DNA from: Mycobacterium sp.
GTDB lineage: Bacteria > Actinomycetota > Actinomycetes > Mycobacteriales > Mycobacteriaceae
DNA length: 64,000 bases
Direction of reading: 5' to 3'
NCBI GenBank assembly: GCA_003987775.1
Contig: RXJD01000087.1
Location: 1-64,000 of the forward strand
How positions within the stretch are numbered: the stretch's first letter is position 1; every line of letters begins with the position of its first letter. The notes under the pieces are model-generated. The model did not search any database and was not told where the DNA came from. It saw nothing but the letters and a program-made list of their open reading frames with translations. Of this stretch, positions 1 to 64,000 are shown piece by piece. The position numbers were made by a program, and so were the translations under genes.

Positions 1-146
1 GCCACCGAACCGGCGCCGCCCCAGAAGTCACCGGCAGCCAGCACATCGCGAACGATGGCCTGGTGCTCGGCCTCCAAGTTGGCGGCCTGGGCGCGAATCA
101 GCGCACCGTGGGCGTCGACGTCGCCGAACTGGTAATTGATCGTCAT
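1..146 (-). CDS. esxN: EsxN-type WXG100 protein (5' part only, runs off the window)
   Basis: The first 48 codons of a small type VII-secreted protein are visible, starting at the ATG at 146 and running out of the window. The N-terminus MTINYQFGDVDAHG, followed by HQAIVRDVLAAGDFWGGAG, is typical of the Mtb9.9 (EsxI/L/N/O/V) subfamily and contains the WGG of the WXG100 turn. It lies 32 bp downstream of the EsxM-type gene, the usual order for a co-transcribed Esx pair that forms a secreted heterodimer. The PE and PPE genes upstream on the same strand suggest ESX-5 or an ESX-5-like substrate cluster. The paralogues are nearly identical, so the exact letter is by context. Confidence 0.9.
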   Translation of the reverse strand, partial: MTINYQFGDVDAHGALIRAQAANLEAEHQAIVRDVLAAGDFWGGAGSV

Positions 147-178
147 TTTCCAAAGTCCCTTTCTTGGCTGCTGAAGTC

Positions 179-532
<354 letters not shown>

Positions 533-594
533 TTACGGGTCGGCGGCAGATTACTGGCCTAAACGAGTGACTTGTCCCCCCCTTTTTTCTGGCG

Positions 595-1785
595 TCACAC
601 AACGACCTGTTTGGGCATAACGATCGGCCTGAACCCGTACCGCGGGCCCGCGGCCGCGCCGGCGCCCTTGGCGGCCGCCGCCATGCCGGGCATGCCGGCC
701 ATCATTCCGGGTGCAGCGGCTTCCTCGGGGACAGTCCACCCGCTGCCCGCCAGCGCCGTTCCAGCAGCCTCGGCTGCCGGGGCGGCACCGGCCCAGCTGG
801 CCGGCACCGACAGGCTGCCGACGAGAGAGGCCTCGCCCAGGCTGGCTGCCGCACCGGCGGCCCCCACCTCGCTGGCCAGTCCAGCCGCAGCGCCTTCAGC
901 AGCAGCGGCAGCCGCCGGCGCGGCCGCCTCGGCGGCGGCCGCCGCGATGTTGGCGTCGATGGTGTGCGCGGCGAAAATGCCGTTCGGGATGGCGGCGAAC
1001 ATGAACCACGACGCCGTGACACCGATCTGCTGGATGCCGTTGAAGATCAGCGGCGTACCCAGCAGGCCGTCGAGTGCGGTCAGCAACTCCTGCACGGGGA
1101 CGGGCAAGGCGTTGAACAGGCCGGTGCCAATGGACGACGTGCCGAGAGCGAGGTTGCCCAACTCGGACTGCAGGCCGCTGACAATGTCACCCAGCGAGGC
1201 TGCGGGTCCTTCGGCGGCTGCTGCTGCGACGGCGGCGCTTTGCAGGCCCGCGCCACCCGGGTTGGTGGTGGGTGTTGCCGGGAGAATCGGCTCGAGCACC
1301 GCAGCAGCCGTGGCGGACGCCTGGTACGTCGTCATCGCGACGACGTCCTGGACCCACATCTCCATGTACTGAGCCTCGGTCGCCATGATCGCCGGCGTGT
1401 TGATACCCAGGAAATTGGTGGCGACGAGAGCTGCGAGCAGCGCCCGGTTGGCCGCGATCACCGGGGGCGGCACCGTCGCCGTGAATGCCGCCTCGTAGGC
1501 GGCCGCGGACGCGGCAGCCTGGATGCCTGCCTGCTCGGCGGCCGCCGCGGTGGTGGTCAGCCACTCCACGTAGGGCTGAGCGGCCGTAGCCGCTGACGCC
1601 GACCCGGCTCCGGTCCACTGCTCGGTGGTCAGCGAGGTGATGATCGATTCGTACTGGCTGGCGGTGGTGCTGAGCTCGGAGGCCAGGTTGTTCCAGGCCG
1701 CGGCGGCCGCCATGAACGGTCCGGCGCCTGCACCGCTGTACATCAGCCCGGAGTTGATCTCTGGGGGGAAACCTGCGTAAGACAT
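595..1785 (-). CDS. PPE family protein, PPE-SVP subfamily
   Basis: The 396-residue protein begins MSYAGFPPEINSG, the PPE signature, followed by an Ala-rich helical PPE domain (about residues 1-180) with the EQWTGAGS WxG turn near residue 57. The C-terminal half carries the SVP motif GSLSVPASW at about residue 325 and ends RYGFRPIVMPKQVVV. PPE proteins fold as heterodimers with PE proteins and are secreted by type VII systems, mostly ESX-5 for the SVP class. The PE gene directly upstream (about 50 bp) is the likely partner. The sequence resembles the PPE25/26/27 group, but I cannot assign a one-to-one orthologue. Confidence 0.93.
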   Translation of the reverse strand: MSYAGFPPEINSGLMYSGAGAGPFMAAAAAWNNLASELSTTASQYESIITSLTTEQWTGAGSASAATAAQPYVEWLTTTAAAAEQAGIQAAASAAAYEAAFTATVPPPVIAANRALLAALVATNFLGINTPAIMATEAQYMEMWVQDVVAMTTYQASATAAAVLEPILPATPTTNPGGAGLQSAAVAAAAAEGPAASLGDIVSGLQSELGNLALGTSSIGTGLFNALPVPVQELLTALDGLLGTPLIFNGIQQIGVTASWFMFAAIPNGIFAAHTIDANIAAAAAEAAAPAAAAAAEGAAAGLASEVGAAGAAASLGEASLVGSLSVPASWAGAAPAAEAAGTALAGSGWTVPEEAAAPGMMAGMPGMAAAAKGAGAAAGPRYGFRPIVMPKQVVV

Positions 1786-1838
1786 TTTCTTTCCCGTTTC
1801 TCTTGGCTTGTTGTGTGGTCGCTGTTGGCTGCGGTGGC

Positions 1839-2720
1839 TTAGACGGCTGTCAGTTTCGGCATGACGATGGGCTTCACGCCGTAGCGCGGTGCGCCGAATC
1901 CGGCGCTGTTGCGGGCGGCGGAGGCGAGACCCGGAACGCCGGGGTAGATGCCTCCGGCGGCGGCCGCTGGTGCGGCCGTGAACCCGGCGCCGGACAGCGC
2001 GGACGGGGCGGTGCTGGACACCAGCGTGGTCCCGGCGGCCCAGCTCGGCGGTGCCGACATCGCCCCGACCAGCGTGGAGCTGCCGACACTCGCTGCGACA
2101 GGGCCGACGGCGCCGCCGGCGCCGGTCAGCCCGCCCTCGATCGCGGCACCCTCGATGGCCGCGTCGGCGGCGAGGTCTTCGGGGACGCCGAAGCCCTCGG
2201 GGAACAGGCCACCGCTGGTCAGACCCAGCATGTTCGACGAGGCCGAGGCGAAGTTACCGATTTCGTAGCTCATGACGTTGGCCGTGTTGCCCGACAGGCT
2301 GAACGGCTGGCCGCCGAAGCTGGTGACCGGGCCGCCCAACAGTGTTGCGAGGTTGGTAATCGCGTCGTCTATTGGCGAAGAAGCGGCCGGAGCGGCGGCC
2401 GCGGCGGACGCGCTGTCGGCCAGCGTCGTGGCAGCCGCGTTGGCCGCCTCGGACTGCTCGTACGTTCCGCTGCTCAGCCCCAGCGTCTGTACGAACTGCT
2501 CCTGGATGGCCTGCGCTTCGGCGGCGATCTGCTGGTACAGCGCGCCATACGCGGTGAAGATGCCCGATTGCAGGATGGAGACCTGGTCGGCGGCCGCGGG
2601 AGCGATTGCGGTGGTCGGGGCCGCGGCACCTGCGTTCTGCGCCGCGAGTGCGCTGCCGATCGCTCCCAGCTGCGCCGCCGCGGCGGCCAATTCTGCGGGC
2701 ACTGCTGTCAGAAATGACAT
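1839..2720 (-). CDS. PE family protein with a PPE-SVP-like C-terminal domain
   Basis: Residues 1-90 form a PE domain (MSFLTAVPAELAAAAAQLG at the start). It ends in YEQSE near residue 107, which fits the YxxxD/E type VII secretion signal. Instead of stopping at about 100 residues as PE18/PE19 do, the protein continues to 293. The tail contains GAMSAPPSW, a variant of the SVP motif, and ends RYGVKPIVMPKLTAV. That ending is almost the same as the end of the PPE protein encoded next. A strong ribosome-binding site, AAGGAG, precedes the ATG at 2720. It is probably the first gene of the PE-PPE-esxM-esxN transcript and the partner of that PPE. Confidence 0.88.
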   Translation of the reverse strand: MSFLTAVPAELAAAAAQLGAIGSALAAQNAGAAAPTTAIAPAAADQVSILQSGIFTAYGALYQQIAAEAQAIQEQFVQTLGLSSGTYEQSEAANAAATTLADSASAAAAAPAASSPIDDAITNLATLLGGPVTSFGGQPFSLSGNTANVMSYEIGNFASASSNMLGLTSGGLFPEGFGVPEDLAADAAIEGAAIEGGLTGAGGAVGPVAASVGSSTLVGAMSAPPSWAAGTTLVSSTAPSALSGAGFTAAPAAAAGGIYPGVPGLASAARNSAGFGAPRYGVKPIVMPKLTAV

Positions 2721-3080
2721 CTATTGCTCCTTAGGTGTGAAGACATGACGGCCGTAGAAATCCCCTGGTCGTCCCTGTGTGTTTGCGTACCGGCCCCTGT
2801 GCGTTGGCGTAACGCTAACTAGCCCGGGCTCCACAGTTATGGTCGAAAAGCGCAGGGTGACGGACGTTTACGGCTTCTTAACGAGGGCGCTCGCAGTTTT
2901 AACAAGCTCTTGGCGGGCGATACGGCCGTGTCATCTTGCCGAAGGGGTCCAGCGGCCTCTCTGGGTGCGCGGCGCGCGATCCTACATAGAAAGCGGCTAT
3001 CCCGCACGCTAGCGTTTCGGGGTATGCAGCGTCCCGGATCTGGCCTGCGCACGCTAGATTCGCCACTGTTTGTCGTGCAA
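2721..3080. other. Intergenic region upstream of the PE gene
   Basis: About 360 bp without a convincing gene. It must hold the promoter of the minus-strand PE/PPE/esx transcript; the ribosome-binding site AAGGAG sits directly before the PE start codon. Short open frames exist on both strands, but none has a plausible start site or recognisable protein. I could not place a -10/-35 pair with confidence. Confidence 0.5.
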
Positions 3081-3154
3081 GCCCCCATAGCCCAATTGGC
3101 AGAGGCAGCGGACTTAAAATCCGCCAAGTGTCGGTTCGAGTCCGACTGGGGGCA
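3081..3154 (+). tRNA. tRNA-Leu (anticodon UAA), short variable loop
   Basis: A full cloverleaf can be drawn in 74 nt. The acceptor stem GCCCCCA pairs with TGGGGGC (discriminator A). The D arm is GCC/GGC, the anticodon stem GCGGA/TCCGC with loop CTTAAAA, the variable loop CAAGT, and the T arm GTCGG-TTCGAGT-CCGAC. The anticodon is TAA, which decodes the leucine codon UUA. No CCA is encoded. Leucine tRNAs normally carry a long variable arm; here it is only 5 nt, so the structure is class I. The gene is convincing; the amino-acid identity rests on the anticodon and A73 alone. Confidence 0.9.
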
Positions 3155-3369
3155 CAAGAAAAGTCCTGTTCAAGCGAGTTTTCGTCGGACGTGACTCACC
3201 GCAGAGCGAGATTCGTCCGGAAATCGTCCGCAGCAGTTTCTGCGGCAGCGTCGGAAGCGTCCGCGATACTGCCCAGGTCGTCGGGAAAGAGGTGGCCGTA
3301 GCGGTCCAATGCCAGGGTGGCCGTCTTGTGGCCCAGCCGCTGTTCGTTTGACCTCTTTGCTCGAATGAC

Positions 3370-4075
3370 TTAGTGAGGGATTTCGTCCAGGCCATTGGCG
3401 GCCAGTGTTGCGGTCATCGCCGCGACGACTACGGTCAGCAGGCCAATCGTCTGGTGCGGATAGAAGCGTGCCTCCGGCCAGCTCGCAGGAGGCCAGACCT
3501 TCCTTTGTGTGGCGGATTGTTCCAACCTCCGCGTTGACCCAGGTTCGGTAACCAACGGGGATCTTCCATCCACCGCGACGAGCTGCTCGATTCACCAGCG
3601 GGTCGGACAGACTCAGGGTCAGCGGTTTCCATGTTTCGGCCACAGCCGCGCACAATGTGTCACCAACTGGCCCCGTCACGCCGCCGGACACCAGCTCGCG
3701 CAGATCGACGGTCAAGGAATGCAGCGGAATGCGCCTGCCCGTCGATTGCGAACCCGCTGAGACCTGGACGTGAAGCCCGATTTGCTGGCTGATACCTGAC
3801 ACTGTGAACAGATAGCCACTCTCGGGTTCCTTGTTTCCGAATGTGCCGACCGTAACGTGTCTCTCCACAACGCCGATCAGCGCATTCAGCGGCCCTTCCC
3901 AGCGTTCATGCTTGGGCGTTTCCCACCCGGAAACTTCCAACGCCGCCCCTAACTCGACAAGCAAGGTGTCTGTACGACGAGCAATCCATTCTGGGGACTC
4001 GCCGGCTGCAACCCAGACCGCGCGCAGTGACGACCGAGCCGCCCAAATTGGCCTAACGAGCGAAGGTTGGCTCAC
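3370..4075 (-). pseudogene. Imm52-family immunity protein, frameshifted near its 3' end
   Basis: From the GTG at 4075 the frame reads MSQPSLVRPIWAAR, then about 215 residues that look coding, resembling the Imm52 family of polymorphic-toxin immunity proteins. Around 3420-3470 the coding signal moves to another frame, which supplies a natural ending (VVAAMTATLAANGLDEIPH, stop at 3370). The original frame runs on into Arg-rich nonsense to 3170. A one-base indel is the simplest explanation. The GTG overlaps the stop of the upstream toxin remnant (GTGA), the coupling expected of a toxin-immunity pair. The family name is from memory of the N-terminal pattern and is less certain than the frameshift. 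Confidence 0.65.
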
Positions 4076-4277
4076 AACTTCGGAGCGTAAATGATGGTCC
4101 CGTCGTACAACCCGTTGCTATCGAACAACTCTCGGAGTGCCGCAGCGCCGTGGGGGTCCGAGTCCAGGGCCGTGATGTTGCCGTATTCGCGCCCGCCATG
4201 GCATGACGGTCCCGTTGGAAGTCATGGGTGCTCACGTAGGGGCGATCGGCGTGATCAGCAACGCGGGGATGGAGATG
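4072..4277 (-). pseudogene. C-terminal remnant of a toxin, frameshifted
   Basis: Two frames joined near 4195-4205 give one sensible peptide. The first part contains DRPYVSTHDFQRDRHA (4277 to about 4205) and the second GREYGNITALDSDPHG through GLYDGTIIYAPKL, stopping at 4072. Together they look like the last 65-70 residues of a larger secreted toxin; nothing upstream supplies the missing N-terminus. The stop overlaps the start of the Imm52-like gene by GTGA. Imm52 proteins are known partners of Tox-REase-5-type nucleases, so a nuclease tail is possible, but I cannot assign the domain from this fragment. The remnant begins in frame right after the stop codon of the 4278-4589 gene. Confidence 0.5.
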
Positions 4278-4589
4278 TCAGCCCTGATTGTTCTTGCAGT
4301 ACCAGTAGCCCTTCATGCAGGTGCTGTAGTCGTCGGCTGGGATGTAGGGGTTGCCCCAGACGTCTTCCTTTCGGTGCATGGCCAGACAGGTGTCTCGCTC
4401 CGACTCGCAGGACGAGATCGACTCCGGCTCCAACGGAAGTCCGAATGCCGTCAGCCCTGCAGGCTCCACGCAACCCGGCGGCTCGGCCGCCGCGATACCC
4501 GATGGGACGGCCATGCCGATCCCGAACGCAATGATCCCGGACACAGCAGCCGCGGCGACCGTGGACTTTGACACGAACTTTGCGGACAT
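4278..4589 (-). CDS. Small secreted protein with five cysteines, function unknown
   Basis: The 103-residue product starts with a clear Sec signal peptide: basic start, hydrophobic stretch AAAAVSGIIAFGIGMAV, and likely cleavage after IAAAEP or just before. The mature part of about 65 residues has five cysteines and several acidic residues, suggesting a compact disulfide-bonded exported protein. The start is supported by GGGAGGAAC just before the ATG. The promoter region carries a GGGAC-N4-GTCCC palindrome (see 4620-4666). I recognise no domain. The end of the gene abuts a toxin remnant in the same frame, so the original C-terminus may have been different. Confidence 0.75.
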   Translation of the reverse strand: MSAKFVSKSTVAAAAVSGIIAFGIGMAVPSGIAAAEPPGCVEPAGLTAFGLPLEPESISSCESERDTCLAMHRKEDVWGNPYIPADDYSTCMKGYWYCKNNQG

Positions 4590-4619
4590 GTTCCTCCCTC
4601 GATTTGCCGTGCACCGCCC

Positions 4620-4666
4620 AAGCTAACGATGAGACCCACTCGGCAAATAGGGACATTGGTCCCTAT
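4620..4666 (-). promoter_or_regulatory. Promoter with 20-bp palindromic operator upstream of the small secreted protein
   Basis: ATAGGGAC-ATTG-GTCCCTAT (4647-4666) is a perfect 8-bp inverted repeat. On the minus strand it lies exactly 21 nt upstream of a TANNNT hexamer (TAGCTT, 4625-4620). The GGGAC-N4-GTCCC core resembles the DosR box (GGGACTWWAGTCCC). The same arrangement, with a related palindrome, is found at 9685-9731. Confidence 0.6.
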
Positions 4667-5027
4667 CTGCGGGAAGCCTCAGAGACGGCGAACGTGTGGC
4701 CCTTGTCTGCAAGAAGATTGGTATTTGCGACGTCGTCGGCGATGACGTAGCGGACACGAGGGTCGGCGGCTCGATTCCGATGACCAAAACCGTTGCGTTG
4801 CAAAGCGAAAGAATGGTGATTAATGCCTCGAGTCGACGATTCGGGGCACCAGCGTCTGCTGCACCCACGGCGGCGCAGCCCCGGCGGATCAGGCGACCGG
4901 CCCCATCCGGCCCAGTCGCCGCTGCCGGATTTCAGCCAATTATGCTGTAGCGTAATAACTTTCGGCTGACCGTCACTACCGCCCAGCAAGGCCGGGGATG
5001 TAGGTGACGTGGTTGCTGGCCGTGTTG
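4667..5027. other. Intergenic, no gene seen
   Basis: About 360 bp between the palindromic operator and the end of the 5028-5936 lipoprotein gene. Open frames are present on both strands, but none shows a start site, signal peptide or recognisable motif. I saw no hairpin with a T-tract. Confidence 0.5.
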
Positions 5028-5936
5028 TTACTTCCCGACGTCGGCGCAGGTGTGTTCGTCCGGCAGCAGCGGCCGCATCGCGATCTGCCATAGTCCATTG
5101 CCTGAATGCCATGGCGCGCTGCGGCTCGTCCCGGCCGCCGACGCGTCCACGGCGCGAAGGTCGTCGCCGGCCACGACGAGGCACCGGGCCGACGGAGCGG
5201 GCCAGTCTGTCGGCGTGCCGACCGTGGCCAGGTCGCCGAGCGGCCACGTCGCCGCAGGCGCGGACGTCGAGGCCGGTGCCGGTCCGAGCACCCACACCGA
5301 CACGCCCGCCGGTGTGTAGGTGTGCGGAGCGCCGGCACCGGCGATGCGCTCCGGATGCTCGAGCAGGTCGATGAAGCGCGAAACGCGCTCACGCGCGGCG
5401 ACGGTGGCGGCGTCGAGATCGGAAACGGGATACCCCAGCGCGCGTACCAGCACGTCGTGGCGCTTGCCGTCGGTGACGGCGAGAATGCGGGTGTTGACGG
5501 CATCGAAGATTTTCGGAGCGCCGAAGTCCGGTGAGTCGGCGAGGAGTCCGGCGTTGTTCGCCTCCGTGAGCAGGTTCTGCAGGGTGGCTTCGGGGATTCG
5601 ACGTTCCTCCAACGTGCCGAGCGCCGGGTTGTCGGTCGCTCCGGCGACCTGCCGGAGGTAGTGGCCGTCCCCCGAGATCCACACGCGGGGCAGCGTGTCG
5701 CCGACGCGCACGACGGGCAGCACCAGCCCGCCGCCGCGGGAGACTTCGATCACCACTTCGTCGGCGCCACCGGGGTGGGTGAATTGCCGGCTCGTCGTAG
5801 TGGCGGGGTGGTCGTTACCGGCATGGGTGCAACTCGCGATCAACACCATGGCAACGGCCAGAATCGCGCCCGCAGCGGGCTGAAGGCGGCGACGACCGCA
5901 CCCGCCTTGAATGCAAACGTGACGATTTCCCAGCAT
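5028..5936 (-). CDS. Lipoprotein of unknown function
   Basis: The ATG at 5936 gives 302 residues. The N-terminus is basic, then hydrophobic (AAGAILAVAMVLIASC), and the lipobox LIASC near residue 37 predicts a lipid-anchored protein. The mature region begins with a low-complexity Thr/His-containing linker. A folded domain follows with two stretches that look repeated in style (GDTLPRVWISGDGHYLRQV and a later ALGYPV segment), but no family is recognised. It starts 11 bp after the stop of the zinc-ribbon gene, so it is probably the last gene of the exported-protein operon running from 9650 down. A longer frame upstream exists but overlaps that neighbour and has no better start. Confidence 0.8.
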   Translation of the reverse strand: MLGNRHVCIQGGCGRRRLQPAAGAILAVAMVLIASCTHAGNDHPATTTSRQFTHPGGADEVVIEVSRGGGLVLPVVRVGDTLPRVWISGDGHYLRQVAGATDNPALGTLEERRIPEATLQNLLTEANNAGLLADSPDFGAPKIFDAVNTRILAVTDGKRHDVLVRALGYPVSDLDAATVAARERVSRFIDLLEHPERIAGAGAPHTYTPAGVSVWVLGPAPASTSAPAATWPLGDLATVGTPTDWPAPSARCLVVAGDDLRAVDASAAGTSRSAPWHSGNGLWQIAMRPLLPDEHTCADVGK

Positions 5937-5947
5937 GGCGACGATTC

Positions 5948-7636
5948 CTAGGGTCCGGTGCCGGATGAGACGATCTTGCCGCCGGACACCGTCCAGAAGG
6001 TCTGGAGCTGCCCACTGCCCGCAGGGAACGGTGTGTTGTACAGGGCCGCGAATTGCAGCTGGTACTCGTGGTCGCCGACGGCCTTGATGTCGAGCACACG
6101 AACGCAGCTGATGTGCTCGGCCATCCCGGCGGCGAACGCCTGCTGGGACCCCCACTCGGACTGGAGCTTGCTGCCGAGAAGGTTCCACGCCGTCGGGTAG
6201 TCCTTGCCGTTGATCGCCGTGAAATAGCTGACGAGCGTCTTCTCGTCGGAGGTCGTGGGGCTGAACGACGCACGCGGCGATCCGCAGCCCGACTCGGCCG
6301 GGGGCGTGCCCGTCGTCGAGGTACGACCTTCGACCAGGGCGACGTAGGTGACGATCCAGTTCCGAGGACCCTGGGGCACCAACTCGACGACGAAGATCGC
6401 ATTGTTCGACATGGTGCAGGCGTAACCCTGGATGTTCGGCGGCAGCAGCCCCTTATTGCCTTCTTCGCAATGGTCGATCCGCAAGGGGCGGGCGAAATCG
6501 TCAGTCAGGCGCCACAAGTAGTCAAGAACCGGGATTGAACCGCACACGCCGGCGCCCGCCCGGTCGTTGTTGCGTCGGAAGGCGAGCAGTCGATTCACCG
6601 CGCCCTCGTACGTGTCGGCGCAGAGTCCGGCGCCTCCGCCCGTGCCGGACCCGCCGGTGGTCGTTCCGCCGCCGTCGTGTGGTCTGTCCAGGTCGCCGTC
6701 CGTTCCGGCGGGCCGGTCGAACCAACCGCCGGTCAGGGTGTCCAGGAGGACGAAGATATCGATGTTGATGGTGAGGTCGTTGTTGACCACGACCGTCCGG
6801 TTCAGGGCGAATCCCGGCCAGGTCTGCCCCCGGTAGCGCACATCACCTTCGATCGCCGCGGCGGGTGTGAGCGGGTTGCCGCACATGCAGCGGACCCGGG
6901 GAATCCCGTGTTTATCGACCAGTACGGCGGTGCCTGCTTGGAGCACCGATTGAAACGCGCTGGCCGTTCCGTTCACGAAGCCGTGGTTGGTGACCCGGGT
7001 GTCTTGGCGTAGCACCACGGGGGTGAGGCTGCGTAGATAGTCCGGTATCTGGCTGGGGGTGATGCCGAGGACGGAAGCGAAGGCGGCGGCCTTGTCGGGG
7101 GTGGCCTGAAGGAAGGCGATCTGCTTCTCGCGGTCACAGGACGCCTCGCTGAGGGTGCCGCCATAGAGGCCGACGGTGTTTCCGGCGACTGTCCCGACGA
7201 CCGTCCGGCCTCCGGTGGGTGTCGTTCCGGCGCTGGTCGGGGTGGTCCCTGTCGTCCCTGTCGTCCCTGCCGAGCCGGTCGCGGCGGCGGTCGAGTCCGT
7301 GAACGGATTGGCGCCGGTCGAGGTCGCGGACTCGAGGAAGAGCTCACCGGACTGGCGGGAGGAACGGGTGAAGTACAGCGTGATCACGGCGGCGAGACCG
7401 ACGATGAGTATCAGCGCAACCGCGAAGAGAAGCCGGGTTCGGCGCGTGTGCCGACCGGACGCGTCATCGGCGGTCTGCGCGGAGGGCCCTGGGGGCGCGG
7501 TTTCTGCGCTGGGCGCAGGGGACGGGGCCGGGGGCTCAGCCGAGGGGGTTTCGCCCAACGCATGCCCGCAGTTCGCGCAGAACTGCGCGTCAGGCTGGTG
7601 CGGAGTACCGCAGGAGGAACAGAAACGATCCGTCAC
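5948..7636 (-). CDS. Zinc-ribbon membrane protein with DUF6777-type domain
   Basis: The GTG at 7636 gives a product beginning with TDRFCSSCGTPHQPDAQFCANCG, a four-Cys zinc ribbon. A Pro/Ala/Ser linker follows, then one membrane helix (LLFAVALILIVGLAAVITLY, about residues 70-90) and a Thr/Gly-rich linker. After that comes an extracytoplasmic domain with VVGTVAGNTVGLYGGTLSEA that resembles DUF6777. The C-terminal third (about 120 residues) looks like an NTF2/SnoaL-like domain. An ATG at 7687 is the alternative start, but it would bury the ribbon behind 17 extra residues. The gene follows the serpin gene and precedes a lipoprotein gene, probably in one transcript. Confidence 0.8.
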   Translation of the reverse strand: MTDRFCSSCGTPHQPDAQFCANCGHALGETPSAEPPAPSPAPSAETAPPGPSAQTADDASGRHTRRTRLLFAVALILIVGLAAVITLYFTRSSRQSGELFLESATSTGANPFTDSTAAATGSAGTTGTTGTTPTSAGTTPTGGRTVVGTVAGNTVGLYGGTLSEASCDREKQIAFLQATPDKAAAFASVLGITPSQIPDYLRSLTPVVLRQDTRVTNHGFVNGTASAFQSVLQAGTAVLVDKHGIPRVRCMCGNPLTPAAAIEGDVRYRGQTWPGFALNRTVVVNNDLTINIDIFVLLDTLTGGWFDRPAGTDGDLDRPHDGGGTTTGGSGTGGGAGLCADTYEGAVNRLLAFRRNNDRAGAGVCGSIPVLDYLWRLTDDFARPLRIDHCEEGNKGLLPPNIQGYACTMSNNAIFVVELVPQGPRNWIVTYVALVEGRTSTTGTPPAESGCGSPRASFSPTTSDEKTLVSYFTAINGKDYPTAWNLLGSKLQSEWGSQQAFAAGMAEHISCVRVLDIKAVGDHEYQLQFAALYNTPFPAGSGQLQTFWTVSGGKIVSSGTGP

Positions 7637-7725
7637 ACAGGCCGAAGGTAAGCATTGATCAGTCGGGTTAATAGAGACCAAGGTCATCTGAAAGCCCGTG
7701 CCCGTCCCCCGGCCGACTGACGCGA

Positions 7726-9063
7726 TCAGCGAGGGTCGGTCACCTGTCCCGTGAACAAGACGGCCCCCGTCTTGTCGACGATGGCGAACAGGAACGGATG
7801 ATCGATATTCAGAGTGATCGTCTCGGGTGTTGGTCCCATTCCTCCTCCGGTGACCGCCGATGTGGCCGCCGCGACCGTTCCCAGTTCGTCGATCCCCACA
7901 TAAGCCTTCTGCAGGACCGAGGAGATCGCGAGTTGCTCATCGCTCATGTTCGAGAAGTCCGCCCGCTGGCGGTCGAACGCGGTGGGCATGCCCATGTCGA
8001 TCAGAGTGTGGTCGAAGATCTCGCTGCCCCAGGTAACCCGGAATTTGGGCATTCGGAAGTCGACGTAAGTATCCGTGCGGGAGCCGAGAACATTGCGCAT
8101 CCAGATGTCGTCCATGCTGTTGCGAACCGCCGCAAGCCTTCCCTCGGTTGGCAGCACGATCATCATCTCGAGATCGTCGCCGATATACGGCAACGTCGCG
8201 GCCTGAAAATCCGGACCGGAGAAGTAGGGCATCGACCGCACCGGGTCATGCATCATCGGCACGGTGACCGGTGACCCTGGCGCGATCCGGAAGGCGCCGT
8301 CGGCGGTCAGCTTCGGATCAAAGGACTTTCGCCAGCTTGCTTTGAGGTACGCGGCGTTGACCAGAACCGCGCGAGAGTTGCGGTCGATGAGCGGGGGATC
8401 GACTCGCGGGATCAGATCCGTGATCAGGTCCTTGGTCGCCGCACTGACGAATTTGTTGATCTTGAGCCGCTCGCCCTCGGCGTCGGCTTTGAAGTCGGCC
8501 GCGTGTACCCCGGCGTTGTACTGCGTCGAGAGGATGTCGAGGAATCGAGGGCGGGTCGAGAGGTCGCGTGCCGTAAAGGTCGCGTCCACCAGCGACAGTT
8601 CGATGCTGCGGGGATCACCCTCGAAGATTCCGCCCCGGCTGCGCGAGCGCAGAGCGATCAGCAGCTGATTGACCGCGCGGAAATAGGTGTCGTCGCCGAA
8701 CGGGTCGCGCAGAACGGATTTCATCTGGGCGGCGGTGTCGCCGGCGGCACCCGCGTAGGCCATCGACATGGCGACGCTGAGGCTCAGCGGGGAAAAAACG
8801 ACATTGCCACCTGCCGTGACTCGTCTGAAGACGTCCAATCCAAAAGCGTTGGCGCCGTTGATGAAACGTTGCTCATCGGCCGCCGACACGTTGGGGTTGT
8901 CGTTGTAGGGCAGGTTCGACCGGGTGTGTTGTGGCTGTGCCCCCGTCGTCGTCGCACCTGGACCGTGTTGGCCACCTGTCGTACAGCCGACCGCGGACAG
9001 CGCGACGCACACCGCGACGAGAAGATGAAGTCGACGGCGAAGTGCCTCGTTGATCCGCTTCAT
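7726..9063 (-). CDS. Lipoprotein serpin (serine protease inhibitor)
   Basis: From the ATG at 9063 (MKRINEAL) the 445-residue protein has a signal peptide and the lipobox LSAVGC, so it should be lipid-anchored outside the membrane. The rest is a complete serpin: VFSPLSLSVAMSMAYAGAAG near the N-terminus and the C-terminal DHPFLFAIVDKTGAVLFTG signature. The reactive-loop hinge reads GTVAAATSA, matching the small-residue hinge of inhibitory serpins. Counting from the hinge, P1 falls near Met-Gly in TGGGMGPTPE. Serpins trap serine or cysteine proteases by loop insertion. The start is 11 bp after the upstream lipoprotein stop. Serpins are uncommon in bacteria. Confidence 0.92.
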   Translation of the reverse strand: MKRINEALRRRLHLLVAVCVALSAVGCTTGGQHGPGATTTGAQPQHTRSNLPYNDNPNVSAADEQRFINGANAFGLDVFRRVTAGGNVVFSPLSLSVAMSMAYAGAAGDTAAQMKSVLRDPFGDDTYFRAVNQLLIALRSRSRGGIFEGDPRSIELSLVDATFTARDLSTRPRFLDILSTQYNAGVHAADFKADAEGERLKINKFVSAATKDLITDLIPRVDPPLIDRNSRAVLVNAAYLKASWRKSFDPKLTADGAFRIAPGSPVTVPMMHDPVRSMPYFSGPDFQAATLPYIGDDLEMMIVLPTEGRLAAVRNSMDDIWMRNVLGSRTDTYVDFRMPKFRVTWGSEIFDHTLIDMGMPTAFDRQRADFSNMSDEQLAISSVLQKAYVGIDELGTVAAATSAVTGGGMGPTPETITLNIDHPFLFAIVDKTGAVLFTGQVTDPR

Positions 9064-9074
9064 CGGCTGTGCAC

Positions 9075-9650
9075 CTACGTGATGGGCGCCCACGTGGCGG
9101 TCCACTCAGATATCGGTTCGCGGGTCGGGTCTTCACCCGGATTGGGTTCCGGCTGGGAGGTGAGGCAACTGTTGGTGAACTTCCGCTGGTACGGACCCCA
9201 ACGCGCCGAAAGGGTTCCATCGGGGCGAAAGACATAGGTGATGGGGCCCGACATCTCGGTGGTGCTGGTGCATTCGGGGCTCTGCGGATCTGGGTTCGTC
9301 GCGTACGACCTCGCGGACCCGTTCACCGTGAACCCGGACACCTTCCCGGTCATCGTGCCCGTGTACGACTGCGTCGGCTTGACGTTCTTGAGAGTTTCGT
9401 TGCAGGTCACCGAATTCGCGTTGATTCGGCAGTCGGAAACCAGATCGCCGTTCCGGATTTCGAAGTGGGCAGGCAAGCTCGCCGGAGTGCCATTGGTGGA
9501 TGAGGATGCTATCGAGATCGAATGCGCGCTGGCTGACGGTGACGGCGTCGATGGTGCGGCCAGGCGGTTGCCACTCGTGCAGCCCGCAAGTTGTATCGCG
9601 GTCGCCCCCACCACCGTCACAACGAAGGCTCTGAATACTGATCCGGACAA
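9075..9650 (-). CDS. Lipoprotein of unknown function, first gene of the serpin operon
   Basis: The 191-residue product has a signal peptide and lipobox (IQLAGC, Cys near residue 24), a Ser/Pro/Thr linker, and a mature domain of about 130 residues with four cysteines in CRINANSVTC, CTSTTE and CLTSQPE contexts, suggesting two disulfides. No family is recognised. The start codon is a TTG at 9650. The gene lies directly upstream of the serpin gene with 11 bp between them, so the two are likely co-expressed. A palindromic operator-like element and -10 box sit 35-81 bp upstream (9685-9731). Confidence 0.78.
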   Translation of the reverse strand: MSGSVFRAFVVTVVGATAIQLAGCTSGNRLAAPSTPSPSASAHSISIASSSTNGTPASLPAHFEIRNGDLVSDCRINANSVTCNETLKNVKPTQSYTGTMTGKVSGFTVNGSARSYATNPDPQSPECTSTTEMSGPITYVFRPDGTLSARWGPYQRKFTNSCLTSQPEPNPGEDPTREPISEWTATWAPIT

Positions 9651-9684
9651 CGGCAGCCGCCTTTCCGCAACCCCTCGACCGCTG

Positions 9685-9731
9685 ACCCTAAGGACGCAGT
9701 TTGTGCCACCGATAGGGCTTAAGGACCCTAT
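9685..9731 (-). promoter_or_regulatory. Promoter with 20-bp palindrome upstream of the serpin operon
   Basis: ATAGGG-N8-CCCTAT (9712-9731) lies exactly 21 nt upstream of TAGGGT (9690-9685) on the minus strand. The element has the same outer arms, total length and spacing to the -10 hexamer as the one at 4620-4666. This fits an activator site just upstream of the -35 position. Confidence 0.6.
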
Positions 9732-9740
9732 TTGCGATCG

Positions 9741-11000
9741 TCAGGGAACTGGCGGGAAGGCAAAGCTGTCCACACCGGTGTCGACCTGTTTTGGGTCACG
9801 CCCTTCGGCATCGGTGAAGATGAGGTGCACTTCTGGCGAATTATCAAGGTAGGCAAGGACGTTGCCGGCACCCCACGCTGGTTCCTGGGCGGCGTAACAA
9901 ACCCGTCCACCCCGCGGGGTGCTCTGACAAATCGACGTGGTCGGGACTTCGGAAACCGTCGTGCGTGGCACCGACGAACCTTTGTCGAGCACCTGAATCG
10001 CCTTCGAAGTAGTGGCATTTCGCCCGACTCGTTGCGCCGTGAAGGCCACCGCACCGGAGTCCAGGATCGTCATGTCGCGATACGACCAACCCTGAGCGGT
10101 GAACAGCGGAGTGGGCGCGGCCGGTGTCGCACCGGTTTCGACGGAGGCGGCGACCGAATAGACGCCACCCGTGCGCAGGGTGAAGGGGTTCTTGGGGAAC
10201 ATGACCGAATCCGAGGTGTCCCCGTTGGTGAACAGGATCGTCCGCCCATCCCTGGCGTAGATCACCGAGGAGGCGTTCGTACCGGTGGCGACAGGAGTGG
10301 ATTCGCCGCCGACGGCCAGGGCGTTGACGTTCGTCGGCCTGACGTCGCTGCGTTCGTCCAACCAGGCGATGTGGCTGCCGTCGGGTGCCCACGCGAAGGC
10401 GGGTTCGGCGAACGGCGCCCAGGCGGTGGCGGATTCGGAGGCAGCCTTTGGTCTGGGCGTGATCTCTCCCGTGTTGGCCGCCGCGACGAGCAGGATGCCT
10501 CCCTCTACCGCCCCGTCAGTCGGGTTGCCGACGAAGGCCACATGTTGTCCGGTCGGCGACCAACGGGGCCTGGCGACCATCGGGGGGCGGTCGCCACTGC
10601 CATGCGGAAGGCCGGCCGGGTCCACCAGGCGCCGGGGTGGCGCGAGAGGTGTGAGTTGCGGTGAAAGGTCGAGCACCCACAGCTCACCGCCGTAGTCGGA
10701 GGCTGCTGCTTTCCGGACGAAGGCCACGTGTGCGAGGTCGGGGGAGGGCGCCGGTTGCGCGTCTGCCGGTCCGTCTGTCAATTTGCGGCCGGGGGCGCCG
10801 GCGGGTTCGCTGACGTACAGCGCCCCTGCTTTCGTGTAGAACAAGGCGCCCGCGATCTTCGGGGCAGTGGTCGCAGACGTCGCTGTGGTGTTCGTTTGCG
10901 TGGTGGCCGGGTTGGTCCTGCTCGCCGGCTGACACGCGGTGAGAACCAGCACGGCTAGCAGTGCAGCCCACCGACCACGGTGAGCCGTATTCATGGCCAT
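9741..11000 (-). CDS. Lipoprotein with TolB-like beta-propeller
   Basis: From the ATG at 11000 (a second ATG lies 6 nt further in) the 419-residue protein starts with a signal peptide and lipobox (LVLTAC). A Thr-rich linker follows, then repeated WD40/TolB-like strands such as DAQPAPSPDLAHVAFVR, RPRWSPTGQHVAFVG and PAFAWAPDGSHIAWLD. These PDxxxIAF-type blades are typical of TolB/LpqB propellers, which act as extracytoplasmic scaffolds. No enzymatic motif is visible. The next gene downstream on this strand starts at 9650, with the 9685-9731 promoter between them, so this gene is probably its own unit. Its partner is unknown. Confidence 0.82.
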   Translation of the reverse strand: MAMNTAHRGRWAALLAVLVLTACQPASRTNPATTQTNTTATSATTAPKIAGALFYTKAGALYVSEPAGAPGRKLTDGPADAQPAPSPDLAHVAFVRKAAASDYGGELWVLDLSPQLTPLAPPRRLVDPAGLPHGSGDRPPMVARPRWSPTGQHVAFVGNPTDGAVEGGILLVAAANTGEITPRPKAASESATAWAPFAEPAFAWAPDGSHIAWLDERSDVRPTNVNALAVGGESTPVATGTNASSVIYARDGRTILFTNGDTSDSVMFPKNPFTLRTGGVYSVAASVETGATPAAPTPLFTAQGWSYRDMTILDSGAVAFTAQRVGRNATTSKAIQVLDKGSSVPRTTVSEVPTTSICQSTPRGGRVCYAAQEPAWGAGNVLAYLDNSPEVHLIFTDAEGRDPKQVDTGVDSFAFPPVP

Positions 11001-11165
11001 CACCGTAACGCCGTGTTGGCTGTGCGCATTCGAAGTCGTGGGAATCAGTACGGCCACTTCGGAGCTGTTCAGCCTGGTCGTCGGAAGCGGCCCCGCGGGT
11101 TAACAGGAGGAGCACGTACTCAACGCGCCGCAATGAGTTTTGTCCGCCAGGGCAGTCTGATCTGT

Positions 11166-11732
11166 ATGGGCAAACTCATCTATGGCTTCAACGTGTCGGT
11201 GGACGGGTACATCGCTGACGCGCACGGCGGCATCGACTGGTCCGAACCGAGCGAAGAACTGCACCAGTATTGGAACGACTTCGAGCGGGAGACCGCCCTG
11301 TCGTTCTACGGACGCCGGATCTACGAACTGATGTCCGCCTATTGGCCGACCGCCGATAAGGCACCGGACGCCACTCCGCTGATCGTCGACTTCGCCCACA
11401 TCTGGCGCGACATGCCCAAAGTGGTGTTCTCGCGGACCCTGGAGTCCGTCGACTGGAACTCGCGCCTGGAACGCGGCGACCCGGTCGAGGTGGTGACGAA
11501 GCTGAAAGCCGAAACCGACGGCAGGCTGGAGGTGGTTGGCGCGACGCTGGCCGCACCGATCGTGCAGGCCGGACTGGTGGATGAGTACCGCATCGTGATC
11601 GCGCCCACCGCCGTAGGCGGCGGCACACCGTTCTTTCCGGCACTGCCGTCATGGATCTCACTGCGACTGCTGGAGAACCGCACCTTCCCGGGCGGCGCGG
11701 TACTGCTGCGCTACGAGGCGAAAAACGACTGA
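11166..11732 (+). CDS. Dihydrofolate reductase family protein (RibD C-terminal-like)
   Basis: The 188-residue product starts MGKLIYGFNVSVDGYIAD, the usual opening of the large YyaP/YwjB-type reductase family. It keeps the GRRIYELM segment, a central LKAETDGRLEVVGATLAAPIV that matches the NADPH-binding glycine region, and ends with a typical LLRYEAK strand. Members use NADPH to reduce small heterocyclic substrates, but the substrate is rarely known. The ATG at 11166 is chosen because upstream codons give no family similarity. The gene stands alone between two minus-strand lipoprotein genes. Confidence 0.85.
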   Translation: MGKLIYGFNVSVDGYIADAHGGIDWSEPSEELHQYWNDFERETALSFYGRRIYELMSAYWPTADKAPDATPLIVDFAHIWRDMPKVVFSRTLESVDWNSRLERGDPVEVVTKLKAETDGRLEVVGATLAAPIVQAGLVDEYRIVIAPTAVGGGTPFFPALPSWISLRLLENRTFPGGAVLLRYEAKND

Positions 11733-11750
11733 TCGGGGCACCGGGATGGT

Positions 11751-13058
11751 TTACCGTCCCGGCGGCGCCAACCGGTAGACAGCGCCCGCGTCGTCGTCGC
11801 TGATGTACACCGCACCGTCCGGCCCCACCACGGCGGCCACCGGGCGGCCCCATCGGGAACCGTCGTCGGTCTGGAAGCCACCCATCAGGGTCTGCTGGTC
11901 GCCGAGGCCGCCGTCGCGCCACGGGAAGAACGACACCTCGGGCGCGCGCGGCGGCTTGCGGTTCCACGACCCGTGAATGCCGACCAGCGCGCCGTCCGCA
12001 TACGGCGGCGGCAGCACGCCGGTGGTGAAGGACAAACCCAGTGGCGCCGAGTGAGCGCCCATGCTCTGCTCTACCGGCGGCAGGGTCTGGCAGTCCATCG
12101 CGGATCCGTCCTTGTTGGTCGACATGTCGCGCACGAACGGCAGATTCGCCGGCCCCCCGTCGGGATTGCAAAACGGCCAGCCCAGGTCGCGGCCGGACGT
12201 CAACCGTGCCAGTGACTCCGGCGGATGGTCGTTGACGTAGCCGACGTCGACGCGGCCCTGCGGGTCAGGCGTGTTGTCGCGGTTGTTGACCGCCGTCCAC
12301 ACCGAGCCGTCCGGGGCGACGGCAAGGCCGGTTCCGTTGCGCACCCCCGTCGCGAACGGCTGCGCCGGCCCGCCGCCGGGCGGAATCCGCATAATCGTCG
12401 CCCTGGGCGGGTTCGCGCCACGGTCCTGCGCCGTGATGTTTCCCGTCGAACCGATCGAGAAGTACACCCCTCCGTCGGGCCCGACGGTCACGCTCTTCAG
12501 CGCGTGCGCGTAGGCGCCGTGCAGATCGGGGCTGCGCGCATCAGGAAGACCGGCTGCGACGGTCCGGCCGTTGACGGCCCGGCCATCGGCGTAGTCGTAG
12601 GCGTCGATCTGATCGCTCTCCGCGACGTAGAGCGTCGAACCCGCGAATGCCATGCCGTGCGGCTGATCAAGACCTTCGAGCAGCGTCGACTGTCGGGGTG
12701 CGGCGCCAGGTGTCAACTCGACGATCTGCCCACGGCTCGGCACCGACACGAGCAGCGCGCCGTCGGGCGTCCATGTTTCCAAGCGCGCCTTAGGAATTCG
12801 CGCCCAGACGGCGATCGTCCAACCGTCGGGGATCAGCGCCTGGCGGGGCCGGTCCAGCGGTGCCTGCGCAAGATCGGGGGCCACGGCGACGGGAGCGGCC
12901 ACCAGCCTGCCTGACGCCGGCGCCGGAACCCCGGATGGGGATGCGGATTGTCGCGGATTCGAGCACCCCGCCAGCACAAGGATCACGATCAGGGAGATGG
13001 CCGGCAGTGCACGCGGCGGGACTCGCACGTCAGCAGGGATACCCGGGGCGACCGTCAT
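11751..13058 (-). CDS. Lipoprotein glucose/sorbosone-type dehydrogenase (PQQ beta-propeller)
   Basis: The 435-residue protein has a signal peptide with lipobox (LVLAGC) and a GSDH-type six-bladed propeller. Recognisable segments are HGMAFAGSTLYVAE, GVYFSIGSTGN, RNGTGLAVAPDGSVWTAVN, DLGWPFCNPDGGP, GSWNRKPP and a final GPDGAVYISDDDAGAVYRL blade. Relatives oxidise sugars at a quinone cofactor in the periplasm. The ATG at 13058 is preferred over the TTG/GTG codons just upstream. It is transcribed divergently from the MoxR gene (55 bp apart) and convergently with the DHFR-like gene. The substrate cannot be told from sequence. Confidence 0.86.
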   Translation of the reverse strand: MTVAPGIPADVRVPPRALPAISLIVILVLAGCSNPRQSASPSGVPAPASGRLVAAPVAVAPDLAQAPLDRPRQALIPDGWTIAVWARIPKARLETWTPDGALLVSVPSRGQIVELTPGAAPRQSTLLEGLDQPHGMAFAGSTLYVAESDQIDAYDYADGRAVNGRTVAAGLPDARSPDLHGAYAHALKSVTVGPDGGVYFSIGSTGNITAQDRGANPPRATIMRIPPGGGPAQPFATGVRNGTGLAVAPDGSVWTAVNNRDNTPDPQGRVDVGYVNDHPPESLARLTSGRDLGWPFCNPDGGPANLPFVRDMSTNKDGSAMDCQTLPPVEQSMGAHSAPLGLSFTTGVLPPPYADGALVGIHGSWNRKPPRAPEVSFFPWRDGGLGDQQTLMGGFQTDDGSRWGRPVAAVVGPDGAVYISDDDAGAVYRLAPPGR

Positions 13059-13113
13059 CAACACGAGCAAGCCGATGTGTGGCAGCCGGGCGCCCGGGTA
13101 TAAAGGCGGGCAT

Positions 13114-14115
13114 ATGACTACATCGCGAACGCAACCGGATCAGCGCGAGCTCGACGGCATCCGGCAGATCGTCGACGCCATCTCGGAGGCGTTCGCCGCA
13201 AAGATCGTCGGGCAGCCTGACCTGCGGGAATCGCTGCTGATCGGACTGCTCGCCGGTGGCCACGTCCTGCTGGAAAGCGTCCCCGGACTGGCCAAGACCA
13301 CCGCCGCCAAGGTGCTCGCCGAGTCCATCCACGGCCGCTTCCAACGCATCCAGTGCACCCCCGACCTGCTGCCCAGCGACATCATCGGCACGCAGATCTA
13401 CGACTCGGCGACGAGTTCGTTCGTCACCCAGCTGGGCCCGGTACACGCCAACGTCGTGCTGCTGGACGAGATCAACCGGTCCAGTGCCAAGACCCAGAGC
13501 GCCATGCTCGAGGCGATGGAGGAGCGCCAGACCACGATCGCCGGCCAGGTGCATCCACTCACCGACCCGTTCCTGGTCATCGCCACCCAGAATCCCGTCG
13601 ACCAGGAAGGCACCTATCCGCTCTCGGAAGCGCAGACCGACCGGTTCCTGCTCAAGGAGATCGTGCGCTACCCCTCGCCCGAGGAAGAGGTGGAGGTGAT
13701 GTCGCGGATCGACGCCGGGGTCTATGACACGCGGCGGACCGCCGCGCCCGTCGTCAGCCTCGATGACGTACTGCGTCTGCAGGACGTGGTTCGCCACGTC
13801 TACATGGACCGGGCGCTGATGCTGTATGCCAGCCAGCTGGTCGACGTGACCCGCCACCCCGGCAAGGCATTGCCCAAGCAGATCGCGCGCCTGGTCGAGT
13901 ACGGGGCCAGCCCGCGCGCGACGATCGCCTTCTGCAAAGCGGCGCGTGCCCAGGCGGTGCTGTCCGGGCGCGCCCACGTGCTGCCGGAGGACATCGCCAA
14001 GCTGGCGCACCGGGTGCTGCGGCACCGGCTCATCCTCGGATTCGAAGCCGCCAGTGCCAACGTCACTCCCGAGACCGTGATCGACGCCGCGCTGCGGGCC
14101 GTCCGGGTGCCCTGA
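13114..14115 (+). CDS. MoxR-family AAA+ ATPase
   Basis: The 333-residue protein has Walker A in LLESVPGLAKTTAAK (about residue 55), Walker B VLLDEINRSSAKTQ and sensor-1 VIATQNPVDQEGTYPLSEAQ, all characteristic of the MoxR family. MoxR ATPases act as chaperones for VWA-domain proteins encoded nearby. That fits here: a DUF58 protein and two VWA-like membrane proteins follow in the same direction with overlapping ends. The ATG at 13114 is the first sensible start. Mycobacteria have several moxR loci, and this six-gene arrangement does not clearly match moxR1, moxR2 or moxR3, so no symbol is given. Confidence 0.93.
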   Translation: MTTSRTQPDQRELDGIRQIVDAISEAFAAKIVGQPDLRESLLIGLLAGGHVLLESVPGLAKTTAAKVLAESIHGRFQRIQCTPDLLPSDIIGTQIYDSATSSFVTQLGPVHANVVLLDEINRSSAKTQSAMLEAMEERQTTIAGQVHPLTDPFLVIATQNPVDQEGTYPLSEAQTDRFLLKEIVRYPSPEEEVEVMSRIDAGVYDTRRTAAPVVSLDDVLRLQDVVRHVYMDRALMLYASQLVDVTRHPGKALPKQIARLVEYGASPRATIAFCKAARAQAVLSGRAHVLPEDIAKLAHRVLRHRLILGFEAASANVTPETVIDAALRAVRVP

Positions 14116-14124
14116 GTCCCGGCC

Positions 14125-14991
14125 TTGGGCAAACATCTCAACCGGGCCAAGGCGCACTTCGGCACCGACACCCGTGGTCTGCTCGAAGGCGGTCGCTACG
14201 CCCTGTCACACACGCGCAGCATGGAATTCGACGATCTGCGTCCATACGTTCCCGGCGACGACGTCCGCGACATCGACTGGAAGGCCTCGGCCCGCTCGGG
14301 CAGCGTCCTCATCAAACGATTCGTCTCCGAGAAACACCACAAGCTCCTGCTGGTCGCCGACGCCGGCCGCAATATGTCGGCACTGGCCCCCAGCGGCGAG
14401 TACAAGCGTGACGTCGCCGCGCACGTCATGGGTGCGATCGGCCTGATCGGCCTGCGCCGTTCCGATCAGATCGGGATGGTCTTCGGTGACAGCCGCGGTT
14501 CGGTGAACATCCCGCAGCGCCGCGGCGAAATGCACGTGGAGGGACTGCTGCACCGCTGGTACCAGCACTCCATGACCGGCCCCGGTCCCAGCCGCATCGC
14601 CGCTCAACTCGACTACGTCGCAACGCATTACCGCCACACCATGCTGATCGTCGTGGTCTCCGACGAACCCGATGTCGACGAGGAACTCAACGGAGTACTC
14701 ATCAGGTTGAGCGGGCGCCACGACATCCTCTGGGCGATGGTGTCGGACATGCCCGCGGTCGGTCCCGACAACACCGACGGCTACGACGTCGCCACTGGCC
14801 GCTTCGTCCTGAACGGCGCCGACCTCGGTCCGCGAGTCGTCGCCGCCTACCGCCGAGCCGAGGCCGCCCGGCGCGAGCGCCTCGCAAAGTTCCTGACCCG
14901 GCGGGCGATCACGCACGCCACGATCGCCGGCAGTGCTGACATCCGCCGCGAACTCGTCGGCCTGACCGAGGCGGCCGGCCGTGCCGGATGA
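14125..14991 (+). CDS. DUF58 domain protein
   Basis: The 288-residue protein contains the DUF58 core SMEFDDLRPYVPGDDVRDIDWKA (about residues 32-55), then a VWA-like fold with LLLVADAGRNM and a later LIVVVSDEPDVD strand. DUF58 proteins are standard companions of MoxR ATPases. There is no transmembrane helix, so it should be cytoplasmic, unlike the membrane DUF58 proteins of some other operons. The start is a TTG at 14125, 9 bp after the MoxR stop; no ATG or GTG fits the conserved N-terminus. Its end overlaps the next gene by 11 bp. Confidence 0.9.
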   Translation: MGKHLNRAKAHFGTDTRGLLEGGRYALSHTRSMEFDDLRPYVPGDDVRDIDWKASARSGSVLIKRFVSEKHHKLLLVADAGRNMSALAPSGEYKRDVAAHVMGAIGLIGLRRSDQIGMVFGDSRGSVNIPQRRGEMHVEGLLHRWYQHSMTGPGPSRIAAQLDYVATHYRHTMLIVVVSDEPDVDEELNGVLIRLSGRHDILWAMVSDMPAVGPDNTDGYDVATGRFVLNGADLGPRVVAAYRRAEAARRERLAKFLTRRAITHATIAGSADIRRELVGLTEAAGRAG

Positions 14992-15454
14992 CCTGCTGCA
15001 CTACGTGTTCGGTCCGCAGCCCTACTCGTCGCAGTGGCTGGTGTGGGCGGTGCTGCTGGTGCTGGCGGTATGTGGTTGGTATGCAGGAGTTTTCGTGTGG
15101 ACGCTGCCATCGCACCGGTTGCGTCGCATCCCTGTGGTACGGCGGATGCACGCCCGCGTGATCCGGGAACGCTTCGCCCGCCGCGTGCAGCGCCTTGCCT
15201 CCGAGCACCACGCCGGACTTTTGTCGACGCCGCAGACCGGCGCGGCGATCAGCCAGGCGGTACGCAGCTTTCTGCATCAGGCGACGGGGACCAGGGCCCA
15301 GTATCTGCATGTCGGCGCGCTGGCTGACGGGGAGCTCGGGGCGGCCGCACCCTTGCTGACACTGCTCGACGATGCGCAGTTCAACACCGAGACCTCCGTG
15401 GACATCGGCGAGGTCAGTTCCAGGGCGCAGGAGTTGATCCGCTCGTGGACCTGA
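14981..15454 (+). CDS. Single-pass membrane protein in the MoxR operon
   Basis: The 157-residue product starts at a GTG inside the end of the DUF58 gene. It has one strong membrane helix (WLVWAVLLVLAVCGWYAGVFVW, about residues 19-40) and a basic segment just after it (RLRRIPVVRRMHARVIRERFARR). A soluble helical domain of about 100 residues follows. This matches the position and shape of the DUF4381/BatC-like small membrane proteins found between DUF58 and VWA genes in other MoxR operons, but I see no signature motif. Its end overlaps the next GTG by 10 bp, so translation is probably coupled. Confidence 0.75.
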   Translation: MPDDLLHYVFGPQPYSSQWLVWAVLLVLAVCGWYAGVFVWTLPSHRLRRIPVVRRMHARVIRERFARRVQRLASEHHAGLLSTPQTGAAISQAVRSFLHQATGTRAQYLHVGALADGELGAAAPLLTLLDDAQFNTETSVDIGEVSSRAQELIRSWT

Positions 15455-16416
15455 AGTGGTGGCCGTTAGCAGCCGTCGGATCGGGCTGCTTCGTCATCGT
15501 CGTCGTGCTGGCTGCGGTGCTGCCGATGACCGCGGCCCGCCGGCGGTTACGTCCACTGGCCAACATCGCACGACTGACCCGGTTGCCCGAATACGCCAAG
15601 GTTGCCCGGCTGCGCTCCCTGTCGACGATCGTGACCCTGGTCGTGCTGACGGTGATGTTCTGCGCGGCCATGTGGGCGGCTTCCCGTCCGGCCGCGGCCG
15701 GTGAGGATTTCGACGCCGCGCCCGCCGAGGACATCATGCTGTGTGTCGGGCAGCCGCTGCCGGATCGTGCGACGGTGGAGATGCTCGACTACTTTGCGCA
15801 GCAGGCCGGTTCGTCGCCGCAAACTCAACGTATCGGTCTGACGTCGGTGAACCGCCGGTTGGTGCCGTTGACGCGCGATCACCAATATGCCGTCTCACGA
15901 TTCGGCGAGTATGCCCGCGCACCGCGATTGCAGTCGGCGTCGTTCGCTCCGGCGGTGCCGTACACCGACTATGCGACCAGCGTGGAAGATGTTCTGGCAC
16001 TCTGTATCTCGGGTTTCCCGCATTTCGAGCAGCGCGGCACGCACCGGCGTTCGGTCATTTATCTGGGCCCGTCGGATATGCGCGTGCCGGGCGAACAACG
16101 TGCCGCGCTGTTCACCGGAGACGCGGTGCGGCAGCTGGCCGAGCGGGGCGGAGTCCAACTCAACGTCGTCGACACGGCTCCCTCCCCGAAGAGCGGCTCA
16201 TTGCTCGCGCTCACCGAGCAGACCGGCGGGCGCTACCTGGTGCCGGAGTCGGTGACCGGGGCCCTCGACGACATCCGCTCGCACACCCGGTCAGGGCGCC
16301 CGGCGGGCGGCGCGGTTGCCACGGCGGACGCCGCGGACGCTCCGGTGGTGCCGTTGGCGATCGCGTTGTTCTCGGCGACCGTGCTGTCCGTGGCGCTGAT
16401 GGGGTTGCGCCGATGA
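15445..16416 (+). CDS. VWA-like membrane protein (BatA/B-type), degenerate MIDAS
   Basis: The 323-residue protein has a membrane helix near residues 8-30, a second near 60-80 and a third at the extreme C-terminus (LAIALFSATVLSVALMGL). Between them is an approximately 200-residue domain with a VWA-like layout: a first strand EDIMLCVGQPLPDRATVEML, a central RRSVIYLGPSDMRV strand and QLNVVDTAPSPKSGSLLALTEQTGGRY near the end. The DxSxS metal site expected after the first strand is absent (CVGQP instead). It overlaps the following VWA-like gene by ATGA. It is probably a partner of the MoxR/DUF58 pair at the membrane. Confidence 0.8.
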   Translation: MDLKWWPLAAVGSGCFVIVVVLAAVLPMTAARRRLRPLANIARLTRLPEYAKVARLRSLSTIVTLVVLTVMFCAAMWAASRPAAAGEDFDAAPAEDIMLCVGQPLPDRATVEMLDYFAQQAGSSPQTQRIGLTSVNRRLVPLTRDHQYAVSRFGEYARAPRLQSASFAPAVPYTDYATSVEDVLALCISGFPHFEQRGTHRRSVIYLGPSDMRVPGEQRAALFTGDAVRQLAERGGVQLNVVDTAPSPKSGSLLALTEQTGGRYLVPESVTGALDDIRSHTRSGRPAGGAVATADAADAPVVPLAIALFSATVLSVALMGLRR

Positions 16417-17339
16417 CGTTCGAACCCGTGCTGCCCTGGCCTATTTTCGCCGTCGTCGCCGGCGCGCTGGTCTTGGCCCGCCTGGTGGCGCTGCGCCAGG
16501 TGTTGCTCGGGGCGGGAAGCCGCCGTACCCGCACCGTGCTGCGCTGGGGCGGCGTGACGCTGGCGGTGCTGCTGGTGATCGCCGCCGCCACCCGGCCCGC
16601 ACTCCCCGACGACAAAACCCGCGCGGGCACCACGGCCGCGGCAGGGGAGAACCTCAATGTCTTTCTGATCGTGGACCGGTCGGTGGACTCGGGCGTCGAT
16701 GATTACGGCGACCGGGCCCGGATCGCCGGTATGCGCGACGACATCGCGGCGTTGATCAAGCGCTATCCGGCGGCGCGGTATGCCCTCATTGACTTCGCCG
16801 CGCGGGCCACGCTGGACTGGCCGCTGTCCGAGGATGTTTGGAGTCTGCGACCCACCATCGCGGCCCTGGATGCCTACCGTGGCGGTCCGAATGCGCGAGT
16901 CGACGTCGATGCCTCGGCGGCCGGCAACGTGCTGCGCTACCAGCTCATCCAAGCGGCCCAACAGTATCCGGGTACGCGAAATGTCGTGCTGTATTTCGGT
17001 TCCGGTGCACCCGGGTCGACCGTTCCGCAAGGCGACTTCGCCAGCGGATCGGTCGACGGGGGAGCGGTGCTCGGCTACGGACGCACCATCGACGAAGCCC
17101 AGTTGCGCAAGATCGCAGGCCAACTCGTCGTGCCCTACCAGCACCGCGAACCCGGTCAGCCCTTCCAGCCGGACCTGCCCGACCGGCCGAGCGGCGCCGG
17201 GACCCGGGCCGAGGCCGGCGCCGCGCTCGAGTTGTACTGGCTGCCCGCGCTGCTTGCGGCGGTATTGCTGCTGGGCGAAATCTATCTGTCGGTCCGCGAA
17301 TTCCGGCGCGGCCGCCTGACCCGGCGGGACATGGCATGA
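16413..17339 (+). CDS. VWA-like membrane protein, second copy in the operon
   Basis: The 308-residue protein starts at an ATG overlapping the previous stop (ATGA). Helices at about residues 9-25 and 47-65 and near the C-terminus (YWLPALLAAVLLLGEIYLS) flank a VWA-like domain. This has NVFLIVDRSVDSGVDDYGDRARI at the MIDAS position (DRSVD rather than DxSxS) and NVVLYFGSGAP later. It resembles BatA/BatB-type VWA membrane proteins. The preceding gene encodes a similarly built protein, so the two are probably an old tandem duplication that now forms a heteromer. Confidence 0.83.
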   Translation: MTFEPVLPWPIFAVVAGALVLARLVALRQVLLGAGSRRTRTVLRWGGVTLAVLLVIAAATRPALPDDKTRAGTTAAAGENLNVFLIVDRSVDSGVDDYGDRARIAGMRDDIAALIKRYPAARYALIDFAARATLDWPLSEDVWSLRPTIAALDAYRGGPNARVDVDASAAGNVLRYQLIQAAQQYPGTRNVVLYFGSGAPGSTVPQGDFASGSVDGGAVLGYGRTIDEAQLRKIAGQLVVPYQHREPGQPFQPDLPDRPSGAGTRAEAGAALELYWLPALLAAVLLLGEIYLSVREFRRGRLTRRDMA

Positions 17340-18070
17340 CGCTGCGACCGGCACGGCTGCGGCTGCGACGGCGGCTGCTGATCTACTCGGCGCCGCTGGC
17401 CCTACTCATGGTGCTGGTAGCGGCGAAGCTGATATCGGTTGTGGTGGCCGGGGATTCGGCGGCTTCGGATTTCGGGCGCGGCGACGCGGGTGCGGTGCGC
17501 GACGATGCGGCGGTGCTGGGCGTGGCCAACCTGGTCGAGCCCGCGAAGGCGTCGTTTGCCGCGGGCGCCGCCGCCGTGCTCGACGGAAGGCTCGAGGAGG
17601 CGGACGCGGACTTCACCGCTGCTCTCGCGCGCACCGATGTCGCAGGTTCCTGTCCGGTGCGGGTCAACCTGGAACTGGTCCGCGAAACCCAGGGTGACCG
17701 CGCCGCCGCGGCCGGTGACCGATCCCGCGCCGACGAACGATATGCGAGCGCGCTGAGCGTCGTCGGTGACGCGCCGCCGGTGTGCTTCGCCGACAACAGC
17801 GACCCGGACACACGGCGGCAGACCATCCGCCGCGATGCCGCAAATCGGTTGACCGACAAGCGGAATGCGCTGAATGCCCCGCCGGCTGCGCCCGCGCAGG
17901 CCCCGCCGCCGCCTCCGCCGCCCGCCCCGGTGGCGCTCCCACTACCGGTCGCCGTATCGGCCGACGGGCGCGATATCCCGCCACGCCGGCTCGACCCGAC
18001 CGACGGCGATCCGCTGGACAAGCTGCAGCAGGTGCTGCAGGACGCGGCGGGAGCGGCCCCGCCGGGTTAG
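17336..18070 (+). CDS. Membrane-anchored protein with Pro-rich tail, last gene of the MoxR operon
   Basis: The 244-residue product begins at an ATG overlapping the preceding stop (ATGA). One N-terminal membrane helix (LLIYSAPLALLMVLVAAKLISVVV) anchors a helical domain (about residues 55-170) rich in Ala and Asp. It looks like a TPR/BatC-type repeat: FAAGAAAVLDGRLEEADADFTAAL fits a tetratricopeptide helix pair. A Pro-rich linker (APPAAPAQAPPPPPPPAP) and a short acidic tail follow. In Bat-type operons the last gene is often a TPR protein, which supports this reading, but the repeat is weak. Confidence 0.75.
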   Translation: MTLRPARLRLRRRLLIYSAPLALLMVLVAAKLISVVVAGDSAASDFGRGDAGAVRDDAAVLGVANLVEPAKASFAAGAAAVLDGRLEEADADFTAALARTDVAGSCPVRVNLELVRETQGDRAAAAGDRSRADERYASALSVVGDAPPVCFADNSDPDTRRQTIRRDAANRLTDKRNALNAPPAAPAQAPPPPPPPAPVALPLPVAVSADGRDIPPRRLDPTDGDPLDKLQQVLQDAAGAAPPG

Positions 18071-18106
18071 GCCCGCCGCTGGGCTCACTCTGCGCGGCTC
18101 GTGGGT

Positions 18107-18123
18107 TGACCCTGCGCTGAGGG
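18107..18123. repeat. Half copy of a dispersed palindromic repeat
   Basis: TGACCCTGCGCTGAGGG is the exact reverse complement of the right arm found in the repeats near 57.1 kb. It lies in the gap after the MoxR operon, within a longer stretch of the same style (18085-18140). Confidence 0.6.
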
Positions 18124-18267
18124 TGAAGTCGTGCGTGTGGCGGCCGCCGCCGGCGCAGTCTCAATGCCGCCGGGACTGGCGACTGCGCCCGGGCAGAAGT
18201 GGGTAATCACCTTGCCAGCGCGGGCCAGCCGCGCCTTGAATCCGGCGACTATCAGGGAGGGCATCGA

Positions 18268-18597
18268 ATGGTTCATCAAGAGGGCGGCCGCTGGGATGTC
18301 GGTGTCGAGAACAACGCGGTGTACCTGGAGCGGGTCTCGGAGAGCGACGAGCAACTGTTCGATGATGCGCTGGAACCCGACGAGGCCCGTCAGCTCGCCG
18401 GGCTGTTGACGAAGTACGCCGACAAACTGGACGAGGCTAGGGAGTCGGGCGACGCAGATGAAGACGACGAAGACGAGGACGACGACGAAGACGACTCCGA
18501 GGACGAGGACGAGGACGGCGACTCGGACGACGACGACGAGGAGGACGACGACTCCGACGAGGACTCCGACAAGGACTCGAAGAAATCCGGGGACTAG
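18268..18597 (+). CDS. Small protein with a long acidic Asp/Glu tail
   Basis: The ATG at 18268 is preceded by AGGGAGG and gives 109 residues. The first 60 or so residues form an ordinary helical segment (VENNAVYLERVSESDEQLFDDALE, then LLTKYADKLDEAR). The remaining 45 or so are almost only Asp, Glu and Ser, ending KDSKKSGD. The acidic run is encoded by GAC/GAG-rich DNA. Such tails can bind divalent cations or mimic nucleic acid, but no function is known to me. It is the first gene after the MoxR operon and has its own ribosome-binding site. Confidence 0.8.
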   Translation: MVHQEGGRWDVGVENNAVYLERVSESDEQLFDDALEPDEARQLAGLLTKYADKLDEARESGDADEDDEDEDDDEDDSEDEDEDGDSDDDDEEDDDSDEDSDKDSKKSGD

Positions 18598-18738
18598 GGC
18601 GACGAACGACCCCTTGACAGGGGCCTTAATGCCCTGGTAGCGCCCGGTATTGCGGGGTAATGTCCGAAATACCGCCAGGTCGGGATTGTCTTGAGCGCCC
18701 GGGCCAGACGGAGACAACCTCGCTAAGGGAGCACACAG

Positions 18739-19056
18739 ATGTTGAACAGCGTACCGATGCACAAGAACGGGGTCTCTCAGCGGCGCACGCAGGACGCAGA
18801 GCTACTGAAGAAGTCCGGCGCGCACAAACTTGTCGTCGCCGATCGCGACGGCAATTGTCTGGCGTTCGTTCTGGCTTGGGACAGCTTCGACTACGACCCC
18901 GAGACCGACACCTATGTGTGCATTGCCGACAGCGACGGAAGGGAACTGTTGACGATGTACACCGCCGGCGAAATCAAGGCAGCTCCCGGCGCGAACATGT
19001 ACGTCGTCACCGCGCCGGAACCGACGAATCGCAGCAGGCCGTTGCAGGCTCTGTAA
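18739..19056 (+). CDS. Small protein of unknown function
   Basis: The 105-residue product starts at an ATG preceded by AAGGGAG. It contains an Asp-rich central segment (AFVLAWDSFDYDPETDTYVCIADSDGRELLTMY) and no signal peptide or membrane helix, so it is probably cytoplasmic. It is compact, with an even composition and mycobacterial codon use, which supports a real gene. I recognise no family. It lies between the acidic-tail gene and the TetR/mce block and is probably a single-gene unit. Confidence 0.72.
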   Translation: MLNSVPMHKNGVSQRRTQDAELLKKSGAHKLVVADRDGNCLAFVLAWDSFDYDPETDTYVCIADSDGRELLTMYTAGEIKAAPGANMYVVTAPEPTNRSRPLQAL

Positions 19057-19146
19057 CCGCGAGTCCCCAAAGGGGGTTCACGCGCGATTCTTCGCGACCA
19101 GGGCCGAACGGCGATGTCGCGAAGGGGATGGTCACTCGGCGATGGT

Positions 19147-19173
19147 TATGATAGACCGTTCGTACGGTTAGTC
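19147..19173 (+). promoter_or_regulatory. TetR promoter with palindromic operator (site 1)
   Basis: A TATGAT -10-like hexamer (19147-19152) is followed at once by GACCGTTCGTACGGTTAGTC (19154-19173), whose ACCG-N6-CGGT core is an inverted repeat. It ends 17 bp before the TetR start codon. Related palindromes occur at 19941, 20073 and 29991, so this is probably the autoregulatory operator. Confidence 0.7.
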
Positions 19174-19190
19174 TAAGCCGAAGGTGTCCA

Positions 19191-19862
19191 ATGCCCAGAC
19201 CGCCTGGCAGGCGTGGCGAGATCCTCGATGCGTTTGTCCGCTATGTCGCCGAACGTGGTTATGAGAGAACCAATATCGGTGACATCGCCGACGAACTCGG
19301 CATGTCGAAGGGCACCATCGTTCACCACTTCGGGACCAAAGCGCAGATGCTGCGCGAACTGGAAGAAACCCACCTCGCCAACCAACTCGACGTGCTGCGC
19401 ATGGTCTGGGACCGCGTATCCGCACCGCACGAGCGCATCGCCGCGATCATCTTCACCTCCGCGCTGCTGCAGGTGATGGCCCGCGACGCCACCGTCGCAA
19501 GCCAGCGCGAGGTGGTGCAGTTGTCCGAAGACCCGGCCATGCAACAGGTACGCAAGCTGCGCCACCAACTGCAGGCGCTCACCATCGATGAGATCCGCAA
19601 TGGAGTCGAATCCGGTGTATTCCGAAGCGTCGACGTCGATCTGGCTGCGCTGCAGCTGTGGGGATCGCTCGAGTGGATGTGGGTGTGGTTCGACCCCAAT
19701 GACTCTCGGACGCCCGAACGGGTAGGGGCCGCATTCGTGGATGTGTTCCTCGGCGGACTGCTGCTCGACCGGCTGGGGTTGACCAAGTGGGCGAGCCCGT
19801 CATCGGACGTCGTCTCAGTGGTGCGCGAATGCCTGACCGTGGTCACGAGCGGCCCGGGCTGA
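19191..19862 (+). CDS. TetR-family regulator of the adjacent mce operon
   Basis: The 223-residue protein has a TetR N-terminal domain (GRRGEILDAFVRYVAERGYERT, then helix-turn-helix NIGDIADELGMSKGTIVHHFGTK at about residues 30-52). A ligand/dimer domain ends with FVDVFLGGLLLDRLG. It lies upstream of yrbEA in the same direction with a 429-bp gap. Its own promoter and the yrbEA upstream region share the palindrome described at 19147, 19941 and 20071, so it is the best candidate for their repressor. It is a single TetR domain, unlike Mce3R, which is a tandem TetR fusion. Ligand unknown; a lipid or steroid is likely from context. Confidence 0.9.
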   Translation: MPRPPGRRGEILDAFVRYVAERGYERTNIGDIADELGMSKGTIVHHFGTKAQMLRELEETHLANQLDVLRMVWDRVSAPHERIAAIIFTSALLQVMARDATVASQREVVQLSEDPAMQQVRKLRHQLQALTIDEIRNGVESGVFRSVDVDLAALQLWGSLEWMWVWFDPNDSRTPERVGAAFVDVFLGGLLLDRLGLTKWASPSSDVVSVVRECLTVVTSGPG

Positions 19863-19940
19863 CTCGTCAGCGCACCGAAAACCTACGGCTAAAAGAACTT
19901 TGGCGTCGCGCGTGCGCGCCCGGCAACACCCGGTCTGATT

Positions 19941-19960
19941 GACTGTACGTGTAGTTAGTC
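19941..19960 (+). promoter_or_regulatory. TetR operator-like site 2 upstream of the mce operon
   Basis: GACTGTACGTGTAGTTAGTC matches site 1 at 15 of 20 positions and is preceded by TT, so a TTGACT -35-like hexamer overlaps its left end. It is 351 bp before yrbEA. The right half (GTAG) deviates from the CGGT arm, so this is the weakest of the four copies. Confidence 0.5.
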
Positions 19961-20070
19961 ACGGCGTATCGAGGCGCGCCCACCGAGGGTTATCCCGCCA
20001 TAAAACAGCAGGTCATTCACCACGATGAGGGCGCGGACACTCCTGCGCGTCATTCGGATCTCTGATTCTG

Positions 20071-20100
20071 TTGACTGCACGTACGGTCTAGTGACATAGT
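20071..20100 (+). promoter_or_regulatory. Putative mce operon promoter with TetR operator (site 3)
   Basis: TTGACT (20071-20076) and CATAGT (20095-20100) are 18 bp apart and can serve as -35 and -10. GACTGCACGTACGGTC (20073-20088), the same palindrome as sites 1 and 4, covers the -35 box and most of the spacer. Binding there would block RNA polymerase. Confidence 0.62.
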
Positions 20101-20106
20101 TGCGGC

Positions 20107-20295
20107 GTGGCGCAACCGTGGGCGGCATGGAGCCGAAGGGTGGGGACCGGGACTGTCGGTCACCCGCACCGCGTAACGCTGCGGCAGGGTGCGACGGCAG
20201 GCGCGCACCTCACTCGATCTCCCCGAAATACGCTGAGCAATAGTGGGTTTCACTGCGCTGCTCGGCCGGCCTCCGACGGAAGTTCGCGTCGATGA
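20107..20295 (+). CDS. Possible leaderless small ORF in the mce operon leader
   Basis: A GTG lies 6 nt after the proposed -10 box, the spacing of leaderless mycobacterial transcripts. It opens a 62-codon frame that ends in TGA overlapping the yrbEA ATG (ATGA at 20292-20295). The peptide (MAQPWAAWSRRVG at the start) is Arg/Ser-rich and resembles nothing known. If translated, it could couple translation into yrbEA. It may equally be chance; only its placement argues for it. Confidence 0.3.
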   Translation: MAQPWAAWSRRVGTGTVGHPHRVTLRQGATAGAHLTRSPRNTLSNSGFHCAARPASDGSSRR

Positions 20296-21086
20296 CCGCC
20301 TCGCACACCATGGCCCGCCGAGTGGGCAACAGGATACGGCCGGGCACCGAGGTGGCCGGCGGTTTCTTCCGGATGTGCGTGCTGACCGCCAAGGCACTGA
20401 AACGGCCCTTCGAATGGCGCGAATTCATCTGGATCGGCTGGTTTTTGATGCGGGTGTCGCTGCTGCCCACGATCGCGGTGTCGATCCCCGAAACCGTGCT
20501 GCTCATCTTCACACTCAACGTGCTGCTCGCCGAGTTCGGCGCGGCCGACGTCTCCGGGGCCGGTGCGGGCATCGGTGCCGTAACCCAGCTGGGCCCGATC
20601 GTGACGGTGCTGGTGGTCGCCGGCGCCGGGGGCACCGCCATCTGCGCCGACCTCGGGGCCCGCACCATCCGCGAGGAGATCGATGCCCTCGAAGTGCTCG
20701 GCATCGACCCGATCCACCGGCTGGTGCTGCCCCGCGTCGTCGCTTCGACCATCGTTGCGGTCCTGCTCAACGGCCTGGTGATTGCGGTCGGCCTGGGCGG
20801 CGGCTACCTGTTCAGCGTGTACCTGCAGAACGTCTCCAGCGGTGCCTATCTCTCCACATTGACCGCTCTCACCGGCCTGCCCGAAGTGGTGATCGCCAAT
20901 ATCAAGGCGGCCACGTTCGGATTGATCGCCGGCCTGGTCGGGTGTTACCGCGGGTTGATCGTCCGCGGCGGGTCCAAGGGTCTGGGCACCGCCGTCAACG
21001 AGACGGTGGTGCTGTGTTTCATCGCGCTGTTCGCGGTCAACGCGGCACTGACCACGATCGGCGTCAGATTCGGAACGGGGCGCTGA
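20292..21086 (+). CDS. yrbEA: YrbE/MlaE-family permease, first subunit of the mce transporter
   Basis: The 264-residue integral membrane protein belongs to the MlaE/YrbE permease family of Mce lipid importers. After a short cytoplasmic N-terminus, FEWREFIWIGWFLMRVSLLP leads into about five membrane helices. The conserved cytoplasmic loop GTAICADLGARTIREEIDALEVLGIDP (EExDALxVxG motif) contacts the MlaF-type ATPase, which is encoded elsewhere in mycobacteria. It begins the cluster yrbEA-yrbEB-mceA-F, with only 1 bp before yrbEB. The mce locus number cannot be told from sequence alone. Confidence 0.93.
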   Translation: MTASHTMARRVGNRIRPGTEVAGGFFRMCVLTAKALKRPFEWREFIWIGWFLMRVSLLPTIAVSIPETVLLIFTLNVLLAEFGAADVSGAGAGIGAVTQLGPIVTVLVVAGAGGTAICADLGARTIREEIDALEVLGIDPIHRLVLPRVVASTIVAVLLNGLVIAVGLGGGYLFSVYLQNVSSGAYLSTLTALTGLPEVVIANIKAATFGLIAGLVGCYRGLIVRGGSKGLGTAVNETVVLCFIALFAVNAALTTIGVRFGTGR

Positions 21087-21087
21087 T

Positions 21088-21948
21088 ATGGCAACGGCCG
21101 CAACACATCTCAAGCTGCCCCGGGCAAACCTCGGTCGATACGGCGAAGCCCCGGTCAAGCTGTTGCTGGAGATCGGGCAGATGGTCTGGTTCGCGGTGAC
21201 GGCGGTCGCCCAGATTCCGTTCGCCCTGCGCCGCTACCCCAAAGAGCTGATACGCATGGTCGCCCAGATGGGGATGGGGACGGGTGCGATGGCCGTGGCC
21301 GGCGGCACGGCCGCCATCGTCGGGTTCATCACCCTATCCGCGGGTTCGCTGGTCGCCATCCAGGGTTACGCGTCGCTGGGGAATATCGGTGTCGAGGCCT
21401 TCACCGGCTTTCTGGCCGCCATGGTCAATGTCCGGTTCGTGGCGCCGGTGGCCGCCGGTCAGGCGCTGGCAGCAACGGTGGGTGCTGGCGCCACCGCCGA
21501 ACTGGGCGCCATGCGCATCAGCGAAGAGATCGACGCGCTCGAGGTGATGAGTGTCAGGTCGGTCGCTTTCCTGGCGTCCACCCGGGTGGTGGCGGGTCTC
21601 ATCGTCATCGTCCCGCTTTACGCGTTGGGGATCACCATGGCCTTCGTGTCCACGCAGGTCACCACCGTCTTTTTGTACGGACAGTCCGCCGGTACGTACA
21701 ACCACTACTTCCACACCTTCCTGCGCCTCAACGACGTCGGCTGGTCGTTCGCCGAGGTGATCCTGGTGGCGTTGGTTGTGATGACCACCCACTCCTACTA
21801 CGGCTACACCGCCCACGGCGGGCCGGTCGGCGTCGGTGAAGCGGTCGGCCGGTCGATGCGGCTGTCGCTGATCACCATCGTCGTCGTGGTCGTGCTGACC
21901 GCGATGGCCGTCTACGGCAAAAACCCGAACTTCAATCTCACGGTGTAG
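21088..21948 (+). CDS. yrbEB: YrbE/MlaE-family permease, second subunit
   Basis: The 286-residue paralogue of YrbEA has the same membrane layout and the same coupling loop, here ELGAMRISEEIDALEVMSVRS (about residues 130-150). YrbEA and YrbEB are thought to form a heterodimeric channel under the Mce needle. There is 1 bp between the two genes and 5 bp before mceA, so all are in one transcript. The C-terminus ends with a long hydrophobic helix (LITIVVVVVLTAMAVYG). No unusual feature seen. Confidence 0.93.
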   Translation: MATAATHLKLPRANLGRYGEAPVKLLLEIGQMVWFAVTAVAQIPFALRRYPKELIRMVAQMGMGTGAMAVAGGTAAIVGFITLSAGSLVAIQGYASLGNIGVEAFTGFLAAMVNVRFVAPVAAGQALAATVGAGATAELGAMRISEEIDALEVMSVRSVAFLASTRVVAGLIVIVPLYALGITMAFVSTQVTTVFLYGQSAGTYNHYFHTFLRLNDVGWSFAEVILVALVVMTTHSYYGYTAHGGPVGVGEAVGRSMRLSLITIVVVVVLTAMAVYGKNPNFNLTV

Positions 21949-21953
21949 CCGAC

Positions 21954-23261
21954 ATGACCATGCCGGTGAAGGAGAACCCGCCACGCATCCCGCCCTACAA
22001 GACCGCGGCGGTGGTCTTCATGGTGGTGTTCTCCGTGGTGCTGGGACTCGTCTGGTTTCAGTTCCGGGGCAAGCTGACGCCGAAGACGCCGTTGACGATG
22101 GTGGCCCCCCGGGCCGGCCTGGTGATGGACCCGGGATCGAAGGTCACCTACAACGGGGTGGAAATCGGTCGTGTCACCAACATTTCGGAGATCCAACGCG
22201 ACGGCGTGCCGGTGGCGAAGTTTTCTATGGAAGTCAATCCGGAGTACATCAGGCTGATTCCGGCCAATGTGGAGGCCAACATCAAGGCCACCACCGTGTT
22301 CGGCAACAAGTACGTGTCGCTGACCTCGCCGAAAAATCCGACACCACAGCGAATTTCATCGAAGACCGAGATCGATGCGAGGTCGGTGACCACCGAGTTC
22401 AACACCCTGTTCGAGACCCTCACCGCGATCGCGGAGAAGGTGGATCCGATCAAGCTGAATCTGACGTTGTCCGCGGCCGCGCAGGCCCTGGCCGGACTGG
22501 GCGACAAGTTCGGCCAGTCGATTGTCAACGCCAATGCCATCCTCGACGACATCAACCCCCGGATGCCGCAGGTACGGCACGACATTCAACAGCTCGCCGC
22601 CTTGGCCGACACCTACAACAACGCCGCGCCGGATCTCTTCGACGCGCTCGACCACGCGGTGGTCACCGCGCGCACGCTGCACCGCCAGGAAGCCGAACTG
22701 GATTCGGCGTTGCTGGCCGCCGCCGGCTTGGGAGACACCGGTGCAGACATCTTCACCCGGGGTGGTCCCTACCTGCAGCGCGGCATCTCCGATCTACTGC
22801 CCACCGCCCAGCTGTTCGACGCCTACAGCCCCGAAATCTTCTGCACGATCAGGAATTACCGCGACGCCGAGCCGGCGGCATATGCGACGACGGGCGGTGG
22901 TAACGGCTACGGACTGAAAACCATGACCGAACTGACATCCGGGCTGGGTGGCATTCTGACGCTGCCCGGGCTGACCGGCGCGGTGCTCTCGCAGGGACTC
23001 CTGGGCGTGGCCGGACTGGTCGGCGGCGCACCCAATCCCTATACCTATCCGGAGAATCTGCCCCGGGTGAACGCCCGTGGCGGACCGGGCGGCGCGCCAG
23101 GCTGCTGGCAGCCGATCAATCACGACTTCTGGCCGGCGCCGAGCCTGGTGGTGGACACCGGCGCCAGCCTCGCACCGTACAACCACGTGGACACCGGCTC
23201 GCCATACGCGCTTGAGTACGTGTGGGGCCGCCAAGTCGGGGACAACACGATCAACCCATGA
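21954..23261 (+). CDS. mceA: MceA-type substrate-binding protein
   Basis: The 435-residue protein has an N-terminal membrane anchor (AAVVFMVVFSVVLGLVWFQF) and an MlaD/Mce domain (about residues 40-120) with GLVMDPGSKVTYNGVEIGRVTNI. A long helical segment follows, then a C-terminal half with a Gly/Pro-rich stretch and two Cys (FCTIRNYRD, GCWQPINHD). Mce proteins A-F assemble into a tubular hexamer that carries lipids across the periplasm. The stop overlaps the mceB ATG (ATGA). Gene order identifies it as the A paralogue. Confidence 0.92.
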   Translation: MTMPVKENPPRIPPYKTAAVVFMVVFSVVLGLVWFQFRGKLTPKTPLTMVAPRAGLVMDPGSKVTYNGVEIGRVTNISEIQRDGVPVAKFSMEVNPEYIRLIPANVEANIKATTVFGNKYVSLTSPKNPTPQRISSKTEIDARSVTTEFNTLFETLTAIAEKVDPIKLNLTLSAAAQALAGLGDKFGQSIVNANAILDDINPRMPQVRHDIQQLAALADTYNNAAPDLFDALDHAVVTARTLHRQEAELDSALLAAAGLGDTGADIFTRGGPYLQRGISDLLPTAQLFDAYSPEIFCTIRNYRDAEPAAYATTGGGNGYGLKTMTELTSGLGGILTLPGLTGAVLSQGLLGVAGLVGGAPNPYTYPENLPRVNARGGPGGAPGCWQPINHDFWPAPSLVVDTGASLAPYNHVDTGSPYALEYVWGRQVGDNTINP

Positions 23262-24298
23262 AAATCACCGGCAGCGCAATCAAACTCGGCATCGTCTCCC
23301 TGGTGCTGTCCCTGATCGTCGTGTCGATCGTGGTGGTGTTCGCTCAGATGCGTTTCATCAGCACCAACACGTATTCCGCGGAGTTCGCCAACGGCAGCGG
23401 CCTGAAAGACGGCCAGTTCGTGCGTGCCTCCGGAGTGGAGATCGGCAAGGTCAAATCCGTCAACCTGATCGATGGTGGCAACCGGGTGCGAGTCGACTTC
23501 GCCATCGACCGCTCGATCCAGCTGTACCAGTCGACCACCGCGCAGATCCGCTATCTCGACCTGCTCGGCAACCGCTTCGTCGAGCTCAAGCGGGGGATGG
23601 GTGACGGAGCAGATCAGATCCTGCCGGCAGGCGGACTGATTCCGCTGTCCCGGACTACACCGGCCCTGGACCTCGACGCGCTGATCGGTGGCTTCAAGCC
23701 GTTGTTCAAAGCCTTGGAACCAGACAAGGTCAACACCATCGCCTCGTCGATCATCACCGTGTTCCAGGGCCAGGGCGGAACGATCAACGACATCCTCGAC
23801 CAGACCGCGCAGCTCACGTCGCAGATCGCCGAACGCGACCAGGCGATCGGTGAGGTGGTCAAGAACCTGAACATCGTGCTGGACACCACGGTCCGGCATC
23901 GCCAGGAGTTCGACGAAACGGTGGACAACTTCGAAAGGTTGATCACCGGTCTGCAGAACCACGCCGACCCGCTGGCCACCGGACTGGCCAACATCAGCAA
24001 CGCCGCCGGCACGGTGTCGGAACTCCTGGCGGACAACCGCGCGCTGCTGCACAAGGAGATCAACTACCTGCAGGCCTTCCAGCAGCCGCTGATCGATCAG
24101 CGCGACCAGCTCAGCGACCTGATCCACAAGACCCCCACCGCGCTGAACCTGATCGGGCGCAGCATCGGTCTCTACGGCGACTGGGTCAACTTCTACGTCT
24201 GTGACCTCTCGATCCGGTGGAACGGATTGCAGGGCGGCGGTCCGGTTCGCACGGTCCGGATCTGGCAGCAGCCGACGGGCAGGTGCACGCCCCAATGA
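23258..24298 (+). CDS. mceB: MceB-type substrate-binding protein
   Basis: The ATG at 23258 overlaps the mceA stop (ATGA). The 346-residue product has an anchor (IKLGIVSLVLSLIVVSIVVVF) and a Mce domain with FANGSGLKDGQFVRASGVEIGKV. The long coiled region that forms the Mce needle follows, with QTAQLTSQIAERDQAIGEVVKN as a clear heptad-type stretch. The end, CDLSIRWNGLQGGG, is typical of MceB proteins, which are the shortest in the set. It overlaps mceC by ATGA. Confidence 0.92.
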   Translation: MKITGSAIKLGIVSLVLSLIVVSIVVVFAQMRFISTNTYSAEFANGSGLKDGQFVRASGVEIGKVKSVNLIDGGNRVRVDFAIDRSIQLYQSTTAQIRYLDLLGNRFVELKRGMGDGADQILPAGGLIPLSRTTPALDLDALIGGFKPLFKALEPDKVNTIASSIITVFQGQGGTINDILDQTAQLTSQIAERDQAIGEVVKNLNIVLDTTVRHRQEFDETVDNFERLITGLQNHADPLATGLANISNAAGTVSELLADNRALLHKEINYLQAFQQPLIDQRDQLSDLIHKTPTALNLIGRSIGLYGDWVNFYVCDLSIRWNGLQGGGPVRTVRIWQQPTGRCTPQ

Positions 24299-25716
24299 GG
24301 ACACTCACCGAATTCAACCGCAACCGCGTCGGCCTGATGGGCATCGGGGTGCTGGTGCTCGTCGTCCTCGTCGGTCAGAGTTTCACCAGCGTGCCGATGA
24401 TGTTCGCGGCCCCGGTCTTCTACGGGCAGTTCACCGAATCGGGTCAGTTGAACAAAAACGACAAGGTGCGCATCACCGGGGTCAATGTCGGAAAAGTGGA
24501 GGGCATCGAGGTCGAGGGCGACCACGTCCTGGTGAAATTCTCCATCGGCGCCAACACCATCGGCACCGAAAGCCGGCTGGCGATCAAGACGGACACCATC
24601 CTGGGTAAGAAAGTACTCGAGATCGAGCCGCGGGGAGCCAAGGTCCTGCGGCCCGGCGGGGTGCTGCCGCTGGGCCAAAGCACGACGCCCTATCAGCTCT
24701 ACGACGCGAACTTCGACATCACCAGGGCCGCAACCGGATGGAACATCGACACCGTCAAACAATCGCTGAATGTGCTGTCTGAGACCATCGATCAGACCTA
24801 CCCGCACATCAGCGCCGCGCTCGACGGCGTGGCCAGGTTCTCCGACACCATCGGCAAACGCGATGACGAGATCAAACATCTGCTCGCGCAAGCCAACCAG
24901 GTGGCCAGCGTGCTCGGCGACCGCAGCGAGCAGATCAACCGGTTGCTGGTCAACGCCAAGACGCTGCTGGTCGCGTTCAACGAACGCGGCCGGGCCATCG
25001 ACGCTCTGCTGCAGAATATTTCGGGCGTCGCGGCGCAGATCAAGGGCTTCATCAACGACAACCCGAACCTGAACGCGGCGCTGGAGCAACTGCACGCCCT
25101 GACCGACGTGCTGGTGCAGCGCAAGGACGACCTTGCTCAAACGCTCACGTTCGTCAGCCAATTCGCGGCCGGGCTGGGCGAGTCCGTCGCGTCGGGACCG
25201 TTCTTCAAGATCGTCCTGTCCAACCTACTGCCGTACTGGATGCTGCAGCCGTTCGTCGATGCCGCGTTCAAGAAGCGCGGTCTGGATCCGGAAGAATTCT
25301 GGCGTAGCGCGGGCCTGCCCGCATTCCGCTTCCCCGATCCCAACGGCACCCGGTTCCCCAACGGCGCACCGCCACCCGCGCCGCAGGTACTGGAGGGCAC
25401 CCCGGAGCATCCCGGACCGGCCGTCCCGCCGGGATCGGCGTGCTCGTACACACCGGCGCCTGATGCGCTGCCCCGGCCGTGGAATCCGTTGCCCTGCGCG
25501 GGCGTTGACGTCGGCCCGTTCGGCGGCAGCTTCCCGGCCCCCCTCGATGTGCAGGCGTCGCCGCCGAATCCCAACGGCGTGCCCCCGACGCCGGGAATCC
25601 CGATCGCGGGGCGGCCGGGTGAGCCGCCCCCGGATGTCCCGGGCACGCCGGTGCCGCTGCCGCCCAACGCGCCGCCCGGAGCGCGCACCGAAGGTACGAC
25701 GGGAGGCCAGAGTTGA
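24295..25716 (+). CDS. mceC: MceC-type substrate-binding protein
   Basis: The ATG at 24295 overlaps the mceB stop. The 473-residue protein has an anchor (NRVGLMGIGVLVLVVLVGQSF) and a Mce domain with FTESGQLNKNDKVRITGVNVGKV (about residues 45-125). A helical needle segment follows, with NQVASVLGDRSEQINRLL, and then a Pro-rich C-terminal tail of about 110 residues (VPPTPGIPIAG, PPPDVPGTPVPLPP). Pro-rich tails are usual for MceC and MceD. The stop overlaps the mceD TTG (TTGA). Confidence 0.92.
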   Translation: MRTLTEFNRNRVGLMGIGVLVLVVLVGQSFTSVPMMFAAPVFYGQFTESGQLNKNDKVRITGVNVGKVEGIEVEGDHVLVKFSIGANTIGTESRLAIKTDTILGKKVLEIEPRGAKVLRPGGVLPLGQSTTPYQLYDANFDITRAATGWNIDTVKQSLNVLSETIDQTYPHISAALDGVARFSDTIGKRDDEIKHLLAQANQVASVLGDRSEQINRLLVNAKTLLVAFNERGRAIDALLQNISGVAAQIKGFINDNPNLNAALEQLHALTDVLVQRKDDLAQTLTFVSQFAAGLGESVASGPFFKIVLSNLLPYWMLQPFVDAAFKKRGLDPEEFWRSAGLPAFRFPDPNGTRFPNGAPPPAPQVLEGTPEHPGPAVPPGSACSYTPAPDALPRPWNPLPCAGVDVGPFGGSFPAPLDVQASPPNPNGVPPTPGIPIAGRPGEPPPDVPGTPVPLPPNAPPGARTEGTTGGQS

Positions 25717-27296
25717 GCAACGGTTTCGCTTTTCCCAAGCCGAAGCTGCGTAGCGTGGTCGCAACGGTCGTCGTGATCGTCGGCCTGGTCGCCGCCTTCG
25801 TCGGCTGGCAGCTCTACCAGAAGATGAGCAACAACACCGTGGTCGCCTATCTGCCTGCGGCGATCGCGCTGTACTCCGGCGACAAAGTCCAGATCATGGG
25901 CGTACGTGTCGGTGCCATCGACTCCATCGAACCGGCCGGCGACAAGATGAAGGTGACGTTTCACTACGCCAACAAGTACAAGGTGCCGGCCAACGCGTCG
26001 GCGGTGATCGTGAACCCAACTCTGGTGGCGTCCCGCAGTATTCAGCTGGAGCCGCCCTACCGGGGCGGTCCGGTGATGTCCGATCACGCGGTGATTCCCA
26101 TCGAGCGCACGCAGGTGCCGACGGAATGGGATGAACTGCGCGCCAGCGTCGCCAACATCATCGACAAGCTGGGCCCCACACCCGAGCAGCCCAAGGGCCC
26201 GTTCGGTGACCTGATCGAGTCTTTCGCCGACGGGCTGGCCGGCAAGGGCAAGCAGTTCAACACCACGCTGGACAGCCTGTCGCGGGCGCTGACCGCGCTG
26301 AACCAAGGCCGGGGTGACTTCTTCGCGGTGGTGCGCAGTCTGGCGCGGTTCGTCAACGCCCTGCACAAGGACGACAAGCAGTTCGTCGCGTTGAACACCA
26401 ACCTGGCCCAATTCACCGACAGACTGACCAGTTCCGACCGCGCGCTCGCCGATGCCATTCAACAGTTCGACGGGTTGCTCGCCACGCTGCGGCCGTTCCT
26501 GACCGAGAACCGCGAGGTGCTCGCCCAGGATGTCGGCAACCTCGCCACCCTGACCACCACGCTGGTCCAGCCCGAACCACTCAACGGTTTGGAAACCGCC
26601 CTGCACGTGTTGCCGACATTGGAGACCAACCTCAGCCAGATCTACCACCCGTCCCACGGCGCGGTCATGTCGATCCCGGCCATCCCGAACTTCGCCAACC
26701 CAATGCAGTTCATGTGCAGCATGATTCAGGCCGGTAGCCGCCTGGGCTACCAGGATTCGGCGGAGCTGTGCGCGCAGTACCTGGCGCCGGTGCTCGACGC
26801 GATCAAGTTCAACTATCTGCCCTTCGGGCTGAATTTGTTCAGCACCGCCGAGACGCTGCCCAAAGAGGTCGCCTACTCCGAAACCCGTTTGCAACCGCCG
26901 AACGGCTACAAGGACACCACGGTTCCGGGGATATGGGTGCCCGACACCCCGTTGTCGCACCGCAACACCCAGCCCGGCTGGGTGGTTGCGCCGGGCATGC
27001 AGGGTACCCAGGTGGGGCCGATCACGGCGGGCCTGCTGACCCCCGAATCCCTGGCCGAACTGATGGGCGGCACGGACATCGCACCACCAGAGTCGGGGCT
27101 GCAGACCCCGCCCGGTCCGCCGAACGCGTACGACGAATACCCGGTGTTGCCGCCGATCGGCCTGCAGGCGCAGGTGCCCATTCCACCGCCGCCGCCCGGG
27201 CCGGGCGTAGTCCCGGGGCCGGCCGCACCGATGCCCGCGGCTCCCGGTCCACCCTTGCCCGCGGAAGCGGCCGTGGCGACAGGGGCCGGCTCGTGA
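25713..27296 (+). CDS. mceD: MceD-type substrate-binding protein
   Basis: A TTG start at 25713 overlaps the mceC stop. The 527-residue product has an anchor (LRSVVATVVVIVGLVAAFVGW), a Mce domain with YSGDKVQIMGVRVGAIDSIEPAG, a long helical segment and a Pro-rich tail (IPPPPPGPGVVPGPAAP). It is the longest of the set, as expected for MceD. The use of TTG is decided by the overlap and the lack of another codon before the membrane anchor. The stop overlaps the mceE GTG (GTGA). Confidence 0.9.
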   Translation: MSNGFAFPKPKLRSVVATVVVIVGLVAAFVGWQLYQKMSNNTVVAYLPAAIALYSGDKVQIMGVRVGAIDSIEPAGDKMKVTFHYANKYKVPANASAVIVNPTLVASRSIQLEPPYRGGPVMSDHAVIPIERTQVPTEWDELRASVANIIDKLGPTPEQPKGPFGDLIESFADGLAGKGKQFNTTLDSLSRALTALNQGRGDFFAVVRSLARFVNALHKDDKQFVALNTNLAQFTDRLTSSDRALADAIQQFDGLLATLRPFLTENREVLAQDVGNLATLTTTLVQPEPLNGLETALHVLPTLETNLSQIYHPSHGAVMSIPAIPNFANPMQFMCSMIQAGSRLGYQDSAELCAQYLAPVLDAIKFNYLPFGLNLFSTAETLPKEVAYSETRLQPPNGYKDTTVPGIWVPDTPLSHRNTQPGWVVAPGMQGTQVGPITAGLLTPESLAELMGGTDIAPPESGLQTPPGPPNAYDEYPVLPPIGLQAQVPIPPPPPGPGVVPGPAAPMPAAPGPPLPAEAAVATGAGS

Positions 27297-28438
27297 AAGC
27301 CCGAATCCGCCCGGCGCTGGCCATCTTCGTCTGCACCCTGACACTCACGTCGTGCGCGAGTTGGCGTGGCGTGGCGAACATTCCGATGCCCGGCGGTCCG
27401 GGTAGCGGGTCCGGCTCCTACACCGTGTACGTGCAGATGGCCGACACTCTGGCCCTCAATACCAACAGCCGGATCCGGGTCGCCGACGTGTTCGTCGGCA
27501 CGGTCCGCGCGATCCAATTGAAGAACTGGGTAGCGACGCTGACCCTTCGACTGGACAAGGGCGTCAAACTACCGCGGAACGCGACGGCCAAGATCGGGCA
27601 GACCAGCCTGCTGGGCTCACAGCACATCGAACTGGCCGCGCCACCCGATCCGTCTCCCGAGCCGCTGCGGCCGGGAGACACCATCCCGCTGAAGAATTCG
27701 TCGACCTATCCGACGACCGAGCAGACACTGGCCAGCCTGGCCATGATCTTGCGCGGGGGCGGAGTGCCGAACGTGGAAGTGTTGCAGAACGAGGTCTACG
27801 ACATCGTGCACGGTCGGGCCAACGAGCTCAGAGCATTCCTCGGCAAACTCGACACGTTCACCGCCCAACTCGACGAGCAACGCGACGACATCACCCGGGC
27901 GATCGATTCCACCAACCGGCTGTTGGGCTACGTGGGCCGGCGCTCGGACGTTCTGAACCGGGTGCTCACCGAATTCCCGCCACTGCTCAAACATTTCGCG
28001 GACAAGCAGAACCTGCTGATCAATGCGGTCGACTCGGTAGGGCGGCTCGGCGGCGTCGCCAACCAGTATCTGTCTCCGTCGCGGGGCGATCTGCACCAGG
28101 ACCTTGTTGCGCTGCAGTGTCCGTTACGGGAGTTCGGCCGCGGCGCACCGTATCTGATCCAGGCGCTGAAGCTGATGCTGGTCCGGCCGTTCGACGTCGA
28201 CTCCGTGCCCAAGGCGTTCCGCGGCGACTACTTCAACCTGTCGCTGACGCTCGACCTCACCATGAGCGCCGTCGACAACGCCGTCCTCACCGGGACGGGC
28301 TTCTCTGGAGCCCTGCGCGCACTGGAACAATCCTGGGGCCGTGACCCGGAAACGATGATCCCCGACGTCCGGTACACGCCCAACCCCAATGACGCCCCGG
28401 GCGGCCCGCTGGTCGAAAGGGCGGACAGGCAATGCTGA
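27293..28438 (+). CDS. mceE: MceE-type lipoprotein (Lpr-like) of the mce complex
   Basis: From the GTG at 27293 the 381-residue protein has a short signal peptide and lipobox (LTLTSC), as MceE proteins usually have, so it should be lipid-anchored. The Mce domain follows (NTNSRIRVADVFVGTVRAIQLKN), then the needle helices (LRAFLGKLDTFTAQLDEQRDDIT). Two Cys lie near the C-terminus (CPLREFG and the terminal DRQC). It overlaps mceD by GTGA and mceF by 7 bp. Confidence 0.93.
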   Translation: MKARIRPALAIFVCTLTLTSCASWRGVANIPMPGGPGSGSGSYTVYVQMADTLALNTNSRIRVADVFVGTVRAIQLKNWVATLTLRLDKGVKLPRNATAKIGQTSLLGSQHIELAAPPDPSPEPLRPGDTIPLKNSSTYPTTEQTLASLAMILRGGGVPNVEVLQNEVYDIVHGRANELRAFLGKLDTFTAQLDEQRDDITRAIDSTNRLLGYVGRRSDVLNRVLTEFPPLLKHFADKQNLLINAVDSVGRLGGVANQYLSPSRGDLHQDLVALQCPLREFGRGAPYLIQALKLMLVRPFDVDSVPKAFRGDYFNLSLTLDLTMSAVDNAVLTGTGFSGALRALEQSWGRDPETMIPDVRYTPNPNDAPGGPLVERADRQC

Positions 28439-29982
28439 CCCGCTTGATCTGGCGCCAGATATTCCTGTTCACTCTGATCAGTCTGGTCACGGCAATCGCG
28501 TTGGGCTGGTACTACTTACGGATCCCCACCGCTGCGGGCGTCGGCCAGTACACGCTGAACGCCACCCTGCCCGTATCGGGTGGTCTGTACAAGACGGCCA
28601 ACGTGACCTATCGCGGGGAAACCATCGGCACGGTCACTTCCGTCGAGCCGACCGAGAACGGCGCGCTGGTGCGGATGAGCATCGCGGACCGCTTCAAAAT
28701 CCCGGTCGACGCGTCGGCGAACGTCCGTTCCATGTCGGCGGTCGGCGAGCAGTATCTGGACCTGGTGTCTTCGGGCAATCCGGGCCGGTATTTCGCGGCG
28801 GGACAGACCATCACGAAAGGCAGCGTGCCCAGCGAGATCGGGCCGGCGCTGGACGCCGCCAACCGGGGCCTGGCCGCGTTGCCCACCGGCAAGATCCCGC
28901 AATTGCTCGACGAAACAGCCGAAGCCGTCGGTGGATTGGGCCCTGCGCTGCAGCGGCTCGTCGACGCGACGCAGGCGATCGCCGGCGACTTCAAGGCCAA
29001 CATCTCCGACATCGACGACATCATCCAGAACTCGGGTCCGGTCATCGACAGCCAGGTCACCTCGGGCGACGCGATCGGACGCTGGTCGCACAACCTGGAC
29101 ACGCTGGCCGCGCAGGCCGCGGAAAATGACCCACACGTACAGAGCATTCTGAACCAGGCGACGCCGACGACCGATCTGGTGAACGCCGTGTTCAACGATG
29201 TTCGCGAGTCGTTCCCGCAGACGCTGGCGAACCTGGAGATCGTGCTGGAAATGCTCAAGCGCTATCACAAGGGCGTCGAGCAACTGCTGGTCGCCTATCC
29301 GCAGGGCGCGTCGGAAGGCCAGACGGTGACATCGGCCTTTCCTGGGTTCGCCTCGCTGGGCACGCACCTGACCATCAACCAGCCGCCGCCGTGTCTGACC
29401 GGCTTCCTGCCGGCGCCGCAGTGGCGGTCCCCGGCAGACACCAGCCTGCAACCGATGCCGTCGGGCACGTATTGCAAGATCCCGCAGGACACTCCGTCCA
29501 ATGCCGTACGCGGAGCGCGCAACCTGCCATGTGTCGATGTGCCGGGTAAACGCGCTGCGACGCCACGCGAATGCCGCGACTCCAAACCCTATGAGCCACT
29601 GGGCACCAACCCCTGGTACGGCGACCCGAACCAGATCCTGACCTGCCCGGCAGCCGCCGCTCGATGCGACCAGCCGGTCAAGCCGGGGCAGGTGATCCCG
29701 GCTCCGTCGATCAACAACGGCATGAACCCCGCTCCGGCCGATCGGGTACCCGGCACGCCACCACCGGTCAGTGACCCGCTGTCGCGGCCGCATTCCGGTT
29801 CGGTGGTGTGCAACGGCCAACAGCCAAATCCCTGCGTCTACACCGGAAATGAGCCTCCGGTAGCCGTCTACAGTCCACAGAGCGGTGAACTGGTCGGACC
29901 GGACGGGGTCAGGTACACCGTCGAGAATTCCACGCGCACCGGAGACGACGGATGGCGGGGCATGCTGTCGCCGCACAACTGA
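28432..29982 (+). CDS. mceF: MceF-type substrate-binding protein, last gene of the mce operon
   Basis: The 516-residue protein has an anchor (IFLFTLISLVTAIALGWYYL) and a Mce domain with LPVSGGLYKTANVTYRGETIGTV. A helical needle part follows, then a long C-terminal region with several Cys (PPPCLTGF, TYCKIPQD, LPCVDVPG, VVCNGQQPNPCVYTGN). These Cys-containing tails are typical of MceF. No mce-associated (mas) genes follow; the stop is 1 bp before the TTGACA of the next promoter, so the operon ends here. Confidence 0.93.
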   Translation: MLTRLIWRQIFLFTLISLVTAIALGWYYLRIPTAAGVGQYTLNATLPVSGGLYKTANVTYRGETIGTVTSVEPTENGALVRMSIADRFKIPVDASANVRSMSAVGEQYLDLVSSGNPGRYFAAGQTITKGSVPSEIGPALDAANRGLAALPTGKIPQLLDETAEAVGGLGPALQRLVDATQAIAGDFKANISDIDDIIQNSGPVIDSQVTSGDAIGRWSHNLDTLAAQAAENDPHVQSILNQATPTTDLVNAVFNDVRESFPQTLANLEIVLEMLKRYHKGVEQLLVAYPQGASEGQTVTSAFPGFASLGTHLTINQPPPCLTGFLPAPQWRSPADTSLQPMPSGTYCKIPQDTPSNAVRGARNLPCVDVPGKRAATPRECRDSKPYEPLGTNPWYGDPNQILTCPAAAARCDQPVKPGQVIPAPSINNGMNPAPADRVPGTPPPVSDPLSRPHSGSVVCNGQQPNPCVYTGNEPPVAVYSPQSGELVGPDGVRYTVENSTRTGDDGWRGMLSPHN

Positions 29983-30013
29983 TTGACACTGACCGGACGT
30001 ACGGTCATATAAT
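29983..30013 (+). promoter_or_regulatory. Promoter of the Phd-repeat gene with TetR operator (site 4) in its spacer
   Basis: TTGACA (29983-29988) and TATAAT (30008-30013) are perfect -35 and -10 consensus boxes, 19 bp apart. GACCGGACGTACGGTC (29991-30006), a palindrome (GACCG-N6-CGGTC) of the same family as sites 1-3, lies wholly between them. The promoter begins 1 bp after the mceF stop. Confidence 0.75.
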
Positions 30014-30059
30014 GATCGGGTAGCCGGCGGTGCCCGGTGCGTTCGAGGATCGAGGTGAG

Positions 30060-30515
30060 ATGCCGGAAGTGATTGGCCTGGGCCAACTCCGGAGTGATGC
30101 CTGCGCGTACCTCGAACGGGTCGCCGCCGGTGAGACACTCGATATCGTCCGCCGCGGCAAGCTGGTTGCGCACCTCCAGCCGGTCGGTGACTGGCGGGTG
30201 GCTCCGATCCCAGCCCGTTCCGTCAACGCTGCGGAGCGGGGTTGGGTCGGTCTCGACGAACTGCGGACCCGCGCCGGGCGGTGCTTCGACCGGGTGACTG
30301 GTGGCGAGTCCCTCTATGTGGTCCGCGGCGGCCGGATTCTGGCCCGCATCGTCGCAGCCGGTGCGGCCGCGGTGCCGGCGGATGCCGGTCAGCGCATCGA
30401 ACTCGACGAGCTGCGGAATCGCGCGGGCCGCTACATCGATAGGGCCGCGGCGGGCCAGACCATCGAGGTCAGTCGCGGCGGCAAGGTCGTCGCTCGCATC
30501 GTGTCCGTCGCCTGA
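30060..30515 (+). CDS. Protein of three tandem Phd/YefM-type antitoxin-like repeats
   Basis: The ATG at 30060 (ribosome-binding site GAGGTGAG) gives 151 residues built from three repeats of about 50: IGLGQLRSDACAYLERVAAGE, VGLDELRTRAGRCFDRVTGGE and IELDELRNRAGRYIDRAAAGQ. Each is followed by a short strand ending in GKLVAHL, GRILARI or GKVVARI. This is the N-terminal, DNA-binding part of Phd/YefM antitoxins (strand, helix, then RxGRxxARI strand), here three times. There is no toxin gene beside it. It lies just after mceF behind a promoter bearing the TetR palindrome, so it may be a DNA-binding regulator tied to the mce locus. Confidence 0.82.
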   Translation: MPEVIGLGQLRSDACAYLERVAAGETLDIVRRGKLVAHLQPVGDWRVAPIPARSVNAAERGWVGLDELRTRAGRCFDRVTGGESLYVVRGGRILARIVAAGAAAVPADAGQRIELDELRNRAGRYIDRAAAGQTIEVSRGGKVVARIVSVA

Positions 30516-30695
30516 TCCCGGCCACGCAATCGAGACAACCCGGTTTCGCTCGCCGGCTTGGCACCGCGGATGTTTACTTTCCGACCGACTCGGGTAAGGG
30601 TCAGCCCATCGAAAAGGAAAACGCCAGCTCGTAACGTGTGCGGTCGGTGACAATTGGCGATCAATACCCGTCCGAACTCAAGGGGTCTGATTCGA

Positions 30696-31040
30696 ATGAA
30701 GCGTGTCACCCGAGCCGCTGGATCGGCGCTGGTCATAACGGCATTATCCGGACTGTTTATGACGGCTCCGCCGGCATCGGCCGACCCGAACACCGTGGTA
30801 TTCGAGGCGTTGGGCACGGGCACCGCCCTGACGATCGACACCGACCCGGCGGTCGATCGTGTCTACAACGCGCCGCTGCCCTGGAGCCGGACCATCCAGG
30901 CGGCTCCGGACGTCACCCTGTTCCAGGTCGTGGTGGTGGGAACCGGTACCACTCCTCCCGGATGTCGCATCACGGTCGGCGGTCAAGTGGTGGCCCAGCA
31001 GCCCGTCGGTGGCTCGGCGCACTGCATCTACACGCGCTGA
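30696..31040 (+). CDS. Small exported protein (MmpS-like tail), function unknown
   Basis: The ATG at 30696 gives 114 residues with a Sec signal peptide (AAGSALVITALSGLFMTAPPASA) and a mature part of about 85 residues. The mature part has VVFEALGTGTALTIDTDPA and a C-terminal GCRITVGGQVVAQQPVGGSAHCIY with two Cys, probably a disulfide. The strand pattern and the GCRITVGG segment resemble the C-terminal half of MmpS proteins and related small secreted proteins, but there is no membrane anchor. A TTG at 30654 would add 14 residues before the signal peptide and is less likely. The next gene is the MarR gene. Confidence 0.78.
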   Translation: MKRVTRAAGSALVITALSGLFMTAPPASADPNTVVFEALGTGTALTIDTDPAVDRVYNAPLPWSRTIQAAPDVTLFQVVVVGTGTTPPGCRITVGGQVVAQQPVGGSAHCIYTR

Positions 31041-31084
31041 GCAGCGAAAAGCCGCTTAGCGCAGGCGTCTTCACGGCGCTCATG

Positions 31085-31105
31085 CTTGACTAAGTCAAGT
31101 AAAGT
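31085..31105 (+). promoter_or_regulatory. MarR promoter with palindromic operator
   Basis: CTTGACTAAGTCAAG (31085-31099) is an inverted repeat (CTTGAC-N3-GTCAAG) that directly abuts TAAAGT (31100-31105), a TANNNT -10 box. Only 6 nt separate this box from the GTG start, so the transcript is probably leaderless. The TTGAC-N3-GTCAA core recurs at 32630-32642. Confidence 0.68.
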
Positions 31106-31111
31106 TGCCTG

Positions 31112-31576
31112 GTGGCCACTGCACGGAAGCGCGATACGCTCGACTCGATCAGCGCGACCATTGCGCGGATCATGCGGCTGAGCGGTAGTAGGGCGATGTT
31201 CAAGCGGCAGGCCGCCGCCGCGGCGGTGGAGCTGTCGCAACCCTCCTACGTCCTGCTGCGGGTGCTGGCCGATGAGGGGCCGTTGCCGATGGGCCGGCTG
31301 GCGCGCCTGGCACACATGGATCTGGGCATGGCCGCCCGGCGGGTGCAGAGTCTGGAGAACGACGGGATGGTCGTCAGGCAGTCGGATCTGGAAGATGCCC
31401 GCAAGACCCTGGTGGAAGCCACCGGGGCGGGCGAACGGGCTGCGCGCGCCCTGCAGGACGTGCGCCGTGAACACTTGGCACGGGCACTGGCGCAGTGGTC
31501 GGCTGCCGACCTGCGTCAGTTCGACCGGCTGCTGTCCCGCTTCCTCGCCGACACCACCGTGACCTCAATCGACTGA
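31112..31576 (+). CDS. MarR-family regulator
   Basis: The 154-residue protein has a winged helix of the MarR type: LSQPSYVLLRVLADEGPLPMGRLARLAHMDLGMAARRVQSLENDGMVVR, then SDLEDARKTLVEATGAG, the wing. The N- and C-terminal helices form the dimer. The start is a GTG at 31112 behind the palindrome and -10 described at 31085. Its end overlaps the convergent F420-type oxidoreductase by 12 bp. The shared palindrome suggests it controls itself and the oxidoreductase/sulfotransferase pair. Ligand unknown. Confidence 0.88.
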   Translation: MATARKRDTLDSISATIARIMRLSGSRAMFKRQAAAAAVELSQPSYVLLRVLADEGPLPMGRLARLAHMDLGMAARRVQSLENDGMVVRQSDLEDARKTLVEATGAGERAARALQDVRREHLARALAQWSAADLRQFDRLLSRFLADTTVTSID

Positions 31577-32593
31577 CGCCGGCCGCTCCCGCAGGTCCCG
31601 GATGCAACGTTCCAGCGACTCGTCGTCTGCGCTGCCTGGCGGTGGCAGCACCACACCGTCGGCAATGCGCCCGTACCTGTCCCGGAGCAGCTGGGGGAGT
31701 TGGTCATACCGGCCACGAACCACCAGTGCGTCCAGCACGGTGTCGTCGAGGACGGCGGGCAACTCTTCCCAGCGTTGACTGCGGGTCAGCGCGCGCAATC
31801 GATCGGGCAACGATGTCCATCCGCGCCTCTTCAGCGCTCCCGCATACGCCGGCGTGGAGAGCAGAAAGGCCAGCATTCGGCGTTGCCGTTCGCATTCGCC
31901 GTCCACCTCGGCATCGGTGCTGCCGGTGGCGATGGCCGTTGACACGACGAGCAACGGCCTGCCACGACCGGCCGCCTCGGCGCCGCGCTGCAGGGCCGGA
32001 TGCACGACGTCGCGCAGATAGTCGGGATCGGAATTCGTCGAATGGGTGACCACGCCATGGGCCATCCGGCCGGCCAGCTCGCACATACCCGAATTGACCG
32101 CGCCCAGCCAGATCGGCGGCGGCGTGACATCGCCGGGGCCCGGGTTGAAGTACGGCTGCAACCGGGTCACGCGGTAACTCTGCCCGGCGTAGTGCACCGG
32201 CCCGCCGCTGCGGAAGGCGGCGAACAATGCCTGTAACGCCTCGACGTACTCGCGCATCCGGGCCTGCGGTTCCGACCATGGCATCCCGAAGCGGTCTTCG
32301 ATGTTCTGTTTGATCTGGCTGCCCAGGCCCAATTCGAAACGACCGCCCGACAGTTTCGCCAGATCCCACGCGGCGTAGGCGGTGAGCGTGGGACTGCGCA
32401 CGAAGGCCAGCGTCACTGCGGTGCGGATGGTCATCCGGGTGGTGTGCTCGGCGGCCAGGGCGGCAACCGTCAATGAATCGTGGATCGTCTCGGCGATGTG
32501 GACGCCGTCGAAGCCCAGCCGTTCCATCCGGCGGACGTAACCGCCGACTTCGGACAGCGGCAACTCCGGGGCCATCGCGGCGAACACCTGCAT
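31565..32593 (-). CDS. LLM-class F420-dependent oxidoreductase
   Basis: The 342-residue protein is a luciferase-like monooxygenase-fold enzyme: MQVFAAMAPELPLSEVGGYVRRMERLGFDGVHIAE at the start and RMTIRTAVTLAFVRSPTLTAYAAWDLAKLSGGRFELGLGSQ in the middle. This is the usual pattern of mycobacterial F420 family members (TIGR03617-type). They use coenzyme F420 for hydride transfer to varied substrates. It is divergent from the sulfotransferase gene; their shared upstream region holds a 41-bp palindrome. It may act on the same lipid or sterol as the sulfotransferase, but this is inference. Confidence 0.88.
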   Translation of the reverse strand: MQVFAAMAPELPLSEVGGYVRRMERLGFDGVHIAETIHDSLTVAALAAEHTTRMTIRTAVTLAFVRSPTLTAYAAWDLAKLSGGRFELGLGSQIKQNIEDRFGMPWSEPQARMREYVEALQALFAAFRSGGPVHYAGQSYRVTRLQPYFNPGPGDVTPPPIWLGAVNSGMCELAGRMAHGVVTHSTNSDPDYLRDVVHPALQRGAEAAGRGRPLLVVSTAIATGSTDAEVDGECERQRRMLAFLLSTPAYAGALKRRGWTSLPDRLRALTRSQRWEELPAVLDDTVLDALVVRGRYDQLPQLLRDRYGRIADGVVLPPPGSADDESLERCIRDLRERPASVD

Positions 32594-32615
32594 GCCAGCA
32601 CCCTAGCCGAAAGAT

Positions 32616-32656
32616 GTATGCCCAGATATTTGACAATGTCAAATATCTGGGCATAC
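32616..32656. promoter_or_regulatory. 41-bp palindrome with head-to-head divergent promoters
   Basis: The arms GTATGCCCAGATATTTGACA (32616-32635) and its exact reverse complement (32637-32656) flank a single A. TTGACA at 32630-32635 (plus) and the mirrored TTGACA at 32642-32637 (minus) can serve as -35 boxes. TACGCT (32654-32659) lies 18 bp from the plus -35 box and TACATC (32618-32613) 18 bp from the minus one. The central TTGAC-N3-GTCAA matches the MarR operator at 31085. Confidence 0.78.
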
Positions 32657-32692
32657 GCTCCCGGCTAAAGGTTGTGTGGGTGAGGGAATTTC

Positions 32693-33844
32693 ATGTACGG
32701 GTCGCGCTTCTTTTTCGACTGGTCCAATTTCGCCACCATGCTGCGGCTGCTCCGTGACGATCCCGCCACGCCCCGCAAGCGCTACCTGACGTTCATGATC
32801 GCCATGCCGATCATCGCGGCGTTCCACGCCGTCTGTTTCGCGCTCGACCCGGTGCTCTTTCCGTCGTTGCGGCGCACCGAGGTTCGGGCACCCACGTTCA
32901 GCGTCGGGCACGCCCGCAGTGGCACCACATACCTGCACCGGTTGATGGCAGCCGACCCCCAGTTCAGCTACGCGCTGATGTACGAACTGTTCTTTCCGTC
33001 GCTGCTGCAGAAACGAATGCTGCGCCTGATCCTGAGCATCGATTCCAGGTTCGGCGCACCGCTGCGCCGCCGCCTCGACGCCGCGGAAGAGAAGATGTTC
33101 GCCGAAACCGACGACATGCACAAGACCGGGTTCTTCGTCCCCGAGGAGGACGACTTCTTCCTGACCTGGTCGCTGAGCTCCGGCTTCTGGATCGTGATGT
33201 TCCCCTACATGGGCGAGCTGGATTTCTACCACGTCGATCGATGGCCTGCGCGCAGGCGCCACCGCCTGATGAGCTTCTACCGCGAATGCGTCCGCCGGCA
33301 GTTGGCGCTGAACGGCGGCGGCATCCACCTGAGCAAGAACCCGACCTTCTGCGGCCGGGTGGAGGCGCTGATCGAAGCGTTCCCGGATGCGAGATTCATT
33401 GTGCCGATGCGTAATCCGTACGAGACGATTCCCAGCCTGCTGAAGATGATGCAGACCGAATGGCGCCTGCGCGGCCGCGACGAACGGCTCATCGAGCAGT
33501 CGCTGCGGGTGCTCGCCGACCAGTCCATCCACTCCTACACCCATCCGCTGGAGGTGCTCTCCGAGCATCCAGAAGTGCGGTCCTGCGTGGTGGACTACCG
33601 CGACCTGGTGGCGGCACCCACCGCCACCATGCGGCGGGTCTACGACGAGTTGGGGCTGCGTCTGGGACCCGAGGCGGCCGCCGAGTTCGAGGCCGCCGGG
33701 CGCCGGAACGGCCACGAGACGGCGCACCGCTACAGCCTCGCTGAGTTCGGTCTGGACCCGGCCGACATCAGGACCCGCCTGGCTTTGTTTTTCGACGAAT
33801 TCGGCTGGGACGCCGAAGAAAAGGGGAGGGCGAATGTCAACTGA
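32693..33844 (+). CDS. Sulfotransferase family protein
   Basis: The 383-residue protein has the PAPS 5'-phosphosulfate loop TFSVGHARSGTTYLHRLMA at about residue 70 and the 3'-phosphate-binding segment ARFIVPMRNPYETIPSLLKMM at about residue 230. These mark it as a member of the Sulfotransfer_3 group. Mycobacterial members transfer sulfate to lipids or other hydroxyl groups. A possible ribosome-binding site (GTGAGGG) precedes the ATG. It overlaps the next gene by 11 bp, so the two are co-translated. Substrate unknown. Confidence 0.9.
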   Translation: MYGSRFFFDWSNFATMLRLLRDDPATPRKRYLTFMIAMPIIAAFHAVCFALDPVLFPSLRRTEVRAPTFSVGHARSGTTYLHRLMAADPQFSYALMYELFFPSLLQKRMLRLILSIDSRFGAPLRRRLDAAEEKMFAETDDMHKTGFFVPEEDDFFLTWSLSSGFWIVMFPYMGELDFYHVDRWPARRRHRLMSFYRECVRRQLALNGGGIHLSKNPTFCGRVEALIEAFPDARFIVPMRNPYETIPSLLKMMQTEWRLRGRDERLIEQSLRVLADQSIHSYTHPLEVLSEHPEVRSCVVDYRDLVAAPTATMRRVYDELGLRLGPEAAAEFEAAGRRNGHETAHRYSLAEFGLDPADIRTRLALFFDEFGWDAEEKGRANVN

Positions 33845-35174
33845 GCACACCCGCGGCGCGCTGCAGGCGGCCTGGGCGGACATGATCGGCGCGATCAACC
33901 GGGCCCGCGACCACGTCGACTCGCCGGGTTTGCACGCGCCGCCGCCGACCGAACAGGGGTTGGCCGAGGGACATCGCTACGTGCTCGGCTTCCTGTTCAG
34001 CTCGATCGAACGAGCCTGTTTCGAAGACCCCGAATTCCCCTACTTTCGGCGTGCCATTCAGCCGCAGGACAAGGCCACCATCGACAACGCCGACGCGCTC
34101 TACCTGTCGGCGCGGATCGACGGGACCCGCAGCTACCGGATCACCGGACGCGTCGCCGACCACCGGCACTGGAGTGGCGCCGCCAGGGCGTCGGGGCCAG
34201 TGGCGCCCCAGTACATCGTCTTCGAGGCACACAGCAGGTACGCGGGCGATACCGGCAGCCTGATGGAACTGGCGCCCGGCGGACGGGTGGTGACCGGCCT
34301 GCTCGACAGCACCGACCTGGTCGTCGATGCGGACGGACGATTCGAGATCCTCTGCGCGCCCGATCGTCCGGCTTCTCACACCGGCAACTTCATCGCCACC
34401 CGCAAGGACGGCACGGACACCGCGCAGTACCTGATCGTGCGGTCGCTGTTCCACGATTGGGCCAACGAGGTGTCACCGGAGCTGCGCATCGTGCCGATCG
34501 CCCGAGGCGCGACGCACCCGGTCCCGGCCGGTCCGGACGCCACGGCCGCCGCGCTGCGGCGCGTCGGCGAGCTGGTCGAGCACCAGATGCGGTTCTGGAA
34601 CGAGTTTTACGACATCGTGCTGGAGTCCAACGGAGACAAGAACGGCGACGGCGTCACCTTCATGCCACACAACGGGCTCAACGAACCTGCGGCGGCAAAT
34701 CTCAGCTCCGGCGGCGGCCAGAGCACCAACGTCTACTCCGGCGGCGTGTTCGAGCTCGACGAGGACGAGGCCCTGCTGGTGGAGCTCACCGTTCCCGTCG
34801 ACCCCGCCTACCTGGGCTTCCACCTGTCCAACGTCTGGGGCGAGTCGCTGGACTACGCCAACCACGTCAGCAGCCTCAACGCGTTCCAGACTGTGACGGA
34901 CCCCGACGGGGTCCGGCGCTATGTGATCGCGCACCGCGACCCGGGTGTGCCGAATTGGCTGGACACCGTGGGGCATCGCACCGGATTCCTCACCGTGCGC
35001 TGGACCTATCCGAAGCCACCGGAGCAGATGCCGACGACGGCCGTGCACAAGCTCGCGCTATCCGAGGTCCGGGGCCGGTTGCCGTCTGGTACCCCGACTG
35101 TGAGTCCTGAACAGCGCGCCGCGCAGATCGAGCTGCGACAGGAGCATGTCGCGCGCCGGTATCGGCAGTACTGA
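33834..35174 (+). CDS. Uncharacterised protein paired with a sulfotransferase (DUF1214-like tail)
   Basis: The 446-residue protein overlaps the sulfotransferase gene by 11 bp. It has no signal peptide or membrane helix. The middle (YIVFEAHSRYAGDTGSLMELAPGG) and the later FHLSNVWGESLDYANHVSSLNAFQ, followed by RRYVIAHRDPGVPNWLDTVGHRTGFLTVRWTYP, resemble DUF1214-type beta-rich domains found in mycobacteria and sphingomonads beside sulfotransferase or steroid genes. The function is unknown to me. The conserved pairing suggests it binds or presents the acceptor. Family name by recall, not certain. Confidence 0.7.
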   Translation: MSTEHTRGALQAAWADMIGAINRARDHVDSPGLHAPPPTEQGLAEGHRYVLGFLFSSIERACFEDPEFPYFRRAIQPQDKATIDNADALYLSARIDGTRSYRITGRVADHRHWSGAARASGPVAPQYIVFEAHSRYAGDTGSLMELAPGGRVVTGLLDSTDLVVDADGRFEILCAPDRPASHTGNFIATRKDGTDTAQYLIVRSLFHDWANEVSPELRIVPIARGATHPVPAGPDATAAALRRVGELVEHQMRFWNEFYDIVLESNGDKNGDGVTFMPHNGLNEPAAANLSSGGGQSTNVYSGGVFELDEDEALLVELTVPVDPAYLGFHLSNVWGESLDYANHVSSLNAFQTVTDPDGVRRYVIAHRDPGVPNWLDTVGHRTGFLTVRWTYPKPPEQMPTTAVHKLALSEVRGRLPSGTPTVSPEQRAAQIELRQEHVARRYRQY

Positions 35175-35333
35175 GTCGGTTGAACTGCAGGTCAGGGGGC
35201 CGGAAACCTGGTGTGATGGAAGGGCAGTTGCACCCCATCGAATTGGGAAGCCCTCGAACGCCGGGTCATGGCAAACGGCAAGCAGGCGGTATCGCAACTG
35301 ATCCGCTGCCCACGCCGCGGTGCGACGGGCCAT

Positions 35334-35339
35334 ACACTG
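35334..35339 (+). promoter_or_regulatory. -10 box of a probable leaderless transcript
   Basis: TACACT (TANNNT) ends 7 nt before the GTG at 35347, and no ribosome-binding site is present there. This is the standard geometry of leaderless mycobacterial mRNAs. Confidence 0.5.
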
Positions 35340-35346
35340 GCCCATC

Positions 35347-36129
35347 GTGGGCATGCTTTTTGGCTTTGCGCCGTGGATCGTCTACTGGGTCCTGGTCGGT
35401 AACGTCCCATTCGACACCGCTGTCTCGATCGCGCTGCTGATGGCCGTCGCGGTGTTCGCTGTCGGGCGCGCCACCGGCAAACCCGGGCGGACACTCGAAA
35501 TCGGAGCTGTCGCAACGTTTGTGGTGCTGGCGGTGTTGACCTTCGCACTCAGCGAGGAGTTCATGGCGCGCTGGATCCAGCCACTGAGCAACCTGGGGAT
35601 ATTCCTGGTCGCGCTGGTCGGTGTGCTGATCGGCAAACCGTTCGTGCGTGACTTCGCCGCGGCCGAACAACCTCCCGACGTCGTCAACACCGACTTGTTC
35701 CGGCGGGTGACAACGGTCTTGACCTGGGTCTGGGTCGCCGCGTTCGGCGGTATGACGCTGTCCTCGGCCATCCCGCCGATCGTGCAGGGGAACGCGACGA
35801 TCCTGGACACCAAGACGCCGTTGTCGTTCATCTGCTATTGGGTCATCCCATTCTCACTTCTCGGCGCGGCGGCGCTCGCTTCGCGCTTCCTGCCGGAGCG
35901 GATGCTGGCCGGAATCGACGACATCGCGCGGGAGACCTCCTTCGTCGCGTACGACGAAGCCACCATCGACGAGCTGTATTACCTGGCTCAGGAACACGCC
36001 AACCGGGAAGTCGGACCAGGTAAGGAGGCCTACAACGTGAAGGTGGGCGGCATGGGTACCCCGCTGACCGGCGACGAGTCGCGAAAATCGTGGCCGTCCA
36101 CCTACAAGGTCAGGGACAAGAAGCATTAG
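35347..36129 (+). CDS. Integral membrane protein of unknown function
   Basis: With the GTG at 35347 as start (an ATG at 35353 is nearly equivalent) the protein has 260 residues and about five membrane helices: GFAPWIVYWVLVGNVPF, VSIALLMAVAVFAVG, ATFVVLAVLTFALS, LGIFLVALVGVLIGKPF and ICYWVIPFSLLGAAALA. A soluble C-terminal tail of about 75 residues ends KVRDKKH. The GTG is preferred because of the -10 box 7 nt upstream. No transporter signature is visible. It lies alone between the sulfotransferase pair and the phytase-like gene. Confidence 0.8.
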   Translation: MGMLFGFAPWIVYWVLVGNVPFDTAVSIALLMAVAVFAVGRATGKPGRTLEIGAVATFVVLAVLTFALSEEFMARWIQPLSNLGIFLVALVGVLIGKPFVRDFAAAEQPPDVVNTDLFRRVTTVLTWVWVAAFGGMTLSSAIPPIVQGNATILDTKTPLSFICYWVIPFSLLGAAALASRFLPERMLAGIDDIARETSFVAYDEATIDELYYLAQEHANREVGPGKEAYNVKVGGMGTPLTGDESRKSWPSTYKVRDKKH

Positions 36130-36184
36130 CGACGCTCCGGCCCGCGTACACCGGCTCGTCAACTTGGCTTGCTAGGTAATGCAT

Positions 36185-37774
36185 ATGCGACGCACACAAA
36201 GAACCTTTGCCGCGCTGGCGACGGTGCTGGTCACGGTCGCGGGTTGCGCACAGAGCGCCAAGCCGTCGTCACCGACTGGCAACGCGGAGATCAGCGCGTC
36301 GGCCGGCAAGCCGCTCACCATCACCCCGGACCGCATGCTGGCCGCCACCGGCGGTATCACGCCCGTGGCGTTCGGTAAGCCCGCGCACGGCAAGATCAGC
36401 TATGGAGCCAAAGGTGCGGTGATTTACACCCCCGACGCCGGCTACAAGGGCAACGATGAACTGCCGGTCACCGTCAGTCGTGCCGTCAAGCTCTATTCCG
36501 AGGACCAGTTGCCGCTGGCCACCATGGGCGGAATCGACATCCAGGCCAGCGCCCACGGGTCCGGCATCGCCCCCGTACCCGGCAGTGCCAACGAGATCTA
36601 CGGGCTCACCGACCGCGGGCCCAACGTCGAAGGTCGCACACCGAACGAGATCGTCTTCCCGGTCCCCGAATTTCACCCGCACATTGCCAAGCTCAAACTC
36701 GACGACGGCGTAGCCACCGTGGAGCGGACCATCATGCTGCAGGGGCCGGACGGTCATCCCCTGGAGGGGCTGCTCGACCCGCATGCCGTTCCCGGCGAGT
36801 CCATGGTCGACCTCAATGGCACACCCCTGCCGCCCGCGGACTACGGCATCGATCCCGAGGGCCTGGTCGCGACGCTGGACGGCAACTTCTGGGTGTCCGA
36901 CGAGTACGGCCCCTACATCGTCCACTTCGACTCCACCGGCAAAGAGCTGGAACGTCTTTCGCCGTACGACGACACCCTGCCCCGGGAGCTTTCGCTGCGC
37001 GCTCCCAACCAGGGCCTGGAGGGGCTGACGATCACCCCGGACGGCAACACGCTGGTGGCCGTCATGCAGTCGGCGCTGCAGACCCCGGGCCTGCAGGGCC
37101 CGGCCAAGTCCGTCCCGATTGCCCGCATCGTCACCATCAACCTGGTGAACCGGACCATCATGCATGAGTACCTGTATCCGCTGGCCAACCCGCAGGACTC
37201 CAAGGTCGGGATATCGGAGATCACCGCGCTCAGCGCCACCACCTTCCTCATCGACGAGCGCAACAGCAAGAACCCACCGGACAACAACGCGAAGATCTAC
37301 ATCGCCGACATCGCCGCGGCCACCGATGTCGGGCCGAACTCGACCGTCCCGGGTGCCACCTACGACGCCGCTGCCGGCGGCCTGCTGGTCAACAAGATGC
37401 CGATCGAGACCTTGGTCGGCGTCAGTACCGACGCCGAGGCGCTGGCCAAACTCAAGGGCGCCGGAATCACCGCAGCCACAAAGACTCTGCAACTCGATGT
37501 GGCGGCGCTGCTGCGATCGCTCTCGCCCAAGGGGGACTTCTTCGGGCACGACAAGATCGAGGGCATCGCCACCCGCGACGGCGGGAAAACGCTGATGCTG
37601 GCCAACGACAGCGACTTCGGACTGGCCGGACTGGCTTCGGACACCCCGCCGTTCCGGCTGAAGCCCAAGACGTTGCCCAACGGAACCCAGGACAGCGGCG
37701 AGATCCTGGCGGTCGACACCGACCAGTTGCCGGCCAAAACCGAGAAGATGACCGTCGCCATCAAGGTCGGCTGA
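36185..37774 (+). CDS. Lipoprotein with phytase-like esterase domain
   Basis: The ATG at 36185 gives 529 residues with a signal peptide and lipobox (VTVAGC). After an approximately 90-residue beta-rich module (GKISYGAKGAVIYTPDAGYKG, a Big-like fold) comes the phytase-like esterase domain (PF13449-type). Key segments are EIYGLTDRGPNVEGRTPNEIVFPVPEFHP, GIDPEGLVATLDGNFWVSDEYGPYIVHFD, NQGLEGLTITPDGNTLVAVMQS and DKIEGIATRDGGKTLMLANDSDFG. The family forms a beta-propeller and some members hydrolyse phosphate esters, but the activity is poorly known. Two ATGs lie 6 bp apart; the second has better spacing to AGGTA. Confidence 0.84.
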   Translation: MRRTQRTFAALATVLVTVAGCAQSAKPSSPTGNAEISASAGKPLTITPDRMLAATGGITPVAFGKPAHGKISYGAKGAVIYTPDAGYKGNDELPVTVSRAVKLYSEDQLPLATMGGIDIQASAHGSGIAPVPGSANEIYGLTDRGPNVEGRTPNEIVFPVPEFHPHIAKLKLDDGVATVERTIMLQGPDGHPLEGLLDPHAVPGESMVDLNGTPLPPADYGIDPEGLVATLDGNFWVSDEYGPYIVHFDSTGKELERLSPYDDTLPRELSLRAPNQGLEGLTITPDGNTLVAVMQSALQTPGLQGPAKSVPIARIVTINLVNRTIMHEYLYPLANPQDSKVGISEITALSATTFLIDERNSKNPPDNNAKIYIADIAAATDVGPNSTVPGATYDAAAGGLLVNKMPIETLVGVSTDAEALAKLKGAGITAATKTLQLDVAALLRSLSPKGDFFGHDKIEGIATRDGGKTLMLANDSDFGLAGLASDTPPFRLKPKTLPNGTQDSGEILAVDTDQLPAKTEKMTVAIKVG

Positions 37775-37800
37775 CCGGGTCTCGGAGGCAAGGTGACAGC

Positions 37801-38259
37801 ATGAATGCTCCTAGTCCAGACGCAATCCAGGCCGAAACCGTCAGCTTCACCGGTCACGGCGGTGACGAGATCGAGGCGTACCGGGCCATGCCACTGGCCC
37901 ACGGCTTGCGCGGTTCGGTGGTGTGGATTCACCACATGCCCGGATATGACCGGCAGACAAAGGAATTCGTGCGGCGCCTGGCCGTCTCCGGGTATCACAC
38001 GGTGGCACCGAACCTGTACTCCCGCGAAGCTCCCGGAGCCGCACCCGACGACGCCGCCGCGGCTTCCCGGGCGGCGGGAGGGGTGCCCGACGAGCGTTTG
38101 GTGGGCGACGTTGCCGGGGCGGTCGAGTACCTGCGGTCACTGCCAGGAGCCAACGGGTACAGCTTTTTCTCCGTCGACCGCCCGGCCTACCGGCCCGAGG
38201 CCGCGGTGGACGGGTGGCGCCGCATCGACGCGTTCTTCGCCACCCACCTGAAAGGCTAG
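37801..38259 (+). CDS. Internally deleted dienelactone hydrolase-like protein
   Basis: The frame is open for 152 residues. Residues 1-120 match the first half of dienelactone hydrolases (RGSVVWIHHMPGYDRQTKEFVRRLAVSGYHTVAPNLYSRE and VEYLRSLPGANG). It then jumps directly to the end of the family (FFSVDRPAYRPEAAVDGWRRIDAFFATHLKG). The usual central part of 80-90 residues, with the GYCSGG nucleophile Cys and the catalytic Asp, is missing, and the GHAFF His is replaced (GYSFF). The deletion is in frame, so a stable product may exist, but hydrolase activity should be lost. DUF6295 and DUF427 genes follow closely. Confidence 0.75.
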   Translation: MNAPSPDAIQAETVSFTGHGGDEIEAYRAMPLAHGLRGSVVWIHHMPGYDRQTKEFVRRLAVSGYHTVAPNLYSREAPGAAPDDAAAASRAAGGVPDERLVGDVAGAVEYLRSLPGANGYSFFSVDRPAYRPEAAVDGWRRIDAFFATHLKG

Positions 38260-38266
38260 GTCGGCC

Positions 38267-38542
38267 ATGTGTACGTATCTCACCGAACACGTCGAGATCG
38301 AGGGCAGCGGCAAGGGCGCGACGGGATGGTTCGGAGCCAGCCGCGCGACGGTGTACGTCGACCATCCCGTGCATGCGCAGTACGGGCACACGGTCAACAT
38401 CGACGTCATCAATCCCGATCTGGGGCCGTCTGCGCGGGTGGCGCTGGAACTCACCGAGGAGAGTGCACTGGCACTGGCTGACGCGATCCGTGCGGCCATC
38501 GCGCACGCGCCGGCCGGCCTGGCCTCCAGGGAGCAATCATGA
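38267..38542 (+). CDS. DUF6295 family protein
   Basis: The 91-residue product begins MCTYLTEHVEIEGSGKGATGWF and continues with ATVYVDHPVHAQYGHTVNIDVINP, the typical pattern of the small DUF6295 family of actinobacteria. It ends with helices containing LALADAIRAAIAHAP. No function is established. It starts 7 bp after the deleted hydrolase gene and overlaps the DUF427 gene by ATGA. All three are probably one transcript. Confidence 0.85.
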   Translation: MCTYLTEHVEIEGSGKGATGWFGASRATVYVDHPVHAQYGHTVNIDVINPDLGPSARVALELTEESALALADAIRAAIAHAPAGLASREQS

Positions 38543-39303
38543 GCAACGATTTTCCGCAGATGGCCGCTGCGCGAGGGCGGATCGAGCCCGCACCGCGGCG
38601 GGTGCGCGGCTACCTCGGCGCCGAACTGCTATTCGACACCACCGCGGCACGCTACGTGTGGGAGTTCCCTTACTACCCGGCGTATTACATCCCGCTGACC
38701 GATGTGCGCACCGAGTTCCTCGACGACGAGAACCATCCGCAGCGGGTCCAGCTCGGGCCGTCGCGGCTGTACTCCCTGGTGGGTGCCGGTCAGAAACACC
38801 TCTCTGCTGCAAGGGTTTTCGACGCAGACAGCGACGGTCCGGTCGCCGGCCTGGTGCGATTCGACTGGGATCCGCTGCGCTGGTTCGAGGAGGACGAGCA
38901 GATCTACGGACATCCGCGCAATCCGTATGCGCGGGTCGATGCGCTGCGCTCGCACCGGCACGTCCGCGTGGAGCTGGACGGCGTACTGCTCGCCGACACC
39001 CGGTCTCCGGTCCTGCTCTTCGAAACAGGTCTGCCCACAAGGTATTACCTCGATCCGACGGATGTCGCGTTCGAGCATCTGGAGCCGACCGCCACGCAGT
39101 CGCTGTGCCCCTACAAGGGGGTGACATCCGGTTACTGGTCGGTGCGGGTGGGCGAGACGCTGCATCCGGACCTGGCGTGGACCTACCACTACCCGCTGCC
39201 GGCCGTCGCGCCGATCGCCGGACTGGTGGCCTTCTACAACGAAAAACTCGACATCATCGTCGACGGTGTCGCCCCGCCACGCCCGCGGACCCAGTTCAGC
39301 TAG
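38539..39303 (+). CDS. DUF427 domain protein (two DUF427-like halves)
   Basis: The 254-residue protein has two DUF427-like parts. The first covers about residues 10-120 (YLGAELLFDTTAARYVWEFPYYPAYYIPLTDV); the second, more typical one follows with VRVELDGVLLADTRSPVLLFETGLPTRYYLDPTDV and CPYKGVTSGYWSVRVG. DUF427 proteins are small beta-rich folds of unknown activity. The ATG overlaps the DUF6295 stop. It ends 8 bp inside the convergent P-type ATPase gene. Confidence 0.88.
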   Translation: MSNDFPQMAAARGRIEPAPRRVRGYLGAELLFDTTAARYVWEFPYYPAYYIPLTDVRTEFLDDENHPQRVQLGPSRLYSLVGAGQKHLSAARVFDADSDGPVAGLVRFDWDPLRWFEEDEQIYGHPRNPYARVDALRSHRHVRVELDGVLLADTRSPVLLFETGLPTRYYLDPTDVAFEHLEPTATQSLCPYKGVTSGYWSVRVGETLHPDLAWTYHYPLPAVAPIAGLVAFYNEKLDIIVDGVAPPRPRTQFS

Positions 39304-41209
39304 CCCGCCAGCAACGATCGCGCAGCAGGCGCAGGCCGTTGAGGCCGACGAGGACCGTCGAACCTTCGTGCCCCGCCACTCCCAGGGGCAAGGGAAGGTG
39401 TCCCAGCAGATCCCAGGTGACCAGGACGACGATGAAGGTCGCGGCGATCACCAGGTTGGCGGCGACCACGCGCCGGGCCCGGCGGGCCAGTGCGACGATG
39501 GCCGGTAGCGCGGCCAGGTCGTCGCGGGTGATCACCACGTCGGCCGTTTCCAGGGCAAGGTCGGATCCGGAACGGCCCATGGCGACCGCCGCGTGCGCGG
39601 CGGCCATCGCGGGAGCATCGTTGACACCGTCGCCGACGAACAAGACCCTGGCCCCGTGCGCCTCCAGTGCGCGCACCACGCCGACCTTGTCCTCGGGCAG
39701 CAGGCCGGCGTGCACGTCGGTGATCCCGACGTCGGCGGCGAGCCGCCCGGCGGCCCGGGCGTTGTCCCCGGTCACCAGTAACGGTGTTGTGCCGGTGAGT
39801 GATTCGAGCTCTGCGACGGCGCCTCTCGCGTCCTCGCGAGGGTCGTCGGTGAGCCCGAGCACGCCGGCGTGAGTGCCGTTGACGGCGACGACGACCGCGG
39901 TGTGGCCGGTCTGTTCCAACTGCACGACGGCGCCGTGGTGGCCGAGCAGTGCGGGGCTGCCCACCTCGACCGTGTCGTGGCCCACCCGCGCGCGGATGCC
40001 ACGTCCGGGCGCGGACGTGAACTCCGTCGCCGGCAGGACCGCGGCGCCCGCCTCGCGCGCGGCGGCGACGATGGCCCGGGCCACGGGGTGCTCGGAGTGG
40101 TATTCCGCGGAAGCGGCCAGCGACAGCAGGGTGGTGCAGGTGTACCCGGCCTCCGGGTGAAGGCTGTTGACCTGCGGCGTTCCCTTGGTCACGGTGCCGG
40201 TCTTGTCGAACGCGACATGGCTAACCCCGGCGAGCTTCTCCAGAACCACGGCCGACTTCACCAGCACGCCGTGTCGGCCGGCGGTGGCGATCGACGCCAA
40301 CAGCGGCGGCATCGTGGACAGCACCAGCGCGCAGGGTGAGGCCACGATCATGAACGTCATCGCGCGCAGCAGCGACGAGCGCAGATCGCTGCCCGCCAGC
40401 AGGGGAATCACCATTAACGCGACGGTCGCCGCCACCATGAGCACCGAATAGCGCTGCTCTACTTTCTCGATGAACAGTTGAGTGCGAGCCTTGCTCGCGC
40501 TGGCTTCGGCGACCATCACCGCGATGCGGCTGATGACAGAGTCGGCGCTCGGCCGCGTCACCCGGACCAGCAGCGTGCCGGTGCCGTTGACAGTGCCGGC
40601 GAAAACTTCGTCACCAGTGGCTTTTTCGACCGGCAGCGGTTCTCCGGTGATGGTGGCCTGATCGACCGCGCTGGCGCCCTCGAGCACCACGCCGTCACCG
40701 CCGACGCGCTCGCCGGGGCGGATCAGCAGCACGTCCCCCACCGCCAGCCGCGCGGCGTCCACCACCTCTTCGGCACCGGAATCATCGACACGGGTGGCGG
40801 TTTCGGGCGCCAGGCGCAGCAGTCCGCGCACCGAGTCCTCGGTGCGCCGGGTCGCGACGGCCTCCAGGGCGCCGGAGGTGGCGAAAATGACGATCAGCAA
40901 CGCGCCGTCGAAGACCTGGCCGATCGCGGCGGCGCCGATCGCTGCAAGAACCATCAGCAGGTCGACGTCCAGTACCCGGTTTCGCAGCGCGTCCAGCCCG
41001 GCCAGGCCCGGCTGCCATCCGCCGGCGGCGTAGCAGGCCAGATACAGCACCCAGACGAGCCAGCCGGGGACACCGGCGAGCTGGCCGGTGAGCCCGAACA
41101 CGAAGAACGCGGTCGCGATCAGGGCCCAGCGAACTTCGGATATCGACGCGACACCGGGCAGCGCCCGATGCGCCGCATCGGCGGTAGGGCGGACCGCGGT
41201 TGCAGACAC
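39296..41209 (-). CDS. P1B-type metal-transporting ATPase (CtpD/CtpJ-like)
   Basis: From the GTG at 41209 the 637-residue pump shows the TGEPLPVEK actuator loop, the intramembrane SPC motif (MIVASPCALVLSTMPPLLA), the phosphorylation site DKTGTVTKGTP, SEHPVARAIV in the nucleotide domain, GDGVNDAPAMAAA and a C-terminal HEGST. SPC together with HEGxT is the P1B-4 pattern (Co/Fe/Ni-type exporters such as CtpD and CtpJ). There is no N-terminal heavy-metal domain. The gene is divergent from an ArsR regulator with 90 bp between them, the same layout as ctpJ/nmtR. A longer frame upstream of the GTG would run over the operator and is rejected. Confidence 0.9.
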   Translation of the reverse strand: MSATAVRPTADAAHRALPGVASISEVRWALIATAFFVFGLTGQLAGVPGWLVWVLYLACYAAGGWQPGLAGLDALRNRVLDVDLLMVLAAIGAAAIGQVFDGALLIVIFATSGALEAVATRRTEDSVRGLLRLAPETATRVDDSGAEEVVDAARLAVGDVLLIRPGERVGGDGVVLEGASAVDQATITGEPLPVEKATGDEVFAGTVNGTGTLLVRVTRPSADSVISRIAVMVAEASASKARTQLFIEKVEQRYSVLMVAATVALMVIPLLAGSDLRSSLLRAMTFMIVASPCALVLSTMPPLLASIATAGRHGVLVKSAVVLEKLAGVSHVAFDKTGTVTKGTPQVNSLHPEAGYTCTTLLSLAASAEYHSEHPVARAIVAAAREAGAAVLPATEFTSAPGRGIRARVGHDTVEVGSPALLGHHGAVVQLEQTGHTAVVVAVNGTHAGVLGLTDDPREDARGAVAELESLTGTTPLLVTGDNARAAGRLAADVGITDVHAGLLPEDKVGVVRALEAHGARVLFVGDGVNDAPAMAAAHAAVAMGRSGSDLALETADVVITRDDLAALPAIVALARRARRVVAANLVIAATFIVVLVTWDLLGHLPLPLGVAGHEGSTVLVGLNGLRLLRDRCWRAS

Positions 41210-41223
41210 GCGGCCACTATAGC

Positions 41224-41245
41224 TGCATATATGTGAAGGTATGCA
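41224..41245. promoter_or_regulatory. Inverted repeat between the metal ATPase and ArsR genes
   Basis: TGCATA (41224-41229) and TATGCA (41240-41245) are inverted with 10 bp between them. They lie only 15 bp upstream of the ATPase start. A-T-rich dyads of this type are common ArsR/SmtB operators. Confidence 0.55.
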
Positions 41246-41286
41246 ACTGCGATTCCAGATGGATGCGTAATTGCACAGGTCAGCGG

Positions 41287-41292
41287 TACGAT
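41287..41292 (+). promoter_or_regulatory. -10 box of a probable leaderless ArsR transcript
   Basis: TACGAT (TANNNT) lies 7 nt before the GTG at 41300, and no ribosome-binding site is seen. This is leaderless geometry. Confidence 0.5.
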
Positions 41293-41299
41293 TGGCCCC

Positions 41300-41638
41300 G
41301 TGCATTCGTCGATCGCCGGCTTCTCCATGCCTTCCGAGGAACGAGTGACCCGTGCCGCAGAGACATTTCGCATGCTCAGTGATCCCACCCGGGTCAAGAT
41401 TCTCTGGGCGTTACTGCAGGGCGAGACGTCGGTGGCCTGCTTGGCCGATCTTGCTCAGGTGGCGCCCACCGTCGTCAGCCAGCACCTGGCGAAGTTGCGA
41501 CTGGCCGGGCTGGTGAAGGCCCGTCGCGAAGGGACCTTCATCTACTACTCGCCGGCCGATCAAGACATTCTGCGGGTGCTCAGTCAGGCCCTCGACGGTG
41601 CCGACCTGAGCGAAAATCGCCCTGCTCCCGGTTCCTAG
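41300..41638 (+). CDS. ArsR/SmtB-family regulator of the metal ATPase
   Basis: The 112-residue protein has the ArsR winged helix: ETFRMLSDPTRVKILWALLQGETSVACLADLAQVAPTVVSQHLAKLRLAGLVKARREGTFIYYS. It presumably represses the divergent P1B ATPase until metal binds. The usual metal sites are not obvious: there is one Cys (SVACLA, near residue 47) and the C-terminal helix (PADQDILRVLSQALDGADL) lacks the DxH pattern of NmtR. The metal therefore cannot be predicted, or another ligand is sensed. The start is the GTG at 41300, placed by the -10 box. Confidence 0.88.
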   Translation: MHSSIAGFSMPSEERVTRAAETFRMLSDPTRVKILWALLQGETSVACLADLAQVAPTVVSQHLAKLRLAGLVKARREGTFIYYSPADQDILRVLSQALDGADLSENRPAPGS

Positions 41639-42053
41639 CGACCGGCACAATTCTCGGCGACACGCGGCGCCACCGGATGTGATATTCGCCTCGTTGGGCG
41701 GTAAATAATAAGAAATTCTTATTTGAAGCTGGCGCCGCGGCGGTCGCATTCGTTCGCTGGGAGATTGATTCTGCACGTCAAAAGGTGTCTTGGCTTTGCT
41801 GGAGCGGGTATGCCCGAGCGTCATCGCCGGCCATCCTGAGCGTATACTTAGATGTCCACGTGATGTAGGTAACAGCCGCGAATTTGAATTCTTTTTAGCT
41901 GGAATTCGGCGGCTAGAATAGCGGTTAAACGTGTGTTGAAGCAGCACTTTCCGGTGCTGTTATGCGCTTTATCGGATGACCGCTCGTACATAGTCGCGCG
42001 ATTGCGGTCAGCCGTCCGGAGAGTTCGACCAACAGAGTAGAGGCGGTGCCAGC
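41639..42053. other. AT-rich intergenic region upstream of the Rv1057-like gene
   Basis: 415 bp with much lower GC than the surroundings, especially 41700-41740 and 41875-41930. It holds a perfect inverted repeat AATAAGAA-A-TTCTTATT (41707-41723), a TATACT -10-like box (41843-41848) and a CAGCAC/GTGCTG hairpin near 41944-41961. No gene is seen. In M. tuberculosis the AT-rich region before Rv1057 is bound by the response regulator TrcR, so this is probably a regulatory region. Confidence 0.6.
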
Positions 42054-43223
42054 GTGAGCTTCGAAAGCAAGGTGAACGGCCGGGTTTCAGAGGTCCTCGA
42101 GCTCGGGGCTAGCCCGGTTGCCGTCCAGATCCCGGTTTTCAGGGGGCCCATCAGCGGCATTGCGGCCAGCCCGGCCGGCGGCCGCCTGCTGGTGACCAAC
42201 TACGGCAGCGACAGCGTCTCGGTCATCGACGCCGACAGCTGCCGGGTGGTGGACGCCATCGGAGGCCTGGCCGAACCGTTCGCAATCGCCCTCACCGCGG
42301 ATCGTGCGTACGTGAGCACCGTATCCCCGGCTTACGACGCGATTCAGGTCATCGACCTGGCCACCAACACTGTCATCGCCTCGCACCGGGTCGCCTTGAG
42401 CGTGAGCGACCTCGCCGTGAGTGGCGACGGCAAGCACGTGTACATCAGCCGCAACGGTGCGCGCGGCGCCGACGTCGCAATCCTGGACGTCGAGACCGGG
42501 CGGATGCACGTCGTCGACATCGCGCGCACCGCCGGTACCACCACGGAATCCGTCCAGGCGAGTTCTGACGGCGGCCGGTTGTACGTCGGTGTGAACGGTC
42601 CGCGCGGGGGCCAAGTGGTCGTCATCGACACCGGGCTGAATCCGGACGAGCCCGCCGGACGTGCCCGTTGGCGTCGCAAGAGCGGGAAGCCCGCGAAGAG
42701 CTCCAAGTTGGTGGCCAAGACGTCGGCGCAGGCTGCGAGCCCGTCGGTGATCGCCACCGTCGAGATCGGCCTGCCCGTCCGCGACGTTGCCATCAGCCCC
42801 AACGGCGGTCTGGTCTACGTCGCCAGCAGCGGCCCCGAGGCTGCGGTGCTCGACGTCGTCGACACCCGCACCAACAAGATCGCCGGGACCCGCAAGATCG
42901 CCGAGGTGACCGGCCTGGTCACCCGGCTCACGCTGAGCGCTGACGGCGAGCGCGCCTACCTGGTGAGCGACGACAGCGTCACCGTGGTGTGCACGCTCAC
43001 TCAGGACGTCATCGACCGCGTGGACGTCGCGAGCCAGCCGTCCTGTGTGGCCGAAAGTGCCGACGGCACCTCGCTGTATGTCGCCGACTATTCCGGTGCC
43101 GTCACCGTGGCACCGGTCGCGGTGAACGCCGAGACGCGGATCGAGCAGGCGGCACTGGAAAGCAGGCGTTCGGTGGACCTGTTCGTGCCCGACTTGCTGC
43201 AGTACGACGCCGCCCTCGTCTGA
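42054..43223 (+). CDS. YVTN-type beta-propeller protein (Rv1057 equivalent)
   Basis: The 389-residue protein is a seven-bladed YVTN-type propeller, with blades such as GGRLLVTNYGSDSVSVIDADSC, DAIQVIDLATNTVIA, GKHVYISRNGARGADVAILDVETG and GLVYVASSGPEAAVLDVVDTRTNKI. There is no signal peptide or lipobox, so it is cytoplasmic or exported without one. In M. tuberculosis the equivalent gene, next to fadD14, responds to envelope stress and host conditions. The start is a GTG at 42054. The long AT-rich upstream region supports complex regulation. No enzymatic activity is evident. Confidence 0.86.
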   Translation: MSFESKVNGRVSEVLELGASPVAVQIPVFRGPISGIAASPAGGRLLVTNYGSDSVSVIDADSCRVVDAIGGLAEPFAIALTADRAYVSTVSPAYDAIQVIDLATNTVIASHRVALSVSDLAVSGDGKHVYISRNGARGADVAILDVETGRMHVVDIARTAGTTTESVQASSDGGRLYVGVNGPRGGQVVVIDTGLNPDEPAGRARWRRKSGKPAKSSKLVAKTSAQAASPSVIATVEIGLPVRDVAISPNGGLVYVASSGPEAAVLDVVDTRTNKIAGTRKIAEVTGLVTRLTLSADGERAYLVSDDSVTVVCTLTQDVIDRVDVASQPSCVAESADGTSLYVADYSGAVTVAPVAVNAETRIEQAALESRRSVDLFVPDLLQYDAALV

Positions 43224-43332
43224 CACCGGCCGCGCGTCGGCCCGACGTTCGCGAGCCCGCGCCGCGGCGATAGCATTCGGCCACGGGAACCGACAGGCGG
43301 TGCTGCGCCGAGACGCGTGAGGCGGTACATCG

Positions 43333-44964
43333 ATGTACAGCACGATGCAGGAATTTCCGCTGACGATCACCGCGATCATGCGGCACGGCTGCGGAGTCCA
43401 CGGACTGCGCGAGGTCATTACCGCGACCGGTGACGGCTACCGCAGCATCACCTATCGCGAACTGGGACAGCAGGCTGCCCAACTCGCGAATGCGCTGCGC
43501 GGCCTCGGCGTCACCGGCGATCAGCGGGTGGCCACCTTTATGTGGAACAACGCCGAGCACCTGGCGACCTATCTGGCGGTCCCCTCGATGGGCGCGGTGC
43601 TGCACACCCTCAACATCCGGTTGTTCCCACACCAGATCGCCTATGTGGCCAATGAAGCCGAGGACCAGGTGGTGCTGGTCGACGTGTCCCTGGCCAAATT
43701 GCTCGGGCCGGTGCTGGCCGAACTCGAGACCGTGCACACCGTGGTCGCGGTCGGCGACGGCGACATCACGCCGCTGCAGGACGGCGGCAAGACGGTGGTG
43801 CGCTATCACGAGCTGATCGACGGCGAATCAACCGAATTCGACTGGCCGACGATCGAGGAGAACTCCGCGGCCGCCATGTGTTACACCAGCGGCACCACCG
43901 GTAACCCGAAAGGCGTTGTCTACAGCCACCGTTCGAGTTTCCTGCATTCCATGGCGGCCTGCACCGTCAACGGTATCGGGGTGGGTTCCAGCGACCGGGT
44001 GCTGCCGATCGTGCCGATGTTTCATGCCAACGCCTGGGGCCTGCCGTACGCGGCCTTGATGGCCGGGGCCGACCTGGTGCTGCCCGACCGTCATCTGGAC
44101 GCCCGGTCGCTGGTCGACATGGTCGAGACGCTGCGTCCCACCAGGGCCGGTGCGGTGCCGACCATCTGGAACGACGTCATGCACTACCTGGACAAGGAGC
44201 CCGGGCACGACATGTCGTCGCTGAAGATGGTCGCCTGCGGCGGCTCCGCCGTTCCGGAATCGCTGATGCGCACCTTCGAGGACAAACACGGCGTGCAGAT
44301 CCGGCAGCTGTGGGGGATGACCGAGACCTCACCGCTGGCCACCATGGCCTGGCCGCCGCCGGGCACCCCGGACGACCAGCACTGGGCATTCCGGGTGACC
44401 CAAGGGCAGCCGGTGTGCGGCGTGGAGACCCGGATCGTCGACGACGACGGCAAGGTGCTGCCCAACGACGGTAAGGCCGTCGGCGAGGTGGAGGTGCGGG
44501 GTCCGTGGATCACCGGCGCCTACTACCAAGGTTATGACGAGTCGAAGTTCGATTCCGGCTGGTTGCGCACCGGCGACGTGGGGCGCATCGACGAGCAGGG
44601 CTTCATCACGCTGACCGATCGCGCCAAGGATGTGATCAAGTCCGGCGGGGAGTGGATCTCATCGGTGGAGTTGGAGAACTGCCTGATCGGTCATCCCGAT
44701 GTGGTCGAGGCCGCGGTCGTGGGGGTGCCCGACGAGCGCTGGCAGGAACGGCCGCTGGCCGTCGTCGTCACCCGGGAAGGAGCCGACGTGCAAGCGTCGG
44801 ATCTGCGAAAGTTTCTGGGAGACAAAGTGGTTCGCTGGTGGTTGCCCGAGCGGTGGGCGTTTGCGGACGAGGTTCCGCGCACCAGTGTGGGCAAGTACGA
44901 CAAGAAGACCATCCGGTCGCGTTACAACGACGGGGACTACGAGGTCGTCGAAGCGCACGACTGA
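43333..44964 (+). CDS. fadD14: Fatty-acyl-CoA ligase (AMP-forming), FadD14
   Basis: The 543-residue enzyme has the AMP-binding motif [13 protein letters not shown] (about residue 182), the [10 protein letters not shown] and [35 protein letters not shown] adenylation core, and a C-terminal [15 protein letters not shown] with the catalytic Lys. It should activate a medium- or long-chain acid to acyl-CoA via acyl-AMP. Its length (543) and position after the propeller gene match Rv1058. The ATG at 43333 is the only good start. It is followed by an inverted repeat and the Rv1059-like gene. Confidence 0.92.
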
Positions 44965-44980
44965 GCGACTGATCGACTGA

Positions 44981-45044
44981 TCGCGAGCAGGCACAAACTC
45001 GCACTTCCGAGGCCCGAAACACGCGATTTTGTGTCTGCTCGCGA
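44981..45044. repeat. 22-bp inverted repeat between fadD14 and the Rv1059-like gene
   Basis: TCGCGAGCAGGCACAAACTC plus GC (44981-45002) and GCGATTTTGTGTCTGCTCGC plus GA (45023-45044) match as inverted repeats in 20 of 22 positions, with a 20-nt loop. It can form a large hairpin just before the ribosome-binding site of the next gene. The GCGAGCAGACACAAAATCGC type of sequence is, from memory, widespread between mycobacterial genes. Confidence 0.7.
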
Positions 45045-45063
45045 GGGAGAGGGGACCAGCACC

Positions 45064-46134
45064 ATGAGCCTGCGGGTCGTCCAGTGGGCAACCGGATCGG
45101 TCGGAGTGGCCGCGATCAAAGGGATCCTCGAGCATCCCGAACTCGAACTCGTCGGTTGTTGGGTGCATTCAGATGCCAAGAGCGGCAAAGACGTCGGCGA
45201 GATCATCGGCGGGCCGGCGCTGGGCGTCACCGCGACCGCCGACATCGACGACATCCTGAGGCTCGATGCCGACGCGGTGATCTACGCGCCGTTATTGCCC
45301 AGCGTCGACGAAGTGGCGGCGCTGCTGCGTTCGGGCAAGAACGTCGTCACCCCACTCGGCTGGTTCTATCCGACCGAAAAAGAAGGCGCTCCACTGGAAG
45401 TCGCCGCCCAGGCAGGCAACACCACGCTGCACGGTGCCGGAATCGGACCCGGTGCGGCCACGGAGCTGTTTCCGCTGCTGCTCTCGGTGATGTCCACCGG
45501 CGTGACGTTTGTTCGCGCCGAGGAGTTCTCCGATCTGCGTACCTACGGCGCACCGGATGTGCTGCGCTACGTGATGGGATTCGGCGGGACCCCGGACAGC
45601 GCGCTGACCGGACCGATGCAGAAGTTGCTGAACGGCGGCTTCTTCCAGTCGGTGCGGCTGTGCGTCGACAAAATCGGCTTCGCCGCCGATCCGGAGATCC
45701 GCGCGACGCAAGAGGTGGCCGTCGCGACCGCGCCCATCGACTCACCGATCGGGATGATCGAACCCGGTCAGGTCGCGGGACGCCGCTTCCACTGGGAGGC
45801 GCTCGTCGGCGACACCCCAGTCGTCCAGATCACCGTGAACTGGCTGATGGGTGAGGAAAACCTCGATCCGCCATGGTCTTTCGGGCCGGCAGGGGAGCGG
45901 TACGAGATCGAGGTGCGGGGTAACCCGGACACCTTCGTCACCATCAAGGGATGGCAGCCGGAGAGCGTGCAGGCCGGGCTGGTCAGCAATCCCGGTGTCG
46001 TCGCGACCGCGGCGCACTGCGTCAACGCGGTTCCGGCCACCTGCGCAGCTCCGGCGGGAATCCAGAGCTTTTTCGACCTGCCGCTCATCACCGGCCGGGC
46101 CGCGCCCCGGTTGTCACGCCACGAGGGGATCTGA
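45064..46134 (+). CDS. Dihydrodipicolinate reductase-like NAD(P)-binding protein
   Basis: The 356-residue protein has a Rossmann opening (LRVVQWATGSVGVAAIKGILEHPELELVG) and later GKNVVTPLGWF and TTLHGAGIGPGAATELFPLLLS. This is the pattern of the DapB-like reductases near fadD genes in mycobacteria (Rv1059, 354 residues). Related proteins reduce amino-acid or steroid-side-chain intermediates, but the substrate is unknown. The ATG at 45064 has GAGAGGGGA just upstream. It ends 1 bp into the next gene (TGATG). Confidence 0.87.
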   Translation: MSLRVVQWATGSVGVAAIKGILEHPELELVGCWVHSDAKSGKDVGEIIGGPALGVTATADIDDILRLDADAVIYAPLLPSVDEVAALLRSGKNVVTPLGWFYPTEKEGAPLEVAAQAGNTTLHGAGIGPGAATELFPLLLSVMSTGVTFVRAEEFSDLRTYGAPDVLRYVMGFGGTPDSALTGPMQKLLNGGFFQSVRLCVDKIGFAADPEIRATQEVAVATAPIDSPIGMIEPGQVAGRRFHWEALVGDTPVVQITVNWLMGEENLDPPWSFGPAGERYEIEVRGNPDTFVTIKGWQPESVQAGLVSNPGVVATAAHCVNAVPATCAAPAGIQSFFDLPLITGRAAPRLSRHEGI

Positions 46135-46610
46135 TGCCGAAGTCCGTCGTAGTCCAGCAGTCACGCGCCATCCCCATCTCGGTCGAGGACGCGTTCGCCC
46201 AGACGCTGCCCATATCGCTGCCGGTCATCTGCGCCCAGTGGTACGGAATCATTCCGCCCATCAAAGAGGTACGGGACCAGGTCGGCGACTGGGATGCGCC
46301 CGGCCAGACCCGCACCATCCTCATGGTGGGCGGGGGCCGGGTGAAAGAGCGGCTGACCACCGTCGACCCGCCGCGGTCTTTCGGGTACACCCTGTCGGAC
46401 ATCAGCGGACCGCTGGCCACGCTGGTGAGCTCGGTGGACGGCGTCTGGTCATTCGCGCCCGCCGGCACGGGTACCCGGGTGAGCTGGCAGTGGACGCTGC
46501 ACCCGAAGTCGTCGGCCTCGGCGCCCCTGCTGCCGGTGTTCGGAAAGATGTGGAAAGGGTATGCGCGGGTGGTGCTCGAAAAGCTCTCCGCGCAACTGGT
46601 GACCGACTGA
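46134..46610 (+). CDS. SRPBCC-family protein (Rv1060 equivalent)
   Basis: The 158-residue protein shows a START/SRPBCC pattern: VQQSRAIPISVEDAFAQTLP at the start (a typical polyketide-cyclase opening), a TVDPPRSFGYTLSDISGP strand, WSFAPAGTGTRVSWQWTL and a final KMWKGYARVVLEKLSAQL helix. Such folds bind hydrophobic ligands. The ATG overlaps the previous stop (TGATG), so translation is coupled. Role unknown; the Rv1060 equivalent has nearly the same length. Confidence 0.82.
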   Translation: MPKSVVVQQSRAIPISVEDAFAQTLPISLPVICAQWYGIIPPIKEVRDQVGDWDAPGQTRTILMVGGGRVKERLTTVDPPRSFGYTLSDISGPLATLVSSVDGVWSFAPAGTGTRVSWQWTLHPKSSASAPLLPVFGKMWKGYARVVLEKLSAQLVTD

Positions 46611-46613
46611 CCC

Positions 46614-47495
46614 ATGTGTCGACTCTTCGGCCTACATGCCGGGACGGAAGTCGTGGCCGCGACGTTCTGGTTGCTCGAGGCGCCGGACAGTCTTGCCCGG
46701 CAGAGCCGCAAGAATCCCGACGGCACGGGCCTGGGGGTGTTCGACGAGCACGGCCGGCCGCAGTTGTACAAGGAGCCGATAGCGGCCTGGCAGGACGCGA
46801 CGTTCGCCACCGAAGCGCATCAGCTGGACGGCACCACCTTCATCGCCCACGTTCGCTACGCCACGACGGGATCGCTCGATGTGCGCAACACCCACCCGTT
46901 CCTGCAGGACGGCCGGATCTTCGCGCACAACGGGATGATCGAGGGTCTCGACGTCGTCGAAGACCGGCTTCGTGAGCTCGGCACCTTCGATCTGGTACTG
47001 GGACAGACCGATTCCGAGCGGGTGTTCGCATTGATCACCGCGGGCATTCGCGCGCACGGCGGCGACGTATCGGCCGGAATCGTGGACGCCGTCAGCTGGC
47101 TCGCCGACAACGTGCCCGTCTACGCCGTCAACATCCTGTTGTGCATGGGAACGCAGATGTGGGCATTGCGCTACCCGGACACCCATCAGCTGTTCATGCT
47201 GGACCGGCGGGTTGACGGGGTCCCCGATTTCGATATGAGCACCAGCAGGATTCACGCGCAGAGCCCGACACTTACCGAACGCTCCTCGGTGGTGTTCGCG
47301 ACCGAACCGATGGACGACGACACGCGTTGGTGTCTTCTCGAGCCCGGGGAGTTGATCTACGTCAACGCGGGTCTGAACATCAACCGCACCATGGTGCTTC
47401 CCGATCCGCCCCGGCACCTGGTGCGCAGAGACGATCTGAGTCAGCCGGTCTTCCGTGCCCAGCACGCCCTCCCCGGAACGCGGCACCGACCGTGA
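46614..47495 (+). CDS. Class II glutamine amidotransferase-like protein (Rv1061 equivalent)
   Basis: The 293-residue protein begins MCRLFGLHAG; the Cys at position 2 is the Ntn nucleophile after Met removal, as in the YafJ-type GATase_4 family. KNPDGTGLGVF, FIAHVRYATTGSLDVRNTHPF and GRIFAHNGMIEG are its conserved segments. The partner that would use ammonia is not encoded nearby, so the reaction is unknown. It starts 3 bp after the SRPBCC gene and overlaps the next gene by GTGA. Confidence 0.9.
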   Translation: MCRLFGLHAGTEVVAATFWLLEAPDSLARQSRKNPDGTGLGVFDEHGRPQLYKEPIAAWQDATFATEAHQLDGTTFIAHVRYATTGSLDVRNTHPFLQDGRIFAHNGMIEGLDVVEDRLRELGTFDLVLGQTDSERVFALITAGIRAHGGDVSAGIVDAVSWLADNVPVYAVNILLCMGTQMWALRYPDTHQLFMLDRRVDGVPDFDMSTSRIHAQSPTLTERSSVVFATEPMDDDTRWCLLEPGELIYVNAGLNINRTMVLPDPPRHLVRRDDLSQPVFRAQHALPGTRHRP

Positions 47496-48361
47496 CGGCC
47501 CGACGAGCGCTGGTGCTGGCCGGCGGCGGCGTGGCGGGAATCGCCTGGGAGACAGGTATTTTGCGCGGTATCTCCGATGAATCACCGGCGGCGGCGCAAC
47601 GCCTGGTGGAGTCCAACGTCCTGGTCGGCACCTCCGCGGGTTCGACGGTCGCGGCGCAGATCAGCAGCGGCTGCTCGCTGGAATCGCTGTACGACCGCCA
47701 GGTCGCCGAGAATTCGGCCGAGATCGACCCCGGTGTCGACATCGACACGATCACCGAACTGTTCCTGGACGCGCTGCGTGAACCCCGCACCCCTGGCTGG
47801 GACCGGACCCGGGGCCGCCTGCAGCGGATCGGTGCCGTGGCGCTGGCCACCGACACCGTGCCGGAATCGGTGCGGCGTGCGGTGATCGAGCAACGCCTGC
47901 CCTCGCACGAGTGGCCGGACCGTGCCGTGCGAATCGTCGCAATCGACACGGCGACAGGGGAATTGGTGGTCTTCGATCGGCACTGCGGGGTCGGGTTGGT
48001 CGATGCGGTGGCGGCCAGTTGCGCGGTGCCGGGGGCGTGGCCGCCGGTGACGATCGCCGGCCGGCGGTATATGGATGGCGGGGTGAACAGCTCGGTCAAC
48101 ATCGAGGTCGCCGGCGACTGCGACGTTGCCGTGGTGCTGGTCCCTTCCGGCGTCGATACCCCGTCACCTTTCGGCCCCGGTCCCGCCGGTGAGATCGCGG
48201 CGTTCGCCGGGGATACGTTCAGCGTCTTCGCCGACGACGCATCACTCGCGGCGTTCGGCGCCAACCCCCTCGATCCGCGCTGCCGGATCGGCTCGGCTCA
48301 GGCCGGGCGTGCACAGGGACGCCGGGAAGCAGAGGCCGTCGCGCGTTTTCTCGACGTCTGA
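47492..48361 (+). CDS. Patatin-like phospholipase (Rv1062 equivalent)
   Basis: From the GTG at 47492 the 289-residue protein shows GGGVAGIAWETGIL (oxyanion loop), VGTSAGSTVAA (GxSxG nucleophile Ser at about residue 47) and RYMDGGVNSSVN (catalytic Asp). This is the complete Ser-Asp dyad of patatins, which hydrolyse lipid acyl esters. There is no signal peptide. The GTG overlaps the upstream stop (GTGA). It converges with a second patatin gene, which starts at 49457. Confidence 0.9.
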   Translation: MTARRALVLAGGGVAGIAWETGILRGISDESPAAAQRLVESNVLVGTSAGSTVAAQISSGCSLESLYDRQVAENSAEIDPGVDIDTITELFLDALREPRTPGWDRTRGRLQRIGAVALATDTVPESVRRAVIEQRLPSHEWPDRAVRIVAIDTATGELVVFDRHCGVGLVDAVAASCAVPGAWPPVTIAGRRYMDGGVNSSVNIEVAGDCDVAVVLVPSGVDTPSPFGPGPAGEIAAFAGDTFSVFADDASLAAFGANPLDPRCRIGSAQAGRAQGRREAEAVARFLDV

Positions 48362-48407
48362 TCATCGGCGTCTGATCTGTCGGCGTTCGCGCTGTTATCC
48401 GGGACTG

Positions 48408-49457
48408 TCAGCCCTCGATTGCCGGTGCCTCGGCTTCCTCGGTGCCGGCGTTCTCGAATGCGTCCAACGCGCGGGCGGCCAAAGTCCTTCCCACACCGAT
48501 GACTTCGACCGCGCGGTGGAATTCCAGGCTTCGGCACGTGGTCCGTGGCACCTCGATGAGCAGATCCGGCGGGTAGGCCGCCAGCGTGTGGCGGGCCAGC
48601 GCCGATTGGGCGATGTCAATCGTCCGGTTCATCACCTCGAAGCCGCCGAGCTTCGGCACCTCGGGCACCTCGTCGGCGTCGTCCTCGTCATTGTCTGACC
48701 AGTCATCGGAATCCGGGATCGAGGCTCCGAATCGGCTCAGCACCGCCCGCGCGGTAGGCCGATCCAGCAGCGACTTGGCCGCACTGGTGTCGAGCAGCGC
48801 GGTGGTGCTGCGCAGCATGCGGTTCAGCCACTCGGCGGTCATACCCGGTTCGGCGTCGCGGGTGGCCCCCGGTTCGCTGCCGTTGAGGCTGACCGCGATG
48901 GTCAGATCGGCGTTGATGGCCGCGATCGGAGCCATCGGCAGCGGATCGAGGATGCCTCCATCGGCGAGCAGGCGCCCGCCCACCTCATGCGGCGCGATCA
49001 CACCCGGGATCGCGATCGAGGCGCGGATGGCCTCGTCCACCGGGCCGCGCTGGAACCACACCGACTTGCCGGCCAGCAGGTCGGTGGCCACCGCGGTGTA
49101 GGGGACCGCCAGCTCTTCGATCGTGACCGGGCCGAGGATGTCGCGGACCGCGTCCAGGATCTTTTCCGCCCGCAGCACACCGGCCGCGGTGAGTGACGGG
49201 TCGAGCAACCGGAGAATGGTGCGCTGCGTGAGCGATTGGGCCCAATCGGCGAGTTCGGTGAGACGTCCGGCCGCCTGGACCCCGCCCACCAGCGCACCCA
49301 TCGACGATCCGGCGATGCCGACGATTTCGTAGCCCCGCTCCTGCAGCTCCTGGATCACGCCGATGTGGGCGTAGCCGCGGGCACCGCCACTGCCCAGTGC
49401 CAACGCGACGCGACTTCCTGAGGACGCGCGGGGGCGCAGGGGTATTGGTCCGGACAT
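48408..49457 (-). CDS. Patatin-like phospholipase, RssA/NTE type (Rv1063c equivalent)
   Basis: The 349-residue protein carries ALGSGGARGYAHIGVI (oxyanion), GIAGSSMGALVGG (GxSxG) and LLADGGILDPLP (catalytic Asp), all in NTE/RssA spacing. The C-terminal 120 residues are outside the patatin domain and include an acidic stretch (DSDDWSDNDEDDADE). No signal peptide. It is convergent with the other patatin gene (47 bp apart). Both are in the same positions in M. tuberculosis (Rv1062, Rv1063c). Confidence 0.9.
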   Translation of the reverse strand: MSGPIPLRPRASSGSRVALALGSGGARGYAHIGVIQELQERGYEIVGIAGSSMGALVGGVQAAGRLTELADWAQSLTQRTILRLLDPSLTAAGVLRAEKILDAVRDILGPVTIEELAVPYTAVATDLLAGKSVWFQRGPVDEAIRASIAIPGVIAPHEVGGRLLADGGILDPLPMAPIAAINADLTIAVSLNGSEPGATRDAEPGMTAEWLNRMLRSTTALLDTSAAKSLLDRPTARAVLSRFGASIPDSDDWSDNDEDDADEVPEVPKLGGFEVMNRTIDIAQSALARHTLAAYPPDLLIEVPRTTCRSLEFHRAVEVIGVGRTLAARALDAFENAGTEEAEAPAIEG

Positions 49458-49551
49458 CCCATCATTGTGCTTGGTGACGGGGTGCCCCGCCGAACCGGCT
49501 GACGGTTTTGCTCAGGCCTGATCCGAATTGCCACACCGGTGGTGGGAACCG

Positions 49552-49998
49552 TCAGCCGCACTCGCCCCGGCCGGCAGCCTGCGCCGCGACGATCACCGCT
49601 GCCTGACGTTCCGGGCCCAGTTCCGCCCAGCGCTTGTTCCAGCTACCCGCAAAGCCGGGGCCGGTCGCCTGCACCATCGCCAGGTACGGCTCGATCTGCG
49701 CCTCGCCAGTGCCGCCCTGGGCGTCCATCCACTCCTTGGCGGCATGGCAGGCCTGGAAATATTCTTCCTCGGTGGACTCGGCCGGAGCGTCCACCCGGGT
49801 GGTCACGCCGCCGGGGGAGACGCCGATGGCGCCTGCCGGCAGCAAACTGGTCGCGGTCGACGAGCCGGCCGGCGAGGACGTCGTTCTGCCGCCACTCCCG
49901 CCGTGCGCGCACCCGGCGACGGCCGTTAGGCACGCGAGCGCGGCGAGCAAGGATCCCCATCGTCGGTGTGCGCGCACAAGTCCCAATCTATGCAACAC
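49552..49998 (-). CDS. lpqV: Lipoprotein LpqV
   Basis: With the GTG at 49998 the protein has 148 residues, close to LpqV of M. tuberculosis (139). The signal peptide and lipobox (ACLTAVAGC) are clear. The mature part contains VSPGGVTTRVDAPAESTEEEYFQACHAAKEWMDAQGG and ends with GRGECG. Two Cys in the mature part may pair. Upstream in-frame codons exist but add 25 residues before the signal peptide. It is divergent from the cysteine dioxygenase gene. An 11-bp inverted repeat spans its stop (49497-49507 and 49547-49557), perhaps a 3'-end structure. Confidence 0.86.
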   Translation of the reverse strand: MLHRLGLVRAHRRWGSLLAALACLTAVAGCAHGGSGGRTTSSPAGSSTATSLLPAGAIGVSPGGVTTRVDAPAESTEEEYFQACHAAKEWMDAQGGTGEAQIEPYLAMVQATGPGFAGSWNKRWAELGPERQAAVIVAAQAAGRGECG

Positions 49999-50089
49999 TG
50001 ACTGCGTGACGGAACGGTTCTCTTGCGAGTGTTGTCGGCCCTGACGCGCCGCCGCTTGCCCTGTTCCTTTCACACACCGGAGTTCTTCG

Positions 50090-50659
50090 ATGACTTCTGC
50101 GCTCGCTCGCCCCTACCTCAGGCCGACTATTCCCCACTCGGGACCGACCCGGCTGCGGGTTCCGGATCTGCTGCACGCCACCGACCTGGCTGCCGACGAC
50201 GTGCTGAGCGGGCGCTGCGACCATCTGCTGCCTGACGGCGGTGTGCCGGAGAACGAGCGCTGGTTCACCCGCATCCACGGCGACGACGAGCTCGACATCT
50301 GGTTGATCAGCTGGGTTCCGGGTCACGCCACCGAATTACACGATCACGGTGGATCCCTCGGGGCGCTGACCGTGCTGTCCGGTTCGCTCAACGAATTCCG
50401 CTGGGACGGACTGCGATTGCGCCGTCGCCGACTGGATGCCGGTGACCAGGCAGGGTTTCCGCTGGGGTGGGTGCACGATGTGGTGTGGGCGCCACGCCCT
50501 GCTGCAGTGTCCGTCACGAGCCCGGCGCCGGTGCAGCCGACGTTGAGTGTGCACGCCTACTCACCGCCGCTGACCGCGATGTCGTACTACGACGTGACCG
50601 AACGCAATACGCTGCGCCGGCAGCGCACCGAACTGACCGATCAACCCGAAGGACCGTGA
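50090..50659 (+). CDS. Cysteine dioxygenase-type cupin (Rv1065 equivalent)
   Basis: The 189-residue protein has the iron-binding cupin motif of cysteine dioxygenases: WVPGHATELHDHGGSLGALTVLSGSLNE with HxH, and a later GWVHDVVW providing the third His. The enzyme oxidises a thiol such as cysteine to the sulfinic acid. The next gene, a rhodanese, overlaps by 1 bp (TGATG) and would handle the resulting or related sulfur, so the two likely form a small thiol-oxidation operon. No signal peptide. Confidence 0.9.
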   Translation: MTSALARPYLRPTIPHSGPTRLRVPDLLHATDLAADDVLSGRCDHLLPDGGVPENERWFTRIHGDDELDIWLISWVPGHATELHDHGGSLGALTVLSGSLNEFRWDGLRLRRRRLDAGDQAGFPLGWVHDVVWAPRPAAVSVTSPAPVQPTLSVHAYSPPLTAMSYYDVTERNTLRRQRTELTDQPEGP

Positions 50660-51072
50660 TGAGCAGGATTGACCGGATTCTTCAGGCCGCGCGTGAGCGC
50701 TACCAGCGGCTGCCGGCCGAGCAGGTACCGGAGGCGGTGCGGCGCGGAGCGTTGCTGGTGGACATCAGGCCGGCCGCCCAGCGTGCCCGCGAGGGCGAGG
50801 TGCCCGGAGCGCTGGTGATCGAGCGAAACGTGCTGGAATGGCGCTGCGACCCGACCAGTGAGGCCCGGCTGCCACAGGCTGCCGACGACGACGTCGAGTG
50901 GGTGATCCTGTGTTCGGAGGGATACACCTCGAGCCTGGCCGCGGCCGCGCTGCTGGATCTCGGGTTGTACCGGGCGACGGACGTGGTGGGGGGGTACCAC
51001 GCGCTGGTCGCCGCGGATGTGCTGGCCGAGACCGCACGGCTATTGCAGGCCCGTGAGCCCGTCCTGACCTAG
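50659..51072 (+). CDS. Rhodanese-like protein (Rv1066 equivalent)
   Basis: The ATG at 50659 overlaps the dioxygenase stop. The 137-residue protein has the rhodanese fold with GALLVDIRPAAQRAREGEVPGALVI and the active-site loop WVILCSEGYTSSLAA (catalytic Cys). It should transfer sulfane sulfur or bind thiosulfate/persulfide. It pairs with the cysteine dioxygenase. In M. tuberculosis PE_PGRS genes follow; here only about 70 bp separates it from the convergent Rv1069c-like gene. Confidence 0.9.
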   Translation: MSRIDRILQAARERYQRLPAEQVPEAVRRGALLVDIRPAAQRAREGEVPGALVIERNVLEWRCDPTSEARLPQAADDDVEWVILCSEGYTSSLAAAALLDLGLYRATDVVGGYHALVAADVLAETARLLQAREPVLT

Positions 51073-51139
51073 CACGAGCCCTCCGGTTCCGGTGGTGGGA
51101 TCACCAGCGCCGTCAATTCCGCTCAGCTTCTCCCGAGAG

Positions 51140-52882
51140 CTATCCCGAGGTGCCCGCGGTGGAATCGGCATGCAGCAGCGGACGCAGCTTCGCGGTCTTG
51201 TCGGACGTCCAGCCTGGCGGCGACAGCACCGCGGCCCACCCGTCCGCGCAATTGGCGACGTAGCGGTGACCGTGTCCGTCGGGCACGTCGACGGCGACTG
51301 CCATGTCGGCCGACACCTGCAGGAACGTCACCAACGGAAACCAGCGCATCTCGGGCACCACGTCGTAGCCACGCTTCTCGCGTAGCCAGTCCGGCTTGCT
51401 GAACAACAGGTCGGGGGTCCACCAGGCGATCGGGTCGGATGCGTGCTGCAGATAGACCACCCGCGGGTGATTCCAGGCCGCCTGGGGGCGGTCCAGATTC
51501 TCCGGTCGGGCCACGAATCGTACGTTGCGGCCGTCGTCGTAGATCGGCAACCACTCCGGCGAACCGCTGTCGCGGTTGGCGGTCAATTGAGTCCAGATGG
51601 TGTTGTTGAACGTCGGCCCGCTGAACAGGGCGCCGTCGGTGCGGGCCAGAACGTTGTTGATGCTCATGAACGGCGCCTCACCACCGAACGAACCAAGGCT
51701 CTCGCCGAAGACGACGAGCTTGGGCCGCTTGAACTCCGGCATCTGCCGGATCAGCCTGTCGACGGCTTCGAACAGCGCCTGCCCGGCGTGCCGGGCGTTC
51801 TCCTTGTCCACCAGGAACGACAGCCAGCTGGGCAGGAAGGAGTACTGCATGCTCACGATCGCGGTGTTGCCGTTGTACATGTACTCCAGCGCGGAGGCTT
51901 CCGCTTCGTTGATCCAGCCGGTTCCGGTGGTGGTTGCCACCGCGACCACCGCGCGCTGTAATCCGCCGGTGCGCAACAACTCCCGGGCAGCGAGTTCGGC
52001 GGTCGCGTCGATGTCTTCGGCGGATTTCAGGCCGGCGTAGGCCCGGATCGGTTCGACGGCCGGGCTGCCGTTGAACGCGCTCAATTTGCTGACCGCAGGC
52101 CCACCCTCGACGAAGATGCGGCCTTGATGGCCCAGCGACTCCCAGGACACCAGTGATTCCGGTCCGCCCGAGCGCAGTTTGGACTTGGGTGGACTGAAGC
52201 CAGGGTCCATTTCGTTGTTGACCGCGGCGAAGCTGCCGTTCATGGAACGCATGGCGAATTTGAGGACGACACCGTTGAGCAAGGTGATCGTCAGCACGAT
52301 TAGCCCGATCACCACGATGGTCGCCGACACCCGGAAGGGCGCGATCCGATCTACTTGTCGGACAAGAACAATGACCAGCCGACGGATGAGCTGGCCGATC
52401 TCGACCAGCGAGAACAGCACGATCACCCCGAGCACCGCGGTGAGCGGATAGTCATACCACTTCAGGTGCTCGACACCCATCATGTCGCGCACGTGGTCCT
52501 GCCACACGTGGAAGCGGATCGCCATGACGACTACCCCGATTGCGCCGACCACGATCAGCGGCGGCCAAACCCATGGCGGCGCAGGAGGACTGGTGTTCTG
52601 TGACCGCATGTACCGGACCAGCCACACGGCGAACACACCCAGGCCGTACCCGATGGCACCCGAGCAGCCACTGACCACCCCCTGGAACAGGGGACCGCGG
52701 GGCAGCAGTGACGGCGTGAGCGACAACCAGACGAAAATCAAGCCGAACAGGGTCCCGGTGTAGGTGTAGTGGCGGACCCACCAGCGGCCGCGGTACCGGT
52801 GCCACCAAGGTGCGTTCTCCGCGGGTTTGGTGGGTTCCGGTGCGTGCTCGTCGGTGGTCTCCGCGGCCGGGGAAGTGCTCAT
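51140..52882 (-). CDS. Membrane alpha/beta-hydrolase (Rv1069c equivalent)
   Basis: The 580-residue protein has four or five membrane helices in its first 240 residues (for example [19 protein letters not shown] and [19 protein letters not shown]). A soluble alpha/beta-hydrolase domain follows with the nucleophile elbow [11 protein letters not shown] (GxSxG) near residue 400 and a likely catalytic HGHRY region near the end. This matches the Abhydrolase_9/DUF2319-type hydrolases of mycobacteria. It overlaps echA8 by 4 bp, so they are co-transcribed. Substrate unknown, probably a lipid. Confidence 0.87.
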
Positions 52883-53652
52883 CGGTGGGTGAAGTCGGGT
52901 GGGCGCTTTTCGATGAAGGCCGTCATGCCCTCGGTCTGGTCGTCGGTGGCGAAGGTCGAGTGGAAGAGCCGGCGCTCGTAGAGAAGTCCTTCGGCCAGTG
53001 TCGATTCGAATGCCCGGTTCACGGCCTCCTTGGCCATCTGAGCCGACGGCAGCGACATCTGCGAGATGGTTTTGGCGGCGGCCTTCGCCTCGGTGAGCAG
53101 GTCGTCGGCCGGCACCAGCCGCGAAACAAGGCCGCTGCGTTCGGCTTCCGCGGCATCGATGGTGCGGCCGGTCAGAATGAGGTCCATCGCCTTGGCCTTG
53201 CCGATGGCCCGGGTCAGTCGCTGCGAGCCGCCCATCCCGGGAATCACACCGAGTTTGATCTCCGGCTGGCCGAATTTCGCTGTATCAGCGGCGATCAGGA
53301 GGTCGCACATCATCGCCAGCTCGCAGCCGCCACCGAGGGCGTACCCGGCGACCGCCGCGATGGTCGGGGTGCGCACGGCGGACAACTTGCCCCAGAGAGC
53401 GAAGAAATCGGCGCCGAAGGCGTCGGCGAACGTCAGCCCGGCCATCTCCTTGATGTCCGCCCCAGCGGCGAACGCCTTTTCCGAGCCGGTGATGATGATT
53501 GCCCCGATGGCTGGATCTTGGTCCAATTCTGTTGCAGCGCTGGTGACTTCATTCATCACCTGGCTGTTGAGGGCGTTGAGTGCCTTGGGCCGGTTGAGTG
53601 TGATGATGCCGACCCGCTCTTCGCGTTCGACGAGAATGGTTTCGTACGCCAT
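52879..53652 (-). CDS. echA8: Enoyl-CoA hydratase EchA8
   Basis: The 257-residue enzyme is a crotonase with the oxyanion segment [25 protein letters not shown] (first catalytic Glu) and [22 protein letters not shown] (second Glu). Both acid residues are present, so it should hydrate 2-enoyl-CoA in beta-oxidation. Length (257) and position match EchA8. It sits 11 bp after echA9 and 4 bp into the Rv1069c-like gene, all on the minus strand. Confidence 0.94.
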
Positions 53653-53663
53653 GGTTTACCTCT

Positions 53664-54725
53664 CTAGAACTTCAGGTCGTCGTCGACGGGCGCGAAATAT
53701 CCGGCAACGTCGGCCACGGTGACCTCGGCCAGCGATGCCGGTGACCACTTGGGGTTTCGGTCTTTGTCCACCAGCTGTGCCCGGATCCCTTCCACCAGGT
53801 CGTGTGAACGTAGCGAAGCGCTTGAGACTCGATAGTCCTGCACCAGAACGTCTTCCAGCGTTTCCAGATCGGCGGCGCGCCGCACCGCCTCGAAGGTCAC
53901 CGACAAGGCCACGGGGGAGCGGGTGCCGATGAGCTTGGCGGCTGCGTTGGCCGGCTCGGCATCGTGGTTTTGCAATGCCGCCACGATGTCGACCACGCTG
54001 TCGGCCGAGTAGCACTCGTCGATCCACTCTCGTTGTGCGGCAAGCTCGCTCGGCGGCGGTTCTGTTGCGTGTCGGGCGAGTGCACCTTCGACCCCGTTGG
54101 TCGCGACGGCTGCGGTGAACGCGTCGAGTTCGCTGTGGGGTACGTAGTGATCGGCGAATCCCAGCGCGATGGCGTCGGCGCCGTTGAACGGCGCGCCGGT
54201 GAGTGCGGCGTGCAAGCCCAATTTTCCGGGCGCGCGGGACAGCAGGTACGCCCCGCCGACGTCGGGGATGAAGCCGATGCCCACCTCGGGCATCGCGACC
54301 TTCGAAGTGTCGGTTACCACGCGGGTGTTGGCGTGTGCGCTGACGCCGACGCCGCCGCCCATCACGATTCCGTCCATCACCGCCACGTACGGCTTGGTGA
54401 ACCGGCCGATCAGACCGTTCATCAGATACTCGTCGCGCCAGAATCGGCGGGCGTCGACCCCGTCCTTGCGCGCGCTGTGATAGATGGCCACCACGTCGCC
54501 GCCGGCGCACAGTCCGCGCTCGCCGGCCCCGGTCAGCAGCACCGCACGCACCGCGTCGTCGCGTCCCCACCTGACGAGCACGGTGCTGAGCAGGTCCACC
54601 ATGGTCTGGTTCAGCGAATTGATTGCCTTGGGCCGGTTGAGGGTCACGTAGCCGACGCCGTCGACAACGCGGGTCAGGACTTCGTCGGATTCCCCTGTTA
54701 CGGCCCCCTCGACGACCCCGGTCAT
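53664..54725 (-). CDS. echA9: EchA9, 3-hydroxyisobutyryl-CoA hydrolase-like crotonase
   Basis: With the ATG at 54725 the protein has 353 residues, the length of 3-hydroxyisobutyryl-CoA hydrolases rather than of plain hydratases. It contains GERGLCAGGDVVAIYHSARKDG, GGGVGVSAHANTRVVTDTSKVAMPEVGIGFIPDVGGAYLLSRAPG (catalytic Glu) and the extended C-terminal region (LVEGIRAQLVDKDRNPKWSPASL) of that subfamily. The role would be valine catabolism. Upstream in-frame codons (to 54794) give an atypical N-terminus and are not used. It is the first gene of the echA9-echA8-hydrolase transcript. Confidence 0.92.
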   Translation of the reverse strand: MTGVVEGAVTGESDEVLTRVVDGVGYVTLNRPKAINSLNQTMVDLLSTVLVRWGRDDAVRAVLLTGAGERGLCAGGDVVAIYHSARKDGVDARRFWRDEYLMNGLIGRFTKPYVAVMDGIVMGGGVGVSAHANTRVVTDTSKVAMPEVGIGFIPDVGGAYLLSRAPGKLGLHAALTGAPFNGADAIALGFADHYVPHSELDAFTAAVATNGVEGALARHATEPPPSELAAQREWIDECYSADSVVDIVAALQNHDAEPANAAAKLIGTRSPVALSVTFEAVRRAADLETLEDVLVQDYRVSSASLRSHDLVEGIRAQLVDKDRNPKWSPASLAEVTVADVAGYFAPVDDDLKF

Positions 54726-54975
54726 GCGCTTGTCTCCCCTCGCCGCAATCCGCTCCACCACTCGGGCCGACGTGGCCATGAGTTTGACGAGCAATCTAGA
54801 TCGTTACTCGCTCGCGGATCTCCGCGGGTCTAAGGTTTAGGGTGATCCGGACGAGCTATACGGGTCCCTGACTGAATACGAAACGCCAGCTCCGCCGGGA
54901 ACTCGGGCGGACCACCACTCGTTGATCGATTGTTCGCACGTTCGAAGCCACAGAAATTTTAGAGAGGATCCGACG

Positions 54976-55815
54976 GTGCGGGAGACAAGTAACCCGGTAT
55001 TTCGTTCGCTGCCGAAGCAGGCGGGCGGATACGCGCAATTCGGCCCCGGCGTGCAGTCGGGCTATCCGGCCGACCCCTACGCTCCCTACCAGCAGGGACG
55101 TGAGGCTCGCGTCTCGCGCCCGCTGACCATCGACGACGTCGTCACCAAGACCGGCTTGACGCTGGCCATGCTGTCGACCACGGCGATCGTCTCCTACTTC
55201 CTGGTGGCGACCAACCTGAGCCTGGCGATGCCGCTGACCATGGTCGGCGCGTTCGGCGGGTTGGCTCTGGTGCTGATCGCCACGTTCGGCCGCAAGCAGG
55301 ACAACCCGGCGATCGTGCTGAGCTACGCCGCGCTTGAGGGCCTGTTCCTGGGTGCCATCTCGTTCCTGCTCGCGAACTTCTCGGTGGGTTCGGCCAATGC
55401 CGGGATGCTGATCGGCGAGGCGGTACTGGGCACCCTCGGAGTGTTCTTCGGGATGCTGGTCGTCTACAAGACCGGCGCCATTCGCGTGACGCCCAAGTTC
55501 ACCCGGATGCTGGTCGCCGCGATGTTCGGTGTGCTGGTGCTGATGCTCGGCAACTTCGTCCTGGCGCTGTTCCACGTCGGCGGCGGCGAAGGTCTGGGCC
55601 TGCGCAGTGCCGGGCCGATCGGGATCATCTTCTCGCTGGTGTGCATCGGTATCGCGGCCTTCAGCTTCCTCATCGACTTCGATGCGGCGGACCAGATGAT
55701 CCGCGCGGGCGCGCCGGAGAAGGCCGCGTGGGGCATCGCCCTTGGCCTGACCGTGACCCTGGTCTGGCTGTACCTGGAGATCCTGCGTCTGCTGAGTTAT
55801 CTGCAGAACGACTAA
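54976..55815 (+). CDS. Bax inhibitor-1/YccA family membrane protein (Rv1072 equivalent)
   Basis: The GTG at 54976, preceded by AGAGAGGA, gives 279 residues. After a Gly/Pro/Tyr-rich cytoplasmic N-terminus (about 60 residues) come seven membrane helices with the family pattern NPAIVLSYAALEGLFLGAISFLLANF and a C-terminal DFDAADQMIRAGAPEKAAWGIALGLTVTLVWLYLEILRLLSYL containing the conserved Asp residues. The function in bacteria is poorly known; relatives act as ion channels. A strong terminator follows. Confidence 0.91.
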   Translation: MRETSNPVFRSLPKQAGGYAQFGPGVQSGYPADPYAPYQQGREARVSRPLTIDDVVTKTGLTLAMLSTTAIVSYFLVATNLSLAMPLTMVGAFGGLALVLIATFGRKQDNPAIVLSYAALEGLFLGAISFLLANFSVGSANAGMLIGEAVLGTLGVFFGMLVVYKTGAIRVTPKFTRMLVAAMFGVLVLMLGNFVLALFHVGGGEGLGLRSAGPIGIIFSLVCIGIAAFSFLIDFDAADQMIRAGAPEKAAWGIALGLTVTLVWLYLEILRLLSYLQND

Positions 55816-55828
55816 TCCCTCGACGGGC

Positions 55829-55867
55829 AAGCCGGCACACCGTTTCGGTGTGCCGGCTTTTCCTTTT
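55829..55867 (+). terminator. Rho-independent terminator after the Bax inhibitor gene
   Basis: AAGCCGGCACACCG (55829-55842), loop TTT, CGGTGTGCCGGCTT (55846-55859), then TTCCTTTT. A 14-bp perfect stem with a T-rich tail is a strong intrinsic terminator, unusual for mycobacteria. Confidence 0.85.
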
Positions 55868-55952
55868 GCGGGGGGCCTGCGCGCTGATGGGTTGGGTCTC
55901 GCGGGGCTGGATTGAGTCCGCGTGCGGTGTTGGTTGGGCGCGTGCGGTGTTG

Positions 55953-56014
55953 GGTTGAGCCTGCGTTGGGGGTGGTTCTTACTCGCGGTTTGTCGCCGTG
56001 AACGCAGAGTCAAC
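55953..56014. repeat. Dispersed palindromic repeat copy
   Basis: Starts GTTGAGCCTGCGTTGGGGG and ends GTGAACGCAGAGTCAACG, so the two ends are inverted copies. It is one of at least seven related units in the window. Confidence 0.65.
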
Positions 56015-56073
56015 GGTGTGGGTGGTGGGCGCTCGGCAGGCGCGTTCGGCGAGCGCTCTTGGCCCGCTCCTTG

Positions 56074-56136
56074 GCGTTGGGTCTGCGTTGAGGGTGGCGG
56101 TCACTCGCGCGTTGTCGCCTTACGCGCAGAGTCGAC
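56074..56136. repeat. Dispersed palindromic repeat copy overlapping a gene end
   Basis: Starts GCGTTGGGTCTGCGTTGAGG and ends TACGCGCAGAGTCGAC. It covers the last codons and the stop of the minus-strand DUF559 gene at 56120, so the repeat supplies that C-terminus. Confidence 0.62.
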
Positions 56137-56986
56137 CTCGCGTTCGGGCGTCCCACGCGCTCTGGACTCGTCGGATCACGTCGCCGGGACGGTGTCTGCT
56201 AACTACGCGGACGACTGTCCAGCCAATGCTGGCGATGTACTCCTGCCGATCGACGTCGCGCGCGTACTGCGCTGGATCGGTCCAGTGCTGGTCGCCGTCG
56301 TATTCGACAGCCAGCATGACGTCCTCCCAACCCATATCCAGGAAGTAGCGAGGAATACCGTGCTGGTTCATCAGCGGAATCTGTTTCCGAGGCTGGGGAA
56401 AACCCGCCCTTATCAACAGCAAGCGCAGCCAAGTCTCCTTGGGCGATTGGGCACCTGCATCGACCAGTTGCAGTGCGGCTTCCAGTTGGCGCAAACCCCG
56501 TACGTGTCGATGGCCGGCTGCCAAGTCGCCGACGTCGGGCACCTTGAAATCTGTCGCGGCCGCCAGCGCGTCGAGATTGGCAACGGCGCGGACCAACGGG
56601 CCGCGCCGGCCGACGTCGAATGCCGTGCGCTCTGGCGTCGTCACCGAAATACCCTTGATTAGTTGGGTTTCGCCTTCCAACAGAAGCTCGTCTCGGGTGA
56701 TGACGCGCTGCGGTGCCCTTGCGTTGCGCCAGATCAATTCGATGGCAGCCGCATCATCGACCCACTTGGATCCGTGTATCGCTGATGCGGAGGCGCCGGC
56801 AACCACCGCTTGTCGCCCAGACCACAACCACGCCGCCACGGTGCGTTGTATCAACGTCGGCTCGACCCGCTTGTCCAGGTAGACGTTCGGCATGATCGCG
56901 CGGTAGTAGGTGCGCAGCTCGTGCCGTGTCAGGATGCCGTTGGCCAGCGCCTCACTGCCAATAAAAGGTTGTTGCGCGCTGTTCAT
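56120..56986 (-). CDS. DUF559/endonuclease-like protein (AbiEi-like N-terminus)
   Basis: The ATG at 56986 gives 288 residues. The N-terminal part (GSEALANGILTRHELRTYYRAIMPNVYLDKR, then GRQAVVAGASASAIHGSKWVDDAAAIELIW and GISVTTPERTAFDVGRRGPL) resembles AbiEi-type antitoxin/regulator folds. The C-terminal part (FLDMGWEDVMLAVEYDGDQHWTDPAQYARDVDRQEYIASIGWTVVRV) is DUF559, a Vsr/PD-(D/E)XK-like nuclease fold. Such fusions are numerous in mycobacteria; the function is unclear. It is the positional match of Rv1073, but on the opposite strand as I recall. Both ends lie beside palindromic repeats. Confidence 0.8.
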   Translation of the reverse strand: MNSAQQPFIGSEALANGILTRHELRTYYRAIMPNVYLDKRVEPTLIQRTVAAWLWSGRQAVVAGASASAIHGSKWVDDAAAIELIWRNARAPQRVITRDELLLEGETQLIKGISVTTPERTAFDVGRRGPLVRAVANLDALAAATDFKVPDVGDLAAGHRHVRGLRQLEAALQLVDAGAQSPKETWLRLLLIRAGFPQPRKQIPLMNQHGIPRYFLDMGWEDVMLAVEYDGDQHWTDPAQYARDVDRQEYIASIGWTVVRVVSRHRPGDVIRRVQSAWDARTRGRLCA

Positions 56987-57020
56987 GCCGCCATGGTGGT
57001 GCTTGGCACTGACAGCGCGG

Positions 57021-57241
57021 TTGGGTCTGCGGTGAGGGTGACAAACCTCGAGTGGCCGTCGCCCTGAGCGCAGGGTCAGCGCCGAATACGCCAGCGCCAG
57101 AGTTGGTTCTGCGGTGAGGGCGGCATACCTCAAGTGGCCGCCGCCCTCAGCGCAGGGTCAGCGCCAGGGCGCCCGCACCGGAACTGCGTCTGCGGTGAGG
57201 GCGACAAACCTCGAGTGGCCGCCGCCCTCAGCGCAGGCCCA
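57021..57241. repeat. Three tandem copies of an approximately 82-bp palindromic repeat
   Basis: CTGCGGTGAGGG recurs at 57027, 57109 and 57190. Each copy continues with CTCGAGTGGCC or CTCAAGTGGCC and ends CCCTCAGCGCAGGGTCAGCG or a close variant, so each unit is itself an imperfect palindrome. The period is 81-82 bp. The array separates the DUF559 gene from fadA3. Confidence 0.8.
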
Positions 57242-57253
57242 ATGTGCGAAACG

Positions 57254-58471
57254 TCAGGAGAGCCGCTCGATCACCATCGCCATACCCTGACCACCACCGA
57301 CACACATGGTCTCCACGCCAAAGGTCTTGTCGTGCGTGGTCAGGTTGTTGAGCAGCGTGGCGGTGATGCGGGCCCCGGTCATACCGAACGGGTGGCCCAG
57401 AGCGATCGCGCCGCCCGAGACATTCAGCTTGTCCTCGTCGATACCCAGCTCGCGCGCCGACCCGAGCACCTGCACCGCGAAGGCCTCGTTGATCTCGAAC
57501 AGGTCGATGTCGCCCACCGACATGCCGGCCCGGGACAGCGCCTGCTTGGTGGCCTCGATCGGGCCCAGGCCCATGATCTCCGGCGACAGCCCGCTGACGC
57601 CGGTGGACACGATGCGCGCCAGCGGCTTCAACCCCAGCTCCTTGGCCTTGACATCGCTGGTGATCACCACCGCCGCGGCGCCGTCGTTCAACGGGCAGGC
57701 GTTGCCTGCGGTCACCGTGCCGTTGGGGCGGAACACGGGCTTGAGCTGGCTGATTTTCTCGTACGAGGTGCCCGCCCGCGGCCCGTCATCGGTGCTGACC
57801 GTCGTGCCGTCGGGCAGCGTGACCGGCGTGATCTCGCGCTCGAAGAAGCCGCTCTTGATCGCTTCCTCGGCGCGGTTCTGACTGCGAACGCCCCAGTGGT
57901 CCTGGTCCTCCCGCGAAATGCCGGTCAGCAGTGCGACATTCTCGGCAGTCTGGCCCATGGCGATGTAGATGTCGGGCAGATTGCCGTCCGCCCGGGGGTC
58001 ATGCCACTCGTCGGCTCCCGCCGCCGCGGCATTGGTGCGTTCCTGAGCGGCGTCGTACAGCGGGTTCTTGGTGTCCGGCCAGCCGTCGGCATTGCCCTTG
58101 CCGAACCGGGACACCGTCTCCACCCCGGCGGAGACGAAGACGTCGCCCTCGCCGGCCTTGATCGCGTGGAAAGCCATCCGGGTGGTCTGCAGCGAGGACG
58201 AGCAGTACCGGTTGACGGTGGTGCCGGGCAGGAAGTCGTAGCCGAGTTCCACCGCGACAACGCGCGCGATGTTGAAGCCGGACTCACCGCCGGGCTGGCC
58301 GCAACCCATGATCAGATCGTCGATCTGGTGTGGGTTGAGCGCGGGAACCTTGTCCAGCGCGGCGCGGACCATCTGAGCGGCCAGATCGTCGGGCCGGATG
58401 CTGATCAGCGACCCTTTCATGGCGCGCCCGATCGGCGAGCGGGCAGTGGAAACGATGACGGCTTCGGGCAT
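57254..58471 (-). CDS. fadA3: Acetyl-CoA acyltransferase (thiolase) FadA3
   Basis: The ATG at 58471 gives 405 residues, the length of FadA3. It has the thiolase active-site Cys in NRYCSSSLQTTRMAFHAIKAGEGD, the GHPFGMTGARI His and the final MCVGGGQGMAMV Cys. It catalyses the last step of beta-oxidation (3-ketoacyl-CoA cleavage) or the reverse condensation. It starts 44 bp after the end of the esterase gene on the same strand, so the two may be co-transcribed. Confidence 0.94.
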   Translation of the reverse strand: MPEAVIVSTARSPIGRAMKGSLISIRPDDLAAQMVRAALDKVPALNPHQIDDLIMGCGQPGGESGFNIARVVAVELGYDFLPGTTVNRYCSSSLQTTRMAFHAIKAGEGDVFVSAGVETVSRFGKGNADGWPDTKNPLYDAAQERTNAAAAGADEWHDPRADGNLPDIYIAMGQTAENVALLTGISREDQDHWGVRSQNRAEEAIKSGFFEREITPVTLPDGTTVSTDDGPRAGTSYEKISQLKPVFRPNGTVTAGNACPLNDGAAAVVITSDVKAKELGLKPLARIVSTGVSGLSPEIMGLGPIEATKQALSRAGMSVGDIDLFEINEAFAVQVLGSARELGIDEDKLNVSGGAIALGHPFGMTGARITATLLNNLTTHDKTFGVETMCVGGGQGMAMVIERLS

Positions 58472-58515
58472 GACGGCTCCTCGATTGGCGTGTGCGAAGC
58501 CGAGCCTAACGCGCC

Positions 58516-59466
58516 CTACCCAGTGGCGACCGCGGCGGTCACGCGCACCGGCGATGGGCGGGACCACAACCGCGACACGATGCTCCGCCGGGGTGCCGCG
58601 GCCGATACCGCCGCCGGCGGCGCCAATGCGGGAATCTTCTCGCTGAGCGCTTCACACAGCGTCAGCAACAACTGTTCGGCCGCTTCGGCGTAACCGGCCG
58701 CCGACGGGTGATAGCGGTCGGAGGAGAACATCAGCTCGGGCATCTCGCGGAACTTCGGGGCGAGCAGATGCGCCAGCGGCACCGGCACCCCGCCGGCCGC
58801 CCGGACGGCGGCGGCCTGCGCGCGCGCGAGTTGAAGTCCACGGGTCCGTGCCAGCGAACGCAGCGGCTGCGGGATCGCGGTGATGAGCCCGAAGTCCGGG
58901 CAGGTGCCGACCACCACCACCGCGCCCCGATTGCGCAGCCTGCGCACGGACATGCCGAGTCGTTGCGCCGAAGGTCCGATGCCGTTGAGTGCGGTGATGT
59001 CGTTGGCGCCGATCATGATGACCGCGACGTCCGGCGGGGGCCCGGCTACGAACATCGCGTCGACCTGGCCCATGACGCCCTTGGACGTGGCGCCGACGAT
59101 CGCTTTAGTGCTCAGCCTGATTCGTAGTCCGGACAGCTCGGCCAGCCTGCGGGCGATGACCACGCCGGGCACCTCCTCGGCGGTCGCGCACCCGTAACCC
59201 GTCGCCGTCGAGTCGCCGAAGATCATGATGTGCAGATCGAAAGGTGTGCCGTACCGCCACTTCTGCACCGGGCCGCCACCGCGGCTGTAGACGCCGTCAG
59301 CGCGCGGGGGCGGTTCCCAGGATTTCGGAATCACGGTGCGCACATGCATCGCCTGACCAACCAGCAGGTTGCGTGCGCCCAGATAGGCCGAGCCTGTCGA
59401 GGCGAGTGCACCCGCTGTGGCCAAAGCGATCGTCGAACGCCGCGGCACATGCACGCCCACGGGCAT
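58516..59466 (-). CDS. Exported GDSL/SGNH-family esterase (Rv1075c equivalent)
   Basis: The ATG at 59466 gives 316 residues. A signal peptide or N-terminal anchor (STIALATAGALASTGSAYLG) precedes the SGNH hydrolase blocks: IMIFGDSTATGYG (nucleophile Ser), MIGANDIT (oxyanion Asn) and SSDRYHPSAAGYAEAAEQLL (Asp-x-x-His dyad). The enzyme should be an exported esterase or lipase. Upstream codons to 59511 give a poor N-terminus and are not used. M. tuberculosis Rv1075c has 314 residues. Confidence 0.9.
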   Translation of the reverse strand: MPVGVHVPRRSTIALATAGALASTGSAYLGARNLLVGQAMHVRTVIPKSWEPPPRADGVYSRGGGPVQKWRYGTPFDLHIMIFGDSTATGYGCATAEEVPGVVIARRLAELSGLRIRLSTKAIVGATSKGVMGQVDAMFVAGPPPDVAVIMIGANDITALNGIGPSAQRLGMSVRRLRNRGAVVVVGTCPDFGLITAIPQPLRSLARTRGLQLARAQAAAVRAAGGVPVPLAHLLAPKFREMPELMFSSDRYHPSAAGYAEAAEQLLLTLCEALSEKIPALAPPAAVSAAAPRRSIVSRLWSRPSPVRVTAAVATG

Positions 59467-59671
59467 TAGTTTAGGACGGTTGTGCTGATTTCGGGGGTAG
59501 CTGACAAACAAACCGGTTACGGTGTGAAACAGATGTGGTATCGAAACCGATTACTTGGAAGTTGAGTGGGTAAAGGACTGTCAAGCTAAGTCTGCGAGGT
59601 TGGCTGAACGGATAGCTCAGCTTCTTCGTCGCATGCTGTATCGGACTACAACGGCGTAGGAAGTGTTGAGC

Positions 59672-60739
59672 ATGACCGCACCCAGTAAGGTCTCTGGCGC
59701 ACCTAGAGTCGCCATTCGCCCGCGCGATGCGCTGAAGGCTCGTAGACTCGAAGCACGCAGGTTCGCGATCAGCGACGGGGCTCCCGTAGAAGTTGTCGAG
59801 TCCGGCCCGAGCATTGCTGCCCGGTTTGCCACGCTGGCCTCGCGTGTGGCGATCCGGCCGGTTCTGGCGGCCGGCAGCTATGTTCCTCATCTTCCCTGGC
59901 CGTGGGGTCTCATTGACCATGCCGCGCGCGTGCTCCTACCTGCCACGAGCACCGTCAGGGCCGAGGTGACCTTGCCGAATGCGTCTGCTCAGCTGGTTCG
60001 CGCGACAGGCGTGCTGCCGGCCGACGGCACCCGGCGAGTGGTGCTGTACCTGCACGGCGGGGCATTCCTGACCTGTGGAGCAAACTCCCACGGCCGATTG
60101 GTCGAATCGCTCTCGAAGTTCGCTGACGCACCAGTTCTGGTGGTCAACTATCGGTTGATGCCCAAGCATTCAATCGGGATGGCGCTCGACGACTGCCACG
60201 ACGGTTACCGGTGGCTTCGGCTCCTGGGGTACGACCCGGACCAGATTGTGCTGGGCGGCGACTCAGCCGGCGGGTACCTTGCGCTGTCTCTGGCGCAGCG
60301 TCTGCTGCGGGAGGGAGAAGAGCCCGCAGCCCTCGTCGCGATCTCGCCACTGCTGCAGCTGGCAAAGGAAGCGAAGCAGTCTCATCCCAACATCAAAACG
60401 GACGCGATGTTCCCCGCGAGAGCCTTCGACGCGCTCGGCGCTTTGGTTGCTAGCTGTGCCGCGAAGAACACCGTGAACGGTCAGCCGGAAGAGATCTACG
60501 AGCCGCTGGATCACATCGAGCCGGGCCTGCCGCGGACGCTGATTCACGTGTCCGGGTCGGAGGTGCTCCTGCACGACGCGCAGCTGGCGGCGAGCCGGCT
60601 CGCGGCGGTCGGAGTGCCCGCCGAATTGCGCGTGTGGCCGGGTCAGGTGCACGACTTCCAGGTCGCCGGGCCGCTATTGCCGGAAGCCGTGCGCTCACTG
60701 CGTCAGATCGGCGAGTACATCCGCGAGGCCACCGGCTAG
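59672..60739 (+). CDS. lipU: Alpha/beta-hydrolase esterase LipU
   Basis: The 355-residue protein is a hormone-sensitive-lipase-type hydrolase: YLHGGAFLTCG (HGG oxyanion motif), IVLGGDSAGGYLALSLAQ (GDSAG nucleophile), and a catalytic His in GQVHDFQ near the C-terminus. It should cleave short- or medium-chain esters. LipU of M. tuberculosis is annotated shorter (297, as I recall), so either that start is too late or the N-terminal 55-60 residues here are extra. A TTG at 59663 lies upstream, but the ATG at 59672 is preferred. The next gene is cbs. Confidence 0.9.
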   Translation: MTAPSKVSGAPRVAIRPRDALKARRLEARRFAISDGAPVEVVESGPSIAARFATLASRVAIRPVLAAGSYVPHLPWPWGLIDHAARVLLPATSTVRAEVTLPNASAQLVRATGVLPADGTRRVVLYLHGGAFLTCGANSHGRLVESLSKFADAPVLVVNYRLMPKHSIGMALDDCHDGYRWLRLLGYDPDQIVLGGDSAGGYLALSLAQRLLREGEEPAALVAISPLLQLAKEAKQSHPNIKTDAMFPARAFDALGALVASCAAKNTVNGQPEEIYEPLDHIEPGLPRTLIHVSGSEVLLHDAQLAASRLAAVGVPAELRVWPGQVHDFQVAGPLLPEAVRSLRQIGEYIREATG

Positions 60740-60792
60740 CACCCGCCCAAGCCGCCAAGCGGCCGCGCTACAGCGCCTGCGACGATAGGCGC

Positions 60793-62187
60793 ATGCGGAT
60801 CGCTCAGCACCTCAGTGACCTCATCGGCGGGACGCCCCTGGTTCGGCTGAACTCCGTCGTCCCCGAAGGCGCGGGCATCGTGGCCGCGAAGGTCGAGTAC
60901 CTCAACCCCGGCGGCAGCTCCAAGGACCGGATCGCCGAGCGGATGATCGACGCCGCCGAAGCCAGCGGGGCGTTGCGGCCCGGGGGCACCATCGTCGAGC
61001 CGACGTCGGGCAACACCGGCGTCGGGCTGGCCCTGGTGGCTCAGCGCCGCGGCTACAAGTGCGTGTTCGTCTGCCCGGACAAGGTCGGCGAGGACAAGCG
61101 GAATGTGTTGCGCGCCTACGGCGCCGAGGTTGTCGTCTGCCCGACGGCGGTGCCGCCCGAGGACCCGGACAGCTACTACAGCGTGTCCGACCGGTTGGTC
61201 CGCGAGATCGACGGCGCCTGGAAGCCGGACCAGTACTCCAACCCGGAGGGGCCGGCCAGCCACTACGCGACCACCGGCCCCGAGATCTGGGCCGACACTG
61301 ACGGCAAGGTCACCCACTTCGTCGCCGGCATCGGTACCGGCGGCACGATCACCGGTGCCGGCCGCTACCTCAAGGAGGTGTCCGACGGGCGGGTGCGCGT
61401 CATCGGCGCCGATCCGGAGGGGTCGGTGTACTCCGGCGGCACCGGTCGGCCCTACCTCGTTGAGGGCGTCGGCGAGGACTTCTGGCCGGCCGCCTACGAC
61501 CCTTCGGTGCCCGACGAGATCATCGCGGTTTCGGACTCGGACTCCTTCGAGATGACGCGGCGGCTGGCCCGCGAGGAGGCCATGCTGGTCGGCGGCTCGT
61601 GCGGGATGGCCGTCGTCGCGGCGCTCAAGGTCGCCGAGCACGCGGGTCCGGACGCACTGATCGTGGTGCTGCTGCCGGACGGCGGTCGCGGCTACATGGC
61701 GAAGATCTTCAACGACGCGTGGATGTCGTCCTACGGATTCCTGCGCACCCGATTGGACGGCACGGCTGCGGAGTCGACGGTCGGCGACGTCCTGCGCCGC
61801 AAGTCTGGCGCGCTGCCCGACCTGGTGCACACGCACCCCTCGGAGACCGTGCGGGACGCCATCGGGATCTTGCGGGAGTACGGGGTTTCGCAGATGCCGG
61901 TGGTGGGAGCGGAACCGCCGGTCATGGCAGGGGAAGTCGCCGGCAGCGTCTCGGAACGCGAACTGCTGTCGGCGGTGTTCGAGGGCCGCGCCAAGCTGGC
62001 CGACGCCGTCAAGCAGCACATGAGCCCGCCGCTGCGGCTGATCGGGGCCGGCGAACTGGTCAGCGTGGCGGGAAAGGCGTTGCGCGATCAGGACGCCCTG
62101 ATGGTGGTCGAGGAAGGCAAGCCGGTCGGCGTGATCACCCGCTACGACCTGCTCGGCTTCCTGTCCGAAGGGACGCGACGCCGCTAG
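60793..62187 (+). CDS. cbs: Cystathionine beta-synthase
   Basis: The 464-residue protein has exactly the length of the Rv1077 product. The PLP domain shows LNPGGSSKDRIAERMID (PLP Lys), PTSGNTGVGLALVAQ (substrate loop) and GTGGTITGAGRYLKE (phosphate loop). Two C-terminal CBS domains (about residues 340-464) include MPVVGAEPPVMAGEVAGSVSERELL and LMVVEEGKPVGVITRYDLLGFL. It condenses serine or a derivative with homocysteine to cystathionine (reverse transsulfuration). metB lies two genes downstream, so the pathway is grouped. Confidence 0.95.
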   Translation: MRIAQHLSDLIGGTPLVRLNSVVPEGAGIVAAKVEYLNPGGSSKDRIAERMIDAAEASGALRPGGTIVEPTSGNTGVGLALVAQRRGYKCVFVCPDKVGEDKRNVLRAYGAEVVVCPTAVPPEDPDSYYSVSDRLVREIDGAWKPDQYSNPEGPASHYATTGPEIWADTDGKVTHFVAGIGTGGTITGAGRYLKEVSDGRVRVIGADPEGSVYSGGTGRPYLVEGVGEDFWPAAYDPSVPDEIIAVSDSDSFEMTRRLAREEAMLVGGSCGMAVVAALKVAEHAGPDALIVVLLPDGGRGYMAKIFNDAWMSSYGFLRTRLDGTAAESTVGDVLRRKSGALPDLVHTHPSETVRDAIGILREYGVSQMPVVGAEPPVMAGEVAGSVSERELLSAVFEGRAKLADAVKQHMSPPLRLIGAGELVSVAGKALRDQDALMVVEEGKPVGVITRYDLLGFLSEGTRRR

Positions 62188-62276
62188 TGGGGCTGTGACG
62201 TGGCTCTCGAGCCTGGGGTACTGTATCCGGCTTAGTTCAGCAAAAGTCAGCTCTAGGAAGCCCGGAAGGTTGCCTC

Positions 62277-63011
62277 ATGACCGATCAGCCGCCAGCCGGC
62301 GGGTCTTACCCGCCGCCACCGCCGCCTCCTGGCTCGTCCGGCGCTGCACCCTCCGGTGGTCACCTTCCGCCGTCCGCGCCGCCTCCGCCGGGCAGCAGCG
62401 GCGACTTCTCGCAGTCCGTCGGCGGCTCCACCCCGCCGCCGCCTCCGCCGCCGCCGCCCGCGGGCGGCTACCCGCCGCCACCCCCGGCCGCCGGAGGATA
62501 TGCGCCGCCGCCGCCGGGACCCGCTGTCAAGGGTTTGGCGACCGATGCCTACACGCCCTGGCTTACCCGCTTCCTGGCGTTCCTCATCGACTACGCGCCG
62601 ATCCTCGTCGTCCTGGGCATCGCCCAGGTGGTCGACCTGCTCACGCAAGAGGAGTCGTGCGTCACCAGCGTCAACCAGTACGACGTCGCTCAGTACTGCT
62701 ACACCCAGGGCTCGATCATCGGGGTGTTGGCGCAGGGCCTGGCGTCGCTGCTGATCCTGGCGTATGTGGTCTGGAACTACGGATATCGGCAGGGCACGAC
62801 GGGCTCGAGCATCGGCAAGTCGATCCTGAAGTTCAAGGTGGTCAGTGAGGTCACCGGAGAGCCACTCGGGTTCGGCATGTCGCTGGTGCGGCAGCTCGCG
62901 CACTTCGTCGACGCGATCATCTGCTACATCGGGTTCCTGTTCCCGCTGTGGGACAGCAAGCGTCAGACCCTGGCCGACAAGATCATGACGACGGTGTGCC
63001 TGCCGCTCTGA
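62277..63011 (+). CDS. pra: Proline-rich antigen with RDD domain
   Basis: The 244-residue protein starts with about 80 residues of Pro/Gly repeats (PPPPPPGSSG and PPPAGGYPPPPPAAGGYAPPPPG). An RDD-type membrane domain follows: WLTRFLAFLIDYAPILVVLGIAQV, then GSIIGVLAQGLASLLILAYVVWNYG and SIGKSILKFKVVSEVTGEPLGFGMSLVRQLAHFVDAI. It is a membrane protein known as an antigen in mycobacteria (Pra, Rv1078). Its exact role is not known. It lies between cbs and metB, as in M. tuberculosis. Confidence 0.92.
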   Translation: MTDQPPAGGSYPPPPPPPGSSGAAPSGGHLPPSAPPPPGSSGDFSQSVGGSTPPPPPPPPPAGGYPPPPPAAGGYAPPPPGPAVKGLATDAYTPWLTRFLAFLIDYAPILVVLGIAQVVDLLTQEESCVTSVNQYDVAQYCYTQGSIIGVLAQGLASLLILAYVVWNYGYRQGTTGSSIGKSILKFKVVSEVTGEPLGFGMSLVRQLAHFVDAIICYIGFLFPLWDSKRQTLADKIMTTVCLPL

Positions 63012-63020
63012 TCAGTCCCG

Positions 63021-63087
63021 TGACGTTGAGTCTGCGTTGACGGCCGAGGCCACTGGCACTTCGTCGCCCTCACCGCAGAGTCAACGG
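63021..63087. repeat. Dispersed palindromic repeat copy between pra and metB
   Basis: Starts TGACGTTGAGTCTGCGTTGA and ends CCCTCACCGCAGAGTCAACG, inverted copies of each other. Same family as the units at 55953, 56074 and 57021. Confidence 0.68.
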
Positions 63088-63116
63088 CGCCCCGGTGCCA
63101 ACTAGGCTGGCGGTCG

Positions 63117-64000
63117 ATGAGCGAGAACCACGCATTCCAAGGACTTGCCACCAAAGCCATCCACTCCGGCTACCGTCCCGATCCGGCGACCGGCGCCGTC
63201 AACGCGCCGATCTATGCCAGCAGCACCTTCGCCCAGGACGGCGTGGGCGGCTTGCGCGGCGGGTTCGAATACGCCCGCACCGGCAACCCGACCCGCTCCG
63301 CGCTGGAGGCGTCGCTGGCGGCGGTGGAGGACGGCGCCTACGGGCGGGCATTCAGTTCCGGCATGGCGGCCAGCGACTGCGCGCTGCGGGCGCTGCTGCG
63401 CCCCGGCGACCACGTCGTCATCCCCGACGACGCCTACGGCGGCACCTTCCGGCTGATCGACAAGGTCTTCACGCAGTGGGGCGTCGCGTACACACCGGTC
63501 GCGCTGTCGGACCTGGACGCAGTGCGCGCCGCGACCACGCCGCGGACGCGATTGATCTGGGTCGAGACGCCCACCAACCCGCTGCTGTCGATCGCCGACA
63601 TCAGCGGGATCGCCCAGATCGGCGCCGATAGCTCCGCAAAAGTATTGGTGGACAACACTTTTGCTTCGCCCGCGCTCCAGCAGCCGTTGACGTTGGGTGC
63701 CGATGTGGTGCTGCATTCGACCACCAAGTACATCGGCGGCCACTCCGACGTCGTCGGCGGCGCACTGGTCACCAACGACGAAGAACTGGACCGGGCGTTC
63801 GCGTTCCTGCAGAACGGGGCCGGCGCGGTGCCCGGCCCGTTTGACGCCTACCTCACCTTGCGCGGCCTCAAGACGCTGGTGTTGCGGATGCAGCGGCACA
63901 GCGAGAACGCGGCGGCCGTCGCGGAATTCCTGGTGGGCCATCCCGCCGTGAGCGCGGTGCTCTATCCGGGTCTGCCCAGCCACCCCGGACATGAGATCGC
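63117..64000 (+). CDS. metB: Cystathionine gamma-synthase MetB (5' part, runs off the window)
   Basis: 294 codons are visible from the ATG at 63117. The protein is a Cys/Met-metabolism PLP enzyme: FQGLATKAIHSGYRPDPATGAVNAPIYASSTFAQ at the start, FEYARTGNPTRSALE, FSSGMAASDCALRALLRPGDHVVIPDDAYGGTFRL and the PLP Lys in VLHSTTKYIGGHSDVVGG. It forms cystathionine from an O-acylhomoserine and cysteine, or acts in the reverse direction. It lies 105 bp after pra with a palindromic repeat between. The C-terminus lies beyond the window. Confidence 0.94.
   Translation, partial: MSENHAFQGLATKAIHSGYRPDPATGAVNAPIYASSTFAQDGVGGLRGGFEYARTGNPTRSALEASLAAVEDGAYGRAFSSGMAASDCALRALLRPGDHVVIPDDAYGGTFRLIDKVFTQWGVAYTPVALSDLDAVRAATTPRTRLIWVETPTNPLLSIADISGIAQIGADSSAKVLVDNTFASPALQQPLTLGADVVLHSTTKYIGGHSDVVGGALVTNDEELDRAFAFLQNGAGAVPGPFDAYLTLRGLKTLVLRMQRHSENAAAVAEFLVGHPAVSAVLYPGLPSHPGHEI

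Follow-up and report, generated by a model that had tools for sequence, protein, structure and literature searches.

Does one TetR-family regulator control an mce operon together with its own gene and a downstream gene made of Phd repeats? Outside M. tuberculosis, few mce operons have, to our knowledge, been matched to a regulator or a substrate. We examined this locus in a 64-kb window, by which we mean the whole 64,000-nucleotide stretch analysed. The source is a Mycobacterium close to M. gordonae.

The locus and its genes

The genes of the locus are as follows.

19191..19862, + strand: tetR, TetR-family regulator, 223 aa (PF00440 and PF17932 TetR_C_24)
20292..21086, + strand: yrbEA permease (MlaE family), mce1 type
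21088..21948, + strand: yrbEB permease (MlaE family)
21954..23261, + strand: mceA, best solved match chain A of 8fed
23261..24298, + strand: mceB
24298..25716, + strand: mceC
25713..27296, + strand: mceD
27296..28438, + strand: mceE
28432..29982, + strand: mceF
30060..30515, + strand: phd, triple Phd-repeat protein, 151 aa from ATG, three Phd/VapB-type N-terminal units

Two yrbE permease genes followed by six mce genes form the usual actinobacterial mce layout. Among the mce types compared, a set without M. tuberculosis mce2 and mce3, the operon is closest to Mce1, and chains of the Mce1 importer (PDB 8fed, 8fee, 8fef) are the best matches of yrbEA and mceA. The operon is nevertheless a further copy, as the same genome holds another one (yrbEA 78%, with an acyl-ligase-like gene upstream) that we take to be mce1. 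There are 12 YrbEA-like matches in this genome in all, and plasmid records contain two partial mce matches.

The regulator belongs to the TetR family, with both domains above cut-off (PF00440, 5.4e-14; PF17932, 7.6e-18), and 59 of 396 Mycobacterium genomes carry an orthologue. Of the proteins with a solved structure, KstR2 (PDB 4w97, 4w1u) is closest to the regulator in sequence, at 77 bits over residues 6-191, with 3vpr next at 75 bits. Because the match reaches only 77 bits, it does not establish orthology to KstR2. With 223 aa and a single TetR_N domain, the protein is not a tandem double TetR of the Mce3R type (406 aa), and its match to 9b7y was weak (4.2e-06).

Four palindromes lie before tetR, mce and phd

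The first-pass annotation had described four 16-bp palindromes that align without gaps, and all four 16-mers are indeed present, at 19154, 19941, 20073 and 29991. These predicted operators, O1 to O4, and the promoter elements near them are listed below.

19147..19152, + strand: -10 element TATGAT of the tetR promoter, one base before O1; TATGATA is kept directly before the operator in relatives
19154..19169, + strand: predicted operator O1 (autoregulation), at least 15 bits in 51/53 relatives' loci
19941..19956, + strand: predicted operator O2, distal, 132 bp before O3
20071..20076, + strand: -35 element TTGACT of the mce promoter, overlapping O3; TTGACT conserved
20073..20088, + strand: predicted operator O3, main mce operator
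20095..20100, + strand: -10 element CATAGT of the mce promoter, preceded by TG(A) as an extended -10; TGCcATAGT conserved
29983..29988, + strand: -35 element TTGACA of the phd promoter, conserved in relatives
29991..30006, + strand: predicted operator O4, between -35 and -10 of phd
30008..30013, + strand: -10 element TATAAT of the phd promoter; TATAcT conserved

O1, O3 and O4 thus lie on, between or beside conserved core promoter elements. The mce leader after the -10 element is also conserved in sequence. We rejected a conserved hairpin in this leader: 51 of 52 sequences fold at least 4 pairs in 26 nt, but the positions and pairings differ, so there is no consistent leader structure.

When the window was scanned with a matrix, only the four palindromes exceeded 20 bits (21.3-23.4 bits). 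Each site was then scored against a matrix from the other three, with 100 first-order Markov sequences as background. The mean number of chance matches per 64 kb was 0.03 for 19154, 0.16 for 19941 and 0.00 for both 20073 and 29991. The copy at 19941 is the weakest and the sole one of the four that is equalled by an extra window position, 2452 (GACTGCTCGTACGTTC, 16.1 bits), which lies within a reverse-strand ORF (1839-2720). The earlier claim that the sites occur only at the three promoters is therefore nearly exact, holding for the four strong copies and missing this weaker one. A loose IUPAC pattern allowing 3 mismatches was not enriched in the window (53 matches vs 67.4 expected), and the signal is therefore confined to close matches.

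Across the genome, two patterns matched 48 distinct places, five of which reached at least 20 bits, namely the four sites and C96:115335. Matrix and pattern scans of the genome and its relatives show a motif that is not scattered, which favours the regulon reading. Positions 2452 and C96:115335 were considered as extra targets and rejected, as both lie in called or Pfam-named genes (a heme-oxygenase gene for C96:115335) and lack a near-relative counterpart. In three close relatives, the 4-kb stretch at the expected distance contained nothing homologous to the 320 bp around 2452, and C96:115335 had no counterpart among the matches of the four nearest relatives.

The sites are conserved in Mycobacterium relatives

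We scanned 53 fetched loci of relatives with a matrix built from the window's four sites alone. A site preceded tetR in 51/53 loci, the mce operon in 50/51 and the downstream Phd gene in 29 of the 41 that carry phd downstream of mceF. L113 reached 14.9 bits. The mce coding sequence, used as a control, had 3 matches in 452,928 bp. Column-permuted matrices matched a mean of 0.14-0.20 loci; their maxima were high (48, 15 and 28 loci) and are probably due to near-copies of the motif. As judged from this conservation at three promoters, the proposal that tetR, mce and the Phd gene form one regulon is supported, with refinements. The Phd operator is missing in 12 of 41 relatives, and the copy at 19941 reaches at least 12.5 bits in 26 of 51, with no conserved promoter.

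In the 12 relatives without a phd operator, Phd lies nearer mceF. In these loci, 25-123 bp separate the mceF stop from the conserved IGLGQLR of Phd, compared with 88-338 bp in the 30 loci with the operator, window included. Seven of the 12 fall at 25-32 bp. The gaps of the other five, 77-123 bp, overlap with the shortest ones seen where the operator is present, which weakens the idea of phd being joined to mceF in almost every relative that lacks the operator. Phd may be carried on the mce transcript in these 12 relatives, with a weaker case for the five with longer gaps.

O2 is probably an auxiliary site. There is a substantial possibility, although we do not favour it, that O2 has no function, being a decayed or chance copy, and that O1, O3 and O4 alone serve the regulon. 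Its rank as the weakest copy by leave-one-out and its patchy occurrence would fit such a loss, as would its surroundings in the 51 relatives, where the spacing to O3 varies from 85 to 286 bp and no conserved promoter is found around it. A functionless O2 is harder to reconcile with the 16 relatives that have a distal copy of at least 21 bits, for example GACTGTACGTATAGTC.

The downstream gene encodes three Phd units

The phd frame is open from GTG 30030, and ATG 30060 is the more likely start. Of 43 loci with a phd match, 41 have an ATG-started frame (only 57 aa long in one case), and the number of repeats ranges from one to three. The product has a Phd/YefM-type N-terminal domain. A fold search with the Phd model gave no match at E 0.001, the best having E 0.011 and probability 1.00. 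When compared with VapB46 and Phd antitoxins (PDB 6jqy, 3hs2, 4zlx), one repeat unit of the model superposes on the N-terminal domain of VapB46, with a TM of 0.90 by target over 43 columns. Unlike those antitoxins, the protein here joins three units in a single chain, and no toxin gene was found alongside. A Pfam search of 10 neighbouring genes, taken from the window and from four relatives, and of two further window ORFs detected no toxin family, so the adjacent toxin gene expected of a type II toxin-antitoxin system is missing from the neighbouring genes by this search.

Could phd be a toxin-antitoxin remnant that sits downstream of mceF by chance? Each repeat does resemble the N-terminal domain of Phd/VapB antitoxins, and the variable repeat number would suit a remnant. 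We consider this unlikely given the lack of a toxin family nearby and the retention of the ATG-started frame. Moreover, phd stays behind mceF in 41/53 relatives although the tested downstream genes vary between species, and a Phd homologue in G148 sits behind a different mce operon. Six loci (L131, L139, L140, L149, L156 and L158) had no phd in the stretch fetched.

The palindrome accompanies the TetR gene into other genera

In all nine named loci of other genera, a palindrome lies 42-52 bp before the matched tetR start, and in seven it scores at least 15 bits. It also precedes the TetR orthologue in 6 of 8 further genomes from other genera in the order. The genera with this arrangement include Nocardia, Amycolatopsis and others. 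The genes marked by the palindrome there encode alcohol and aldehyde dehydrogenases, an esterase, an acyl-CoA ligase and an enoyl-CoA hydratase, and in Nocardia it marks an mce operon of a different type. No mce was found beside the TetR-operator pair in one Mycobacterium, nor in Amycolatopsis.

The recognition helix SKGTIVHHFGTK is present in 17/17 site-bearing orthologues of one alignment and 8/8 of another set. Where the helix is altered, L159 has another palindrome core and L219 has no site, a single case each. L218 retains the helix, yet its site before tetR scores just 10.6 bits.

These data bear on whether the palindromes are instead operators of another regulator encoded elsewhere, with the adjacent TetR only a neighbour. 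Similar palindromes near a distant TetR homologue in G034, which lacks an orthologue, point that way. We regard this as very unlikely, because the palindrome count tracks TetR presence across 118 genomes: the 59 genomes with TetR have 170 strand-matches of RACYGNNCGTACRGTY vs 24 for the reversed control pattern, compared with 21 vs 30 in 59 genomes without it. That the palindrome accompanies tetR into genera where the neighbours differ, and alters along with the recognition helix in two cases, argues against it as well.

A model for local regulation

From the sites, their conservation, their promoter placement and the link to the TetR and its helix, we infer binding by a TetR dimer, repression and release by a ligand. 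The TetR is thus very probably a local repressor of its own gene, the mce operon and the triple-Phd gene. A dimer would bind GACYGNNCGTACRGTY-type palindromes. At O1, just after the -10 element, it would block the tetR promoter; at O3, over the -35 element and spacer, it would block yrbEA-yrbEB-mceA-F, perhaps helped by the distal copy; and at O4, between -35 and -10, it would block the triple-Phd promoter. In the presence of ligand, TetR would let go, and importer, Phd-repeat protein and regulator would be made together. Some TetR proteins activate, but activation at some of these promoters is highly improbable, as O1, O3 and O4 occupy repressing positions at core promoter elements, which favours repression.

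The most likely ligand, although a guess, is an acyl-CoA or a comparable intermediate derived from an imported alcohol, ester or fatty acid. KstR2, the best solved match, binds an acyl-CoA; the importer is of the mce1 type; and the operator lies elsewhere at alcohol, aldehyde, ester and acyl-CoA catabolic genes, which also provides a clue to the substrate. One mce1-type importer thereby gains a candidate regulator and a set of operators open to testing. A triple-Phd protein for which no toxin partner was found is also linked to an importer, in a way that can be tested directly.

Relation to known systems

TetR repressors of mce operons are already known in Mce3R (PMC2277422, PMC11667970) and KstR (PMC1995591). 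Mce3R of M. tuberculosis, which represses mce3, is described there as a double TetR with a non-palindromic site, in contrast to the single TetR, 16-bp palindrome and Phd gene of the regulon here. KstR is likewise autoregulated and has the mce4 operon in its regulon, and its palindrome TnnAACnnGTTnnA overlaps the -10 of its own promoter, akin to tetR here. The account of KstR in PMC1995591 is of a large genome-wide lipid regulon with another palindrome, whereas the regulon here is local and has three units. BkaR (PMC3920632) is another mycobacterial TetR that acts locally, regulates its own gene and has a few conserved palindromes in promoters close by; it differs in its motif, GTTA(N)T(N4)A(N)TAAC, and in its branched-chain keto-acid genes. 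As in autoregulated local repressors of the KstR and BkaR type, the tetR gene has a putative operator at the core elements of its own promoter that is kept in orthologues.

Literature searches for Phd with mce and TetR, for TetR with mce and M. gordonae, and for tandem or orphan Phd found nothing on this system among the papers covered. A search for the motif letters as text strings, which sequence logos would escape, returned an unrelated match only. The regulator, its putative operator, the mce1-type target and the triple-Phd gene without a toxin found alongside are new here.

We tentatively suggest that one TetR-operator pair is common to several actinobacterial families, with the importer swapped, and that a toxin-free triple Phd array was acquired in Mycobacterium and works with the Mce importer, for instance as a second DNA-binding regulator or a locus organiser. 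The TetR of G148 has a candidate site of its own, GACTG[CA]ATGCGCAGTC.

Four palindromes at a tetR-mce-phd locus

The first-pass annotation proposed that four 16-bp palindromes are the operator of a TetR protein, and that tetR, a whole mce operon and a Phd gene form one regulon. We found all four 16-mers in the window sequence at the coordinates claimed: O1 (19154) at tetR, O2 (19941) and O3 (20073) before mce, and O4 (29991) before phd. The genes concerned are as follows.

19191-19862: tetR, encoding a 223-aa TetR protein
20292-29982: mce operon, eight genes (yrbEA-yrbEB-mceA-F)
30060-30515 from ATG: Phd-domain gene (phd); the open frame begins at GTG 30030

Upstream of tetR, a MoxR-type AAA ATPase is followed by a DUF58 protein (12997-14991). 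Behind phd, a short protein (30654-31040) matches Mycobact_memb (PF05423), and a MarR regulator comes next at 31112.

Orthologue similarities of 92 and 94% to M. gordonae strains place this Mycobacterium near M. gordonae. A matrix built from three of the sites reached the left-out fourth 0.03, 0.16, 0.00 and 0.00 times per 64 kb of Markov sequence. Two IUPAC patterns hit 48 distinct places in the whole own genome (7.29 Mb, 114 contigs). Five of these places score at least 20 bits: a heme-oxygenase gene contains one of them, and the other four are O1-O4. The pattern RACYGNNCGTACRGTY matches exactly three times per genome in the four nearest relatives (G006, G119, G202, G227), every time in this locus.

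Conservation in Mycobacterium

Comparison across the genus supports well a predicted TetR-palindrome system in which the Phd gene would be an unusual third target. A TetR orthologue at E 1e-60 or better occurs in 59 of 396 genus genomes, own counted, and we fetched loci from 53 of the 58 relatives. Using a matrix built from the window's four sites only, we found sites of at least 15 bits no more than 250 bp before tetR in 51 of 53 relatives (the misses are L113 at 14.9 and L159 at 9.5), between tetR and yrbEA in 50 of 51 (the miss is L144 at 14.9), and no more than 300 bp before phd downstream of mceF in 29 of 41. The background, mce coding sequence, held 3 matches in 452,928 bp (48 loci). Symmetric column-permuted matrices (n = 300) matched a mean of 0.20, 0.18 and 0.14 loci; their maxima of 48, 15 and 28 probably stem from permutations near the motif.

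With each strand counted apart, RACYGNNCGTACRGTY had 170 matches in the 59 genomes with TetR (58/59 genomes), where the reversed pattern had 24. In 59 genomes without TetR it had 21 (15/59 genomes), where the reversed pattern had 30; totals other than 170 were summed by hand. Among the places listed for genomes with TetR, 11 are outside the locus. In G050 and G271 the phd-type word sits on a different contig, which accounts for two more, and a further two belong to a second copy of the locus in G247. This copy (L209, G247:C11, 1-2800) has yrbEA at 87%, yrbEB at 79% and a tetR remnant in two pieces, and retains palindromes at 1988 and 2737.

TetR and operator beyond Mycobacterium

TetR and its predicted operator travel together. 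In nine of nine named loci (Amycolatopsis 2, Nocardia 4, and one each from Nocardioides, Antrihabitans and Gordonia), the matched tetR start has a palindrome 42-52 bp upstream, scoring at least 15 bits in seven and 13.9 in two. With a seven-site matrix, six of eight other-genera genomes of the order had a site of at least 15 bits; L218 was weak (10.6) and L219 had none.

We compared the recognition helix in a subset of relatives. It reads SKGTIVHHFGTK in 17 site-bearing orthologues of one comparison and in the 8 site-bearing ones of a second. L219 has VHHYGTK and lacks the palindrome; in the distant homologue L022 the helix is VHFYGTK, and the 3.6 kb of this locus contain no 15-bit site. In L159 the helix is SQGTIVYHFGSK, and the palindrome keeps its ends with a different centre, GACTG[CA]ATGCGCAGTC. 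It lies 34 bp ahead of the tetR match and immediately precedes an acyl-CoA dehydrogenase gene. Since the altered helices are few, a helix-operator code is suggested rather than proven. L159 and L204-L205 belong to G148:C14, where the changed palindrome marks both the promoter of this altered-helix TetR and the dehydrogenase gene.

Promoter architecture

When relatives were aligned on the site, with -35 and -10 assigned by consensus, TATGATA lay immediately 5' of O1 (52 loci), TTGACT overlapped O3 with an extended -10, TGCcATAGT, 18 bp further (51 loci), and the phd promoter read TTGACA-[O4]-TATAcT (29 loci). Given these consensus elements, O1, O3 and O4 occupy positions from which a repressor would obstruct RNA polymerase. 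O2 looks like an auxiliary site, because only the site itself is conserved around it and this distal copy reaches at least 12.5 bits in 26 of 51 loci. The leader behind the mce -10 (window 20100-20140) is conserved in sequence among relatives, with no consistent hairpin.

phd with and without an operator

Between the mceF stop and the conserved IGLGQLR of Phd there are 88-338 bp in 30 operator-bearing loci (window counted) and 25-123 bp in 12 loci without a phd operator. In seven of these 12 (L112, L127, L142, L145-L148) the gap is 25-32 bp, leaving little room for promoter plus operator, and phd is probably carried by the mce transcript. In the remaining five (L122 and L138, 77 bp; L151, 87; L111, 107; L144, 123) such carriage is no more than possible. 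A quick tree built from TetR, YrbEA, YrbEB and MceC requires at least three changes of the operator label, and 10 of the 12 operator-less loci fall in one starred group. In L157, phd is on the opposite side, divergent from tetR, with palindromes in between.

The Phd protein

Of 21 aligned proteins, 14 show three Phd repeats by a search expression; most others also have three by eye, and fewer occur in L112, L154, L157 and L159. An AlphaFold model (21 sequences; mean pLDDT 78.9, pTM 0.58) contains three similar beta-alpha-alpha-beta-beta units. With Foldseek, one unit fits the VapB46 N-terminal domain (43 columns, TM 0.90 by target, E 0.011, probability 1.00) and also Phd; none of the model's matches reached E 0.001. 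We infer from the fold that the protein may have a DNA-binding role. The tested phd neighbours vary from species to species, and Pfam found no toxin family among them.

Among 59 TetR-less genomes, 54 had no Phd homologue at E 1e-6, four (G008, G026, G028, G059) had short single-repeat matches, and G030 had a full-length homologue (57%) on a 7-kb contig where no mce gene was found. G148 carries a two-repeat homologue downstream of a different mce operon.

The importer and known regulators

Chains of 8fed (Mce1 complex) were the best match of YrbEA and MceA, with M. tuberculosis mce2 and mce3 outside the comparison. At E 1e-20 the own genome yields 12 YrbEA-like matches, the window's included, versus four mce operons in M. 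tuberculosis (PMC1810536). The closest other YrbEA (78%) has an upstream gene that by eye is an acyl-CoA ligase, like fadD5 in mce1 (PMC1810536, PMC2867952).

TetR repression of mce operons is known. Published cases are Mce3R with mce3 (PMC2277422, PMC11667970) and KstR with mce4 (PMC1995591), and Mce1R and Mce2R are named as fatty-acid-linked regulators (PMC10843139). BkaR follows the same logic in a local regulon (PMC3920632). A motif-analysis survey covers 30 divergently oriented mycobacterial TetRs (PMC4482099). Our literature search, over partial texts and with the PMC4482099 logos outside the comparison, found no report of TetR 19191-19862 or its palindrome.

Predicted targets elsewhere and a possible ligand

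We surveyed nine loci, placing sites by ORFs from a simple caller of our own. One was Mycobacterium locus L158, and the other eight came from other genera, Gordonia excepted. The raw count, which has no shuffle control, was 37 sites of at least 17 bits. Of these, 27 are intergenic by the calls, 8 coincide with gene starts and 2 fall within an ORF called in L102; the homologous L100 stretch is a gene start or intergenic. By Pfam, genes behind sites or in the same run encode zinc alcohol dehydrogenases, aldehyde dehydrogenases, alpha/beta hydrolases, AMP-binding ligases, enoyl-CoA hydratases, a thiolase, P450s, a GMC oxidoreductase, WS/DGAT, ferredoxin-type reductases, APH-type kinases, a luciferase-type monooxygenase and an ABC ATPase. 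In four of four Nocardia loci, a site precedes yrbEA of a non-mce1-type mce operon, whose YrbEA is 36-41% to the window's versus 56-59% to the own paralogue on contig C40. From these catabolic genes and Nocardia mce sites, our guess for the ligand is an acyl-CoA, or a similar compound formed when an imported lipid, alcohol or ester is broken down.

Genome G034 has an other-type mce operon (L212, 12955-13960; YrbEA 75% to own contig C95) with an GACCGTGCGTACGGTT palindrome upstream; a distant TetR homologue (34%) is about 12 kb away. Another palindrome lies at 5023 of L211.
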